Source of the DNA: Corbicula japonica
Lineage: Eukaryota; Mollusca; Bivalvia; Venerida; Cyrenidae
Length of the DNA stretch: 64,000 nucleotides
Direction of reading: 5' to 3'
NCBI GenBank assembly: GCA_038501625.1
Contig: JAZAYU010000009.1
Coordinates: forward strand, 4,711,001 to 4,775,000
Shown here: positions 1 to 64,000 of the stretch, piece after piece
How the letters are laid out: every line of letters starts with the position of its first letter
Position numbering within the stretch: the stretch's first letter is position 1
Position numbers and translations under genes: made by a program
Notes under the pieces: model-generated
What the model saw: the letters and a program-made list of their open reading frames with translations, nothing else
The model's database searches: none
Told to the model about the DNA's origin: nothing

Positions 1-1311
1 TTATTATATGTTTATACCTAACTACTGGTTTGTGATAACTTGCATATAGTTGAATGTTGATTACTTTAAATACTAGTAAGTTATTATAAGTATTTAATTC
101 AGTCTCAGGGCCCAACATTATATAACTGAGACTGGAAATAAGTCTCCATTTTAGACAATCAGATACTTGAAATTTGAGACTGGTCTCAATTCTTGAGTTC
201 TATGATGAATCCAGACACTAGGCTTGCCATTTGTCAGTTCTGAAACTATGCTTGATTTCATCCAATCATACTGCTTAAAAATAAGAGTGGTTTGCAATCT
301 CAGTTGTATAACCTTGAAATGTTTTGCAGATTACCTATAAAACTGATAATTCCTTTGAAGAATTAATATGACTTAAACCTCTAGTTGTTGTTTCAGTATA
401 ATAAGCATTAATTAACATATTGTTTCAAATGTTTACTAAAATAGTATTAAAACTGTGCACAAATATAAAACCCAGGTCAAGTACATAATCTGTATAAACT
501 GACACCAGGAGAATACTTAGTAGTCAAAAGACATTAAGATTCCTTACATACACCGGGTGGTAATTAGAGAATGTTTCAGGTTGTAAATAGTCTGAACTGG
601 GTCCAAGATTAGAGACCAGTCTCTAATCTCAGGCATTTGATTGGCTTTAATGTTGTCAACCATTTCAGCCAATAAGATGCTTGAGATTTGTGACTGGTCT
701 CCAGATTTAGTTTTATGATCTAGAGTCCTGAACACAATTCCATCACAAATTATTATATTTGAAGTATAGTTTAACTTAATTTTACAGAAATATAAACAAC
801 TGATAAACATTTTGTACGTTAGTGCCAATGCACAATAATAAATCGCCCAATTTGGTAGCAATGTGTCAATCCATACCGATCTTTTTGGTGATCTGGGTTT
901 TATACATTGGAAAACTCTCAGCATCAGAGTGCTTGGTAATAGAGTTTAGTGTACAGTGGAATAGTCTTTTTATATAAGTATATTTAAGTACATTATTTGT
1001 GTATTTTAAATCTCAATATTTGTTCATTTATACGATAGATATATAGTTACAAATTTTGTGCAGGATTACTTTATAGCAAATGAAAAATGATGTTACTGTC
1101 AACAGTAATATAGGAGTTGATAAGAATTGCGAAACTTATATTTCTTCTTTATCCTTTTCATCAAGTATTTTAACTGCTTCATGAAATTTAGAATTACTGC
1201 AATTGTATTTCTTGTGATGGGCTGCAACAATGTGACAGGTCACTTCCGTCAGTCATCCCATTAAAGTTTTTCCTAGTTTATGATTACCACGGGTTACTCT
1301 GCCTCATTTTA

Positions 1312-1556
1312 ACCTCTTACTCCATAGAAACGACTTTTATGGCATCAGGGAACAGTGTAGATCCTGAACAGCCACCTATACCATCTGATCAGAATATACA
1401 CTGTTTGCTTTGTGGTCAAAAATAACCTTATGAATAAAAAGACGAACAGTATAGATCCAGATCAGATGGCACGGATACGCTAGCTTATCCTTTATCTACA
1501 CTGTTAGCTCATGAATAGCAGCCATTACCCATGGAATAAAGGGTCAAATGTTTTTA
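1312..1556. repeat. Foldback dispersed repeat ('gatctacactgttt' family)
   Basis: The unit starts with a form of 'ttactccatag', runs into 'cagtgtagatcc', crosses a centre near 'ggtcaaaaataacct', and ends with 'gatctacactg' and 'catggagtaaaggtt', so its halves are loosely inverted. Related copies of varying decay lie at about 4300-4470, 4848-5052, 5186-5413, 5632-5874, 6978-7172, 7292-7390, 8601-8990 and 27598-27720. No open frame is present. It is most likely a non-autonomous element. Confidence 0.6.
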
Positions 1557-2489
1557 AAAGCTGTCCGCTTTATAATCAGTGTGCAGTATATTTGTCATCC
1601 TGGAATACACAGGTGTTATGCTGTAGGTCCTAGATGTATATTACATGTTTTGGTTTAATTTCATTCATGGGGTATATGAACTAAACTATCTTTCCATTTT
1701 ATTTGTTTAACTTGTCAAATTGTTGATCATTTACCTCAATTTTGATGCAATACATTTAAATTTTCAAATCTAATTTGTACAAAACGATACCCATATTATT
1801 TTAAATATGGATTGTACATTTATTTCATATGTCTGTTTGAAGACCTTGTTCAGTGAACTCTTTTTTTTTCAACGTGTCAGCTTTTGTTTTGCTTATTTTA
1901 GTATCATAGATTAAAGGATAGCGTTCTTAATGAAAAAGGTCTTAAAATGTTCTTAATGTAGATATTTTAGAAACCTGTATCATATGTTGTTTTTATCAGT
2001 GCAAGATATAAAGTATTTTAAAGCTTCAGCTCAGGAACTTGTATTTTAATGAATGATGTGGCCACAATTACATCATTCCAGATTAATCCTGAATTGATAT
2101 ATCAATTGTTCTATATATTTTATTCCTATTAATGCATAGTTTTTTATTTAATCAGAAAAAGATTGCATGAAATGGCAGCAATAGAGTTTATGACATTGAG
2201 TTTATAATATTATGTCAACCAACTTGAAACCATTTCTGAACCTTCACATTGAACCCATGTTTGAAAATAAGAAAGATAGTCTACAGTTTTAAAACAGTAG
2301 TTGTTGAAACAGTAATTGTTGAAACTGTAGATTACTGTATTGATTGTATTTTACCGAAAACAATCTGCAATTCACTTTAAAGCATAATAAAAATATGAAA
2401 TTATTTATCTCATAAAAAATAAATTTAGTTTGTAGAAGAGTTGATGTTTGTTATTTTTTACCTTTAACACATGAATCTAAACCAACTGT

Positions 2490-2628
2490 GCCCAAGATCA
2501 TAAAACTAAATCTGGAGATCAGTCTCAAATCTCAAGCATCTGGTTGACTGAAATGGTGACCAGTCGCCAGTCAATCAGATCCTTGAGATTTGAAACTGAT
2601 CTCAAAACTCAGTTTTATGATCTTGGGC
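2490..2628. mobile_element. Palindromic MITE-like element, copy A
   Basis: The termini 'gcccaagatcataaaact' and 'agttttatgatcttgggc' are inverted, and inner segments around 'cagtctcaaatctcaag' are repeated inverted on the other side, so the whole element can fold into one hairpin. It is non-coding and about 140 bp long. Relatives lie at 2807-2950, 4489-4633, 37677-37822 and 63443-63536. Confidence 0.75.
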
Positions 2629-2806
2629 CCAGATGTATCCATCTGATACTGAAGATTTCATTTATACATATACAATTAAATTAATGATGATGAACCCAAC
2701 AAGAACCAGTGAATCTTCAATGCAAATGCAAGTGTTTAACTTCCTCTTCATTTTTTGAGTCATGACTTTTTTTTTCTGACCAAGAAGCAGACAGTGTAGG
2801 TCCTGG

Positions 2807-2950
2807 CCTGAAGGTTATAAAGCTGAGATTGGAAACCAGTCTCAAATCTCAAGCATCTGATTGGCTGAAATGGCGACCAGTCGCCATTTCAGCCATTCAG
2901 ATGCTTGAGATTTGAGACTGGTTTCCATGCTCAGCTTTATAACCTTGGGC
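2807..2950. mobile_element. Palindromic MITE-like element, copy B
   Basis: The ends 'aaggttataaagctgag' and 'ctcagctttataacctt' are inverted, and the centre is a near-perfect palindrome around 'ggcgaccagtcgcc'. This is the subtype with 'ggttataaa' ends, whereas copies A and C have 'gatcataaa' ends. The hairpin is almost intact, so it is probably younger than copy A. Confidence 0.75.
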
Positions 2951-3330
2951 ACTGATCAGATGACATGTATGGACCATGGTTCTTGAATGCACCACTCCTC
3001 CTTGAGGTGAACATTTGTGTTAAGTTTTGCTGAGGTGCCTTTTGCAGTTGCAAAGTTATGCTCTCAACAAAAGATTTCTGTACAAATTTTGACATTAAAA
3101 GGTAAACTTTGACATTAAAGTGTAACCTTGACCTTTGAATCATGGTCAAGGTTCTGAAATGCAACATTAGGCCTCATTAGATGGACATTTGTGTAAAGTT
3201 TAAATGATGTACCATCATAAGTTAAAAAGTTATGCTCTGGAAAAAGGATCTGGGATGCATTCACACACAAATGCACATACATCAAACTGGCAGTGATAAC
3301 AAAGTTTGCTCACCACAAGCTGGCTAGTTA
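2951..3330. repeat. Dispersed repeat with 'aaagttatgctct' motif
   Basis: The segment contains repeated phrases such as 'caaagttatgctct', 'acatttgtgtaaagttt' and 'ttgaccttgaatcatggtcaagg', a style common in mollusc non-coding repeats. An apparent minus-strand frame across it has no recognisable motif and is treated as chance. Confidence 0.4.
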
Positions 3331-3394
3331 AAAACATAACAAATAATTAACTCTTTACTCCATATACAGGGGTCAAAGTTAGAAAAATGTAAAA

Positions 3395-3510
3395 GCCTGA
3401 AATAAAGCTGGGGGCCTGGGGGCCGCCGGTGGGTTCAGGGCAAAAGTCCTGGCCAGGGGTCCAGAGGGCCAGGGGTCCAGAGGGCCGGAGGCCCCCGGAA
3501 GCTCCTGCAT
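3395..3510. repeat. G-rich low-complexity patch with short direct repeat
   Basis: The patch contains two adjacent copies of 'ccaggggtccagagggcc' and other G runs in an otherwise AT-rich setting. It has no coding potential. Confidence 0.5.
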
Positions 3511-4488
3511 TTTAGTAAATTTCAAGGCTTATTCTTGAGTTTTCCTGAGACACAATTGTTCTAAAATATATTTTTTTCTCAACAATATATTCATTTGTCA
3601 TGTTGAAAATTGACAATTGAGAATGTTTATAAATTATGTAAATCAAGCCACTGATTAGACTAAATGATATTTTCTCTCTTTTCATTACATGAAGAATCAC
3701 AAGGCTACAAAACTAAATCTTATGCTTGCGAAAAAAAAAATTATTATTTTTTTTATAACAAACAAAATTATAAGCGTACTTTATTGTCTTGACACAGCAC
3801 TCGCAATATGCAGCGCCCGGAATATCGGGCTTTCTAAGCCAGATTTCCAACCTGTCACCGTTTTTGTCGCATTCTGAGAGCCATTCCGATTTCCATTTAT
3901 TTTTGACATCTATTTCTAGCGATTTGGTATCACAATCCAATTTTAAGAACTTCATTTTCATTTTCTCATGCTTTCCATGGAGGGCGCCATTTTGCCTGAT
4001 ATTACACTGATATTATGTTACGACGAATTTGATGCGATGATTTCAGCCTAAGTTAGCCTATTATACCCCAGTTTCAGCCAATCAAATTTGATGTTAGGTA
4101 CACGCGTAATTGCTAAGATAACGCGATTCGGGTCGATATGGTTGTCGTCGTATGACTTGTCTACAGTCCCCCCCCCAATATCTCCTCGGATTTACACGAT
4201 TTGGAAAAACGACCCAAGCCGCTCCCAAAAAAACGGAATTCAGGCATAAGCCGGAAAACTTTGACCCCTGCATATATAGTTTTTTTTTACAATTACACAT
4301 GTGCGACCAGTGTAGATCCAGATTGGCCAGCTCACCCATGCTGTCTGATCAGAATATACCCACTTTGCTTGTCGAAACATTAGGTTATTACTGACTATGA
4401 AGCAAACAGTGTAGATCCCGATCAGGTCGCATAAATGTATCTGGATCTACACTGTTGGAATAAAAGGTTAAAGAAACTAGAGTACCAG

Positions 4489-4633
4489 GGCCCAAGATCA
4501 TAAAACTAAGTTTTTAGATCAGTCTCAAATCTCAAGGATCTGATTGGCTGAAATGGTGACTGGTCGCCATTTCAGCCAATCAGATGCTTGAGATTTGAGA
4601 CTGATCTTCAGATTAAGTTTTATGATCTTGGGC
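4489..4633. mobile_element. Palindromic MITE-like element, copy C
   Basis: Left end 'gcccaagatcataaaact' mirrors right end 'agttttatgatcttgggc'. The middle palindrome 'gctgaaatggtgactggtc' / 'gccatttcagcc' is well kept. The family is the same as at 2490-2628. Confidence 0.75.
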
Positions 4634-6072
4634 ACAGTTTTACAAATCTGTCACTGTGACAAATATTCTATTAAGTTTTAGCAATTCAAGGAGTTGTAAA
4701 TAACTTACATACAAGTAACTAAGTCTTACATGAAATTTTATTTTAGATATATTCCAATGTTTTCACTCAAAACATCATTAACAGGAAAACTTTAAAATCG
4801 ACCATAATATATTTAAACTATTACTCCCTATATACAATTTTATCACACATACAGTGTAGGTCCAGACCAGTCGGCACAGTCATGCCTTCTGATCACGATC
4901 TGCACTGTTCACTTTTTGGTCAGAAATAACCTAATAAATCAAAAAGCAAAAAGTGTAGTTCCTGATTAGACAGCATAGACATTCTTGCTGATCTGGATCT
5001 ACACTGTTTGCCTTTGCCATAAAGACATTTATATGGAATAAAGGTTTAAGAGTGAATTTGTCAACTACAATCAAGATGGTCAGTAGCATGTTTCCTCACA
5101 AATGGACGGTGATGACAACTGCTCACTAAGGTGGGTAAGCAAATATTCCAAAGCATAGATATAATTAAATAGTTTATCATTTTCACCATGGGATATGGCT
5201 TTTATCTCATGGGTGATTAATGAAAATCCAAATCAGCCAGCAAATCCATGCAGTCAGATCTGCATCTACATTGTTTCCTTCTAGGTCAAAAATAACCTAA
5301 CGAATCTAAAAGTGAACAATGTAAATTCTGACCAGCCCACACAATGTACCAGCTGATCAGGATCTACACTGGGTCGCACATTGTATAAAAGCCATATCCC
5401 ATGGAGTAAAGGTTTAACAATGTTTAATATTATCAAGACAATTCAGTTTTCTATGCTTTGAAATACAACTTTACCCATGCTGATTACAACTCACAGCGTA
5501 TTTCTTATGCATTCTTTTTAATAATAAAGGTTCTAAGACATGTAATTACTGTTATACCAGGGCTGAAAAAATAAGAAATCAAGTCCAGGACAATTAATCA
5601 TGCTATTATTGAAAATTGTGAGCGAGTTTCCAACCCTTTACTCCATAGATACGACATGTATTGCAATGGCAAACAGTGTTGATCAAGATGAGCAGGCACA
5701 TCCATGCTGTCTAACCTATACCTAAACTGTTTCCTTCTTGGTCTGTCAGAAATAATGAAATGAATGTAAAAGCAAACATTGCAGATCATGATTAGATGGC
5801 TAGGATTTACCAGCTGATCTGGATCTACAGTTTACCAAATCATCTAAGTTGTATCCATCATGGAGTAAAAGGTTAACTGGCTTTTTCCTATCAAATGTGT
5901 TCATCCAAATGGTCAAATAATGGCAAAAAATGATTTTAAATACAACTTCAAACATCTCTCACAATTTCAACAATACTTCATTATATAAAAAACACAACAC
6001 TTATTTCAGTAACTCAAAATTTCTGTTTTACATTTTGCAAATAGAATCACCAGGAAGTCAGTTTACTAGTGT

Positions 6073-9000
6073 TCAGTACTTTTTCTTTCTTTTCATTAAC
6101 TTCTTGCGCACACCTGTTGATTCCTCAGTATCATCTTCCTGTTGCTCCGGACGATGTTTACGTTTCTTACTACTACTCTCAGTCATCTCCATCTTGGCGT
6201 GCCGCTGTGCCTCAGACACGCGCTCCATCAACAACATCACTTCCTGTTCCTCTGTCTTATACAGTGGCAACTGCTTGCCTATCAAATGCTCAATCCTTTG
6301 ATATAGTTCCACATCGTACTGTGTAACAAAGGTTATAGACTTTCCTGCACGACCTGCTCGTGCAGTTCTACCAACACGGTGAATATAGTCCTTAGAGTGA
6401 GTAGGAATATCTAGATTTATTACAACGTCAACGTGAGGAATATCAAGACCTCTGCTGGCAACATCTGTTGCTATCAATATAGACCTAGATTTACTCTTGA
6501 ACTTTGTCAGAGCACCGAGTCTCTTAGCCTGAGTCATCTGTCCATGTAGAGGTATGGCCATCAGACCTAGGTTTCTCAACATGATAGCTACCCTCTGTGT
6601 GTTAGCACATGTGGCACAGAACACCATAAACGAGTTGCCAGCCAGTTCATTGAGGATATACACCAGATATACATCCTTGAACTTTACCGGGATGAACAAA
6701 TAATACTGCTGCAATTTTTCAACAGTCTGGTATTTTGATGAGACCTCCACTTTTACCGGATCTTTCAGTGAAGCTCTCTGCAGCTTGGCAACCTTCTTTG
6801 TCATGGTGGCAGAAAATAGGTAGGTTCGTCTCTCTCTTGGTATAACCTTAAATAAAGAAGTTTTTTCAAAGTTTGCATGATTTTCATTTTTTACTAGACT
6901 GATCAAAATCAGGTTTTTCATAAAACTGACCAAACTGACCAAATTAATTTCACTGCGTTGTTCTTGTACATCATTTACCCTTTCCTCCATAGACAGACAT
7001 TGATTGCCTGGGCGAACAGTTTAGATCCAGATCAGACGGCACATCCTTATTCTTTAGGTTATTTCTGACCAAAATGCGATCAGTGCAGATCCTGATCAGA
7101 TGACACAGATGTGCCGGCTGATCTGGATCTACTCTGGTCGCACATGCGTAAACATGCGTATTTATGGAGCTCAATACAGCTTGTGTTATTTGTTACTATT
7201 TAAATAAAATTTACTTGACTGGATCAATTTCTATAAACTTGTGTTAAACTTATTTTGATTGTATGTGCTTCATACCTGTCATTACACCATTTACTCAAAA
7301 GATTTGGTTCGTATAACATGTGCAAACAGATAAGATCCTGATCACCGAGCACATCTGTGCAATCTGATCAGGATCTACACTGCTTGAATCATGGTGAGAC
7401 AGAACTGACGACAAATGCCGCACACAAACTATCACAATGTTTTGTATAGTTTTGTCAATGAGCATAGGTTGCTATGAAAAAGCATGCCATCATTTGGTTT
7501 GAAGTTAATGTGGCTGTTTCAACAGCTTATAGCCTACTCAAAAGGCAATGATAGAACAAACACTCCTCACTAGAAAAGAGAATATTAAGGAGTGTAAATC
7601 AAGGTACAGTAAAACCCTGCATTAGGACCACCTCGCTAATAAGACCACCATTGTGATGTCCCATTTTACAGTTTTGCACTGTTTTCTACCCCTATATTAC
7701 GACCACCCCATTATTGAGACCACTTTTTCCCAGTCCCAATGGTGCTCTTAATAGCGGGGTTTCACTGTACTGAACTGATATTTTACAAATTACATAAAGA
7801 AAGGATCTCAACTCTGTAATAAATTGAGCAGTTATTAAACCTGGATGAGATAAAAATGTCCAACAATCTATCAGAGTTTAGTGAAGGTAGGATAAGTAAT
7901 ACTTCAGTGCAGAGTGCAGACAATATTTTGTGGACACCATCTTGTACATGTGGTCCACATTTACATGTACATAGATCTCATCAAATAAGAGTATAAATAT
8001 ATGCCAGTCATGATCAACACCTTAATTAACAAGCTCTTACTTTAAAACAATTTTGTTACTTAAATATTGTGTCAATGAAGTAATAACATTTTAAAAATAA
8101 TTTAAATTATTTACTTTGATTATATAGACAAGCTCCAGTTTTCATGAAGTTTCCCTTCAATTTTACAAGTCCTTCATTTAAAGGATATTTCATTTTCCAA
8201 AAACAACATTTTCTTTCAACAGACAAATGATTATAAATATAATAACATTTTTCCGTATAACAATGTGTTTAGTAAACAAACCTTCAGAATCTTGTCCACT
8301 TCCTGTTCGAAATCCATGTTAAGGATCCTGTCCGCCTCATCCATCACAAGGAATTTCAGGGAGCGGAGATTGAAGCCCTTGGTGTTCTCCAGGTGATCGA
8401 CCAGCCGTCCGGGGGTGGCGATGATGATATGTGGCTTCTTGGCAAGCATTAAAGCTTGATTCATCATGTCTATACCACCAACAATCACACAGCATTTTAC
8501 ACCTGAAATTAATGTCTTTACATGAAAATATCATTACATATTGTTGCAATTTTTTTTAGAGTTGACACATGAATTAAGAATTCACATAACTACTTTTGAA
8601 TTTAACCCTTTACTCCTTATATACACATTTTAATGCATGTGCACCAGTTCAGATCAAGATCAGCCGACTTCCCAAATGTTGCCGGACTGAAGGACCTGTC
8701 TGGTGAAATTTGGGCCTGTCTGACAAGATTTGGTATGTTTTCAGACCGAGTGGCAAACAAATATTTGAACTGCTAAATTAACAATTCCTTTTTAACATGT
8801 TTTGATTAATCAGACAGAATTTGTTTTGGCCAGACTGGTTTTCACATCTTGTCTGACCAAATGTCAGACACTTTCTTTCAACTTTCAGGAAGCCTGGATC
8901 AGCTGGCATATTTGTGCTGTCTGATCTGGATCTAAATTGGTTGAAATAACCTAATAAATCTAAAAGAGAATATTGAAGATCCTGATCAGATTCAGATAAA

Positions 9001-12000
9001 ATAATTGTTTAACCTTCCATGGTACCGGCTGTTTACAGTAACACAATGTTTAAATTTAAATAACTGATACACTTGTCAGGTAAATATTTAGCTGAATATT
9101 TATGTTTTTCTGCAAAACCAAGAATTTTTATAAAATCGCCATTTATGCATTCTGCATTCTATAAATGCTTTCCCATGTTTTTGCGGTAGGCAAGCAATTG
9201 TCAATTTTCAGCGAATTAGACCAAAATTGAATAAGTTCAAAGCGTCAATAAGGTTCAACTGTTTAGATGCAATGCTTGATCCATCCAAGCTTATCAGAAT
9301 TGTTGCCCTAATAGATATTCAATGAAAACCTTAAATTTGCGGAACTAGCATATGCCTGCATTCACGGAGGAAAGCAGGCTATGCGAAACTGCTGAAAACT
9401 TTGCCTGACATTCGGTCAAACAAACTTCCAATTCTTGTCAGACCGAAAGAACTTCTGTCTGACTGAATTTTTTTTCAAAAATATGTATACCTTTGTTTTA
9501 AAATTAAAGACACTTCATCCTTTAAAGGTTTCTTTAACATTTTAGTTCTCTTCTTTAAGATAACAGGGCTTTTCATCCTTATATAACAGAGGCCTATAAA
9601 AGGCCTCTTCCCAATCCAAACATATAGTATTTTTTCCCAATTGTGGCAGAGACTCTTCCCAAAATGCTAGGTTAGTCGACCAAAAATGGTTAAAACTCCT
9701 CTGAGGAGTGTTTGAAAATTGAAGTCTGAAAAATAAGGTGCTTAAAAATTAGATTTAAGTTAAAAATACCCATTACTATTCAATTTTATAAACTAGAAGC
9801 CACCTTTCAATTAATTTTGTTTTCCCAAAATAAACAATCATCGTGCATTGATTTCCCAATTGGAAAGGCCAGGGCCTCTTCCCAATTATCTGATGAAAAG
9901 CCCTGGATAAAACATCTGTTTATCCAATATTGATGGAGTCTGTCTGGAAATCAAAACATTCATTATCAAAATCGCCAAAATATCAGAGTCCTTATCACAC
10001 AAAATTGTAATAAAGTAAGTGGAATAGGATGGTCTGAATTCCACTGGAAGAATATCATGATCAAAACTGGGTACAATTTCTTCATTTTAAAGTAACCACG
10101 AGCGGCCATTTCTCAACAAATTTTCTTGGCGGGGCACTCGTATTCCTGCTTTGTTTTTCATCAGTTTTTTTGTGTGTTTTTTTTTTTGCCTTGTGTAGTG
10201 CCATCATCATACCACAAGAACAACATTTTCTTCGTACAAGATCGAAGGTCGCAGATATGGTTACTTTATCTAGAATTTGATTAGAAACTTAAAAAGAAAC
10301 GGCGAAGCAGAACTCGGTTTCGATATTCTCATATTCAAGGGAGAACACTCAGTCTTGATCAGACGGATAGATTCTTATTCAGTCGTTATCAGTAAATAAA
10401 GGACTGAACTGTGCCGGACAAAAGGTCCGGAACCCTGGAAAAATTATCAGACCGGACTGATTTTTGCCGGACATGTCCAACATATGGCAACTTTCGCAAA
10501 GCATGGGAAAGAAATTCAACCAGAGGAGAAGGAAAAGGTACAAAGAGGTCAGTGATCATAATATTTTTATTAAAACAAACGAAAAATCTTTCTAATTTAA
10601 CGACAAAACTATTCCTTAGAGTATATATACACCACATAAAGTATGTCTTGTAAGTATTTGTTTCACATGTTGACTACATGCAGTATACAACAGTTTTTTT
10701 TGCTTAGGCAATAGAAAATTAATTCCTAGATTCTCATCCGAATTTTCGGAAAAAATGGGGCAGGTGTTTTTATTTTTTATTTATCATTTTCACCGTTCCT
10801 TTTGACGCTTGTGTACTGCAAAGATAAATAAGCGTCTAGCTGTTACGAATAGCCGATTTGCACTTAAATGTTTCATACTGTGTTTGTGCACTCTACCGAT
10901 TTGTATTTGTATGTACTTGTAATGTTAATTTTGATGTACCGCATTTTTTTCAAAATAAAAAACATTGGGACAGAGTAATTTTCGAGGGGCGGGCGGGGAT
11001 GAGAATCTAGGAATTAATTTTCTATTTCCTAATCAAACCCAAAACATTCTATACTTTGTTAACTTGGAAATGATAAAATAACAGGGAAATTATTATTGAA
11101 TGAATGGGGGCCTACTGATATACTGAGTTACCTCCCATTGAGAGTGGTTTCCCTTGCTGATTGGGTAGTTCCGGTTTAGAAGCGGTAATAAAAACGTAGC
11201 GTTAAGTGTAAATAAAAAGTCTCAAAGTGCTTTTGAAGTCAAAATGCAATGTCAAATTAACAAAAAAAAGTGAAACAGACACATATAAGGAATAACCATC
11301 ATCTTTGTAAATTGATTTTCAGATAATTACTAAATCCAATTTTACCTTTTAATGTAACTTCACGAATCCCTTATGAACAATTTTTTTGGCTGGTATGGAA
11401 ATTACAGCTTTTTAACTTTCACTTTAGTATTCAGACAATCACCGTTAAGTCATCCAAACAATGCTTAATATGAAAAGGGCCAGGTGTTTAATGACCATGT
11501 TACGTAATCTAATTAGCAAGACTGGGTTTTACCAGCTGGAGGTATGATAAAGGCCTTTTGAAGTTCAGTTGTAGATTTGTAAGAAGTTGAAAACGTTGCT
11601 TGTTGGGGGGTAAAATCGTTGTTTTAGGAAACTGACTAGAGATTAAATATTCTTATTAATTGTCACAATAATGTTTGAGACCTGATACATTGAATATTTG
11701 ATATAGGCAACTTAAAGCGATCCAAACTAAACTAAATAAAACTTGGGAAGTTTTACAAAAAAATATTTATTTAGTCAAATTAATGATATAAAATTGATTG
11801 TACAACTAAATAAAATAAAAAAAATTCAGAAATAGAGAAAAAACATGAAAACATTATGAAGCAATCTTTGAATATGTTCTTAATTGTATAACAATAAGAA
11901 AGAACTTTAAAAAAAAAAGCAAAAAAAAAGCAGTATATTGACATGACACAAATCTATTAACCAAACGGTGTGCATTCAATTTGTAGGATAAAGTTCAGTT

Positions 12001-13070
12001 ATTTAAAAAAAAATTTAAATTTATGGCAAAAAATGTTGCATCGGCATGAAAGAACATTTATCATAGTGAACAGGCATTTCATTGGCAGACGTCAAACTTA
12101 TCATATGTTATAAATTTTTTTACTATCCTTTTTAAGGTTTTCTAACTTTTCTTTTCCTCAAGTCTGCCATTTTTAAGCATAATAAATGCGTATCTTTTAC
12201 TCTTCATTAGTTACTGAAGGTGTCGAACACATCGATATTTAACACAAACCTCTCCGCCGTATTAAAATGGTTAGAAGAAAACATTATGTGCTACACTATT
12301 AAATTTAAAACTATCTATTTTTTCATTCAATGATAATAATCAAATGTTTTTATTCATTATGCTAATCTCTAACCAACCAGACCATATTAAAACATATTTG
12401 AAAGGACCACAGATGATTACTGCAGGTCTGTTTTAATTGTCAATCTCAGACCGGAACTACCCAGTGACAGGTGCGCGTTACAAAGGGAGGTAAATTAAGA
12501 CAGAATGTTGAGATAACTCTGTATATCGGTAGGACCCCATTGTTTATTGATCTATTATTTTTTATCAATAAACAATAACTTTTTGATAACTTTACCGATA
12601 GCCAGCCCTCATAGGACTTCTAGCCTCCGGACTCAACTCAAATAATATAAATAGTATAATTTTCTCTGACTGGCCTTACCAATGGTCGATCCAAGCGCTT
12701 CAAACTGTTCGGAAATCTGAAAAGCCAATTCTCGTGTAGGAGTAAGTATTAATGCAAACAGTCTCTGTGGATTGTCCAGCAGTGCCTGCAGGATCGGGAG
12801 GGCAAAGGCACCTGTTTTCCCTGACCCGGTTTCTGCCAAACCGATGATGTCTTTTCCTGTCAAGGCAATAGGGATTGATTCTCGCTGTATTTTGGAAGGT
12901 GACTTCCATTTTAATCCTTCACACGCTTCACATAGAACATCTACAACTCCAAGCGACTTAAACGTCACATTTTCGTCAGCTGTATCAGATATATGTTCGT
13001 TTGTTTGAGAAGATGACGGAGTTTCATCGTCGCTGTCAGCCATTTTAACACACGTGCTACCGGTGCTCAT
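6073..13070 (-). CDS. DDX47: DDX47 DEAD-box RNA helicase (three exons)
   Basis: This is an ATP-dependent RNA helicase of the DDX47/Rrp3 family, a nucleolar factor in pre-rRNA processing and 18S rRNA maturation. Exons run 13070-12680, 8502-8282 and 6846-6073; borders are GT/AG and phases agree, giving 461 codons, close to the family's usual 455. Visible motifs are the Q motif (F37...Q62), Walker A AETGSGKT (79-86), PTREL (111-115), TPGR (160-163), DEAD (185-188), SAT (216-218), [10 protein letters not shown] (330-339) and HRVGRTAR (360-367). The tail is lysine-rich. A second in-frame Met at residue 10 (13043), beginning MADSDDE, is an equally possible start. The gene is divergent from the RdRP-helicase gene about 2.7 kb away. 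Intron 2 (6847-8281) and intron 1 (8503-12679) hold repeats. Family assignment is firm; splice borders are read by eye. Confidence 0.95.
7614..7770. mobile_element. Short TIR element (MITE-like) in DDX47 intron 2
   Basis: The left end 'gtacagtaaaaccctgc' is the near-exact inverse of the right end 'gcggggtttcactgtac'. The body repeats 'gaccacc' several times and has no open frame. The length of about 157 bp fits a MITE. Confidence 0.6.
10701..11035. mobile_element. Non-autonomous TIR element in DDX47 intron 1
   Basis: Inverted ends of about 39 bp share 'aatagaaaattaattcctag' and 'attctcatcc' with only a few differences near the outer edge. The 335-bp body is non-coding. It is probably a non-autonomous DNA transposon; the superfamily cannot be told because no clear target duplication is visible. 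Confidence 0.6.
11128..12493. mobile_element. Candidate 1.4-kb TIR element in DDX47 intron 1
   Basis: The left end begins TTACCTCCC and carries 'tgggtagttccggt' about 30 bp in. The right end carries the same two blocks inverted ('accggaactaccca' then 'gggaggtaa') in the same order from the edge. A flanking TA on both sides could be a Tc1/mariner-type target duplication. The interior is AT-rich with no transposase frame. Confidence 0.45.
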
Positions 13071-13734
13071 GAGAATTTATTTTCGTGCAATGTATCCTTT
13101 GTAAACATTAAAAGCGAAACTGAAAGTAGTTTCGTTTTCAAAAAATGTAATTTGTTTTCTGAAAACGATTTCTAATGGCGGGGGATATACCTTTTACATG
13201 TAAGTACCGAAACAAATACTTGTCTGTACATACTTTAAGGGAGTTTTCAGTTTGTACAAGCATATACCAAAGTTTCCAGCAAAATCCTAAAATATCTTCA
13301 AAGAAAGTCAAGCTCAGTGAAGTCAGATCTAACAAAATGTTAGAGCCTTGATAGCATAGCGATTTTCAGGAAATGATTTTAATCAGATTGGAAAAAAGTC
13401 GAATGCCAGATAAGGGGAGTAAGTTAATCAACACCTTTTCTTTTGCTTTCAGTCGACTGGATTGGTGTTGATTTTAATTGATTTATATTTATGAGTGATT
13501 AAATTTTGTGTTAGGATAATCAAACTTTGATAAGTATTAATGAAAATAACTCAACACATCTATGATCTTTCATTGTATTTCTTTATATTTTAATTTTCAT
13601 TCACTTTTTATTGAAATAAATAAAATACTACACAACACTTTTCTCCAATTAAGCAGCCTTATAACACTAGGTCAACTAAGTCTTATAATTTATTTTTAAA
13701 ATGTTGAACAAATTCTGCCGGTTGCATTTAACAT

Positions 13735-14176
13735 TCACAAACATTTTTTTGATGTCCTTTCTAGATACTCGTCAACTTGTTTGTCATATGAAGCTTCACA
13801 GCCTTCGATAAGCACACTGTTTTTAATATTGTCCCTGCTGCCTACTTTTCCCAGAGCTCCTTGATCTTCTTTCCCTTGCATGTGCAGCAGGACGTATCCG
13901 GCGTGTGGACACCCCATCTTTTAAATGCCTCAGCTCATAAGAAACAGCCTCTGGCTCTCTGTGTATTGCCAGTACTAGTCTGTAGAACGACAGACTCACG
14001 TCTCCTGCCTTCCTATTCAGTTGATTGTGCCAACCCGAGAAATAAGAGAACAATTGATAAATGAAGTAACCTTGATAATTTATTGCCAGCTTTTTATGGT
14101 ATATATTTAGAAATTTTATGAAGTCTTTACTTGTACAGTGCATGGAATGTATCTGACACAGCAACATGCAGAACAA
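13735..14176 (-). pseudogene. Frameshifted coding fragment, possibly transposase-derived
   Basis: One minus frame reads GWHNQLNRKAGDVSLSFYRL and onward through a segment that looks protein-coding. It then loses sense near 13915, while another frame continues with KMGCPHAGYVLLHMQGK and runs to a stop near 13735. The first block resembles the 'GWHxxLNrkaG...fy.lv..lhrE' module that I associate with MULE/FLYWCH-like transposon-derived proteins in molluscs. The frame change suggests decay, or an intron I cannot confirm. The family call is a weak inference. Confidence 0.3.
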
Positions 14177-14921
14177 TAACGAAAAATGCAGAATGCAGAT
14201 TAATCATTGTTTGGTTAAATCATTCAGTAAAGCCATAGCTTATTGACAGTGTAGTGCATGCTTTGAAAACTTTTGGTATTTAATTATAATTTAGAATGAT
14301 ATTTTAAAAGTGCTGTCTTATTGTTTATTAAATTGTTAAATAACTCACAAATGTTTGAATATAGGATATCAACAAAGTCTTACAGATACCAACATTTAGA
14401 ATTAAATCGGTATTTCGTGATTTGTATTATTTCTATGACACTTAAAAGTCACAAGTGATTAAAATAATTTAATGGAAATATATTTAAAACTGTTAGTGTT
14501 TACGACACACTGAATAATGAATTGGGTGTCTTTTTACCAATGATGATCAGTGATGTACATTTTATACAATGATAGGTTAGCAGCTTGGCAATTATCTTAC
14601 ATTGAAGATGTGAAATCTGAGTCTACACAAAATCATATAAGACTAAACTTAAATATTTAACAAAATTAAAGTGAAAAAAACATTCCTATAAAATACTAAT
14701 TCAAATACTATAATTTAATTTTACCCTCAAATTTCTATTACAAAAAATAACGAACACTTATTGAAAGCTATTTTTTTATTTTAGTAGAATTATGTTTTGA
14801 GCTTACTAAACTTACTGGTATTGGTATAGGTTTGTGACACACTTGATCTTTGTTTTAGTTGCAGTTTGCGATAATCGTAAAAAGTAATGTTTACTTGATG
14901 TTATAAATTTCTAGTGTCACA

Positions 14922-15031
14922 AAGGGGCAGTTTTAACTTATAATTGCAATGGGGCGTTTTGACAAAAATGAGGACGTTTTGACTAAAATGAGGTCGTTTT
15001 GACTGGGGGCCGATTTAACTAGGGACCGTTT
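14922..15031. repeat. Short tandem repeat with 'cgttttgact' core
   Basis: Five or so degenerate units of about 20 bp share the core 'cgttttgac' followed by 'aaaatgagg' or 'gggg'. It lies about 0.75 kb upstream of the RdRP coding exon. No function is implied by the sequence alone. Confidence 0.6.
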
Positions 15032-15654
15032 TGACTTAATACATTCAACTCCCTCAAACGTGTTAAACATGGAAATGTACACAAACATTGTATATTCATT
15101 AAATGTGATTAGAAACCTTATCTCTTGATATTATCCCAGACTAATTACATGTAAAACTAACATCTTAAAAAGTTAATTTTCAAAGAAATATCTTGCTAAC
15201 ATAAAAGAAGCCATAATTTCTATGTTATTGTATTTGTCTACGAATATTGGCCATCTGAGGCAGAGGGTAAACTTAAAATATGTTGTTTTTACATAATCAT
15301 CCGAAAAATCACTGTATTGCCATCTGACATCAAAACTAGGTCACTATGCAAATCAAATAACAACCCTTTAAAACTCATAAGAGACAATGCGTTCCGTCAA
15401 ATTCTATCCATACATATATTTTACTGTTATATGAAAGTAATATTATAGGATAAACCATTAAGTCAATATAAAAATAATAGAAACTATTTTCACATGGGAC
15501 CGCATTTCACATTCTACTGTATTTACCATAGCCTACTTACTAAATCTTTTTGTGATTATGAAATTTAGACAACATTAAATATACACAATATGCAAATCAG
15601 GAAAGGACATACACAGAAAAAACAACCTCTCTACATAGCCAACTACAACACACA

Positions 15655-15712
15655 AAAACGCACACACGCACGCACACACACAGAGAGGGAGGGAGAAAGA
15701 GAGAGACACCAC
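15655..15712. repeat. CA/GA simple repeat
   Basis: A (CA)n run with CG interruptions passes into a (GA)n run. It lies in frame with the downstream RdRP coding exon and so extends its open frame artificially upstream to 15590. The encoded Arg/Thr/Glu-rich stretch is unlikely to be translated. Confidence 0.85.
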
Positions 15713-15740
15713 ATCATGTGGGACATAGAACATTTTATAT

Positions 15741-15766
15741 TTAATTTGTGTATTCCTTTGTTTCAG
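15741..15766 (+). other. Probable 3' splice site before RdRP coding exon
   Basis: A pyrimidine-rich tract ending 'tttgtttcag' immediately precedes the region where the protein becomes recognisable. The exon would start at 15767 with AAT TTC TGG in frame. This argues for at least one upstream, possibly non-coding, exon. Confidence 0.6.
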
Positions 15767-15779
15767 AATTTCTGGAACG

Positions 15780-15794
15780 ATGGAAAGATGGTGA
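15780..15794 (+). promoter_or_regulatory. Minimal upstream ORF overlapping the RdRP start codon
   Basis: ATG GAA AGA TGG TGA (15780-15794) is a four-codon frame whose stop overlaps the main start at 15788, one frame away. The main ATG has A at -3 and G at +4. If 15788 is the real start, this arrangement could lower or gate translation. It is meaningless if translation begins in an upstream exon. Confidence 0.4.
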
Positions 15795-18700
15795 ACATCG
15801 TTTTCTGTGGCCCAGCTGGAGCTGGAAAGAAAAGAGTTCTAAAGGATGTCAAATCAACGTGTAAATCACGTGCCAGAGATCACGTTGAAATACTACGCGT
15901 GGCTAGCAGAGTTCTGAACCAGCACGGTATTCGCTCACGTGAAGATTATTGTCGCGATGATAAGAGCTTTGGAGAAGTCCACTCTGACATCATTATTCAA
16001 CAGTGTCACGAAGAAACACAGTATCACGATAGAGAGATTATTACAGACAATTGCATTATATATAATCTGGCGGTTGTACAATCATGTTTAGGAGCTGAAG
16101 AAGTCGAAGTTTTGCTTACAGACTCAACAGTGCTTGAATGCATAGAACGTTACAAACGTTCCCTTGTTTTGTTGCTTTGTCCAGATAAGTTTGGTTACGA
16201 CGACGGAATATGCCTAAAGTTATCCGAAGAATCATGGTCTGTAATTAGGGATTACATACTTGGTATGTTCCGGACATACCATATACCTTTTGTCGAGATA
16301 CGATCGGCCGATCACACGGAACGTGTTACAATCGTAAAGGAAGCGTTAGATGGGAAAATTATGCTAGAATCATCTACTCTCTCATATTATCAAAAGGGGA
16401 ATGAAGACCAACGCCTGGTTGAATTTAACTTTTTATTCCACATTATCAAACTTCGACAGGAGAACAGTGTCCTGATTCCAACAATCGAGATCACTGAACA
16501 CTACTCTAAACAAGGCTGGACATGCTACAACAATGGAGAGACTAACAGATTTATTGCAAAGGAGGGAAGTACAAATCTGGCCTGTCTGAACTTTCATATC
16601 AGTGTAAAATCAACTTCTGTACAGAAAACGCTTCTTGGTGGGGTCTTTATTAACGGCGAGATGTATTCTTTTCTAGGATGTAGTGCAAATGGCCTGAAAA
16701 ATAGGAAGTGCTTCATGTTAAAAGGTAAGCCAGAGGATGTTGAAGAAGTTTTAAAAAGGAATGGAGACTTTGCTTCCATAAAGACGGTGTCAAAGCGACT
16801 TGCACGAATAGGTCTTCTATTTTCTGGAGTCAGACTTTCTACCATCAAAGTAGAAGAAGAAAACATAATCATTATGAAAGACATAGAGAAGGGAGTCCAT
16901 GATAAAGTGTTTAACTTCACAGATGGATGTGGAGGTATCGGCGAACAACTTGCAAAAGACCTAGCTGTCGAAATATGTGAACACCAATTGGAGTGCGGCT
17001 ACATACCGTCCGTATTTCAAGTACGTTTTCAAGGATACAAAGGAGTTTTGGCAAAAGATCTTAAAATTCATAAGAATGCAATTGCCGTTCGACCTTCAAT
17101 GAAGAAGTTCGAAACCACTGCACATCCGTTTATTGGTGTATGTGACTTCTCAAAACCATACACATTCGGACATTTGAACAAACAGTTCATTGTCTTGCTA
17201 TCGGGACTTCGTATAAAAGACTCAGTATTTGAAGAGAGGCAAAACACATATTTGGACATGCTCAGAAAAATGGTGACACATTCCGAGTCGGCTATTCAAA
17301 TTCTTCAGTGGCAAAATATGTTTGATGTCGCTCAGCGGATAAATAGAGCTGGTTCTATTGATGATTTACCTGTAGAAGAGAAGATCACAATTCAGAAAAA
17401 ACTAAAACGCCTGCAGAACGATATGGTACAGAAGGCCCAGAAGCTCAATATTCTTATCCCGGAATCGAGAAACATTTTTGGAGTGTGCGATCAAGTAGGT
17501 ATTTTACATTATGGCCAATGCTTCCTGCGTCTTACACTGTCTGGAAAACCAACGACAATTCGGGGACAAGTAGTTGTGTGTAAGAACCCATGCTATCTTC
17601 TTGGGGACGTTAGAGTTCTTACTGCTGTTGATGAAACAGATAATCCTGAAATAAGAAAGCTTCATCATCTAGTTGACTGCATAGTGTTCCCTGTTTGTGG
17701 GAAATGGCCTCATCCTAATGAAATAGCTGGCTCTGACCTTGATGGTGACCAGTTCTTTGTATGTTGGGACAAAGACCTCATTCCAAAATCTACAAGACCA
17801 GCCTACAACTACCCTGGGTCTGACTCGAAATCAGAAGGGACTATTAGTAGAGAGAAAATGATAGCTTACTTCGCCTCACAAAATGAAACGCAAAAGCTCG
17901 TTGCGAGAGTTGATAAGTATTTTCATCAGTGGGCAGCAAAGAAAGGTCCAGAATCAGATAAATGTGAAAGATTAGGTCAACTTTTTTCTAAGGTCATAGA
18001 TGCTAGCAAAACTGGAGAAGTTGTAGACATCCCCCGAGGACTTGAACCAACAACTGTTGCAGAATCTGAAAGTTCTTCAGTTGAAGTACAAAGATTTGTA
18101 TGGAGTAAAATGGTTTCAATAGCCGCTCGATTCGAAGAAGACTTTACTGCAAAGCTGCTGAGTGAACAAAATGAAACAACGGAACACGATATCATTTCAG
18201 AAAACTTTGTTATTGAATTGGCTCAGAGAACTTATACCAATATCAGAGAGTACGAGAAGTTTGTTTTCATATGGAATTACATACATCTGTCAGAAGGTAC
18301 ACTTACGGCTGCGCTGGAAACTTTCATGAACGACTACTTCCAGTATGTTAATTTCTCCACGTTTACGGCAGAAGAATTAAAAGAATGCATAGATCTAGGC
18401 ATACCTAGCAAAATGGTATTAAATGCACTGAACTCATCGAAAATAGTTACAGAAGATGAATTGAGCTTTTTCCTGATGGATAGTCCACAAAATACATGGA
18501 AGCATGTTGTAGCTTTGGATCATGATACGTTCGATTGGAGTCATCTGCTTAAGGCTGTCACAACAAACGACAACACTCTTTTAGTATTCAAGATGCCAGA
18601 TGGCGTGGTGATCGAACTTCAGATCCTTGAAAAACTTTCAAAGGGATTGGAACAACCGGTTATGCCAGGTACGTTTACTGGTGTATTGTATTCTAGACAT

Positions 18701-21631
18701 TTTGATTATAAGGAAAAGTATGTGCTTGGTAAAGAATACGTTTTGGACCTCACTGATAGTACCCTTCAGCTATACAGAGACGGCAAAAAGAATCTAACCT
18801 TTGTTTGGTTAAACGCTTCCGACCGAAAACTAACTAAAGGGCGATGGGATAAACGTCTATGTGAAGAAGTGAACAACACAATGAGTGTCGATTTGCAACG
18901 TTTTAATCGAAGAATTTTAAATCCAGGTAGAAAGCATCCCCTTATCAACAAGATGCCATTCGTAAAATTGGAAATATATGCACAGAATGGAAGAGGGGAA
19001 GCACCATACTGGGATATTGCCGACGTGAACGATCTTCTCCCTGTTTTCGACGAGATGTGTGAAGAAACAGGAAACAATGAAACGTTCGTGGTAGACTTTG
19101 ATGCATTATTTCCAAAGTGCGAAATTGACGACATAGACGACATTTTGAAAGCAGAAGATCTATTTCAAACTCTTGATAATGCTGCTAGAGAAGGCGATCT
19201 TTACAAATACAGTTCTGTGTTGTCAAAGTGGACAGGCTCAGAAATACCAGAAGAATGTGTCTTTACTTTTATGAAACTGTTGGAAAGTTTAGTTACTAAA
19301 ATCACACCGTTAGTGTTACCTGATGACTTTCAGAGCGCTCTTATTCAAATTGTTGCAAAATTATCACCTGCTCTGAAGGATCCAGAATCATTGTTACAAG
19401 TCATCTCAAGCCTTTATAGACTTGGAGCCGACGACATCGTTCACCAGCTTTTGCAAATTCCTCTAAAACCAGCGGAAACAAAAACGTATTTAGCTGTTAT
19501 GGAAAAGTGGGAATGTTTAAGTCTTCTTGATACACGGTTTGTGATGTCTTTCGTGGTGCAGCTTCAGCTTTCATGGACAATAGCAGTAGAGAGTAAACAT
19601 TATATGAATGATTTTCAAAGACAGCAAGACGCTTATGTGCACAGATTGGGAATACTTCATATGATGACACTTGTACAAGAAGTATACCAAAATATAGAAA
19701 TAACCAAACAGGCCAGTTCTGAATCATCTGGAAGACAAAGGGCATCAGTTTCCCCAAACTGCATAACTCATCTCAGGGTAGACAGAAACGCCGAGGAAGC
19801 ACCAACTACAATAGCTTTCTACCGAACAAGCGCACTTGAACAGAGTGCAATGCGATTCAAAGGCCAGTATGTGACAATAGCACTACAAAACAACACATCA
19901 GATGTCGGCGACGTGCACCGTGTATGTTGCGTAGGTCAAATCCAAAACCTCAACGCAGCTCCTTTTTCTGTGTCAGTAAAGATTGAAGGGCAATTACCCG
20001 AGGTACTGCTACAGGCCACTAGGTCTGAGAAGATATGGTACTGGAGGATAGATATTATTGCAAATATTGTTACATATCAGCGGGTTGTAAAATCGCTAAG
20101 AATTGTTCAACTTGCCACTGAAGAGCAACAGGTGATTTGTAAAGTCTTCCAGTCCTCAAGAAAAGAGATAGATGTACCCGTGCCTATATTGCGGGTAGAT
20201 TCACATTCAGTTGATTGTGAGCGATTGAATTCTAGTCAACGTGAGGCAGTGAAAGCCGCGTTGGAAGATATAGTGTCTCTGATTCAAGGTCCACCAGGTA
20301 CGGGTAAAACGGAAGTAGCGTGCCACTTGATAAGAGAAATTGTTAAATCAAAACATTACAATGGAATTCTTGTTGTAGCTGAAACGAATGTAGCAGTTGA
20401 CAATTTAACAAGACGATTGAGAAATGATGTTGTTGTAGTGAGAGTAGGACCAGTGGAAGGTGTAGAAAGTGATTTGTACGATGTGTCGTTGGAAGGTCAA
20501 GTGAAAGTCATAGCAGAAAGGGAGGCGAGAAAATCAAAGGTACGTGATAAACAAGGGGACGTTCACAACAATACCCGCTTAATTAATCGTGTTTTATCAG
20601 CCGCAGATGTTGTTCTTACAACGTGTGCAGGAGCCGGAGATTCGCGCCTGGAAAATTACACATTTCCTTTTGTTCTTGTTGACGAAGCAACTCAGACCTT
20701 AGAGACAACTCTTCTTTGTAGCTTGGTACACGGAGTAAAGCACCTTGTTATGATTGGAGACCCAAAACAGCTTGGGCCTATTTCAAAGGAGTTTCCGGAA
20801 GGTAAAGACGATCCAAATTTGCCGAAACTTGACTGCCTTTCTGAAACATTATTCCACAGATGGTATAATGAAGGTTTCTTGAAAGTGAGCTTCCTAGATG
20901 TTCAGTATAGGATGCATCCCGCCATTATGCAGTTTCCGTCCAGTGAATTTTATGATAACAAACTGAAAGCGTCCTCGACTACACAAAACAGACTCCCAAT
21001 TATTTTTCCATGGCCAAACGACGGAAGACCATTATGTTTTATTGATATTGATGGCACTGAAAGAAAGCATGGAACATCCTTCTACAATAAAAGTGAAGTG
21101 GAAGCTGTTTCTAAAGCCATTGATGTGTTGCTTAGCGTTGATGAAGAATCTTACCGGAGTCACAGAATTGGTGTTCATCAGATTGGTGTGATTACAATGT
21201 ACCAAGGTCAAGTTCAGAAGCTGAAAGAGGTCATCCAGTGTGCTATTAAAGTAAGTACTGTTGACGGATTTCAAGGACAGGAAAGAGATGTCATCATTGT
21301 TAGCACCGTTCGGAGCAATAGTAGAGGGTCACTGGGGTTTTCGGACGATGAGAGACGGTTAAACGTTCTACTGACGAGAGCCAAGAGGGGACTTGTCGTC
21401 ATTGGCAACAGATCCACATTACAGAATTCACGCACCTGGGGCATGTGGTTGAAGAGCGCGCCACAAATGAAATTGGAGAACTTGAAGCCAGTAAGTGGTT
21501 CAGCGTCAAAACCTGAGGACAGGCAGAAAGGTCAAGTGAATAGACCACAGAATACAGAAAACAGAGACAGTTCTAAACGAGGCACCGGTAATACTAAACG
21601 ATATCAGACAACGATCTACAAGCGGCGTTAA
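15788..21631 (+). CDS. RdRP-SF1 helicase fusion with N-terminal P-loop module
   Basis: This is a single-exon gene of about 1,947 codons. Residues below count from an in-frame Met at 15590, so start Met 15788 is residue 67. N-terminus: GPAGAGKK (74-81), then a region patterned like NadR/AAA_28 kinases, with the usual Ser/Thr after the P-loop Lys replaced by Lys. Next comes a eukaryotic RdRP (about 350-900): DGCGGI (445 on), QVRFQGYKG (477 on), VRPSMKKF, GDVRVL (672 on) and GSDLDGDQF with catalytic Asp 716, 718 and 720. A largely helical stretch (about 930-1440) matches nothing I know. Then comes an SF1 UPF1/ZNFX1-type helicase: GPPGTGKT (1567-1574), DEATQ (1698-1702), GDPKQLGP (1723-1730), QYRMHP (1772-1777), VSTVDGFQGQERD (1888-1900) and LNVLLTRAK (1924-1932). 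The tail is basic. Expected role: copying RNA into dsRNA for small-RNA pathways, with helicase remodelling. The 66 upstream residues are probably intronic. Confidence 0.93.
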   Translation: MVNIVFCGPAGAGKKRVLKDVKSTCKSRARDHVEILRVASRVLNQHGIRSREDYCRDDKSFGEVHSDIIIQQCHEETQYHDREIITDNCIIYNLAVVQSCLGAEEVEVLLTDSTVLECIERYKRSLVLLLCPDKFGYDDGICLKLSEESWSVIRDYILGMFRTYHIPFVEIRSADHTERVTIVKEALDGKIMLESSTLSYYQKGNEDQRLVEFNFLFHIIKLRQENSVLIPTIEITEHYSKQGWTCYNNGETNRFIAKEGSTNLACLNFHISVKSTSVQKTLLGGVFINGEMYSFLGCSANGLKNRKCFMLKGKPEDVEEVLKRNGDFASIKTVSKRLARIGLLFSGVRLSTIKVEEENIIIMKDIEKGVHDKVFNFTDGCGGIGEQLAKDLAVEICEHQLECGYIPSVFQVRFQGYKGVLAKDLKIHKNAIAVRPSMKKFETTAHPFIGVCDFSKPYTFGHLNKQFIVLLSGLRIKDSVFEERQNTYLDMLRKMVTHSESAIQILQWQNMFDVAQRINRAGSIDDLPVEEKITIQKKLKRLQNDMVQKAQKLNILIPESRNIFGVCDQVGILHYGQCFLRLTLSGKPTTIRGQVVVCKNPCYLLGDVRVLTAVDETDNPEIRKLHHLVDCIVFPVCGKWPHPNEIAGSDLDGDQFFVCWDKDLIPKSTRPAYNYPGSDSKSEGTISREKMIAYFASQNETQKLVARVDKYFHQWAAKKGPESDKCERLGQLFSKVIDASKTGEVVDIPRGLEPTTVAESESSSVEVQRFVWSKMVSIAARFEEDFTAKLLSEQNETTEHDIISENFVIELAQRTYTNIREYEKFVFIWNYIHLSEGTLTAALETFMNDYFQYVNFSTFTAEELKECIDLGIPSKMVLNALNSSKIVTEDELSFFLMDSPQNTWKHVVALDHDTFDWSHLLKAVTTNDNTLLVFKMPDGVVIELQILEKLSKGLEQPVMPGTFTGVLYSRHFDYKEKYVLGKEYVLDLTDSTLQLYRDGKKNLTFVWLNASDRKLTKGRWDKRLCEEVNNTMSVDLQRFNRRILNPGRKHPLINKMPFVKLEIYAQNGRGEAPYWDIADVNDLLPVFDEMCEETGNNETFVVDFDALFPKCEIDDIDDILKAEDLFQTLDNAAREGDLYKYSSVLSKWTGSEIPEECVFTFMKLLESLVTKITPLVLPDDFQSALIQIVAKLSPALKDPESLLQVISSLYRLGADDIVHQLLQIPLKPAETKTYLAVMEKWECLSLLDTRFVMSFVVQLQLSWTIAVESKHYMNDFQRQQDAYVHRLGILHMMTLVQEVYQNIEITKQASSESSGRQRASVSPNCITHLRVDRNAEEAPTTIAFYRTSALEQSAMRFKGQYVTIALQNNTSDVGDVHRVCCVGQIQNLNAAPFSVSVKIEGQLPEVLLQATRSEKIWYWRIDIIANIVTYQRVVKSLRIVQLATEEQQVICKVFQSSRKEIDVPVPILRVDSHSVDCERLNSSQREAVKAALEDIVSLIQGPPGTGKTEVACHLIREIVKSKHYNGILVVAETNVAVDNLTRRLRNDVVVVRVGPVEGVESDLYDVSLEGQVKVIAEREARKSKVRDKQGDVHNNTRLINRVLSAADVVLTTCAGAGDSRLENYTFPFVLVDEATQTLETTLLCSLVHGVKHLVMIGDPKQLGPISKEFPEGKDDPNLPKLDCLSETLFHRWYNEGFLKVSFLDVQYRMHPAIMQFPSSEFYDNKLKASSTTQNRLPIIFPWPNDGRPLCFIDIDGTERKHGTSFYNKSEVEAVSKAIDVLLSVDEESYRSHRIGVHQIGVITMYQGQVQKLKEVIQCAIKVSTVDGFQGQERDVIIVSTVRSNSRGSLGFSDDERRLNVLLTRAKRGLVVIGNRSTLQNSRTWGMWLKSAPQMKLENLKPVSGSASKPEDRQKGQVNRPQNTENRDSSKRGTGNTKRYQTTIYKRR

Positions 21632-22087
21632 TAACATAGTGCAAGGCTTGATACTATATAAATGAGAAGGAGAGATACATGTCTAAAACTTATACCAATC
21701 AATTTATGCCAATAGCGATGCATAAACCAGGGTCTTATTGTTTGAGAAAAAAATGAACGGAAAGAAACTTTAACTCATTGAAAAGACCATTACATACTGA
21801 CCTACGTTGTTTGTTATAATCAAGGCATTTAAACGAACAAAACTCAATTATTTCTTAAAAGATTGAAGAACACTTTAATGGATCTATCATATGGTACCTT
21901 AGTAGAAGTGACATGTTATTCAATTTAAACTTAACAGCCTGTACACATTCTGGACATTTTTATTTTGCAAAATTAGACTTAAAGTGATTTGTATAAGATT
22001 ATAAGATTATTTAGCCAATTTGTTTGAACAAAATCTTTCATTTAAGTGATACATTGTTTGCTGTAAATTTTTTACGATGAACTTGTT

Positions 22088-22093
22088 AATAAA
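22088..22093 (+). terminator. Candidate polyadenylation signal of the RdRP-helicase gene
   Basis: The AATAAA hexamer lies about 460 bp past the stop codon in an AT-rich stretch. It is the clearest one I noticed on this strand downstream of the gene, but such hexamers are common by chance here. Confidence 0.3.
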
Positions 22094-22539
22094 TTTAATA
22101 ATATCCATGTCAGAAGCCATTATTTAATCATTCGGGTACAAGATACTTGGATCTTAACACATTGATAACATTCTGAAAACAGTGACAATTTATGATTTGA
22201 AGAAAAAAAGGGAACTTGATTATATTAATGTGTCATTTTTGATAATTAAAAAAATACGTATATTAGACATACATTCACTTGCAAATTGTTCGGTTTTGCT
22301 GAATGTGATATTGCCTCAACTGAAGCCATAGAACAAACAATTAACCGCGTTGTAGAACTTTATTAAAATGATACTATGCAATTTAAGGCCTGAACTTTGC
22401 TGCGCGAAATCTACTCGTCCCTGATTATAAATCTTCTTAGTTTGAGAGATATCAGTTCTTTGAGCAAAAAGTTCCGAGTGTAAGGTCCGTGTTACGACAA
22501 GATATGCACAAAGTTTATAAATGCATCAATTTATTACAT

Positions 22540-22900
22540 ATTCATATAGCGCAAATAGCGCATTGCACTGACTGCCTTAACTAGCGAACCACCGGGTTGT
22601 GCATTAGACCTTGCTTTAAAGTAGGTGAATATGCTCGTGTAGGATACTGACCACATGCCAGAGTGGATTCAAACATTTCGGATCTAAAACGGATTTTACT
22701 CAGACATTTAATGCATAAAAGTATGACTTTTTCCGCACAACCACTGAAAAAATATTGATGATATCTCTCCTGTATAGAAAAAGGATCGGGCCAACCACTG
22801 TTCGAGCTAACCATTTATCCGGCAGACACGACGACAACGTTTGTTTGCCTCGGCGCAATACAGGGCTCTTGTTTCGACATTTGAACTTTATTTTTCGGGT
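22540..22900 (+). repeat. Dispersed repeat, left copy flanking the tandem array
   Basis: The repeat shares 'atagcgcattgcactgact', 'ggattttactcag', 'atctctcctgtat' and 'acgacgacaacgtttgtttg' in the same order with 24780-25120. A partial third copy ('gctcgagtag', 'gatcggatcaaaaatgg') is at about 23030-23110. It is non-coding. Confidence 0.7.
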
Positions 22901-23392
22901 TTTCAATACCTATTTACAAAGCATTATTAGCGCAATGCCGTAAATTTAAATGTCGTGCCGACCATATACTAGTCGCACTGAGTTTCAAAAAAGTGCTATT
23001 GCCTTTTATGGTCGAAAATTCAGTTCATTCGCTCGAGTAGATTGGAGCCTGGCCACAATCATGTATGGAAAGATCGGATCAAAAATGGGTTTCGCTCATA
23101 CATTAAAGTGAATTTCCATAACTTATGTAAAAACTGTTAACGAAAAGTAAGTTTTTGCATTAATTGTAGGAATTTAAACCGCTACTGACAGAAACAAAAA
23201 TAGAATAAAGAAATCTAATTCGTTTACTTACTTTACACGGATATAGTTATTAAATACGAAAATGGATGCCTCGCCGTGAGAGATTCAATGAGGTCGATTT
23301 ACTATATGCGTACGCATGCGTAGTCTAACGTAAGCAGAATGAAATAATATGTCGAGCTATTCTACTCACTTGGGCGTCGGCGACCCGCTTTG

Positions 23393-24635
23393 ATTAAAGT
23401 TTGCGTGCAACCTACCTATATCTTAAAAACTACTATAGCTACAGCTTTGAAACTTGGCACACTTGTTCATCATCATGTTCCGAGTGTGTATCCCAAGAAC
23501 TATAACTCTAAATTTCATTTTGATCAAATTATGACCATTTTTTGACTTATAATTTCAGGTTAAAGTTTGCATGCAAGCTACTGTACAAAATCATAACTTC
23601 AATACTACTTAAACTACAGCTTTGAAACTTTCAACACTTTTACCATCATATCCCGAGTGTGTATGCCAATAATCATAACTTTTTCTTTTCATTTTGATCA
23701 AATTATGGCCCTTTTTCGACTTAGAATTTTAGGTTAAAGTTTGCGTGCAAGTTAGTGTACAAACCCATAACTTCCATACTACTTATACTACAGCTTTGAA
23801 ACATTCAACACTTGTTCATTATCATATCCCAAGTGTGTATGCCAAGAACCATAACTCTAATTTTCATTTTGTTCAAATTATGGCCCTTTTTCGACTTAGA
23901 ATTTCAGGTTAATGTTTGCCTGCAAGCTGTTTACTTTCATACTTCTTGTACTATAGCTGTGATACTAAGTTCTTTGCCAAGAACAATAACTCTAACTTTC
24001 ATTTTGTTAAAATAATGGATCTTTTTCGACTTAGAATTTCAGGTTAAAGTTTGCGTGCAAGCTATTTACTTTTATACTTCTTGTACTATAGCTTTGAAAC
24101 TAAAGAAACTTGTTCAGCATCATGACCCTGACTATGTATGCCAAGAACAATAACTCTTTCTTTGATTTTGATGAAATCATGGCCCTTCTTTGGCTTAGAA
24201 TTTCAGGTTAAAGTTTGCATTCAAGCTAGTTTCTTTCATACTTCTTGTACTATAGCATTGAAACTTAAGACACGTGTTCACAATCATGACCCTGGCTTTG
24301 TATGCCAAGAACCATAACTCCTTCTTTGATTTTGATCAAATTATTGCCCTTTTTCGACTTAGAATTTCGGGTTAACGTTTGCATGCAAACTAGTGTACAA
24401 ACTCATAACTTCCATACTACATAAACTACAGCTTTAAAACTTTTAATACTTGCTTAACATCATATCTCTAGTGTGTTAGTCAAGAACCATAACTCTTAAT
24501 TCCATTTTGTACAAATTAGGGCCCTCTTTTGACTTAGAAATTAAGGTTAAAGTTTGCGTGAAAGCTGATAAAAGCTCATAACTTTTATACTATTAAACTA
24601 CAGCTTTATAACTTTGTACACCTTTTGTTCATGTG
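23393..24635 (+). repeat. Tandem array of ~165-175-bp units
   Basis: The phrase 'ttaaagtttgcgtgcaag', with small changes, recurs near 23395, 23561, 23733, 23910, 24043, 24209, 24372 and 24546. Between recurrences are 'ctacagctttgaaact', 'gtgtatgccaagaac' and 'ttatggccctttttcgac'. About seven diverged units are present, with one shortened unit after 23910. Confidence 0.85.
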
Positions 24636-24779
24636 TGTGTGTGTGTGTGTGTTGGGGGTGTCATAAACTCCTGAATCACTCCCCAGTTTAAATAAAGCGC
24701 AGTTTAAAGTGTGCTTAAATATGTGCGACTATTCGAATAGTCGAGCGTGCAGTCGTTTCCGACTGGCTCTTATTTAGTA

Positions 24780-25120
24780 CATAATTATTCACATAGCGTA
24801 AATAGCGCATTGCACTGACTACCTTACCTAGCAAACCATCGGATTCTATACACTTCCTGGCCTTAAAATTATATGTATTTGCTCGAGTAGGACCCCGGCG
24901 TGAATTCAAAGATATCGGATCAAAAATGGATTTTACTCAGAAATTAAATGCATAACAAAACATTTATCTATAACTGAAAACATATCGTTGTTATCTCTCC
25001 TGTATTTGAAAAGATCGAACAGACCCGTCACCGTGTTCGATCTTGCCATCCATGCAGCGCACACGACGACAACGTTTGTTTGCCTCGGTTCAATACAGGG
25101 CTATTGATAAATGTTTGAGC
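24780..25120 (+). repeat. Dispersed repeat, right copy flanking the tandem array
   Basis: This is a direct-orientation partner of 22540-22900, ending in the same 'gacgacaacgtttgtttgcc' block. Its position directly after the tandem array mirrors the left copy directly before it. Confidence 0.7.
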
Positions 25121-26692
25121 AAGGTGTGCTCTATCTGGACAGTAATATAAATTTCCATTACTGACCATGTGTTGGGCCAATCAAAGATAACCTTCAATAA
25201 TTTTATTATTGTCTTGTTTGATGACTTTCAAGGTTCCAATCCATCTACTTTAATAAAAAGTAGCAGGTTTGTGGTGACTGTAAATTGTCGTTTTGTACAT
25301 TCCAATAGATGCGCACATTGTTTTTCGTTTAGGACAAACCCATTCTTTTATCAAAGGATCATACGCCACTGTTCATGGAATGGTAAGTATGACACTGAAA
25401 AAATTATTAATTTTATTAACAGCTTCATTTGTGCGCCATTGGTTGTGACGGATAATATTCAGGTGCATGACGATAATTAGTTAATTATCCGAAAAAAATG
25501 TGTATTTAAAACTTACAAACGAACACTAATAAACGTTTCTTATACCATGTTTGTTTTTGGCATTTTAGCAAGCTCATGAAATGCCATTTAAACGTGCCAA
25601 ATCTATCAATATGAACACATAATTCGGATAAAGTATAAATTGCAATTTTCTTTAAGGTAAATTATCCTTTATTGTCACTGTTGCATTTTGCCTTTATGCG
25701 ATGAAAGTCTGTTAACTTTCAAAGATCGTCAGTGCGTACTCGGCTATATATCTGACGTACATAGCCAGGGCACCAGCGGCGACCGCCGTCATGTGACTGA
25801 GACACCCGTCCCTTAGCATTCGTTCTTCTCGCTTTACACGTACATTCGTAACGTTGCTGGTATTCATGTATATTTCTGAAATTTCAAGAAATATCATGAC
25901 ATTAGAAAGGAGAAAAACAACATAATCCGAAGTTACACCGCTTTCACCATTTACATTACATTTACCTGACATATGTTAATTATTGTATCATGCAGACTCT
26001 GCATTCTAAAAGTTTAGAGGGAGAAACTAACATTCCCCTATCATCCAGTGATGAAACCGAATAATTTTTAGCTAACAATCTACTAGTAAACAAATACGGG
26101 TAAATGTTTACAACCTTTCTCTTTTGGATTAGGTTCTTTTAATTGTGAAATAAGGATTTATGCTCAACCTTAGGCTATATTGAGCAGTAGTTTGCATTTC
26201 CAATACTGTCTATGAAAAGACTCGATCAAATCCAGCCTGCTATATATCCACATAATTTTCATGTTTGGTGGCTCTCCGGGTTTCCTTTTCATTTGTTTTG
26301 TTAAACCACAGTTATTCTCAACGACCATCCATCAAATCAAGGCGCGGAGGCTTTGATTTAATCTAAGTGCTGCTGGTTGGCTTTTTATATGTGCTCGTTT
26401 TTGTGTTTTCATAAGGTTTATAACAATACACGAATTTACCACAGATGTCTCATTTACTCAAATAAGTTTCTAAATAATAATTTCTAGTAGTAATCTTACC
26501 AACTTGGCTGTTGAGAGTGGGTTCCAGATCAAGTTTGAAACATCAGGTTTGTTTGTCCTGCCAGCTTATTATCTTTTTTACCCATGATGGGGAAAAGAAC
26601 CAACGGTAACCGACTAGACCACAAAATAGAACGGAAAAAATCAACATCAAAAACGAAGAAACATATCTTTATTGCTAGAATGCACAATTTGA

Positions 26693-26893
26693 TAGGGCAT
26701 CTATTTAGAACACATGCTAATCTATTTGTTTTCGTTTATTTATTTAGCACACAGCCTAACCTATTTGTTTGCGTTTATTTATTAAGCACATAGGCTAACC
26801 TATTTGTTTGCGTTAATTTATTAAGCACATAGGCTAACCTATTTGTTTGCGTTTATTTATTAAGCACATAGGCTAACCTATTTGTTTGCGTTT
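26693..26893. repeat. 39-bp tandem repeat, about five units
   Basis: Units contain 'aagcacataggctaacctat' followed by 'ttgtttgcgtttatttatt', with an exact 39-bp period in the inner copies and decay at the left edge. It lies in intron 5 of C16orf89-like copy 1. Near-identity of the inner units points to recent expansion. Confidence 0.85.
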
Positions 26894-29331
26894 ATACATT
26901 GTACTCTTCTGTCGTCGCCTTTTTGTGTGGTTTTCTTTGAACAGACAGTAGTATCTAATCCTAAACTCTTCTATTCTAGGGAACTTTAGTTTTATATCTT
27001 ATTATACACTGTAAAAATTGATTACAATGTAAATAATCTTTTTTTTTCTATTTTATTTTCTATATGATATAACAAGTAAGTTAAATTAAAGCCTGCATGT
27101 TTTTATTGTTCGCCTGTTATGCTCGCCATTTACATCAGAGGAAGAGCCGCTTGCTAACGTTGTATGAACTTGTGGCTCAACCGTTTTGCTGTTTGTTTCT
27201 GAGTACACTATATTTGTAATTGTTTGTATCTATCTTTGATGAACGTGCTATAAAATATTATTTAACAAAACTCCCTTTTTTGCCTAAGTCTTGTTGCTTT
27301 TGGAAATTCTAAAGGTCTGTATAACTTGTATACCTTGCTCCATGAAAAGGTCTCTGCTCATAGGCGGAAAGTTATGTTTCTCTATCTCTAAGGCCTCCAG
27401 GTATGTTGAGGCACAAAATGTTCGGACCAGGTTATCTAGAGGGGGCTGACTTAGCACAATCCGATATGTATTCATCCTGTTGATACACCCCGCCTGCAAC
27501 ATGCTATGCAATTAGTGAATCTAAATTATTATTTCATTATAATCCCAATATACTTATGGAAATGTCTTAACATTTTAGCACTGGATACTAATTCTACTCT
27601 ACAGATACACATTTATTGCGTGGTCGAACGATGCATTCTGACCAGGATCAACACGGTTTGCTTTTAGATTCATTATATTATTTCTCGCCAAGATGCGACC
27701 AGAGCAGAATCGGATCAGACTGCCATTATGTCAAAAACGGTCTGTTGTCAGCTACGTAAGCAAATATCTTTACACATTTTTTAATGTTCAACATATAGCA
27801 TTGTTATTTATTCAAAACTTCGGAATAAAAAGTTATAAGATAGCATATCACAAACATTTAAAGGGTCATGTATAGCACGGATGTATAGATTAAATTTTTG
27901 TTTTACCTGAAAAAGACATTGGTGGCGAAAAGAAAATCAAAACTGAAGCGTTAGGCATACATAAAAGTTGCATTAACAAAATTAAATAATTATTCACTTG
28001 GATAAGTGGTTACATTTAATGTTTAATGTATCAAAATAATAATGTTTTTCCACTTACAATCACGAATTATAACTCCATGAACGACAGAAAAATTACATTC
28101 GTTTAAAATCATCCAGTAAACGCTTAAACAGGCCTACCGTTTCCTTCTATTTAACTTTGGTTTTTAATTGTTATGTTTATTTTTTATTAAAATAAAACAA
28201 CAGCAACAAAAAAATTAGTTTAGAAAAATATCAACTTTTTACTTGTACTTCATATAAAAAAATTCATGTTGCATGAATTAAACTTAATATCTTCCCTATT
28301 TCCCTTGTTGGATATTGTATGCTTAACAAATATTTTTTTTTTCAAAATGTAGGATTGTTACCTGCAACAGTGGGTGTTCACAATACCTTATATATATTTC
28401 CAGGTATCCAATCATGAGATAGAAGATTTCATGTGTGAGCGAATATCCATTATATCCCATTCTGGTCATTTTTTCCCAGCATCCGGGCGATATTTGACAC
28501 TTTAACCTCGTGTAAAGACTGCAAAATATTGTTGTAATGATAATTATCAAAATCTAATATTTGCTTTCTTGTTCATAAAATTATCTTCCCTTCCAAGGGC
28601 GGTAAAATACTAAAGAAAACAGGAGTTACCAGGTCAACAGTTCTGAGTAATTTGAATAGACAACACATCATTCCTACAAGTTCAGAATGTAACTGCTGTG
28701 CAAAATGCGTAAACTACAAGTGGTTGAAATCATATTTTGTCTACTGGAATTGCATTATTTTTTACCTGTTGGGAAATATATTTTCATAAATCAGTGCCTA
28801 CGCGTCGTTAAATGATTTACACACTTTAAAATACCCAACTGTTTTCCATAACCAAATGAAAACCATCAAAACGCGATTCAGTCCTGAAATGGATAAAATA
28901 GAAAAGAGTGCTTTGGCTCGTCATGCCCTACAGACCATTACGAAGCTACTGGAAGATATTTCAATGAAATAGAATGACATGCCACAAAATTTCCATGGCA
29001 AATGCATCAAACTTTATTGATGCAAAGAGAAGAACATTATCAAAACTGAGAATGCCTTTCAGTGTATAAGTGGGATATAATGTTGTGGGTTTTTTTCAAT
29101 AGCATTAAGGACATTCAATTTTGTTTGTGTGCTTAAATAGAATATAGATAAACCTTCATTCTAGTTTTAAACATTTTGAAAAGTTAAATCAAATAACTTT
29201 TAACGTCAACATATTTGAAGTGATCTATTTCGGTCTATAGAGAGTCTTATATACGTAGTTTTTGTTAAAACGCAGCTCATAGTTACCCTGTTCCGAAGAG
29301 TTCTGCGATACAAAAGTCAGAGTGTTCTCCC

Positions 29332-30120
29332 TTAAGCCCCGGTCACAACCCGCCGTGCGTCTTTTTTGACCGTACGTGTTCTGCGGACGCTACGTTCGCG
29401 GCGTTTTTGTTCGGACGTGGCAAGAGCAGAGAGGACGCACGTCACACGCAAGGTGTAAGTACGTGGTCCGCACGCCACGTCTAGGGGTAAAAGGTTGCGT
29501 CCATCGTACGTTCCGTAGGTGATAAGTGAGTTGTACTTGCTTACAACGCAAGATCTCCGTGCGATTTCCATGTCAACTTACGGAGGCCGTACTGCTCACG
29601 TACGGTGTTCTTACCTGCTCGCTCGTTGTAAGTGCGTGCAATTGCGGTGAACGTGCGTTTATTTCGGTCGCTGTTGGGTGATATATATATAAGGACGACC
29701 TATCGATACTCGAAATATTTTATATACCGCGGAGGTCCGTGCGCACACCGTACGTTGTAAGTGCGGAGCACGTACTTGCTCCGTACGGTCCGCCTGAGTT
29801 CTGTGCGCGTTTTGGACGGTTGAACTGAAAAAGCACGGACCACGCACGGACTACGCAAAGACTTGCAGAGGCAGTGCGTTATGCGCTCGTGGACGTACAG
29901 GGCACGCACGTCACCCGTACGGGTGGTCAATCCGTAGCCAGCACGCAGCTCGAACGCAGAGAAAGTTTTGCATGCACTAAAAATGCTACGGCGTCTCTGC
30001 GTGCTCCCAAATCCGTACGGAGGAGGTACTCACCACGTACGGAGCTATGAATTTGGTCCACGCTTTTGCACGTAGACAGCACGCACTTGCACGTACAGCG
30101 GGTTGTGACCGGGGCTTTAA
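29332..30120. mobile_element. TTAA-flanked non-autonomous DNA element inside copy 1 exon 3
   Basis: Target duplications TTAA lie at 29332-29335 and 30117-30120. Between them the 781-bp element begins GCCCCGGTCACAACCCG and ends CGGGTTGTGACCGGGGC, a 17-bp perfect terminal inverted repeat. The interior is GC-richer than its surroundings, full of 'cgtacg' and 'gtccgt' words in both orientations, and codes for nothing recognisable. TTAA duplication is typical of piggyBac-type transposases, which would have to act in trans. It splits the coding sequence and shifts the frame. Confidence 0.88.
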
Positions 30121-31167
30121 GGAGCTCTCCACCTCTCGGAGCCCAAGCACGTGAGAAATCCTCAAGTCGGAAATCCATGCCTGGAAAATTAAGTCTCCAA
30201 AATCCCTTCAGTAACACCCCACCGATATCTACAAAATTAAACATCAGTCAACAGACATGAACAGTTCATACACACCGGCCCCGGAAATGTCAGTTGTTTT
30301 TTTTCATCGTGATAAGAACATGTATCAGTGCTGCGTTTGAAAACATAACATTTACTATCCCAAAATGATAAGACATAATAATAAAACTCTTTACTGTTCT
30401 AACTTTTCCTAACGATTGTAAAATGAAGATACTTTAATAACGATTATTTGTACAAAGTTTTATTGAACTGCCTTTTATCCGTTGCAGAGATTTTTATTTT
30501 TTACCAAAAGAAGTGCAATGACAATTGAAGACGGCCCTTAAGGGGTTATTGCGAAGAAATATGTGACAATGGATAAAGAATACTTTTCTGTAAATAAAGC
30601 TTACGATTGAAGTATAATGGATTGGAGTATTCTATTATAGGCATAGCCTTATCACTTATCATCTCTGCAAGCGCCTGCAGATCCCGGATCTCTTGTAGTG
30701 ATGCGCCATCTATTGGCCAAGATTCAGGGTACTTATCTATGCGTTGAAAGAGCACAGCTAATGATCCTGGAAAGAAAAGAGTGTTATCTCTGGAAGTGTT
30801 TGCAAAAGTACCCGGATTGGTGGTGAGCAGTAAATGAACATATTGATTATGGGGTCAAACGTCAGGGTTACTGTGACATTTTCTTAAAAACTTAATATTC
30901 AGCTCAACAAATCAAGAATGGTTAGACATTCAGCACCATACATGGTATGTAGTTTGCTGAACGCTATTGATTTGGGAGTAATAGGTTTTCGGTCAAGGTC
31001 ACAGTGATCGTCAATAAAATATTAGTTCTTGATCATTTTTTCTGAAACGGTTTTATCAACAGTCACCAAGTTTTTAGTTTGAATTACTCTAGTATTGGGA
31101 TCAAAAGGTCGAAAGTCGTGAAGACTTTCAATGAAAAATTACAACCACTACTGCTACAACTTCACTG

Positions 31168-31215
31168 AATGATGATGATGATGATGATGATGATGACGAT
31201 GATATGCTGATGATG

Positions 31216-31256
<41 letters not shown>
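31168..31256. repeat. (GAT)n and (ACT)n trinucleotide repeats
   Basis: A run of 'gat' units passes via 'gctgatgat' into a run of 'act' units. It abuts the 3' end of a minus-strand open frame and supplies its stop codons. Confidence 0.95.
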
Positions 31257-31257
<1 letters not shown>

Positions 31258-31563
31258 TACTATAAAATCACGTTCTACATTTTCCACCAATCCGAAGGTA
31301 TGGACATTGTTGTATACGCGACCTTCATCTGCCAGTATAGCGGAAAAAGAACGTTTTTGTAAAAGAACAGAACGCATAAATACGGGGTGCAAAGACATGG
31401 TGTTTATACTCATATTTAATTCCTTGAAATAGAATTGCAGAATAAGGTTAAAGATTTGTACTGTGAACGCCTCATGTGATCTCAAGCTGATACTGGGCGA
31501 TTGCATAAGTGACTTTAACACTGAGTCAACTATGGCGTGATTCCGGAATTTCCTTGGTAGCAT
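31255..31563 (-). other. Open frame of unclear origin upstream of copy 1
   Basis: The 102-codon frame reads like real protein (hydrophobic heptads, no low complexity). The patch ILQFYFKEL is similar to ILQFFHREI in exon 1 of copies 2 and 3 and lies where copy 1 exon 1 is expected. It has no signal peptide, however, and lacks the conserved exon-1 end (TRMVDG with a GTAAG donor). It may be a highly diverged exon 1 or a fragment of an unrelated gene. I cannot decide. Confidence 0.3.
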
Positions 31564-32249
31564 CCCTTAATTCCGCTTTCGCCGCCGATTCGACAGATCA
31601 TATTAGAACGTTTATTTGATACAATAATAAAAAGCTTATAGTCATAACAATTCTTACGCAAAACAAGCATGGCATGTTGAAGAAAACAGGGTCAAATAGT
31701 AATTTCAAGTAAACAAAGTAAAATAAGACAATTTTCGGCATTTTGTTTTATTTTCGGCATATCTTCATATCCTCATCTCGGTATTTTGTTGTTTAATTTA
31801 ATACTTACTTGGGATTTTATTGTTTGTTTTAATACTTACTCAGTCGTATTTCGCATATTTGCATATGTGACGCTCCCCACAAGAATGTAAACGGCTTGCT
31901 AAGGCTAGCTTTTAACTGATCAGAGTTTAGAATTGTGAATTTTGAAAACTCAAAGCTCTTGCAGAAAAACAAATTTAAAAAAGAGATAACATTCGCGCTT
32001 TGATTTTTTTGTCTGAAAAAAACAACAACAGAAAAACATGAGACTAAAAGTTGGTTATACCTTTGTCATGTCTTACTATTTCGTCGTCAGACTTTCAAAC
32101 TGTATTCCTTAGGTCAATAAGGGTCGTTATTAAGAAAAATCTATTAGTCAATATTACATTTGACAGAGATATTCCCATTTTGTACTGAGAGTGTCACAAA
32201 AAACTTTACGTTGGCTATAACAATTCCATTTCTTTATACAAAAAAAGTG

Positions 32250-32490
32250 AAATATGTATGGAATCGCCACATTCACAAAATACAGCCTCCCCACGCAGCG
32301 AAAAAGAAGAGAGGAAAAGAGAGCATGTTGTTATAAGTATGTCAGTTCAAATAAGACGCCACAAACAATTTACGACATAAAGAACCCTTGGGGTTACCAG
32401 CTTGGAACGGTCAGTGGCAAAACAAATTGCCACTGGGTGTTTAAACCAGGTTCTAGGTTGCACCAACCTCACACTTGCCATGCAATACAA
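32250..32490 (-). mobile_element. Retroelement 3' tail fragment, minus orientation
   Basis: It contains in reverse 'aacggtcagtggcaaaac', 'taaaccaggttctagg' and 'gaggaaaagagagcatg', the tail shared by the reverse-transcriptase element copies at 50043-51425 and 52200-53232. Other fragments of the same tail lie near 35650-35940 (+), 43070-43160 (+), 45010-45190 (+), 46725-46900 (-), 61870-61970 (+), 62110-62345 (-) and 63300-63440 (+). Confidence 0.65.
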
Positions 32491-32695
32491 ATGAATGTTT
32501 CATAATGCATGTACTTTCAATTATAATGCTTATACAAACAACATGATTGTGATCTAGGCAAAGTCGTTCAATTATAAGAGTAAGGAATTTCATTGTACTT
32601 ATATTTTTCTTTGTTCAACTTTAAAATCTAACATAATTGTTTGTTAGTCAAAATCTATATTGCGTAAAGGTTTTAGATATTTATGCCTCTTCTTT

Positions 32696-32966
32696 TGCCG
32701 GTGTTCCATAGTTCCGTGATGCGTGATCCGTGTCAGTGTCCGCGTCCGTGTCCGCGATTTTTCACTCACCAAAGATATCGTTGGGTATATTCATACCTCC
32801 GTGTCCGTGGAACTCCGTGTCCGTTCCACGGACACGGACGCGAAACGGACACGGAGGCATTGACTATACCCGATGATGAGTGAAAATCGCGGACACGGAC
32901 GCGGACACGGACGCGGACGCGGACACGGACACGGATCACGCATCGTGGAACTATGGAATACCGGCC
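32696..32966. mobile_element. Foldback element with hexamer-repeat arms
   Basis: Outer ends 'gccggtgttccatagttcc' and 'ggaactatggaataccggc' are inverted. Inside them, both arms carry 'tgcgtgatccgtgtc' and long runs of 'gtccgt' (left) or 'cggaca' (right) words. The centre holds a second inverted pair around 'cgtgtccgttccacggacac'. Nearly the whole 271 bp can form one hairpin. It is non-coding. Confidence 0.8.
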
Positions 32967-34111
32967 TTACTTAGTCAATGAAGCTGTATTCTGCTTTATT
33001 TTTTATTCAGTAGCGCTGGTTACAGTTTACAGACATTCTTTTTAAATTAAGAACGGAATCTAAACCAAAATTTCACATTATTTGTACGTATAAGATGTAG
33101 TCACCTTTTCAAGGACATAAAATCGTGTTCACGTTTATTTCACTGGAAAATGAATATTTAAAAAGAAAGTCGAGGTCACAAATTGCTTTTGCACGGTGAG
33201 ATATTATCGTAACACCTACAATTAGTGTACTGTGATTAGAGTTGACTTCATACGTAAACAATTCAGAATAACTAAAAGTTAATATGCAAACATTACGAGC
33301 AATGGGAAATTGTACCTTTTTATTAGGAAACACATTTGTCTCCAATGGGAGTTTTATTTAAGTTTATACAAGCTTAGTAATTCTATATATAGATGCAGAC
33401 TTAGTATCGAAATATTTACATTGATTGGTCCCTTTACCTCATTTTTAATGATATTAAGTATAAAAACTGAGCATACATAAGTGCGAATGTGTTTTAATGT
33501 GATATTTCACAAAATAAGGTATATCATATCAATATAGTTGACAAAACACCAAAAAATAACATTTTCATACTTTCATTTTTATTTTTATATTTCTTTTCCA
33601 CGGGAAAGTTGGCCGTATTTCTAAAATCACGACAGGAAAACGTTTACGACAAACAAAATTAAAACGAACAAAAAGTAAAAGTGAATGTCATCATAATATG
33701 TGTTAGTTAATAAGTTTAGTTTGACAAAGTAATAACATAGCATCATAAACATGTTTTATTTTACAGAAAGGTATATATCATTTAATTTCCCATGTATATG
33801 GATATACAACAAGGATATATAACAAAATTACTATAATTATTGTATATATTTTGGTACAGAATGTATTTTGTTTAGTTCTGAGTCTTTGACAATAGTCAAT
33901 TAAATTGTTCTGATTAATAAGTAGACTAAACATTCTAAAAAAATTCGGATACATGACGATAAACCAGACTTTAAACTGATTAAATATATAGTGTTATATC
34001 AACTCATTCAAATGTTCAAGTCTCCAACATGGCATCACAGAAAAAAATGGTTTATGTATTATGTCTATACTGTTTGGGTATAAACCGTTGTCTGTCTTGG
34101 ATAAATACTCG

Positions 34112-37100
34112 TCATAAAGTAGCGTAATTATTGTTCGTTGCCAGCTGTCCGCCTTCAACAATCATCTGTGCGTACTCTGCTATATATCTGACATACTGGA
34201 CAAGTGCACCAGCAGCGACCGCCGTCAAGTGACTAAGACATCCATCCCTTAGCATTTTTTCCTCTCGCTTTACACGTACATGTACATTAGTGGCATTACT
34301 TGACTCCGTGAAATTAGCTGAAAAATAGCAATTGTAATCCCAAGAAGACAAAACATAACACGAAAATATCTCTCCCAATTTACACGTCTCTGTCGCAGTA
34401 CATGTTCGATTACCAGTAAGGCTATCCGATCAACCTTTTTGAGGGGCTGTCCCGGTAAGCTCAATTGGTAACGTCGTCGGAATTGCAGGGCTAGACGCTG
34501 TCACCGTGACGGTGCGGGTTCGCTCCCAGATAGAGGCAATATCATTTGAGATTCACAGTAGCGCTATTTGTGCAGTAAGGCGGCCGTAAAAAGTCTCCCC
34601 CTACATATAGTCAGTACTGTTATCAGTAAAATAACCCGTTACCGATGTCGTGCAGTGATGATTACCAGGTAGAGGCAATATCATTTTAAATGCAGAAAAC
34701 TGATTAGGGTTATGTCAGTTCATTATACCGAACTGCAGAAGCTTCAAAGGTTACATTGTTGTAGCTGATTCTGGTTGAACTAAAATAATATATATGTTCG
34801 TTTAGTGGTGACATGGATATAATAAAATACGCGAACGTATGCACCTTACTTTCTGTACTACGAGCCATTTATTAATTACAATATTGTCTGAATTTACAAT
34901 AAGCTTTAGAAACAATTCTCTTACCGGCTTGGTTGTTCAGAAGGTGTTCGAGCTTGTAACATCCAGTTTGTTTGTCCTGCCAACTGATTATCTTTTGTAA
35001 CCATGATGGGGAAAAGAACCAACGGTAGCCCACCAAACCACATAGGGCCGCTGGGTCAAAACAAAGAATTAAACTGATTTTAGACATACCGGATAATTTG
35101 AAAGTTTTAAGCATAGAGACGCCTTTTATAACCCTTTTTAACATAACGACATTCAACGATTGAAATTGGGTGGGATTTTCTTTAATTTCGTAGAGTTTTT
35201 TTTTATTTCATGCATTGCTAAATTTCTTAGGAACTGATGGCATGGCAGATGCAGAACATTTCTTCCTAACAAAATATTCTTACACGGAAATTGACTAATT
35301 GTTTATCTGCCTCTTTATCGGTAAAACTTCTTTAAATTTGGCTACCTTGTTCAATGAAAATGTCTCTGGCCATAGGAGGAAAGTTATGTTTTTCTATCTC
35401 TAAGGCCTCCAGGTAAGTTGCGGCACAGAATGTGTTGACCAGGTCATCTAGTGGGGGCTGATTTAGCACGATCCGGTGTCTATCCATCTCTTCGAGACAA
35501 CCCGCCTACAACAATTGAAAAACAATTCATCTTAAACAATTTCCTAATTGATATACATGAAATTGCCATACCATATGGCAGGATTTAATTTAACCAGGGA
35601 GATGTTAGCTGTTTATTGAAACTAAACATAATCTCAATTGATCTGTGAGCTTCTTATGTTTTTTATGTTTGAGTGTTTTTGCATGAAACATTGTCGAGTT
35701 GATGGATGTGTTGGAGATAAATCACCAAAACAATCAGTACTTTAGTGTTTATATCAGAACAAAGGGGGCAAGTTTGAGGTTGTTGTACCCTAAAACCTGG
35801 TTTAAATCCCCAGTGGCGAAATGTTTATGCACTAACCGTTCCAAGGTTGTAACCCCATGGGTTCTCAATTTCGTATTTACAAACCCATGCTCTCTTTTAC
35901 TTTCTACCTTTAAGATGTGTGGTGAGGCAGTGACTTCTGAATGAAGTAATTTTTATATGCATATGTTTTGCCCTTAACTTATGGTTGTCGTTTACTGGTC
36001 GCTACCCAGTTCTGTACAACTTCGTTGCTCAGTTCCCAAGATGTTTGCAATTAAATCCGAGGACTTTGAATGAAACCTTGAGGATACTATCAACAGACTA
36101 ATATGAAACATCTGGATGATTTTAATAGTTTTTTATTGAACACTTTACTATATATGATGGTACATGTCTTTATTTACCTCCCATTCTGATTTTATATTTC
36201 ATCTTAAAACGATCTATGTTTTAAGAGCTGAATTAGTAACAAATTAACCGAGTTTTTGTGTTTTAATATTGATTATGATATTTATGTAACTTATGCTTCA
36301 AGTATGCTGTATTTAATTAATGAAAATGGAACTTTGAAAGTCACCAATCATGACAAATATGAAAATACTCGTATTGGAGGCTTTTTTATCGAGCACGTTT
36401 ATTCGCAGCAATGAAAATGCATAATACTGCCCATGCCGCATCTCCCAGGGTAGAGCGCAATACAGAATTTAGACAATTAGTACCAATTTCAAATCCATCC
36501 CAAACAGTTTTATGACGGAAACATGTTATCTTTAACGTGCTATTTTCAAATGAATACCATTCCATGATCAGCAGCATTCGGCCCTTATATAAAAATTGGA
36601 TTTTCAAAAATGAGAAAACAAGTAAGTAGTACTCGTTATAATCCACACGAAAAGATTGTGATCTTTTTGTTCATAATTGTCGTAATATAACATGAACGGT
36701 AGCGTAAGTAATCGAATTTAACCGATTTTGTCCTTCCATTTAATTGTTTTCTATCAGTATTTAAGCAAACTAATTTCAAGTAAATGTAAAAGCTGCATAC
36801 ATGTATAAATATGTACAAAGCCATTTTCGTGTGGAGAAAACATAAAAGTACATTAAGAAAATTAATTATGTGCGTTTTCTGTTAAATCTAAACAATAATA
36901 TATCACTCAAGCGGTTTTATTAATGTTCTACGTTAGGAAATAACAATGTTTCACCGCCGATTCATTTGTTAAGTCAAATATGATTACTATGTAAGCACGA
37001 TAAAACAATTTGCACTTGTTAGCAATCAATCAGAAAGAACTTGTTTAAGGTCATAGTTGTTTCAATGTTTCATTCTATTTAACCTTAAGTTGAAGTAGGT

Positions 37101-39622
37101 GTTTTTTTCTATATTTTCAACAGAAAAGAAAATTATATCAATAAATTCTAATTCATTTTCTAACTGTAAAGTGGTGCCTTTAATGCTCAGGTTGCTAGAG
37201 ACGTTTATTAATAGAATGTATTTAAATATATTACCTGATATCCAATCATGAGATAGAAGGTTTCGTGAGTGAGAGAATAACCATTATATCCCATTTTGGT
37301 CATCTTTTCCCAGCATTCCGGAGATATCTGACATTTTAACCTCGTGGTTGGACTGCAAACAAATGGACATAGCAGATTTTCATAAAGCGCACATACTGAT
37401 TTTTCTTCCCGTGTATATGTCCTTTCATGGCCGGGGAAAATATCATAAAGCATGACTAACAAGTACTGTCACCAACAAAATTTAAAACGTTGTAAAGACA
37501 AAAGTTATCATTAACAGACAATTTTCCATTCCTCTCATATCAAATTATGGCATAATCATAATAGACGAAAGGGGAAATTAGAACTTTGTAAGCCACCGAA
37601 CGCGATAAATACGAAAATATTTGTAGGCTCGGTTTTATTGTGCGTGTTCATTGGCATTTATGTAGCCTAGTCCAGTGCCCAAGGTTATAAAACTGAGCAT
37701 GGAAACCAGTCTCAAATCTCAAGCATCTGATTGGCTGAAATGGCGACTGATCGCCATTTCAGCCAATCAGATGCTTGAGATTTGAGACTGGTTTCCAAAC
37801 TCAGTTTTATAACCTTCAGCCCTGAACGAGAAGTGTTACTGAGTTACAAGCTCTTATTCGGTAAAGAGTTTCAAGTCGTTCTAACAAGTTTAAAAACATA
37901 TTGCAATGCCTTCACATACGGGATTAATTATACAAGTAACCTTTTGTTGATTCTTGTCTGTGACTTATTGTTCATGTATAAATTTCAAAACAACAAAATA
38001 AGTATCTAATAAAAGAAATTTTGATGCCAGAGACATAGTTTTATATGTCCAACGAAATTCCGCTTAGTCATCATTTAAGAGACACATAACAATATAAAAT
38101 CGCACAATATTGGGCAACTGTGTAAATAAAACAAGGGTTAAGTGTATTTAACTACTATGGTTAGCATACTTTCTGTTACAAAATGTGGCATTTCAACCTT
38201 GAGTAACATTTTAGCTTGTCAGTGGATATGTGCCGGTTCTAGTTGCGCTTTCCATGGTTTACGGGATTATTGTTTAGAGGTTTTTGGAATAATGGTCACC
38301 ATCAGTTTCTTTAAAACCCAGCCATAGTTGTTACCCTGTTCCGAGGAGTTCTGCTATACACATGTCCGAGTGAAGAAGATTGAGGAGCTCTCCTGGTCTG
38401 GGAGCCCAAGCACGTGTGAAGTCCTCAACTCGAAAATCCCTGCTTGCAAAGTCTAGTCTCCAAAAACCCTTCTGTAAAATTCCGCCAATATCTATAGAAT
38501 AAAACATCGCATAACATCAAAAATTAAGAAGTGTTAATAATTTTATATGTCATTATATGCCATGCGTGAAAAATATGAAATTGATTTTTCTAGACTATTC
38601 ATCACACCGGACATAGCGTTCGTGCTTGCGATGCGACTATCGCGCCTACGACGAATTTCAATCGCCCATACAACGATTTTTTGGAGAATCGCCCACAGTT
38701 ATGCGAGGTAGGTGCAAAATGTTGTGATTTCAAAGAAAACATTATTTTCTACAGTAAAACCAGCCCTATGCCTATTCCTACCAGATTGAAAATATGCGTT
38801 TAGGCGAAAATGACGCGTTCAGTTCACTTCTTCTCCGATAAATTAGCAGAAGATGTATATATTTTACAAGAAATGTATTATTTGTCAAATGATAACTCCC
38901 CCCCCCCCGCCACCCCACCCCCCCCCCCCAAAAAAAAAATTATTCTGGTAGTAATGGGCATCATTTTGCACATACCTCGCAAAATTGTGATTCTCCAAAA
39001 AGGTAAGGTTTGCACATTTTCTAGTGATACAAACACAAACTAGAATGGTGACAGGGTACTTTGTGATTAGTGCCTTGTCATTGTATGATCATCTAACGAA
39101 GTACAAAGTGTAAACTTACTAAGATGACGCGTCTTTGTCAGGATATCCGCCATGAAAATGCGCTGTATACGCGATATAAATTCGCCGTACGCGCGATAGT
39201 TGCGTCATAAGTGCGAAAGCTATGTCAAGTGTGATACAATGCCATTGCAAACAGTTAAGGATTCATTGCAATGGACTTAAAAATAAAACTTACTGTTGTA
39301 GTATAATGGGCTGGAAGCTTGTATAAACGGCAGGGCCTTATCGGCGGTGTTTTCTGCAAGCGCCTGCAGTTCCCGGATCTCTTTAAGAATTGTGCCATCT
39401 ATCGGCCAGGAATCAATGTCCTTTTCAATGCGATATAGAAGGACTGCTAACGATCCTGCAAAGTAGATTATGTTTGTCGATTAGTGGTTTTGATTAATGA
39501 TGTAACAGAATTACTTTGTTTTATTCAGAAACAATATCCCACAAAGTCCAAAATTGAACTGTAATTGAAAATCTCAAAGATCATCATCATCATCATCTTC
39601 TTCTTCTTCTTCTTCATTATTA

Positions 39623-39678
<56 letters not shown>

Positions 39679-40067
39679 GCCCCTGTATTATGTTGATCTA
39701 TGAAGGAAAATTTAAGTTGACCTTATGAATAAGGCAGATTTAGCAGTCTTTTTACAATTTAGATTTTATATTAATGAAATATTGTTTTATATACATTTTA
39801 AATAAAGTGATTTGCACTAAGATAGCATGGTCAAAGAAAAGAAAAAAAAATATTCTTACCATCTACCATGCGTGTTCCAATAACTGCATCCAAATTTATG
39901 TTCCGGATCTCTCTATGAAAGAATTGCAGAATTCTTCTAAGTGAGTTTAGCGTTTGTCGTAACAAGTCTTTTGCTGTCGATAATTCATCCGAACTCGTAT
40001 TTTTCCTCACCAAACCACTGCAGATTAGGCAAAATCCAAGCAGAATCCACCACTGTAAAGTGTTCAT
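34112..40067 (-). CDS. C16orf89: C16orf89-like secreted protein, copy 2 (seven exons)
   Basis: This is an intact member of the C16orf89 family (DUF4735), secreted proteins of unknown biochemical role; the human member is best known from thyroid. Exons: 40067-39860, 39455-39294, 38491-38335, 37352-37235, 35505-35346, 35050-34925 and 34317-34112; all borders are GT/AG and phases match, giving 378 aa. A hydrophobic N-terminus (MNTLQWWILLGFCLICSG) fits a signal peptide. Family landmarks, in order, are NLDAVIGTRM, SWPIDG, GGILQKGFWRLDF, CQISPECW with MGYNGYSLTHE, TFCAATYLEALE, RDIFIEQAALCGLVGYRWFF, SWQDKQTGC and MLRDGCLSHLTAVAAGALVQ. The conserved cysteines suggest disulfides. Exon 6 is 21 nt longer than in copies 3 and 4. 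Closest to copy 1. The family call rests on remembered human motifs. Confidence 0.88.
34440..34530 (+). repeat. tRNA-like (SINE-head) sequence in copy 2 intron 6
   Basis: 'aagctcaattggtaacg' resembles a tRNA A box and 'gcgggttcgctcccag' a B box, spaced as in a tRNA with an enlarged variable region. The acceptor arms do not pair convincingly. It is more likely a tRNA-derived SINE head than a working tRNA gene. Confidence 0.4.
35650..35940 (+). mobile_element. Retroelement 3' tail fragment, plus orientation
   Basis: It runs from 'cttatgttttttatgtttg' through 'acctggtttaaatccccagt' and 'aaccgttccaaggttgtaac' to 'catgctctcttttac', matching the tail at 52880-53170. It lies in copy 2 intron 4 and is truncated at both sides. 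Confidence 0.65.
36310..36480 (+). repeat. Dispersed repeat 'aactttgaaagccaccgaac' family
   Basis: Shared phrases are 'ggaactttgaaag', 'gacaaatatgaaaat', 'gcagtaatgaaaatgcat' and 'tactgcccacgcc'. Other plus copies lie at about 37565-37665, 42400-42560, 60090-60240 and 61130-61300. Reverse copies lie at about 25190-25260, 26215-26310, 40880-40960 and 42080-42140. It is non-coding and varies in length. Confidence 0.6.
37677..37822. mobile_element. Palindromic MITE-like element in copy 2 intron 3
   Basis: Ends 'aaggttataaaactgag' and 'ctcagttttataacctt' are inverted. The halves around 'gcgactgatcgc' are nearly perfect complements over about 65 bp. It is the best preserved member of the family also seen at 2490, 2807 and 4489. 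Confidence 0.8.
38603..39233. mobile_element. Foldback DNA element filling copy 2 intron 2
   Basis: The left end (from 'cacaccggacatagcgttcg') and the inverted right end (from 'cacacttgacatagctttcg') match loosely for about 60 bp, including 'gactatcgcgc' / 'aactatcgcgc'. An inner pair, 'gcgaggtaggtgcaaaatg' and 'cattttgcacatacctcgc', is also inverted. The 631-bp element occupies most of the 802-bp intron. A poly-C/poly-A run sits at 38888-38939. Confidence 0.65.
39575..39680. repeat. Compound trinucleotide repeat (ATC/TTC/TTA)n
   Basis: Runs of 'atc', then 'ttc', then 'tta' follow each other in copy 2 intron 1, about 120 bp from exon 2. The stretch is low-complexity and likely length-variable. 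Confidence 0.95.
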
Positions 40068-41783
40068 TTTACCACAGTGTCTATGAAATAATTACATTAC
40101 AGTAATGTCTTGATGTAAAGGTAAACTTACTATAGTAAATAAACGACTAAGTCAGTTGTTAAAAACAAACCACACTATACTTTTTCCTCCAATAATAAAG
40201 CTCGGTTTTAGTTGTAAAATTCCGTATAAGATTTTGCTTTAAGTAAAATACAGTAATAAAATTTATTTGTGAAAAGTTTTATTAAACTACATTTTGCCGT
40301 TAAAGAATTCTTTTATTATTTTCTTCCTTTTTCGATAAAAGTGCAATGAAGACTATAGACGGATATTAAATGAGACTTTAGATAATTGGAATGCGTAATT
40401 CAGATGAACGCCAATTCGTTTTATCTGTTAATTACCAAGTAAATTGCAGAACGGAATTAAAAACGTTTGATAAATGGAGTTATTTTTTACAAAGGCTAGC
40501 TGTCTCGATCAGATAGTTAGAAGAAACTATGGAAGGGTGTGCCAGGACAGATTAGAACCTGGACAAGTGTATGAGACGACTATTTTTTAACAAAATATTA
40601 ATTTTGCGCTAAAATTGCATTCACACGAACTAGCCATTTTCGAAGATGTCAATATGTCAGTATGTCAATCTATTTACCTTACGGTAGTCGGCATTGCTGT
40701 CCTTGTCACACTGCAGGTAACCCATGTGCGTTCAACCCTTTTATGCTTTAACATTACCTTGTCTTCTGGATGGATCGGACGTGTAGTTTTTACTTGTGTG
40801 CTTATAGATTTGCGCTCAAACCGGGGCTATGTTGGCGTGTGCAGTATCATGCGTTTCTACTTTCGACCATTAATAAGCTCAATCAAAACCGAGCCAGCAA
40901 TATTATCATATTCGTTTTGTTCGATGCCTTTCAAATTTCCCATTTCATCTATTATAGTTTGGTCTGTTAACAATTATATCCAGAATTGAGAAGTCGCAAT
41001 ACTTTTTGTTGCAAGATGGTAACATTTGTGCTACTTGAACGATGTTCATTTTATCCCCTGAACAGAAGAACCAACTATCATATATTGCATTTCGATCAAC
41101 ATGTAATTGTTTTAAAATTTAGAATTGTTAAAACTTGTGTGCAAGCTTCTGAATTACTACTTCTTGAACCCCCAATTACTGATCATGTCTCAAAACCACC
41201 AATTTCTTCAAAAATGTTGATGTGTTTTCAACATCACCTTAACATTATTCGCGCCCAATCCCCTAACATAACATAACATAACGAAGATGACATGTTTAAA
41301 GTTGGTGACTTCATAAACACCCATATAATATATTTATAGCCAATTTTGGATGCAGGTTACATGGCATAATGAAACTCATATGTATGAAATGTACCGAGTC
41401 AGGACATTTCATTTGGGTTACATGTACTTTGTTCTCTATGCATGTGATGTACAGGTTGTTAACAAAATGGCAGCTTATTTACATATTTTTGCATAAGTTT
41501 ATTATTATTAATAAGTTCAAACGTCAGTTTTTAGCTTTTTTGTTCAGTGATTTATAAAATGCTTGCATATTCAATTTGAAAAGGATTTGAAGATCTTCTT
41601 TTCTGCTTAGCAGAAACACAAAGTTTGAGGGTAAATTTTAGTGAAATAGTCAAATTAAAATGTTTATTCGTGTTTTGCTCAAGAGAATGATATAATTGAC
41701 ATAGTCCCAGACCACAGCATGGCGTAACAAAACTACACACAAAACTAAATCGCAGTCTGATTAAGACATCTTTGCTCTTTTCT
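40068..41783. other. Intergenic region upstream of copy 2
   Basis: This stretch must contain the copy 2 promoter and the 3' flank of copy 3. I see no convincing TATA element. A reverse copy of the 'aactttgaaagccaccgaac' repeat lies at about 40880-40960. The open frames seen here cross repeats and have no homologous partner at the equivalent place in the other copies. Confidence 0.55.
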
Positions 41784-44700
41784 TTATGCGATGGCGACAC
41801 TTCCTCTTGCAGCGATCGACTGTGCGTGCTCGGCCAAGTATCTAACATACTGGACAAGTGCGCTGGCAGCGACCGACGTTAGGTGACTCAGACATCCATC
41901 TCTGAGCATGCGCTCCTCTCGCTTCTTGCGTACAGCAACTGCAGGGCTACTCATACCGTGTATTTCTGAAAATTAACAGATGTAGTAGTTCATTTAATAG
42001 TATGCCTAGCCCTGCTCCGAGATGTCTTTCAGTTTTAAGGAGTAATATGGATTTTCATTACTGCAAAAGAAAAGGCTAAACCGAGCCTGCAATATTTTCA
42101 TATATGTCGTGTTCGGAGGCTTATTAAGTTCCCTTTATATCTATTTTTAATTAATATATTAGTGTGTCCAATGGCCACGTTACCCACTTTATTGACCTGT
42201 GTTCCACGTGTAATGGGTATTTATTGCCGAAACGATAACAATACACAAGGAAATCCGGTTACTCAAAGTTAAACCGAGTTACACAGACTTGCGTCGTTAA
42301 TCGAACACTCGAACATTTAAACGACTTCGAATTTGGCCGTTCACACCAACATTACTCTACCAACTTGGTATTTGTCCCTCGTTAAACCAAGCAAAGATAC
42401 TACGGTTCCTTTAAAATAGATGAAAAGGGAACTTTTAAATCCACGGAACAGGACAAATATGAAAATAATGCCTGCTCTGTTTGATGAAATATGTTCATGG
42501 ACAGTAATGAAAATGCATATTACTGAACACGCCACCTGTTAGGCGCAACTCAATATTTACACCGATAAAGCCTGTTCTTTTGGTAGTAACGGAAATGCGT
42601 GTGTGTTACTGTCCACAGCTGGTAGACACAGATTCTGATGGAAATAAGCTGTTTTCATTTGCTTTTTTTTTTAAATAAACAAAAAATGAAATTATTCAAC
42701 CAAAAAAAGCTCTAACAGTAATGATCTTACCGGGAAGTTTGTAACATCCCATTTGAGGGTCCTGCCAGCTGATTATACTGAGTAGCCTTGCTGGAGAAAA
42801 GAACTGACGATAACCTACCATACCACAAAATGCAGCTGGAAAGAAAAAAAACACAACAAACTAGATGAATGACAGACATATTATTTAGATTCAAATGGAC
42901 ACATATTCACGACAATAGGGGCATTGAAAGTTTGCAATAGAACGGGTTTGGAATATATACTCTATTCCAAAACATTTTTCATGAACTGCTCTTCTTTATG
43001 CCTAAATATATGGTATCAAAATTGAGATGAGATTATTATTAATCATAGTATAAATCCAGGCTTTCTTTCCTTCTGTACGTTTTGGCTGTATGGAGAGGCT
43101 GTGCTTTCTTGATGTGGCCATTCGTGACATGCATATTTTACTTACTTGTGAAATTAATGAAATAATTGAAACAGCTTCAGATCTTCCAATATTACGTTAA
43201 ACTTGAACAGTACAATGTCATAAGTCACAATACAGATATCCGAAATCCCAGGGACAAATCTGTTAACACCAAAACAGAAACCAAGGGGTTCGCAACAAAT
43301 CTTTTTTGCAACCTATTCAGGCACATACTCATAGACTCGAGGCTGTTAAGTAAAATATGTCGATGTATTTAAGAAACAATACAGATAAGCACAGATCTGC
43401 TATAAATGTTAAAAACAATCTCTGACTTTTGACATTTGATTTTGCATTTTCAATTCGATTTGAAGTTAAAGGACATTGAGTCAACTGAAACTCAGTTCTT
43501 AAGTTTTATGTTGAACATAAGCCAGACAGGACGACAGCATGTACGACTACTCGAAAAACAAGTTTGAATGGAATCACTCTTTCTCCGAGAGGATTAAGGA
43601 AATGCACACCTAAAGCAATGGGTAGTATTGGGCATTGCTATGATAGTTGTAATGTTTGCAACAAAACGCAAACACAACACATAAAAGTATATGGTTAGTT
43701 GAAGTGAGTTTAAAACTCAAACCACAAAAAAGATTGTATGTCGTTGGAGGAAGGGGTCCCAAAACGTGAGAGAAAATGAGTAGGGAAAAGAGAGTGAGGG
43801 TTGGGTGCCCGATGACAACAATGAATTATGGTACTTGTTAAATCAATCGGGAATATGATGTTTAAAGCTTTATAATAATAGTACGGAAGTTATGAGCATG
43901 CATATAAACTTAACTTTAACTTCTTGGTCCAAAGAGAAAAAGGACACAATTTTATCTAACAAAAGTAAGAGTTTTATTACTTCGACCAAGGATATGATGG
44001 TTAACAGGTTTACAAAGTCTTAAACAGTATTACAGTTTTGTATACAGCTTGTATACCATCTTTCACGCAAATTTTAACATTAAAGTTAAACTTGAAAAAG
44101 GGGTCATAATTTGTGGTAATTTGAAATCGATCATTCTATTAAATCATGCTCTACTCTTATCCCACTGTATGGAGGCTGTCTTTTCTGTTAGAAATATTTC
44201 AATTTCTTCTGTTTTCTGTTAGAAATATTTCAATTTCTTCTCCACATGTTTTCCAACTGGCTCTTCTTTGTCTTGACATAGACGTACCTTGTTCTATATA
44301 AATGTCTCTTTTCATGGGAGGGATATTAAGTCTCTCTATCTCTGAGAACTCAAGCCAGGTTGCGGCACAGTATGTGCTGATCAGGCTGTCGAGCGAGGGT
44401 TGATTAAATAATATCCTCTGTCGCTCCATCTGTCCGACACAGCCCACCTGTAACATGTTCTATATATTCAGCAAATCTTAAATAATGTTTTTCTTATTTA
44501 TATTTACGAAACGTCTTTTACATAATGAGCGTTTCAATTTACCACTGTTATGTGAGTGGGATATAAAAACCGAACATGATCTGTTAATGAAAAGGCATGG
44601 ATCTTACTGAAACAAAACAACAATAACTTAAGAAATTCCACTTGATTCATTCACATTGTAAGTTTAATAGAATTTGGATGTCCTTAACATCAAATAAATA

Positions 44701-47700
44701 TTACTGCTGTAGATCTAATTATTTAACTTTGAATCGCAGATTTAATAGCATTTCAATGTGAACTTAAACCCACATCATTTTTTCTTCTTTTTTATGTAAT
44801 AAAATATAGAACTGTAAAGAATTCTCTGCAGCTTTGCTTTTTAATAATAGCTAACAAATCTTATTGTTATCAACTAGTTCCCGGCGTCGGTGTGTTATCA
44901 TAAAAAGTCTTGTGTACTATCAAATATTGTTTACTTTAAATGATAGATGTCTTGTAATTTTTAATTTTGTGCCTTGAAAAGAAATCCAAGTTTAAAGAAC
45001 TAATTGTTTTGCTATTGACTTATTCAATGCGGTAACCACTCAGGATCTCATCCCACTAATTGTTTGTAGTGTCTGAATTGAAACTGATCATTGTGTAGAC
45101 TCTTGCTTTTTTCATCTCTGCTTTTGGCTGTGTGGAAAGGTATGTTAGCTGATCGTGGCTATTCCGCATATGCTTATTTATTGCGGGGATAGTTGTCGGG
45201 GCTTAAGTATACACTTAACAACTTTGCTATTGCCCAAATACTAACTGATTTATTAGTAAAACTTTATTCAAAATGACAGACAACTGACTGCTCAAAATCA
45301 TTAAGAATACTGACACCAACAGAATACAAATTCACAAAATCAGTTAATAAAACGGGTGTTCAACTTAACAAACGAATTACACGTACATATAAATAAACAT
45401 TTGGAACCTAGAAATATGCTATTCCTCTTTTTCTGTTAAATTCAATTCATTTCATTCTAATCTTAATGTTTTATAACTGTTTATAGTCCGACCCACTATT
45501 TGAGCAAATCAGTGTGAATGCATAAAATGTAGTTGCCTATCTTTTAGTTTTCCAATATGCCTGTTAAATTTGACCAATTTTTCTAATAAATCAGTTATTA
45601 TTTATTTCCTTTTTATTGAAAGTTTTAGAGCAATTGGTCATTTATAAAGCCAGTAATGCCCCAGTACGAAGGTGTATACTTAGAAAAGTTGTTAAGTGTA
45701 CTATATCATATATATCTAAATCAACAGAACCATAACTCAGTAAACACAAACTGTCACTTGTTGCCTTGGTTGTATTATGTGTTCCCCGTCTTATATAAAG
45801 TTTGTTGATATAAATAAGGCCTAAAGACGACCCTACTAAAAGTATGCCGGACCCTACCATTTTAAAGTCTGTCAAAAAATGGCGCACTTTGTATTGCAGA
45901 GGTAAGTCAGATACGAGTTTATCACAGTAACAAAATGCCGTGTGATCGCCATCATATGCTGAATTCACATTTGCATATAGACAGTTTAGTTTTTGTTTGA
46001 AATGTAAAATATGCATCTACTAAAATTGTATTAAATTTTGGTATCTACTACGGTATTTTTATCCCCCGCCGCATAGCGGCTGGTGATATAGGAATGGTCT
46101 TTGTCCGTCCGTCCTTCCGTGCGCGCACAATTCGTGTCCGGTCAATAACTTTTCAACCCCTAGAAGGAATTTCATGAAACTTTAGACAAATGTTCTCCCC
46201 ATCAAGACGACGTGCAGAACCCATGTTCCAACATGGCCGGCTCAATGTCAAGGTCACCATTGGTGTTTGAAGATTTGAACCATGCATGTCGTGTCCGGTT
46301 CATATCTTCTGAACCTCTGGAATGAATCTCATGAAACTTAAGTGAAATGTTCAGTTCCCACATTCACATCTGCGGCGGAGAATATTGCTGTCGTTCCGAC
46401 TGCCTTGTTTATTTTACTTTGAACTTAATTATAAATCAGGGCATAGTCGCTTTAACATGTTGTTCTACCCAGGAATATCAATTGTCCATAACGGACAAAA
46501 ATCCTATTTACCCTACTTATTCCTGGAGAGCATGTTACCCTTACAACACTATTTATTTCAGACCTAAATAAAACAAAGAGGAACGGTGGTACAACATGCT
46601 GTTTGAGCATGACTAATATTCCATAACTGTAGAAAAAGCTGATAATAATTGTGAAGCTTCGCAAACAGTCCCAATGAAATTATAAGACGAGGTTGTAAAG
46701 GAATAGAACATAATAATGATGAAAAAATTAAATATGCATACCAAGAACTGCGAAATCCAGAAAATAAAGCCTCCCCATGCAGCCAAAAAGTAGTGAAGAA
46801 AAGAGAGCATGTGTTTTATCCAATTACCAAATTAACTTGATACACCACAAACAATTAATGAGAAAGAGAACATGAGGGTTACCGCCATGGAACAATTGGT
46901 GTCATGGAGGAACATGCTTGGTAAGCGGCTGAGATTATCGCTTCTGGCTGAAAATAAGACATTTGCTGAAGGAAAACAGAGATTTTTGTATCTCATGAAA
47001 AGTTACTCAATGTTTTACATAGCAAAAAAATATTGTTTTACAATCAACTTATAACTAATTATTAAGCCAGTCACGCATATTACATTTTCAGCAAAATAAA
47101 CAATTTGCATTCATTAACAATTAATCAACAGTTTTTTATGTTTGTAGTTGGCTACATGTTTCACCTTCTATTTCTCGGTTTTAAAAGCTGTTTTTATCAA
47201 TTATAATTGAAAAGAAACTTAACTGATGGTTGTTTTGAAAGCGTACATTAATCATTTTAAATTTAATTAAATATTTCCACGTTGCACTAGAATTATTCTT
47301 GTTAATTTTTTACGAGGTATCTTTATGTTTAATTGAAATCTAACGCCGCAAAACAGCATCGCAGCATAAATTGAATCGACCATGTTTATGCGGTGATTTT
47401 CAATTCGCACTTTCAACGCCATTTCAGACGGAAATGGAAAACTCCATTGTTAACGACGGACAGACAACAGGAATCAAAATATCAGATATGCTAAGAATTT
47501 TACTGGAACCATAATCATAACTGAAGCAGGTACACAGTTTCATATACCAATGAATAAATGAAAGTGCCTATGGAGACACCCACGTCCTATGTCTGCAACA
47601 TCATCATCATCATCATCGTCATCGTAATCATCATCATTTAGCGTCGCCGCATTAATATGGTCGCCCTGTTCATGCATCGAAAGTCACCGCATTATAAACG

Positions 47701-50700
47701 AAAAAAATATGCGGCGATGCTGCTATGTGTCGTTACATTACATAACACCAGTGAATATGCGTATAGGTATTACCTGATATCCAATCATGAGATAGAATAT
47801 TTCGTGAGATAGAGAATAACCATTATATCCCATTCTAGTCATCATTTCCCAGCATTGTGGCGATATTTGGCACCTTAACCTCGAGTTTGGACTGCAAAAC
47901 ATTGAACTTAGTGGAATTTTAGTTTTCATCAATGCTACCATGACTTGGCTACCTGTTCATATTATTAACACTCTTTTCGTCCACGAATGAATGCAAAACT
48001 GCATTAATTGAAAATTCTTTCAACAGGTAAAATTTACAATTTGTCGCAAAGGCACCGGTAATAGGTAGATAAATGTCCCTTCCTGTCATAGGTTATTAAT
48101 GTCTTACTGCAATCCCAATATAGGTTCTTACTAATACATGTAAAGTAAGTTGTTTTTACAATTCCGCAAGGATGCAGTAACTGTACACGTTAGTGAAACT
48201 TATTTCACTATCCTGTGTGTAAATATACATGTTCTATTGTCAAAATCAACAAGTATTATAAAAACCTAATGTTTTTAAATACCATTATCAAATGTGGCCT
48301 TGAAATTACAAAAAAAAAACTTTTCGCGTGTATGTGACAGATCGTTTTGAATTTTCTTAATTCTCATTTAAGCGATTGTTAAATAATATTTTTACACTAT
48401 TTCACCGTTATTTTCTCGTATATTTTCCAACATAACTAGAGAGTAATAATCACTCACCCATTAAAAACTAGTAATTTGAAAGAAGAGTATTAACGAAAAT
48501 GTGATTTTGATTTATATTTTCTAAAATATAATAATTGCCACCATACACAATACCGCCGACAGCATGTTAAGTGTTATCAGCAACTGGTGCGTTTATATAC
48601 ATTAACTCGGGTGTTGCTGACTTCACATGTTAATCCATTTTGTTGGTCTGTATCGAATAGTAAGACATGCGTTTCTTAAAAAGTTAAAGGATAATAAACT
48701 AAATACAATGTACAACCACTTTAAATACTAAACGATTTTTTGGCTCAGTTCAAATGATAACAATGAAAACCGGTCCCAGCATAATCGCTGTCTTGATTGC
48801 GTTACTGAGCCCCCTTCTGTGATACAGAGCGGACTTAAAAGCTATATTCGTTTTTTTAAGCGTTTATTCACCAAAATAAAAAGCAAAATGCATACTGATT
48901 CTCGCTTCAGAAACTTTCATCAAACTTGTATATGTTCTCGTACTTTAAATTAGGATTTTATTGGATTTTTCAACAGAAACGCGATTTGTTCGTCAATTAG
49001 TATAAGCAATTACCTCATACATAAAACAACAAGGAAGAAATCTCGAGAAAATGAAGGTACCTACCGTTGTTAGTGTTTCTTGTTCGCCATTGCTATGAAG
49101 CCGAATCAGTAACATAATCAAGGCATTGAAAGTATGTGCTAAACTTTTATAAAGTCTTTTTCTCACTTAAGTAACTATGACGAAATATGGCATCATATGT
49201 TAATTACAAGATACACGTATTATTTGCGGTACGTATATCTTGGAAACTTTTAAGGTTTTTGGAATTAAAGTCACCATAGATTCTTTAAAAATCAACCATA
49301 GTAGTTACCCTGTTCCGAAGAGTTCTGCTATACACATGTCCGAGTGAAGAAGATTGAGCAGCTCGCCTTCTCTGGGAGCCCATGCACGCGAGAAGTCCTC
49401 AACTCGCAAATTCTTGCTTGCAAAGTTTATTCTCCAAAAACCTTTCTGTAATACTCCACCGATTCCTATTCAATCAAGCATTACAGAAAATAACAGAACA
49501 GGTTTTTAAATGGAACTAGTATTGAAAACAATATTAATAACAAAATAGAGGAATCATTACAACGAATACGTTATACATGTGAACAATCACTCTTTTTTTA
49601 AACAAAACTTACGGGCGAAGTACATAGGGCTTGACGCTTGTATATGCGGCACACCTATATCACTGGTAATTTCTGCGAGCGCCTGCACTGCTCTGATCTC
49701 TTGTAGCGTCGCGCCGTCTATCGGCCATGAAGCTGGGTCATGTTCAATGCGATATAAGAGCACTGCTAATGTTCCTGCAAAGTAAATACATGTACTAATT
49801 ATCGGTGCTCTTAACATCCTACCTGACAGCAGTAAAAGAACATGTTATTTAGTATTGCGAAAATGTTTTTTAAAACCAATGGCAAATTTCTATATTGGTC
49901 TATAAAAACTCGCGTGAGAAGCTGAAATCAAATAATCCTCTTTGTCTACTTATGATTTTCCACTTCTCTTCCTCATAATTTAATAAACGTCATGTTCAAC
50001 ATTCTCATTAAAAAGCTATTGCAAGAGAAAATAAAACCTTAATTGCTTGTAACGAACACAGAGCATTTTACTGATGGTTCTTTTATGATGATTATACTTT
50101 ATGGACTTGTCAGGACCTTATCGAGTCCCTCCTTTTTACTGGATTATACTTACGTTAGTTTCGGTACCTCTATAAACAAACAAGTAATTGGCAACCCCAT
50201 GGGTACTAATAGTGCACTCCTTGTTTCTGATCCAATTTAATATTGTTACAAAATTATTTTCTGCTATCTTTTTCTACCGAATATCAAGGTGACATTATTA
50301 CAGCCCTTGACAACACATCGAGGTACCATGGTTTGTTTAATATAGATAATAATAATTTTCCATCTATGATAACTTAAAATTATCATTATGAACTACAGCG
50401 CTTTATAAAGCGAATACTTCAGAAAAGCAAGCACATTTTCCGGATTTAAATCTTTCTATTGAAAATGATTACGTCACTATAATATATGAACACACATCAC
50501 ATTTTAATTTTAAAATAATTGTAATTTTTTTTTTTTACAGACAGTGGTGTTCCTCGTGCAACATCTTGGGTATCTCGAAGCTTGTTTCGTTTTCTAGAGC
50601 TTGAACCAATATTAAAGATTTTAATGAACGCAATCTTTGCATAACAGAAAAAAAACTTTAAAAACAGGGTTATCGGTACCTAAACGGTACTGTTCAAAAT

Positions 50701-53700
50701 CACTATTGCATTTAGGTATTTCACAGCCACTTTTATGAAGATTTAAAAATTAAATAAGCTAAAGGAAATAAAAGGTAATACTAAAATCTACACGGTTTCG
50801 CAAAAGAAAGGGTAAGTAATAGAAAAGTACCCAACATGATATTCTACAGCGATCTGCATGCCTCTATAGTTGATCGTTATGCTTACCTCTTTGTTTGCAC
50901 GACTGTGGTAGGGGTTTAAAAGTCTATGAAGATTTATATTGAAATCTTGACAAAGAATATGGAAGCTCGATCCGTTTTTTTATCCCTGCCATCGTGTTCT
51001 TGCTGATTTGACTCCAGGGACTTTGATCTCGATAATGTCATTAAGTACCTTCCCTTTAGCTTTACAAGGCTGTAAGCTTCTTATATGTTATATATTTATG
51101 TGCTTCTGCAAACAACATTGATGAGTAGATGCGTTGGTTGAAGTTATTTCACCAAGATAACTTGTACTTGTTTCTTCATATAAGAACATATTTGGGCAAG
51201 TTCCTTCTAGATCCTGGTTCAAACCTCCAGTAGCAAATCGTTTTGTCACTGACCGTTCCAAGGCGGTACCCCAAAAGGTTCTCTTTTTCTTTAATTGTTT
51301 GTGGTGTCTCATTTGAAATTAATATTCTTATAAACACATGCTCTCTTTTCCATTCCACTTTTTGGCTGCGAGCGGAGACTATGTCTTCTGGCGATTTCTG
51401 ATATTCATATTTCACTTTCTTTTAAATAAGGAACTAAGTTTAAGCAATCTTGAACTCCCAAGAAGTGATGAAATAGTTGCCGTTACATGTAGGTTTACGA
51501 AAAACAACCGATGTTTTCCATGTCGATATATTTTTACTTTAAATATCATTTTTAAATCATGCTGAAAATAAAAGGTAAAAATCGGGACTTGCTAGAACAA
51601 TATGAAACTATATTGATAAAAATAACTTAGAATTAACTGTATTTACTAATATGTGCTATAACATTTAATACACGTTAATGTTCAGTTAAACATTGAAAAC
51701 GTACCATCATTCGAGCTGGAAGCATAATAGAACTACGCGTTCCCAAAATAAAATAATATTTTATAATATAATATGTTTCTTACGACTGTAATTCGGTCTT
51801 TGTTATTGAACTACAATAAATTACAGTTACATGTAATGTATATCACATATGCATTACACATAACATTTAAATGCTTATTTAAATTGTAGAAAAGAATAAA
51901 AGCTTCTAGTAAACTCAATGTTTGCGTACCAGCCTGTCCATCTCATTATTGCATGATCGATTGTTGGCCTTTTTGCGTTAGTCATCTTATGATGATGTAT
52001 TTGAAGAAAATAAAAATATCAATGCATTTTTCTGGTTACACGAATCACATAATAAAAATGATATTTAATGAAGTAAGAAATTCTACTTATAGATATAACA
52101 AGCGTCCATCGCTATCGTTGTTAAACCTCTTTTGTTCTGTACATTATTAAACCCAAACGTGTGTTCGATCCTCATATTTTCTTTACAGACTTGTGATTTA
52201 TTGAGGTTGCATCGCCGATGGTGGTTGCGTCGCTGCTGGGGTGTATGATGAAGGAGATGGTTTTGGTTTTGAATTTTCTGTTTTTGGACGGCGATGTTCC
52301 CCGTGCGGCGTCTTGTGGGGTTTGTGTCTTACAGCTTGTTCGCTTTTCAGGGGCTTGCGGCGGTGTTAGTGATTTCGGTGGGCGTGATCTTTGCGTTGCA
52401 GAGGGGCTTTTGGGGCAGGGTTGTCGGTGTCGCAGGTTGGGGAGGGCCTTTTGCAGGTTTTGTCGCCGGTGCCCGGATCTGGTTCGTGGGTGCGGGTGCA
52501 GTTTGAGGTCGCTTTTGCGGCGGGGTGTTTCACGGCCGTTTTTTTATGGAGATTTGGTTTGTGGGCTTGGGAGGATGAGGGGCAATGCTGGTTTTGGAGA
52601 GAAAGGTTGCCGACGTGGTGTTTTACAGCACTCTGCGGGCCTGGTGGTTGGCTCTTCTGCGGTTGGTCGTTGTGCTTGCCTCTTTGGTTGCACGGCGGTG
52701 GCGGGGGTTTGGGGGTTTGTTGGGGTTTGTGGGGAAGTCTTTTCTTGAGGGGGCCTGGAGGCTCGGTTTGTTTCTTTTGTCCCTGTCGTCGTGTACTTGC
52801 TGGTTTTGCTCCGGGGGCTCTGGTCTCAGTGGAGGTCATTGAGTACCCGCACTTTGGCTTTGCAATGTTATTAGCTTCTTATGTTTTATATGTTTGTGTG
52901 CTTTTGCATGCAACATTGTTGAGCCGATAGGTGGGTTGGAGTTTTTTCACCAAGACAACTTGTACTTGTTTTGTGATATGAGAACCTGTTGGGGCAAGCG
53001 TGAGGTTGGTGCGCCCTAGAACCTGGTTTAAACCCCCAGTGGCAATTTGATTTGCCACTGACCGTTCCAGGGCGGTAGCCCCTCGGGTTCTTATTTTTGT
53101 TTATTGTAAGTGGTGTCTTTTTTGAAACTTATCATTGTATTAACCATGCTCTCTGCCTTTCTCTTCTTCTTGACTGTGTGGGGAGGCTGTTTTCTCTGAA
53201 TGTGGCGATTCCTGATATGCATATTTCACCTTTTTACAGAGATGAGAGCACATGCAGTTTAATCAGCATGAAGACTCTGACAAGCTTAATAGAAAAGGAT
53301 CGAGTGTTTAAGAGTTTTAAGATTTGTCCTAGAAACTTCAATAAACGCTAAACTCCCGCCACATTTGTGCAACCTTTAAGTTTGTGTCTAGCTACCAAAC
53401 ATACTCACAACATATCTGTAGAGCCAAAGTGAATTACTTTGTGAATTTATGAATAGCTAAAATAATAAAAAGGACGGTTTCTGCTTAAAAACTGTTCAAA
53501 AAATTGAGCAAGGAATTCAATTTTTAGTTGAAAACTGTGTAGAAAAATCTCACTAAATTTCATTCCGAGCGAAAGTTACTGAACAAAAATGGTTCACAGA
53601 TTTTCAACTAGCAACCCGCCCAAAGTTTTTTATTAAAGCCTACGTCGCAAGCTATTTGAAATATTCAGAAGTTACCATACAATAATTATATCACAGAATG

Positions 53701-55566
53701 AACTGATAATCAAATAAAGACATTAAAATCAGTTTAGCGTCGATGTACAGAACAAGGTTTACACTTTAATAAATAGAAGTCTTTGTCAAGATTGAAAGCA
53801 AAAATCGTTCGAAAGATGATAGGTTTGTGGTTATGTTTAATAGAAAAAGTCAATCGTACAAAACCGAATAATTATCATTACACATTTGGCTGAAAACTCG
53901 CATCTGTCAAAGGATACATGTATGTGCACAACTGATTTCAATCAAAACTGATACTGGCTGCTCTATTTAAAGCAAACAAACTGATAACGGAAGGTGTACT
54001 AACTGGAAGTAACCGGAAACGTTAAACGAAAAAAGTAGAAAGTGAAAATAAAATGTATAACATGTATTTAATGACGCCATTGTCTATTGAGCAACTAGAT
54101 ACAAACGTTATGTTATCCCTTAAATATTTGACAACGGATGTCGCTAACTGTCTCTTAAAACGTCACCAGTTTGAGGTAGCCGTGTAAAAAATATCAGAGT
54201 TGTAACTTACTTTGGCCTTTAAGAAGAGCGGTAAAAAACTATTTCCTGTAACAGGTAAAAAATAAAACGACATTTCATTGCACGAGAATTTCCTTTCATC
54301 CTTTTCATTATTGAAGGCGCATATGATACGTAGAGTAAAATACTAGTTTTCGGACACAATCACATATTAAACAGATTTGTCGTTCACTGTAAAGTTCCTA
54401 CCAAGTCGACCAAGATAAATTGACAATGTTTACAATTATAAATATAATGTAAACACCTGTTAAGGCAAACTTACGCGGTAAAAGTGCTACTTTGCGTCTT
54501 CATGCCACATCGCCTCGATAGCGCAATGGTTAACGCGTCCGACTGGCATTGGTCTGACGTTTTTTCGACATGGGATCGATTCACGCTGACACACGATTTT
54601 TAGAGATATAATTTAAATATATATTTTAAATGTTTTTGTAGTTATTTCAAAGTATTTCTTATATTGCTTCAACTTATTTTATCGGGGAAATCATTATAAT
54701 TGTGTAAAAGTAAAAACAAAATGTAAAAAATCCCCAACATGTTTCGAACCTACAAGACCGTTGCTACCATTGCATTTCAAAGTATTCTATTGACTGCGTC
54801 TTTGACCACTAGACTAATAGGACATGTGCTGTTGGCTTTACGCATTGTTTTAAACAACGATTAAAATATAAAGTTATTGTTTACATGTAATGCCAATGAA
54901 AACACGCCAATGTAAACACGCCTGTTTGTATCTCAAACCATTATACTTATAAAAGAACATAATGTTTTGAATCATAGACAATATGCGTGGTGTTGCAATG
55001 CACGATTATTTTTGAGAAATTCAAACGTAAAATACATGTTTCAAATAAATTGAATTAGAACTTTTACTAAGTTTCTAAAAGCTTAAAAATATTGGAATTC
55101 TGCAAGTTTACAATAAAATCTAAAAGTGGTTTTAATTAATGCTGAGCTTGAAATAAACTACTCTTTGTGATTTCATTTGCGTCAAATTAATCCTTTGGTT
55201 TTATGAACAATACATAATTATTTAAATTTCTTTAATATAAAAAACAAAACCCTAAATCATGTTTAGTTGTATAATATAATTCGAAAGTAAAGATACTTAT
55301 ATAAAAAATATACTACCAGAAAACACGACTTCCCTAAACAGCCGACCAAGAATGAAGCGGAATGTCTTACCATCTACCATGCGTGTTCCAATAATTGCAT
55401 CCAAATTAACAGTCGCGATCTCTCTATGAAAAAACTGCAGGATTCCTCTCAGCGAGTTTAGCGTTTGCCGTAACAAGTCTTGAGTCCTCACTAATTCCTT
55501 CACAGGTGTCACACCGATGCAGACGGCGCAAAACCCAAGCAGTATCCAACATATTAAAGTTTTCAT
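41784..55566 (-). CDS. C16orf89: C16orf89-like secreted protein, copy 3 (seven exons)
   Basis: This is an intact paralogue of copy 2. Exons: 55566-55371, 49774-49613, 49465-49309, 47891-47774, 44447-44288, 42835-42731 and 41965-41784; phases match, giving 359 aa. Exons 2-5 have exactly the same lengths as in copy 2 (162, 157, 118 and 160 nt). Signal peptide MKTLICWILLGFCAVCIG is followed by NLDAIIGTRM, SWPIDGATLQEI, GGVLQKGFWRINF, CQISPQCW, MGYNGYSLSHE, STYCAATWLEF, RDIYIEQAAFCGMVGYRQFF, SWQDPQMGC and MLRDGCLSHLTSVAASALVQ. The last helix ends in a short Ala/Arg tail. Intron 1 is 5.6 kb, much longer than in copy 2 (404 bp), and holds two retroelement insertions. It is closest to copy 4. The predicted product is extracellular; its function is unknown. 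Confidence 0.88.
46062..46345 (+). repeat. Dispersed repeat beginning 'ccccgccgcatagcggc'
   Basis: The segment starts with a small palindrome 'gccgcatagcggc', continues with 'gtccgtccgtcc', then two imperfect internal units around 'cgtgtccggt...tttcatgaaactt'. This arrangement is widespread in mollusc introns. It lies in copy 3 intron 4. Confidence 0.6.
46725..46900 (-). mobile_element. Retroelement 3' tail fragment, minus orientation
   Basis: It contains 'aagcctccccatgcagcc', 'gaagaaaagagagcatg' and 'caccacaaacaattaatg', the reverse of the tail shared with 52880-53230. The adjacent unique sequence reappears near 63840-63960, so the insertion predates the copy 3/copy 4 duplication, at least in part. 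Confidence 0.55.
50043..51425 (+). mobile_element. Decayed reverse-transcriptase retroelement, ordinary base composition
   Basis: Translated pieces in shifting frames read NKQVIGNPMGTNSALLVSD (RT active-site neighbourhood, usually GIPMGTNCAP), then FPDLNLSIEN and YEHTSHFNFK. Downstream is a non-coding tail with 'acctggttcaaacctcc' and 'cactgaccgttcc'. Several stops and frameshifts show it is dead. The element class is unsure; the RT resembles Penelope-like or related non-LTR elements. It is important as the local reference for the A-depleted copy. A restored protein is not given. Confidence 0.75.
52200..53232 (+). mobile_element. A-depleted (A-to-G hypermutated) retroelement copy
   Basis: The body (52200-about 52850) aligns with 50380-51060 and the tail (52850-53232) with 51060-51425. 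The RT-region frame reads FLDGDVPRAASCGVCVLQL, where relatives have Tyr, Asn, Lys, His and Ile at positions now Cys, Gly, Arg and Val: all A-to-G codon changes. By hand count A is 43 of 540 in 52261-52800, G is near half and T stays about one third. The tail has normal A content. Long open frames on both strands here arise because stop codons need A; they are not genes. A 'tttacaga' on each side (about 52182-52189 and 53233-53240) could be a target duplication. Confidence 0.82.
54510..54595 (+). repeat. tRNA-like sequence (pseudo-tRNA or SINE head)
   Basis: 'gatagcgcaatggttaacg' is a good A-box match and 'gggatcgattcacg' a weak B box. The start 'gcctcgatagcgcaatgg' recalls real tRNAs, but the 3' acceptor strand is absent and the anticodon arm is unclear. 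It probably does not function as a tRNA. Confidence 0.4.
54755..54850 (-). repeat. tRNA-like sequence, minus strand
   Basis: Read on the minus strand, 'attagtctagtggtcaaag' fits an A box and 'gtaggttcgaaacatg' a B box about 70 nt later. The acceptor stem does not pair. It faces the plus-strand tRNA-like sequence about 160 bp away. Likely a SINE or pseudo-tRNA. Confidence 0.4.
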
Positions 55567-55969
55567 ATTACAACCGCAAAAGGATGATTTTTGAAGAATG
55601 CCCTCCGTCTATGCATGAAGTTTAATAGTTATGCACTATGCACTATGGACTAAACGAAAAAGTGATTTTTGTTTAAAGATTATTGTCAAGTCACGCGAGT
55701 TTCTTCTTTTTATAGAAACGGGTTGATCTATTCGTTGTACCTTTTTCACTGTTGGTTGGACACTTAAATCAAATAACATTTAAACAAAATGTCATTATGT
55801 CTGCATTGTGACAAAACCTAAACCCTAATGTAAATTGGGAAAAAAATAAAAATATTATTCAAAGAAACATGAAGAAAAACTTTTCATTGATATAGCTTCT
55901 TAATAGAGTTGTTAAGCATCTTTGTGGATAATTTTTTTCTGGATGATGAATTATTAATTAACCTTTCTA

Positions 55970-56480
55970 CAGTTGCTCGTTATGCTTACCTCTTTGTTTG
56001 CACAATGGTGGCAGGGTTTAAGAGTTTATGAAGGTATATAGGGAAATCTTTTAAAAGACGTAGAAGCTCAATCTGTCCCTGTTCCTGCTGTTTTGGCTCC
56101 ACAGTAAGATCAATGAGTACCACCCGCTATGCTATTAGATACTATATTTTATATGATTTTGTGCTTTTCCTTGCAACATTATCAAATTGGTGGGTGTATT
56201 CGAGCTAACTTACTAAGACAACTTGTACTTATTTGTTCATATGAGAACCTGTTGGCGCCTGTGCAAGGTTGGTGCATCCTTGAATTTGGTATAAACACCC
56301 AGTGGCAAAATTGTTTTGCCCTTGACCGTTCCTAGGCGTAGCTTATCTCATTATCGTTACTTGTATGTTTTTGATGTCACATTTGATAAACCCATGCTCT
56401 CATTTCCTCTCTACTTTTTTGCTGCATGTTGAGACTGTGTTTGCTGAATGTAGCAGTTCCGGATGTGCGTGTTTGTATCT
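55970..56480 (+). mobile_element. Retroelement 3' portion, ordinary base composition
   Basis: 'gcttacctctttgtttgcac' and 'ctgttttggctccac' match the end of the A-depleted body near 52670-52820. The tail follows with 'gagaacctgttgg', 'cagtggcaaaattgttt' and 'ccatgctctcatttcctc'. It is a second in-window comparator showing that the element normally has A at sites that are G in 52200-52850. Confidence 0.65.
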
Positions 56481-58571
56481 TTGTTTTTCATTACCACTTT
56501 TTTATATAATGTTATTTAATAAAAAATAGAAACAACTAATAAAAAGATTTTTTAATTAAAAAAAAAGGAAACGCCACATCAAAATGCACACATACGAGAA
56601 CATGTACACTAGGGATTTTGATTTCATGGATGCAATATTTTTACGCATGGAAATCTGGCAAGTCTTAAGGTGAGATTTTTACATTAACTTTATTTTTAAT
56701 ATCCTTGTACAATTCTTTATTATGTAAAAGTTTAATATACACTGACCATGGATTAACCACTTACATAAAAGACCACAAAATATTGAATCTATTTCATTAA
56801 GGGTATGTAATGTAAAGGTTTTCGGATTTCACGCCCTCACTCTTCCCTGTGCATGCATATGAATTGACCGTTTTTATCATATATATTTTATGATGAAAAG
56901 TCTTTATGATTTTGTGAAAGCATCGGTGATAGGTTAGCAGCAAAATGTGTTTACTTAAAAATCTTCATTCTCTTTCCAACTTAAAGAAATAACTTTTAAG
57001 AGCCATATAAAATAAATCGCTCACAAATGTCCCAAAGTTTACAAAACAGCTGATAACATATGTTTATCTATGTTCACATGAACATTTGATATATTGAAAG
57101 TATGTCAATACTGTCATTGGAAATTGTTTGCTGATGGACTTCAAACGTGCTGTTTGATCTGTCAAAATGTTGTTCAAGTAAACGCATTTGTTGACATGGT
57201 ATCAGTGGTATGAAATAAACTAAGAATATTGCTATATGTCCTTAATGGATGCTATGATTATATGACTGCAAGCACGTTCACATGCATTTTACAATTTGAC
57301 ATTAAATTGGGACCTCATTCTGTTGTAAAGATGGTTCATTATAAATTTAAATAACAACTGCAAACGTGTTAATCTACGGTGGTCGGTCCCCTGAACAGAA
57401 GCAATGGTCTCGTGCTTTAGAGAAATACTGAGCTTTGAATGGGTTTGTTCCTCTGCAAAGATCGGTGTGAGCATGAGCATTTTAGGTATCCTTCAGGTGT
57501 CAATTTACCCTCAAATTAATGTGGTTTTACGAAAGATCCCAAATGCTTATTTCCATTTCTGTATTAAAATACAGTATTGCGACATAAGCCAGAAAAGAAT
57601 TAATTTTAACAGTAATAAGCCGCTTTGGTGCCTTATCAACGGGATACATTATGACTGATTCCCAAGCAAGAGTGTGTGGTTTCAACAAAAGCTCTCGCTC
57701 AAAATACGAAACTTCTCCAAAACTTGATGTATGCAGGTGGTTTAAATGAGCCTTCGTCATTTTTTTCCATAAATGATTTCAGATGATTGATCGGGGGTAT
57801 TTAATGCTTATAAAAATAACATAAAGTAGTTAAAAGTACAAAAATGGATGAATGTTGCATAAATGAGATTTATTTTGCAGACAGTGTAAAAAATCAATTA
57901 AGTTATATCTTTGTATTCAGGTTGATTATTGTTTGATATATATTTTGATTATTAATCAATTTCATTATTTGTGGATGTTTTCGATACAAAGGATATAATT
58001 AAATTAACACCAAAATTGCCGTAAAAACCTATTTGCGCATTGACAAATACACTTTAAACGATATTTTTTAATATGTGGCTATTAAATTATAACATTTTTA
58101 CGTATTTTCATTGGTTACAGTCCCGCTAGCAGTAAGCTGTAAGAGTAGTAAGAAAGCCCTTGATTTTATGTTTTCCAGATTTCTCGATGACATTAAAATG
58201 GTACTACACTGTTTTGAAACTGTGGAATACCATTTACATTTTCACTGTTTTTTTTCAGAACTACTTTTTTAGCTTGTGATCTCTTTTTAATACGCCATTA
58301 ATAGCATGATGTTTCTTAAGAAAATGGTGTAAATTTAAATAAAGTTAACTGTTGTTTATCAGTTTCTTTGGATAATAGAGATAGATAAGCTGTTTGAAAT
58401 ACTTTAATCTGATAATGAATTTCAGAACTACTTTCTACTTCTTCATCAGTTATGAATGGAAGTTATGAGGCTATTATTTTGGGATTCTCCACAGGGAACA
58501 AGAAACGCTGAGTTTCCTGTTCTTTACGGAATAATTTCTCAAGAAAACATAAAATACAAATAAAGTTTGTC

Positions 58572-58689
58572 TGTTTCAGTGAAATATCAATTTTATTTCA
58601 CTTGTGAACTCTAGAAACCGTTACTTTCACTTGTGAATATCAGTTTCAGGAGTTCACCCGTGAAATAAAATTGATATTTCACTGAAACA
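58572..58689. repeat. Perfect-arm hairpin repeat
   Basis: The left arm (58572-58610) starts 'tgtttcagtgaaatatcaat', and the right arm (58651-58689) is its inverse over about 39 bp with two or so differences. A 40-bp loop contains 'ctttcacttgtgaa', itself a small palindrome. No target duplication is obvious. Confidence 0.75.
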
Positions 58690-58986
58690 AACAAATATCC
58701 TTTATATTGTCTTAAAAACAAAAACAGTTGTTACATTCAGACTACGATGTATGTCACTTCTAAAATAAGTATCTTCTAAAATGACTTTTGTTTTTATATT
58801 TCGTAAGTTTTCAGACGTTTTGTTTCAATATCTCGGCCACTATAGATTTTGATATTGTTCAGTCACCCAAAGGATATTTTTTAATTTTGCCTCAGTTCCG
58901 TACATTGATGGTTTTTTATGGCTAAGTCTTTCTTATATCTGGGGACCGTACGCCGCTTGAAAGAATATAAGATGGTGGAAATGATT

Positions 58987-59965
58987 TTCAAGTTTGAAGT
59001 TGATATCTGTATAAATTCCAACGATAAAGGACAAGGTACTAACACTTGAACAAAAATCAATATTAAAATGGGGCATAACTTTTAAATAATTGTAGCAGTT
59101 TTGGGTGGTCTTGGTGGTTGTGGTAAGATAATCATAGTGACTAATATCATAGTGAATTATATTCTAAGTTTGAAGTTGATATCTCATGCAGTTTCAATGT
59201 TATGCAACCAGTGCATATTTTGGCTCATGCAAAAACTAAGTACAAAAGGGACATAACTTACAGAAATATTTGCAATAAAGTTATGGGACTGGTTTATAAT
59301 GATTAAGAAACTGATGGCAAGCATATGTTCCAAGTTTCAAAGTAATATTTCCAGTTGTTTTAAAGTTATGGGACAATTGCATAAGTGAAAAAAGGGTAAA
59401 ACTTGAAAAAAATATTAGTAGCAGAGTTATGGGTTTTGTTGATAATGATTTAGATTTTGATGGTGAATATATATATTCTAAATTTCAAGGTGTTAGCTCA
59501 AAAAGTTTCAAAGTAATGGGCCAAGTGCATAATTTGCTTTACACAAAATTTAAGTGAAAATGGGGCATAACTTAAAAAAAAAAGAAAACAGGGTTATGGA
59601 ACTTGTTGGTTATTATGTAGATTTTGATGGGGAATATATATTTAAAGTTTCAAGGCTATATCTCAAGTAATTTCGAAATTATGAGTCAAGTGCATATTTT
59701 GCTTAACACAAAATATAAGTAAAAGAGGGGCATTTCTTGAAATATATTGGTAGCAGAGTTATGGGTCTTGTTGATAATAATGTGGAATTCGATGGTGAGC
59801 ATATAATCCAAGTTTCAAGTTGATATCTTATGTAGTTTTAAAGTTATGGACCAAAGAGCAAATTTTGCTTAACGAAAAATTTAAGTAAAAGGTGCAAAAC
59901 TTGAAAATATTACAAGTTTCGAGTTGATATCTCAAGTAGTTTTAAAGTTATGGACCAAAGTGCAT
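58987..59965 (+). repeat. Tandem array of ~165-175-bp units, second family
   Basis: Anchors such as 'caagtttcaagttgatatct', 'taaagttatggaccaa', 'catattttgcttaacac' and 'ggggcataactt' recur at regular spacing through about six diverged units. The sequence differs from the array at 23393 but has a similar unit length and style. Confidence 0.75.
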
Positions 59966-60729
59966 ACCGCCGACACCGGGGCGACTAGGATAGCTCCCTT
60001 ATTCTTCAAATAGTCGAGCTAAAATCGAATTCGATTCCTTGTTCACCTCCATATGCACTTCGTCGTTCATTTTATTGGTGTTGATATTGAGAAAGATGAA
60101 AAGGGAACTTTGAAAGCCACCGAACACGACAAGTATGAAAGTATTTGAGAAGCGCTCAACTCGGTCTAGGCGGCGTGGGCAACAATACACATTACCATAA
60201 CAGCATTATGAACCGCGCCGGCAATAGTTTTATATTTGTTGTGATCGGTGGTTTTCAAAGGTTCATCTATAATTTTAAGAGGCTTGAAATAGTGAAAAGT
60301 AAAAATTGCACAAGATGGACATAAAAAAAACACACACAAACAGATTTCTTACACCATTTTTGTTCAATAAGATATAAAGAAATTACAACAGTACAAAATA
60401 CACATTGTCTTAAAAGTATAACATTTTATAGAATGTTATTTGCTCTCTACAGTACTGATTCTTTGCTCGTAATGGGCTCATTGTTGGTCAATAAAAATAT
60501 CAGAGCCTATTAATTAAGACTAAAAACAAGTCTCCACTTTCCAGCAGTAGAAATGTTAAAATAAAGTCTGGTGTACTTTAAAAATGAAAATCTTTAATTT
60601 TTTAACCAGCCTTCTTTCAATGCCAAAAGGTAAAATGTTGAGGGAAATTTTAGAGAAATAGGCAACATTTCATGACAAAACTACACACAAAAAATGATTT
60701 GCAGTCTAATAAATCTTTGCTCTTTTCAG

Positions 60730-62738
60730 TTATGCGGTGGCGACACTTCCTCTTGCAGCGATCGTCTGTGCGTGCTCGGCCAAGTATCTAACATACTGGA
60801 CAAGTGCGCTTGCAGCGACCGAGGTCAGGTGACTCAGACATCCATCTCTGAGCATGCGCTCTTCACGCTTCTTGCGTCCAGCAACTGCAGGGCTGCTCAT
60901 ACCGTGTATTTCTGAAAATTAACAGATGTAGTAGTTCATACAATAATAAATCTTGTCTTGCTCTTAGATATAAACTTGCAGTATTATCATTAATACGTAA
61001 TACCTAACACTAAAACATTTAAACGACTTCAAGTTTTGGCGGTTAGCACCACCTTCACCCAACCAATCTGGTATTCGTTCCTCGTTAAACCAAGCTTTTA
61101 GCTCGCAAAAGATACTACGGTTCCTTTATAACTAATGATAAAGAAACTTTTAAATCCACCGAACAGGACAAAAATAAAAATAATGCATGCTCTGTTTGAT
61201 GAAATATGTTCATGCGCAGTAATGCAAATGCATATTACTGCCCACGCCACCTGTTATGCGCAACTCAATATTTACACCGGTAAATTGTACAATTTGGAAA
61301 ACCACCGAATAGGACAAATATGAAAATATTGCAGGCTCCGTTTGATAAAGCCTTTTCTTTGGCAGTAACGGAAATGCATGTATTTAATTGTCCGCAGCTG
61401 GAAGACGCATATTATGAAAATAAGATATTTTCATTTGCTTTTTAAATAACCGAAAACGAAATTATTCATTTAGCTTTCTCTTTGAACCAAAAGGCTCTTA
61501 CAGTAATGATCTTACCGGGATTTTTGTAACATCCCATTTGAGGGTCCTGCCAGCTGATTAATCTGAGTAGCCTTGCTTGGGAAAAGAACTGACGATAACC
61601 TACCATACCACACAGCGCAGCTGGAAAGAAAATCAAAACAGATGAATGACAGGCTTATTTTTTATATTTATTCTAATTGTTCAAAAGGTCACATATTCAC
61701 GACGATAAACGCAGTGACAGTATGCGATATTATTGTTTTTGAACATATATTCTATTCCAAACGAAGGTGTTCAGTTTGTTTTCGGTGATTTTTCATTAAC
61801 TGCTTTTGATCATGCCTAAATATTTTGCCAAAATTGAGATTAATTAAATTCTATAGTAAAGCTTGTAACCCATAAACCGTATGGGTTCTCGTATTCGTTC
61901 CCTCTCTACTTTTTGGCTGTATCGGGAGGCTGTGTTTTTTATGTGGCCATTCCTGACATGAATATTTTACTTACTTGTGAAATGAATGAACTTTTTAAGA
62001 CAGCTTTAAATCTTTTAATATTACGTTAATGAGTCACATTAACTTTAACTTCTTGGTCCAAAAAGTAGTTTTGATCTTACATAAGGAAGAGTCATATTCT
62101 TGGTAAAAGGTGAAATATGCATATCAGGAATGGCCACATCCAGCAGACGCAGCCTCCCCACACAGCCCAAAAGTAGAGAGGAGAAGAGAGCATGGTATTA
62201 CAATAATCAGTTTCAAAATGGACGCCACAAACAATTTACGAAAGTGAAAACCCGAGGGGTAACCGCCTTGGAACGGTCAGTGGCAAAACAATTTGCCACT
62301 GGGGGTTTAAACCAGGTTCTAGGGTGCACCAACCTCACACTTAAAGCCTTATGTAGTATTACAGTTTTCAGCTTGTATAACAGCTTGCACGCAGATTTCA
62401 ACACTAAGTTTCATTTGAAAAAGTGCCGTTATTTGTGGTAATTTGTCCTCTCCCCTTATCCCAGTGTAGGGTGGCTGTGTTTTCTGAAGGAATATTTCTA
62501 TTATGCATATTTAAATTTCTTTTCAAAATTTAAAACATGTCTTCCAACTGTCTCTTCTTTTTCTTGATCTACATGTACCTTGTTCTATATAAATGTCTCT
62601 TTTCATGGGGGGAATACTATGTCTCTCTATCTCTGAGAACTCTAGCCAGGTTGCGGCACAGTATGTGTTGATCAGGCTGTCGAGCGAGGGTTGATTAAAT
62701 AATATCCTCTGTCTCTCCATCTGTTCGACACAGCCCAC
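60730..62738 (-). CDS. C16orf89: C16orf89-like copy 4, C-terminal exons (gene continues past window)
   Basis: Three exons are present: exon 5 62738-62579 (160 nt), exon 6 61620-61516 (105 nt) and exon 7 60911-60730 (182 nt), identical in length and phase to copy 3. They encode VGCVEQMERQRILFNQPSL..., ALCGMVGYRQFFSQARL and MLRDGCLSHLTSVAASALVQ ahead of a TAA stop. No lesion is visible in these exons. Exon 4 and everything upstream should lie beyond 64000, since intron 4 in copy 3 is 3.3 kb and no exon 4 match appears by the window end. The product is expected to be a secreted DUF4735 protein. Confidence 0.85.
62110..62345 (-). mobile_element. Retroelement 3' tail fragment inside copy 4 intron 5
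   Basis: It contains 'gagaagagagcatgg', 'ttggaacggtcagtggcaaa' and 'taaaccaggttctaggg', the reverse of the common tail. The corresponding place in copy 3 (near 43950-44040) lacks it, so it inserted after the copy 3/copy 4 duplication. Confidence 0.65.
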
Positions 62739-64000
62739 CTGTAACATATATTCATTTATTATGTTCTATATATTCAGCAACTCTAAAATAATGTTTCCTT
62801 ATTTATATTTATGAATCTTCTTACATAATGAGCGTTTTAATTTACCACTGAGATGTGAGTGGGGTGTACGTACTTGATCTGTAAATGAAAAGATGCTTCA
62901 AGTCTAACTGAAACAAATCAACAATTACTTACAAAAGAAATTCCACTGCATTTATTCAGATTTTAAGTTTATTTAGGTTTTGGATTTGCTGAACAGAAAA
63001 AAGAACATTACAGGTATAATTATTAAACTTTTGACTAGCAAATTTCATAGCAATTCAATGTGAATTTAAATCCACATCATTTTCTCTGCTGTAATAAATA
63101 TATATATAGCTGTAAAGAATTCTCTTCAGCCTTGCTTTTTAATAATTCTGAGCTAACAAATCTTATTTGTTATCAACTAGTTCCCGACCTGGGTGTATTA
63201 TCATAAATGAAAAGCCGTATGTACTATCAATTGTTGTAAAATTGTTTACTTTTAAATTATTATTAATTTCGTGATTTGAAAAGAAATCCAATTTTAAAGA
63301 ACAATTGTTTTGCAACTGACCGTTCCAATGCGGTAACCACTCAGGCTCTCATCTCGCTACGCGTAGTGTCTTAATTGAAATTGATAATTTGTGGGCTCCT
63401 TCTCTTTTATCATCTCAGGTTTTGGCTGTGTGGAAAGGCCTGACCCAAAGGTTATAAAACTGACCATGGAATCCAGTCTCAAATCTAAAGCATCTGATTG
63501 GCTGAAATGGCGACCGGTTTTATAACCTTCATCCCTGTTTGCTAATCGTGATTATTCCGGATATGCTTATTTATTGAGGGGATAGTTGGAGTAGCTTAAT
63601 ATACTATATCATATGTATCTAAATCAAAAGGGCCATCAATCAGTAAACTCAAAATGTCACTTGTTGCTTTGCTTGAATAATGTGTTCCGTTTCTGCCATA
63701 AAGTTATGTTGTTACTAATAAATAGGACAAATAGAAAAGGTGGTTCAATATGTTGTATTAGTATGACCAATATTCCATATCTGTAGGAACAAGCCGATGA
63801 TAAGTGTGAAGCTTCACAAAGAGTTCCATAACACGAGTTTGTAAAGGAATAGAACATAATAATGATGAACAAGTGAAATATGCATGGAACAACTGGTGTC
63901 ATGGAGGAATATTGGTAAGCTGCTGAGATTGTCGTTACTCGCTGAAAATTAGAAATTTGCTAAAGGGAAACAGAGATTGATAGACACCAAGAAAAGTTAA
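62739..64000 (-). other. Intron 4 of copy 4 (partial)
   Basis: Much of this stretch parallels copy 3 intron 4: 62740-62900 with 44450-44580, 63060-63300 with 44750-45010, and 63840-63990 with 46740-46990. It contains a collapsed palindromic MITE (63443-63536) and a tail fragment (63300-63440). No exon is seen. Confidence 0.7.
63443..63536. mobile_element. Palindromic MITE-like element with internal deletion
   Basis: The left arm ('aaggttataaaactgacc' to 'gctgaaatggcgacc') is complete, but the right arm is reduced to 'ggttttataacctt'. It therefore looks like a member of the 37677-37822 family that lost most of one hairpin arm. Confidence 0.6.

Follow-up and report, generated by a model that had tools for sequence, protein, structure and literature searches.

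RNA editing normally disappears along with the RNA, and a programmed exchange of adenine for any base during reverse transcription is found in diversity-generating retroelements. The latter resemble the case presented here in that changes are limited to the adenines of an RNA template, but differ from it in being programmed and in leading to any base, whereas in our case 545 of 577 changed A's are replaced by G. A-to-G hyperediting by ADAR is known for the retroviruses RAV-1, avian leukosis virus and HTLV-2/STLV-3 (cited in PMC8586724). Here, too, A-to-G clusters would have arisen in RNA that then served as template for a reverse transcriptase; however, those are exogenous viruses, while we deal with seven insertions of a genomic retroelement that appear to be of different ages. 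In molluscs, ADAR1 is reported to avoid a 5' G and to lack a strong 3' preference on the RNAs of oyster and abalone herpesviruses (PMC6651903). The base change, the avoidance of 5' G and the lack of a strong 3' preference recur in our case, albeit in genomic retroelement DNA instead of viral transcripts captured by RNA-seq. APOBEC-type DNA editing of genomic retroelements is established as well, and one survey of it states that A-to-G clusters are not over-represented in its high-quality DNA traces from human and Xenopus (PMC2873906). It has in common with the present case that clustered changes of one class, made by a host deaminase, are fixed in retroelement copies; it differs in that G-to-A changes stem from cDNA, while A-to-G changes here would stem from RNA. 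A record of A-to-G hyperediting in germline retrotransposons, as opposed to that of retroviruses, is apparently unreported: the accessible text of a review on editing and retrotransposons (PMC5974252) contains nothing comparable, and the open-access literature, covered mostly by titles and the beginnings of abstracts, yielded no recurrent A>G-hypermutated germline retrotransposon copies among the entries listed, which is weak evidence of absence.

The window analyzed, i.e., the whole stretch of DNA under consideration, comprises 64,000 nucleotides from the genome assembly of the bivalve Corbicula japonica (1.07 Gb, 1630 contigs). According to the original prediction, made from the letters of the window, it contains a retroelement copy with near-total, strand-specific A-to-G hypermutation at 52200..52850 that was caused by ADAR editing of an RNA duplex with subsequent reverse transcription and insertion.

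Structure and Base Composition of Copy E

The copy in question, termed E, was delimited by alignment with 36 other members of its family from the genome. The relevant features of the window are:

50236–51421, plus strand: older family member without editing, used as the relative for comparison in the original prediction
52182–52189, plus strand: TTTACAGA, left half of a possible target-site duplication, doubtful
52221–53235, plus strand: E, 5'-truncated retroelement copy bearing the A>G changes
52227–52835, plus strand: hyperedited zone of E, 136 of 184 A's changed to G
52836–53235, plus strand: 3' part of E with the common 3' end of the family, almost unedited, 4 of 72 A's changed
53233–53240, plus strand: TTTACAGA, right half of the possible target-site duplication
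53234–53374, minus strand: old family fragment in inverted orientation, immediately following E and matching 52686–52830 with 60–67% identity, not edited in appearance
55965–56474, plus strand: second older family member, likewise without editing

A recount of positions 52261–52800 gave A 43, C 90, G 213 and T 194 (n = 540), with A identical to the number originally reported. General GC bias is ruled out as the cause, since T still accounts for 194 of 540 bases, i.e., about one third, just as had been argued. The lowest number of A's per 540 bases anywhere in the window, 41, is reached within the A-poor stretch of E, and the minimum elsewhere is 107 (starts outside 51601–53000, step 60).

The 5' junction of E at approximately 52221 was seen once A and G were treated as equal. 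Upstream of this junction the A content is ordinary, and the edits start at 52227 and thus adjoin it. The zone ends abruptly, with the last edited A's followed by unedited ones within a few bases. The predicted stretch comes close to the edited zone, and the word pairs that had been quoted for E and its relative are present in the sequence. On the other hand, the term "near-total" is too strong for a zone in which about 75% of the A's are changed, and while the A-poor stretch exists as described, the copy that carries it continues almost unedited to 53235. E is without 33 family bases after 52592 and without eight after 52269, and several unedited A's directly follow the 33-base gap.

A convincing target-site duplication was sought at E and rejected: there is only the 8-base match TTTACAGA, and it is doubtful because about 31 bases separate its left half from the element. 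The older copy at 50236–51421 differs from the family by 15 A>G, 30 G>A, 22 T>C and 30 C>T changes. Several further 3' fragments of the family occur in other parts of the window.

Substitution classes were determined in a family alignment of 37 rows, in which the majority base was derived from 34 copies that are not A-poor; the aligned copies were chosen by similarity to E and do not constitute a random sample. Compared with this majority over 1015 sites, E exhibits 140 A>G (among 256 aligned A's), 3 G>A, 5 T>C and 8 C>T changes as well as 11 transversions. The 34 ordinary copies have 0 to 8 A>G changes apiece, which speaks against an ancestral origin of the base composition. APOBEC-type DNA editing was rejected, as G>A (3) and C>T (8) are rare next to 140 A>G. 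With well over 100 A>G changes and little else, E is a young insertion. Among its 27 differences other than A>G, 18 are also present in at least one other sampled copy and nine are absent from all of them. Five of the 18 (alignment columns 267, 374, 557, 685, and 700) are common to L006, L011, L026, L016, and L005 and mark a subfamily that includes E.

Further Hypermutated Copies in the Genome

The search for other hypermutated copies that had been proposed for the family yielded six. Two A-poor copies, L002 (contig C277) and L003 (C680), were found with E as query, and L039 (C206) is the fourth A>G-hypermutated copy. Three more, L051 (C720), L052 (C187), and L053 (C110), were reached with a probe consisting of a majority fragment (approximately reference positions 939–1623) in which every A was replaced by G, with 40 scored of 2865 candidates. 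The seven edited copies matched this A>G probe at 74 to 84% identity, the baseline being about 72%; a copy whose edits are restricted to the 3' UTR would escape it. The number of seven is a lower bound, because the probes cover the last 1 kb of the element and 40 candidates were scored per search. L054 was dismissed as an edited copy, with A>G making up just 10 of its 32 differences, and L040, L041, and L042 turned out to be unedited.

From 45 loci and the window, 86 of 107 matches had at least 20 differences. Among these 86, the share of A>G exceeded 0.3 only in matches of E, L002, L003, and L039, and a share of T>C above 0.3 was seen in none. A 300-base skew scan of 279,816 bases, a total that includes overlaps twice, picked out E, L002, and L039 only; as it missed L003, the scan is not fully sensitive. 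The differences of the seven copies from a reference that is slightly unlike the 34-copy majority are given below, together with the percentage of all non-A>G differences and the best-fitting end of the edited zone in reference coordinates (of 1993).

Copy: A>G / G>A / T>C / C>T / transversions; non-A>G differences; zone end
E: 142 / 5 / 5 / 9 / 20; 3.8%; 1599
L002: 86 / 7 / 15 / 20 / 42; 7.1%; 1546
L003: 55 / 4 / 1 / 4 / 18; 3.3%; 1373
L039: 65 / 7 / 11 / 18 / 53; 13.8%; 1789
L051: 85 / 7 / 6 / 20 / 37; 6.3%; 1350
L052: 111 / 14 / 16 / 25 / 73; 15.2%; 1836
L053: 41 / 3 / 4 / 9 / 29; 5.2%; 1385

Since the non-A>G differences range from 3.3% to 15.2%, the seven events seem to be of different ages. 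Beyond their zone ends, E, L003, L039, L051, L052, and L053 are nearly clean. The zone of L002 is blurred, with 61 of 101 A's edited inside and 25 of 209 outside, and L003 features two edited patches with a clean gap between them. L003 ends with its contig short of the 3' end, and the six copies that reach the last 157 bases are near background there (A>G 9/129, T>C 21/415).

Strand Specificity, Neighboring Bases and Independence of the Events

The zones of the seven copies together contain 950 A's, of which 545 were changed to G, 25 to T and 7 to C, while 373 remained unchanged. Changes of T to C affect 24 of 1108 T's in the same zones, in agreement with the strand specificity originally proposed. 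A mirror probe, in which every T was replaced by C, gave 64–67% identity compared with 65–68% calculated for an unedited copy, so that no T>C-hypermutated copies were apparent among the 40 scored of 120 candidates. On these two grounds, sense T>C as the second half of a process affecting both strands was rejected. Editing of first-strand cDNA would show as sense T>C; the near absence of this class therefore indicates that the change happened in the sense RNA, before reverse transcription.

Pooled over the copies, the edited fractions by 5' base are 156/236 for T, 215/346 for A, 99/188 for C and 75/148 for G. The resulting order T>A>C>G is supported by permutation within copies (p = 4e-5), a 5' G is depleted among edited A's in the pooled data (p = 0.007) and an effect of the 3' neighbor was not seen in them (p = 0.69). 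For E alone the fractions are 43/47 (T), 54/69 (A), 23/35 (C) and 18/33 (G), with p = 0.007. The neighbor preference expected for ADAR thus shows in the pooled counts and in E itself, but not in every copy: the 5' effect is modest overall and was not seen in L052 or L053 taken singly.

The number of co-edited A's was at chance level in all 20 pairs of copies tested (smallest p 0.07), with zones set by eye on the same data; the one remaining of the 21 pairs has too few common sites. When three pairs had been compared previously using broader zones, L002/L003 had 30 co-edited A's vs. 22.6 expected (p = 0.012), whereas the by-eye zones give 30 vs. 27.0 (p = 0.28). As edited sites coincide as by chance in 20 of 20 pairs, the hypermutated copies represent separate events.

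The Element Family

The family is large, as judged from 1905 to 7836 candidate places in the assembly (initial searches, 40 scored per search), and its copies have variable 5' starts and a single common 3' end. The open reading frame that ends in the fragment present in E spans 489 amino acids from stop to stop in L031 and L022 and contains the motifs YLDD and PMGTNCAP. It has no match in Pfam. A sequence comparison of the element with the PDB gave nothing useful, and the phage collection gave no match. Relatives of the open reading frame numbered 3282 among 7996 predicted proteins scored, and two of the 120 relatives listed are records named Candidatus Thiodiazotropha, a group of symbionts of lucinid clams. 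RVT_1 was below cut-off in three of eight relatives. For the relative P0010, a weak model (pLDDT 65.6) had human telomerase as its top match (Foldseek E 6.1e-4, TM 0.24). A GIY-YIG endonuclease had no Pfam match in two open reading frames of the C. japonica genome or in eight relatives, and a hammerhead ribozyme had no Rfam match at gathering score in six loci, in which the 5' region may be missing. We read the element as a candidate Penelope-like, telomerase-like reverse transcriptase of the kind described in PMC11167929 and keep the assignment to the Penelope-like elements tentative because neither endonuclease nor hammerhead was found. One 5' flank is common to L012, L015, L021, and L030 (observed for L012 and L015), pointing to a larger duplicated unit; L015, L021, and L030 are located within 5 kb on contig C89.

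Candidate Editing Enzyme and Possible Duplex Partners

Adenosine-deaminase domains (PF02137) are encoded on five contigs of the assembly (19 matches of 31 scored) and in none of 14 control genomes; the same domain is also found in relatives of ADAR. ADARs require double-stranded RNA and reach about half of the A's in long duplexes. The longest helix in the predicted fold of the element RNA measures 14 bp, so that a second strand is needed for a duplex, and self-pairing was accordingly rejected. The inverted fragment at 53234–53374 was likewise discarded as partner, since its match of about 145 bases cannot explain a zone of 609 bases. Possible candidates for the partner strand are an antisense transcript, read-through of two inverted copies or the product of a cellular RNA-dependent RNA polymerase. 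At L043, an unedited copy (1–1720, minus strand), inverted relative to L002, and a hyperedited copy (5310–6510, plus strand) are about 4 kb apart, an arrangement that could yield a long RNA hairpin. The window itself contains a 2013-amino acid open reading frame at 15590–21631 (plus strand) that combines a cellular RNA-dependent RNA polymerase (PF05183, E 2.4e-106) with an AAA_11/AAA_12 helicase. In principle, this polymerase would be capable of turning transposon transcripts into double-stranded RNA. By eye, the open reading frames at 6073–6990 and 12633–13070 (both minus strand) resemble parts of a DEAD-box RNA helicase gene.

Origin of the Hypermutated Copies

E is very probably a germline insertion derived from a partly double-stranded RNA that underwent hyperediting by ADAR and was then reverse transcribed. 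A sense transcript of the retroelement would have been partly paired with complementary RNA, and an ADAR-type adenosine deaminase would have converted most A's of the paired stretch to inosine. The reverse transcriptase of the element would then have started at the unedited 3' end and read inosine as G, and the cDNA would have been inserted with 5' truncation. Inosine in a template is mostly taken for G by reverse transcriptases (PMC10877575). As the 3' end must be readable for reverse transcription to start, presumably only RNAs that are unedited there leave copies. Editing of an RNA duplex followed by insertion, as originally proposed, is supported by the data, and none of the findings that had been named as speaking against it was made, be it an ancestral base composition, mutation on both strands or changes inherited by related copies. 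Several observations do count against the ADAR reading, namely the 75% editing in the zone of E, which is high for ADAR, the modest neighbor effect that is missing in L052 and L053 taken singly, the failure of L002 to fit one sharp zone and the need for an unseen partner strand. The excess of co-edited sites in L002/L003 in the wider-zone test counts against independent events.

It is improbable that C was misincorporated opposite A of the template by the reverse transcriptase, whether because the enzyme errs specifically at adenine, as in diversity-generating retroelements, or because dTTP was scarce during copying. Such an error would explain why changes occur only at A of the RNA template and in reverse-transcribed copies, but G is found at 545 of the 577 changed A's where diversity-generating elements give any base, and the order of the 5' neighbors suits ADAR. 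Furthermore, copying has to begin at the 3' end, but several hundred bases there are clean before the changes set in abruptly. DNA, too, can gain strand-biased clusters, and ADARs act on the DNA strand of RNA:DNA hybrids. Deamination of DNA, either in an RNA:DNA hybrid at integration or by a later local process linked to transcription, is nevertheless very improbable: editing of cDNA predicts sense T>C, of which the mirror probe found no case in its 40 scored of 120 candidates and the zones hold 24/1108, and the edits in E begin beside the 5' junction and stop within the element.

An A-poor lineage of the element passed on by ordinary replication might be suspected from the subfamily variants that E has in common with L006, L011, L026, L016, L005 and others. 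These sister copies are not A-poor, however, and the 20 tested pairs show no sharing of sites above chance, so that inheritance from such a lineage is refuted for the seven copies and hardly conceivable in general. The evidence consists of assembled sequence only, which leaves room for an artefact of assembly or sequencing. Such an artefact is extremely improbable in view of seven loci on seven contigs with differing site patterns and unique flanks, some of them with many later mutations overlaid.

Implications

With ADAR hyperediting of a partial RNA duplex as the preferred explanation for E, one element family seems to have brought edited sequence into the germline no fewer than seven times. 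Past duplexes on transposon RNA would thus be readable from DNA with regard to strand, extent and enzyme preference and could be dated by the ordinary mutations overlaid on them. Moreover, one insertion can depart from its source at more than 100 sites all at once, and molecular dating of that copy would go astray. A much broader scenario, which we consider rather unlikely at present, is that double-stranded RNA formed on retrotransposon transcripts in the germline of this animal, possibly by a cellular polymerase such as the one encoded at 15590–21631, is a regular target of ADAR hyperediting that keeps transposons in check, and that the RNAs which escaped have left a datable fossil record in which the zone ends map each duplex. 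Whether ADAR restrains retrotransposons in animals can be tested on such copies, with a scan applicable to any assembly.
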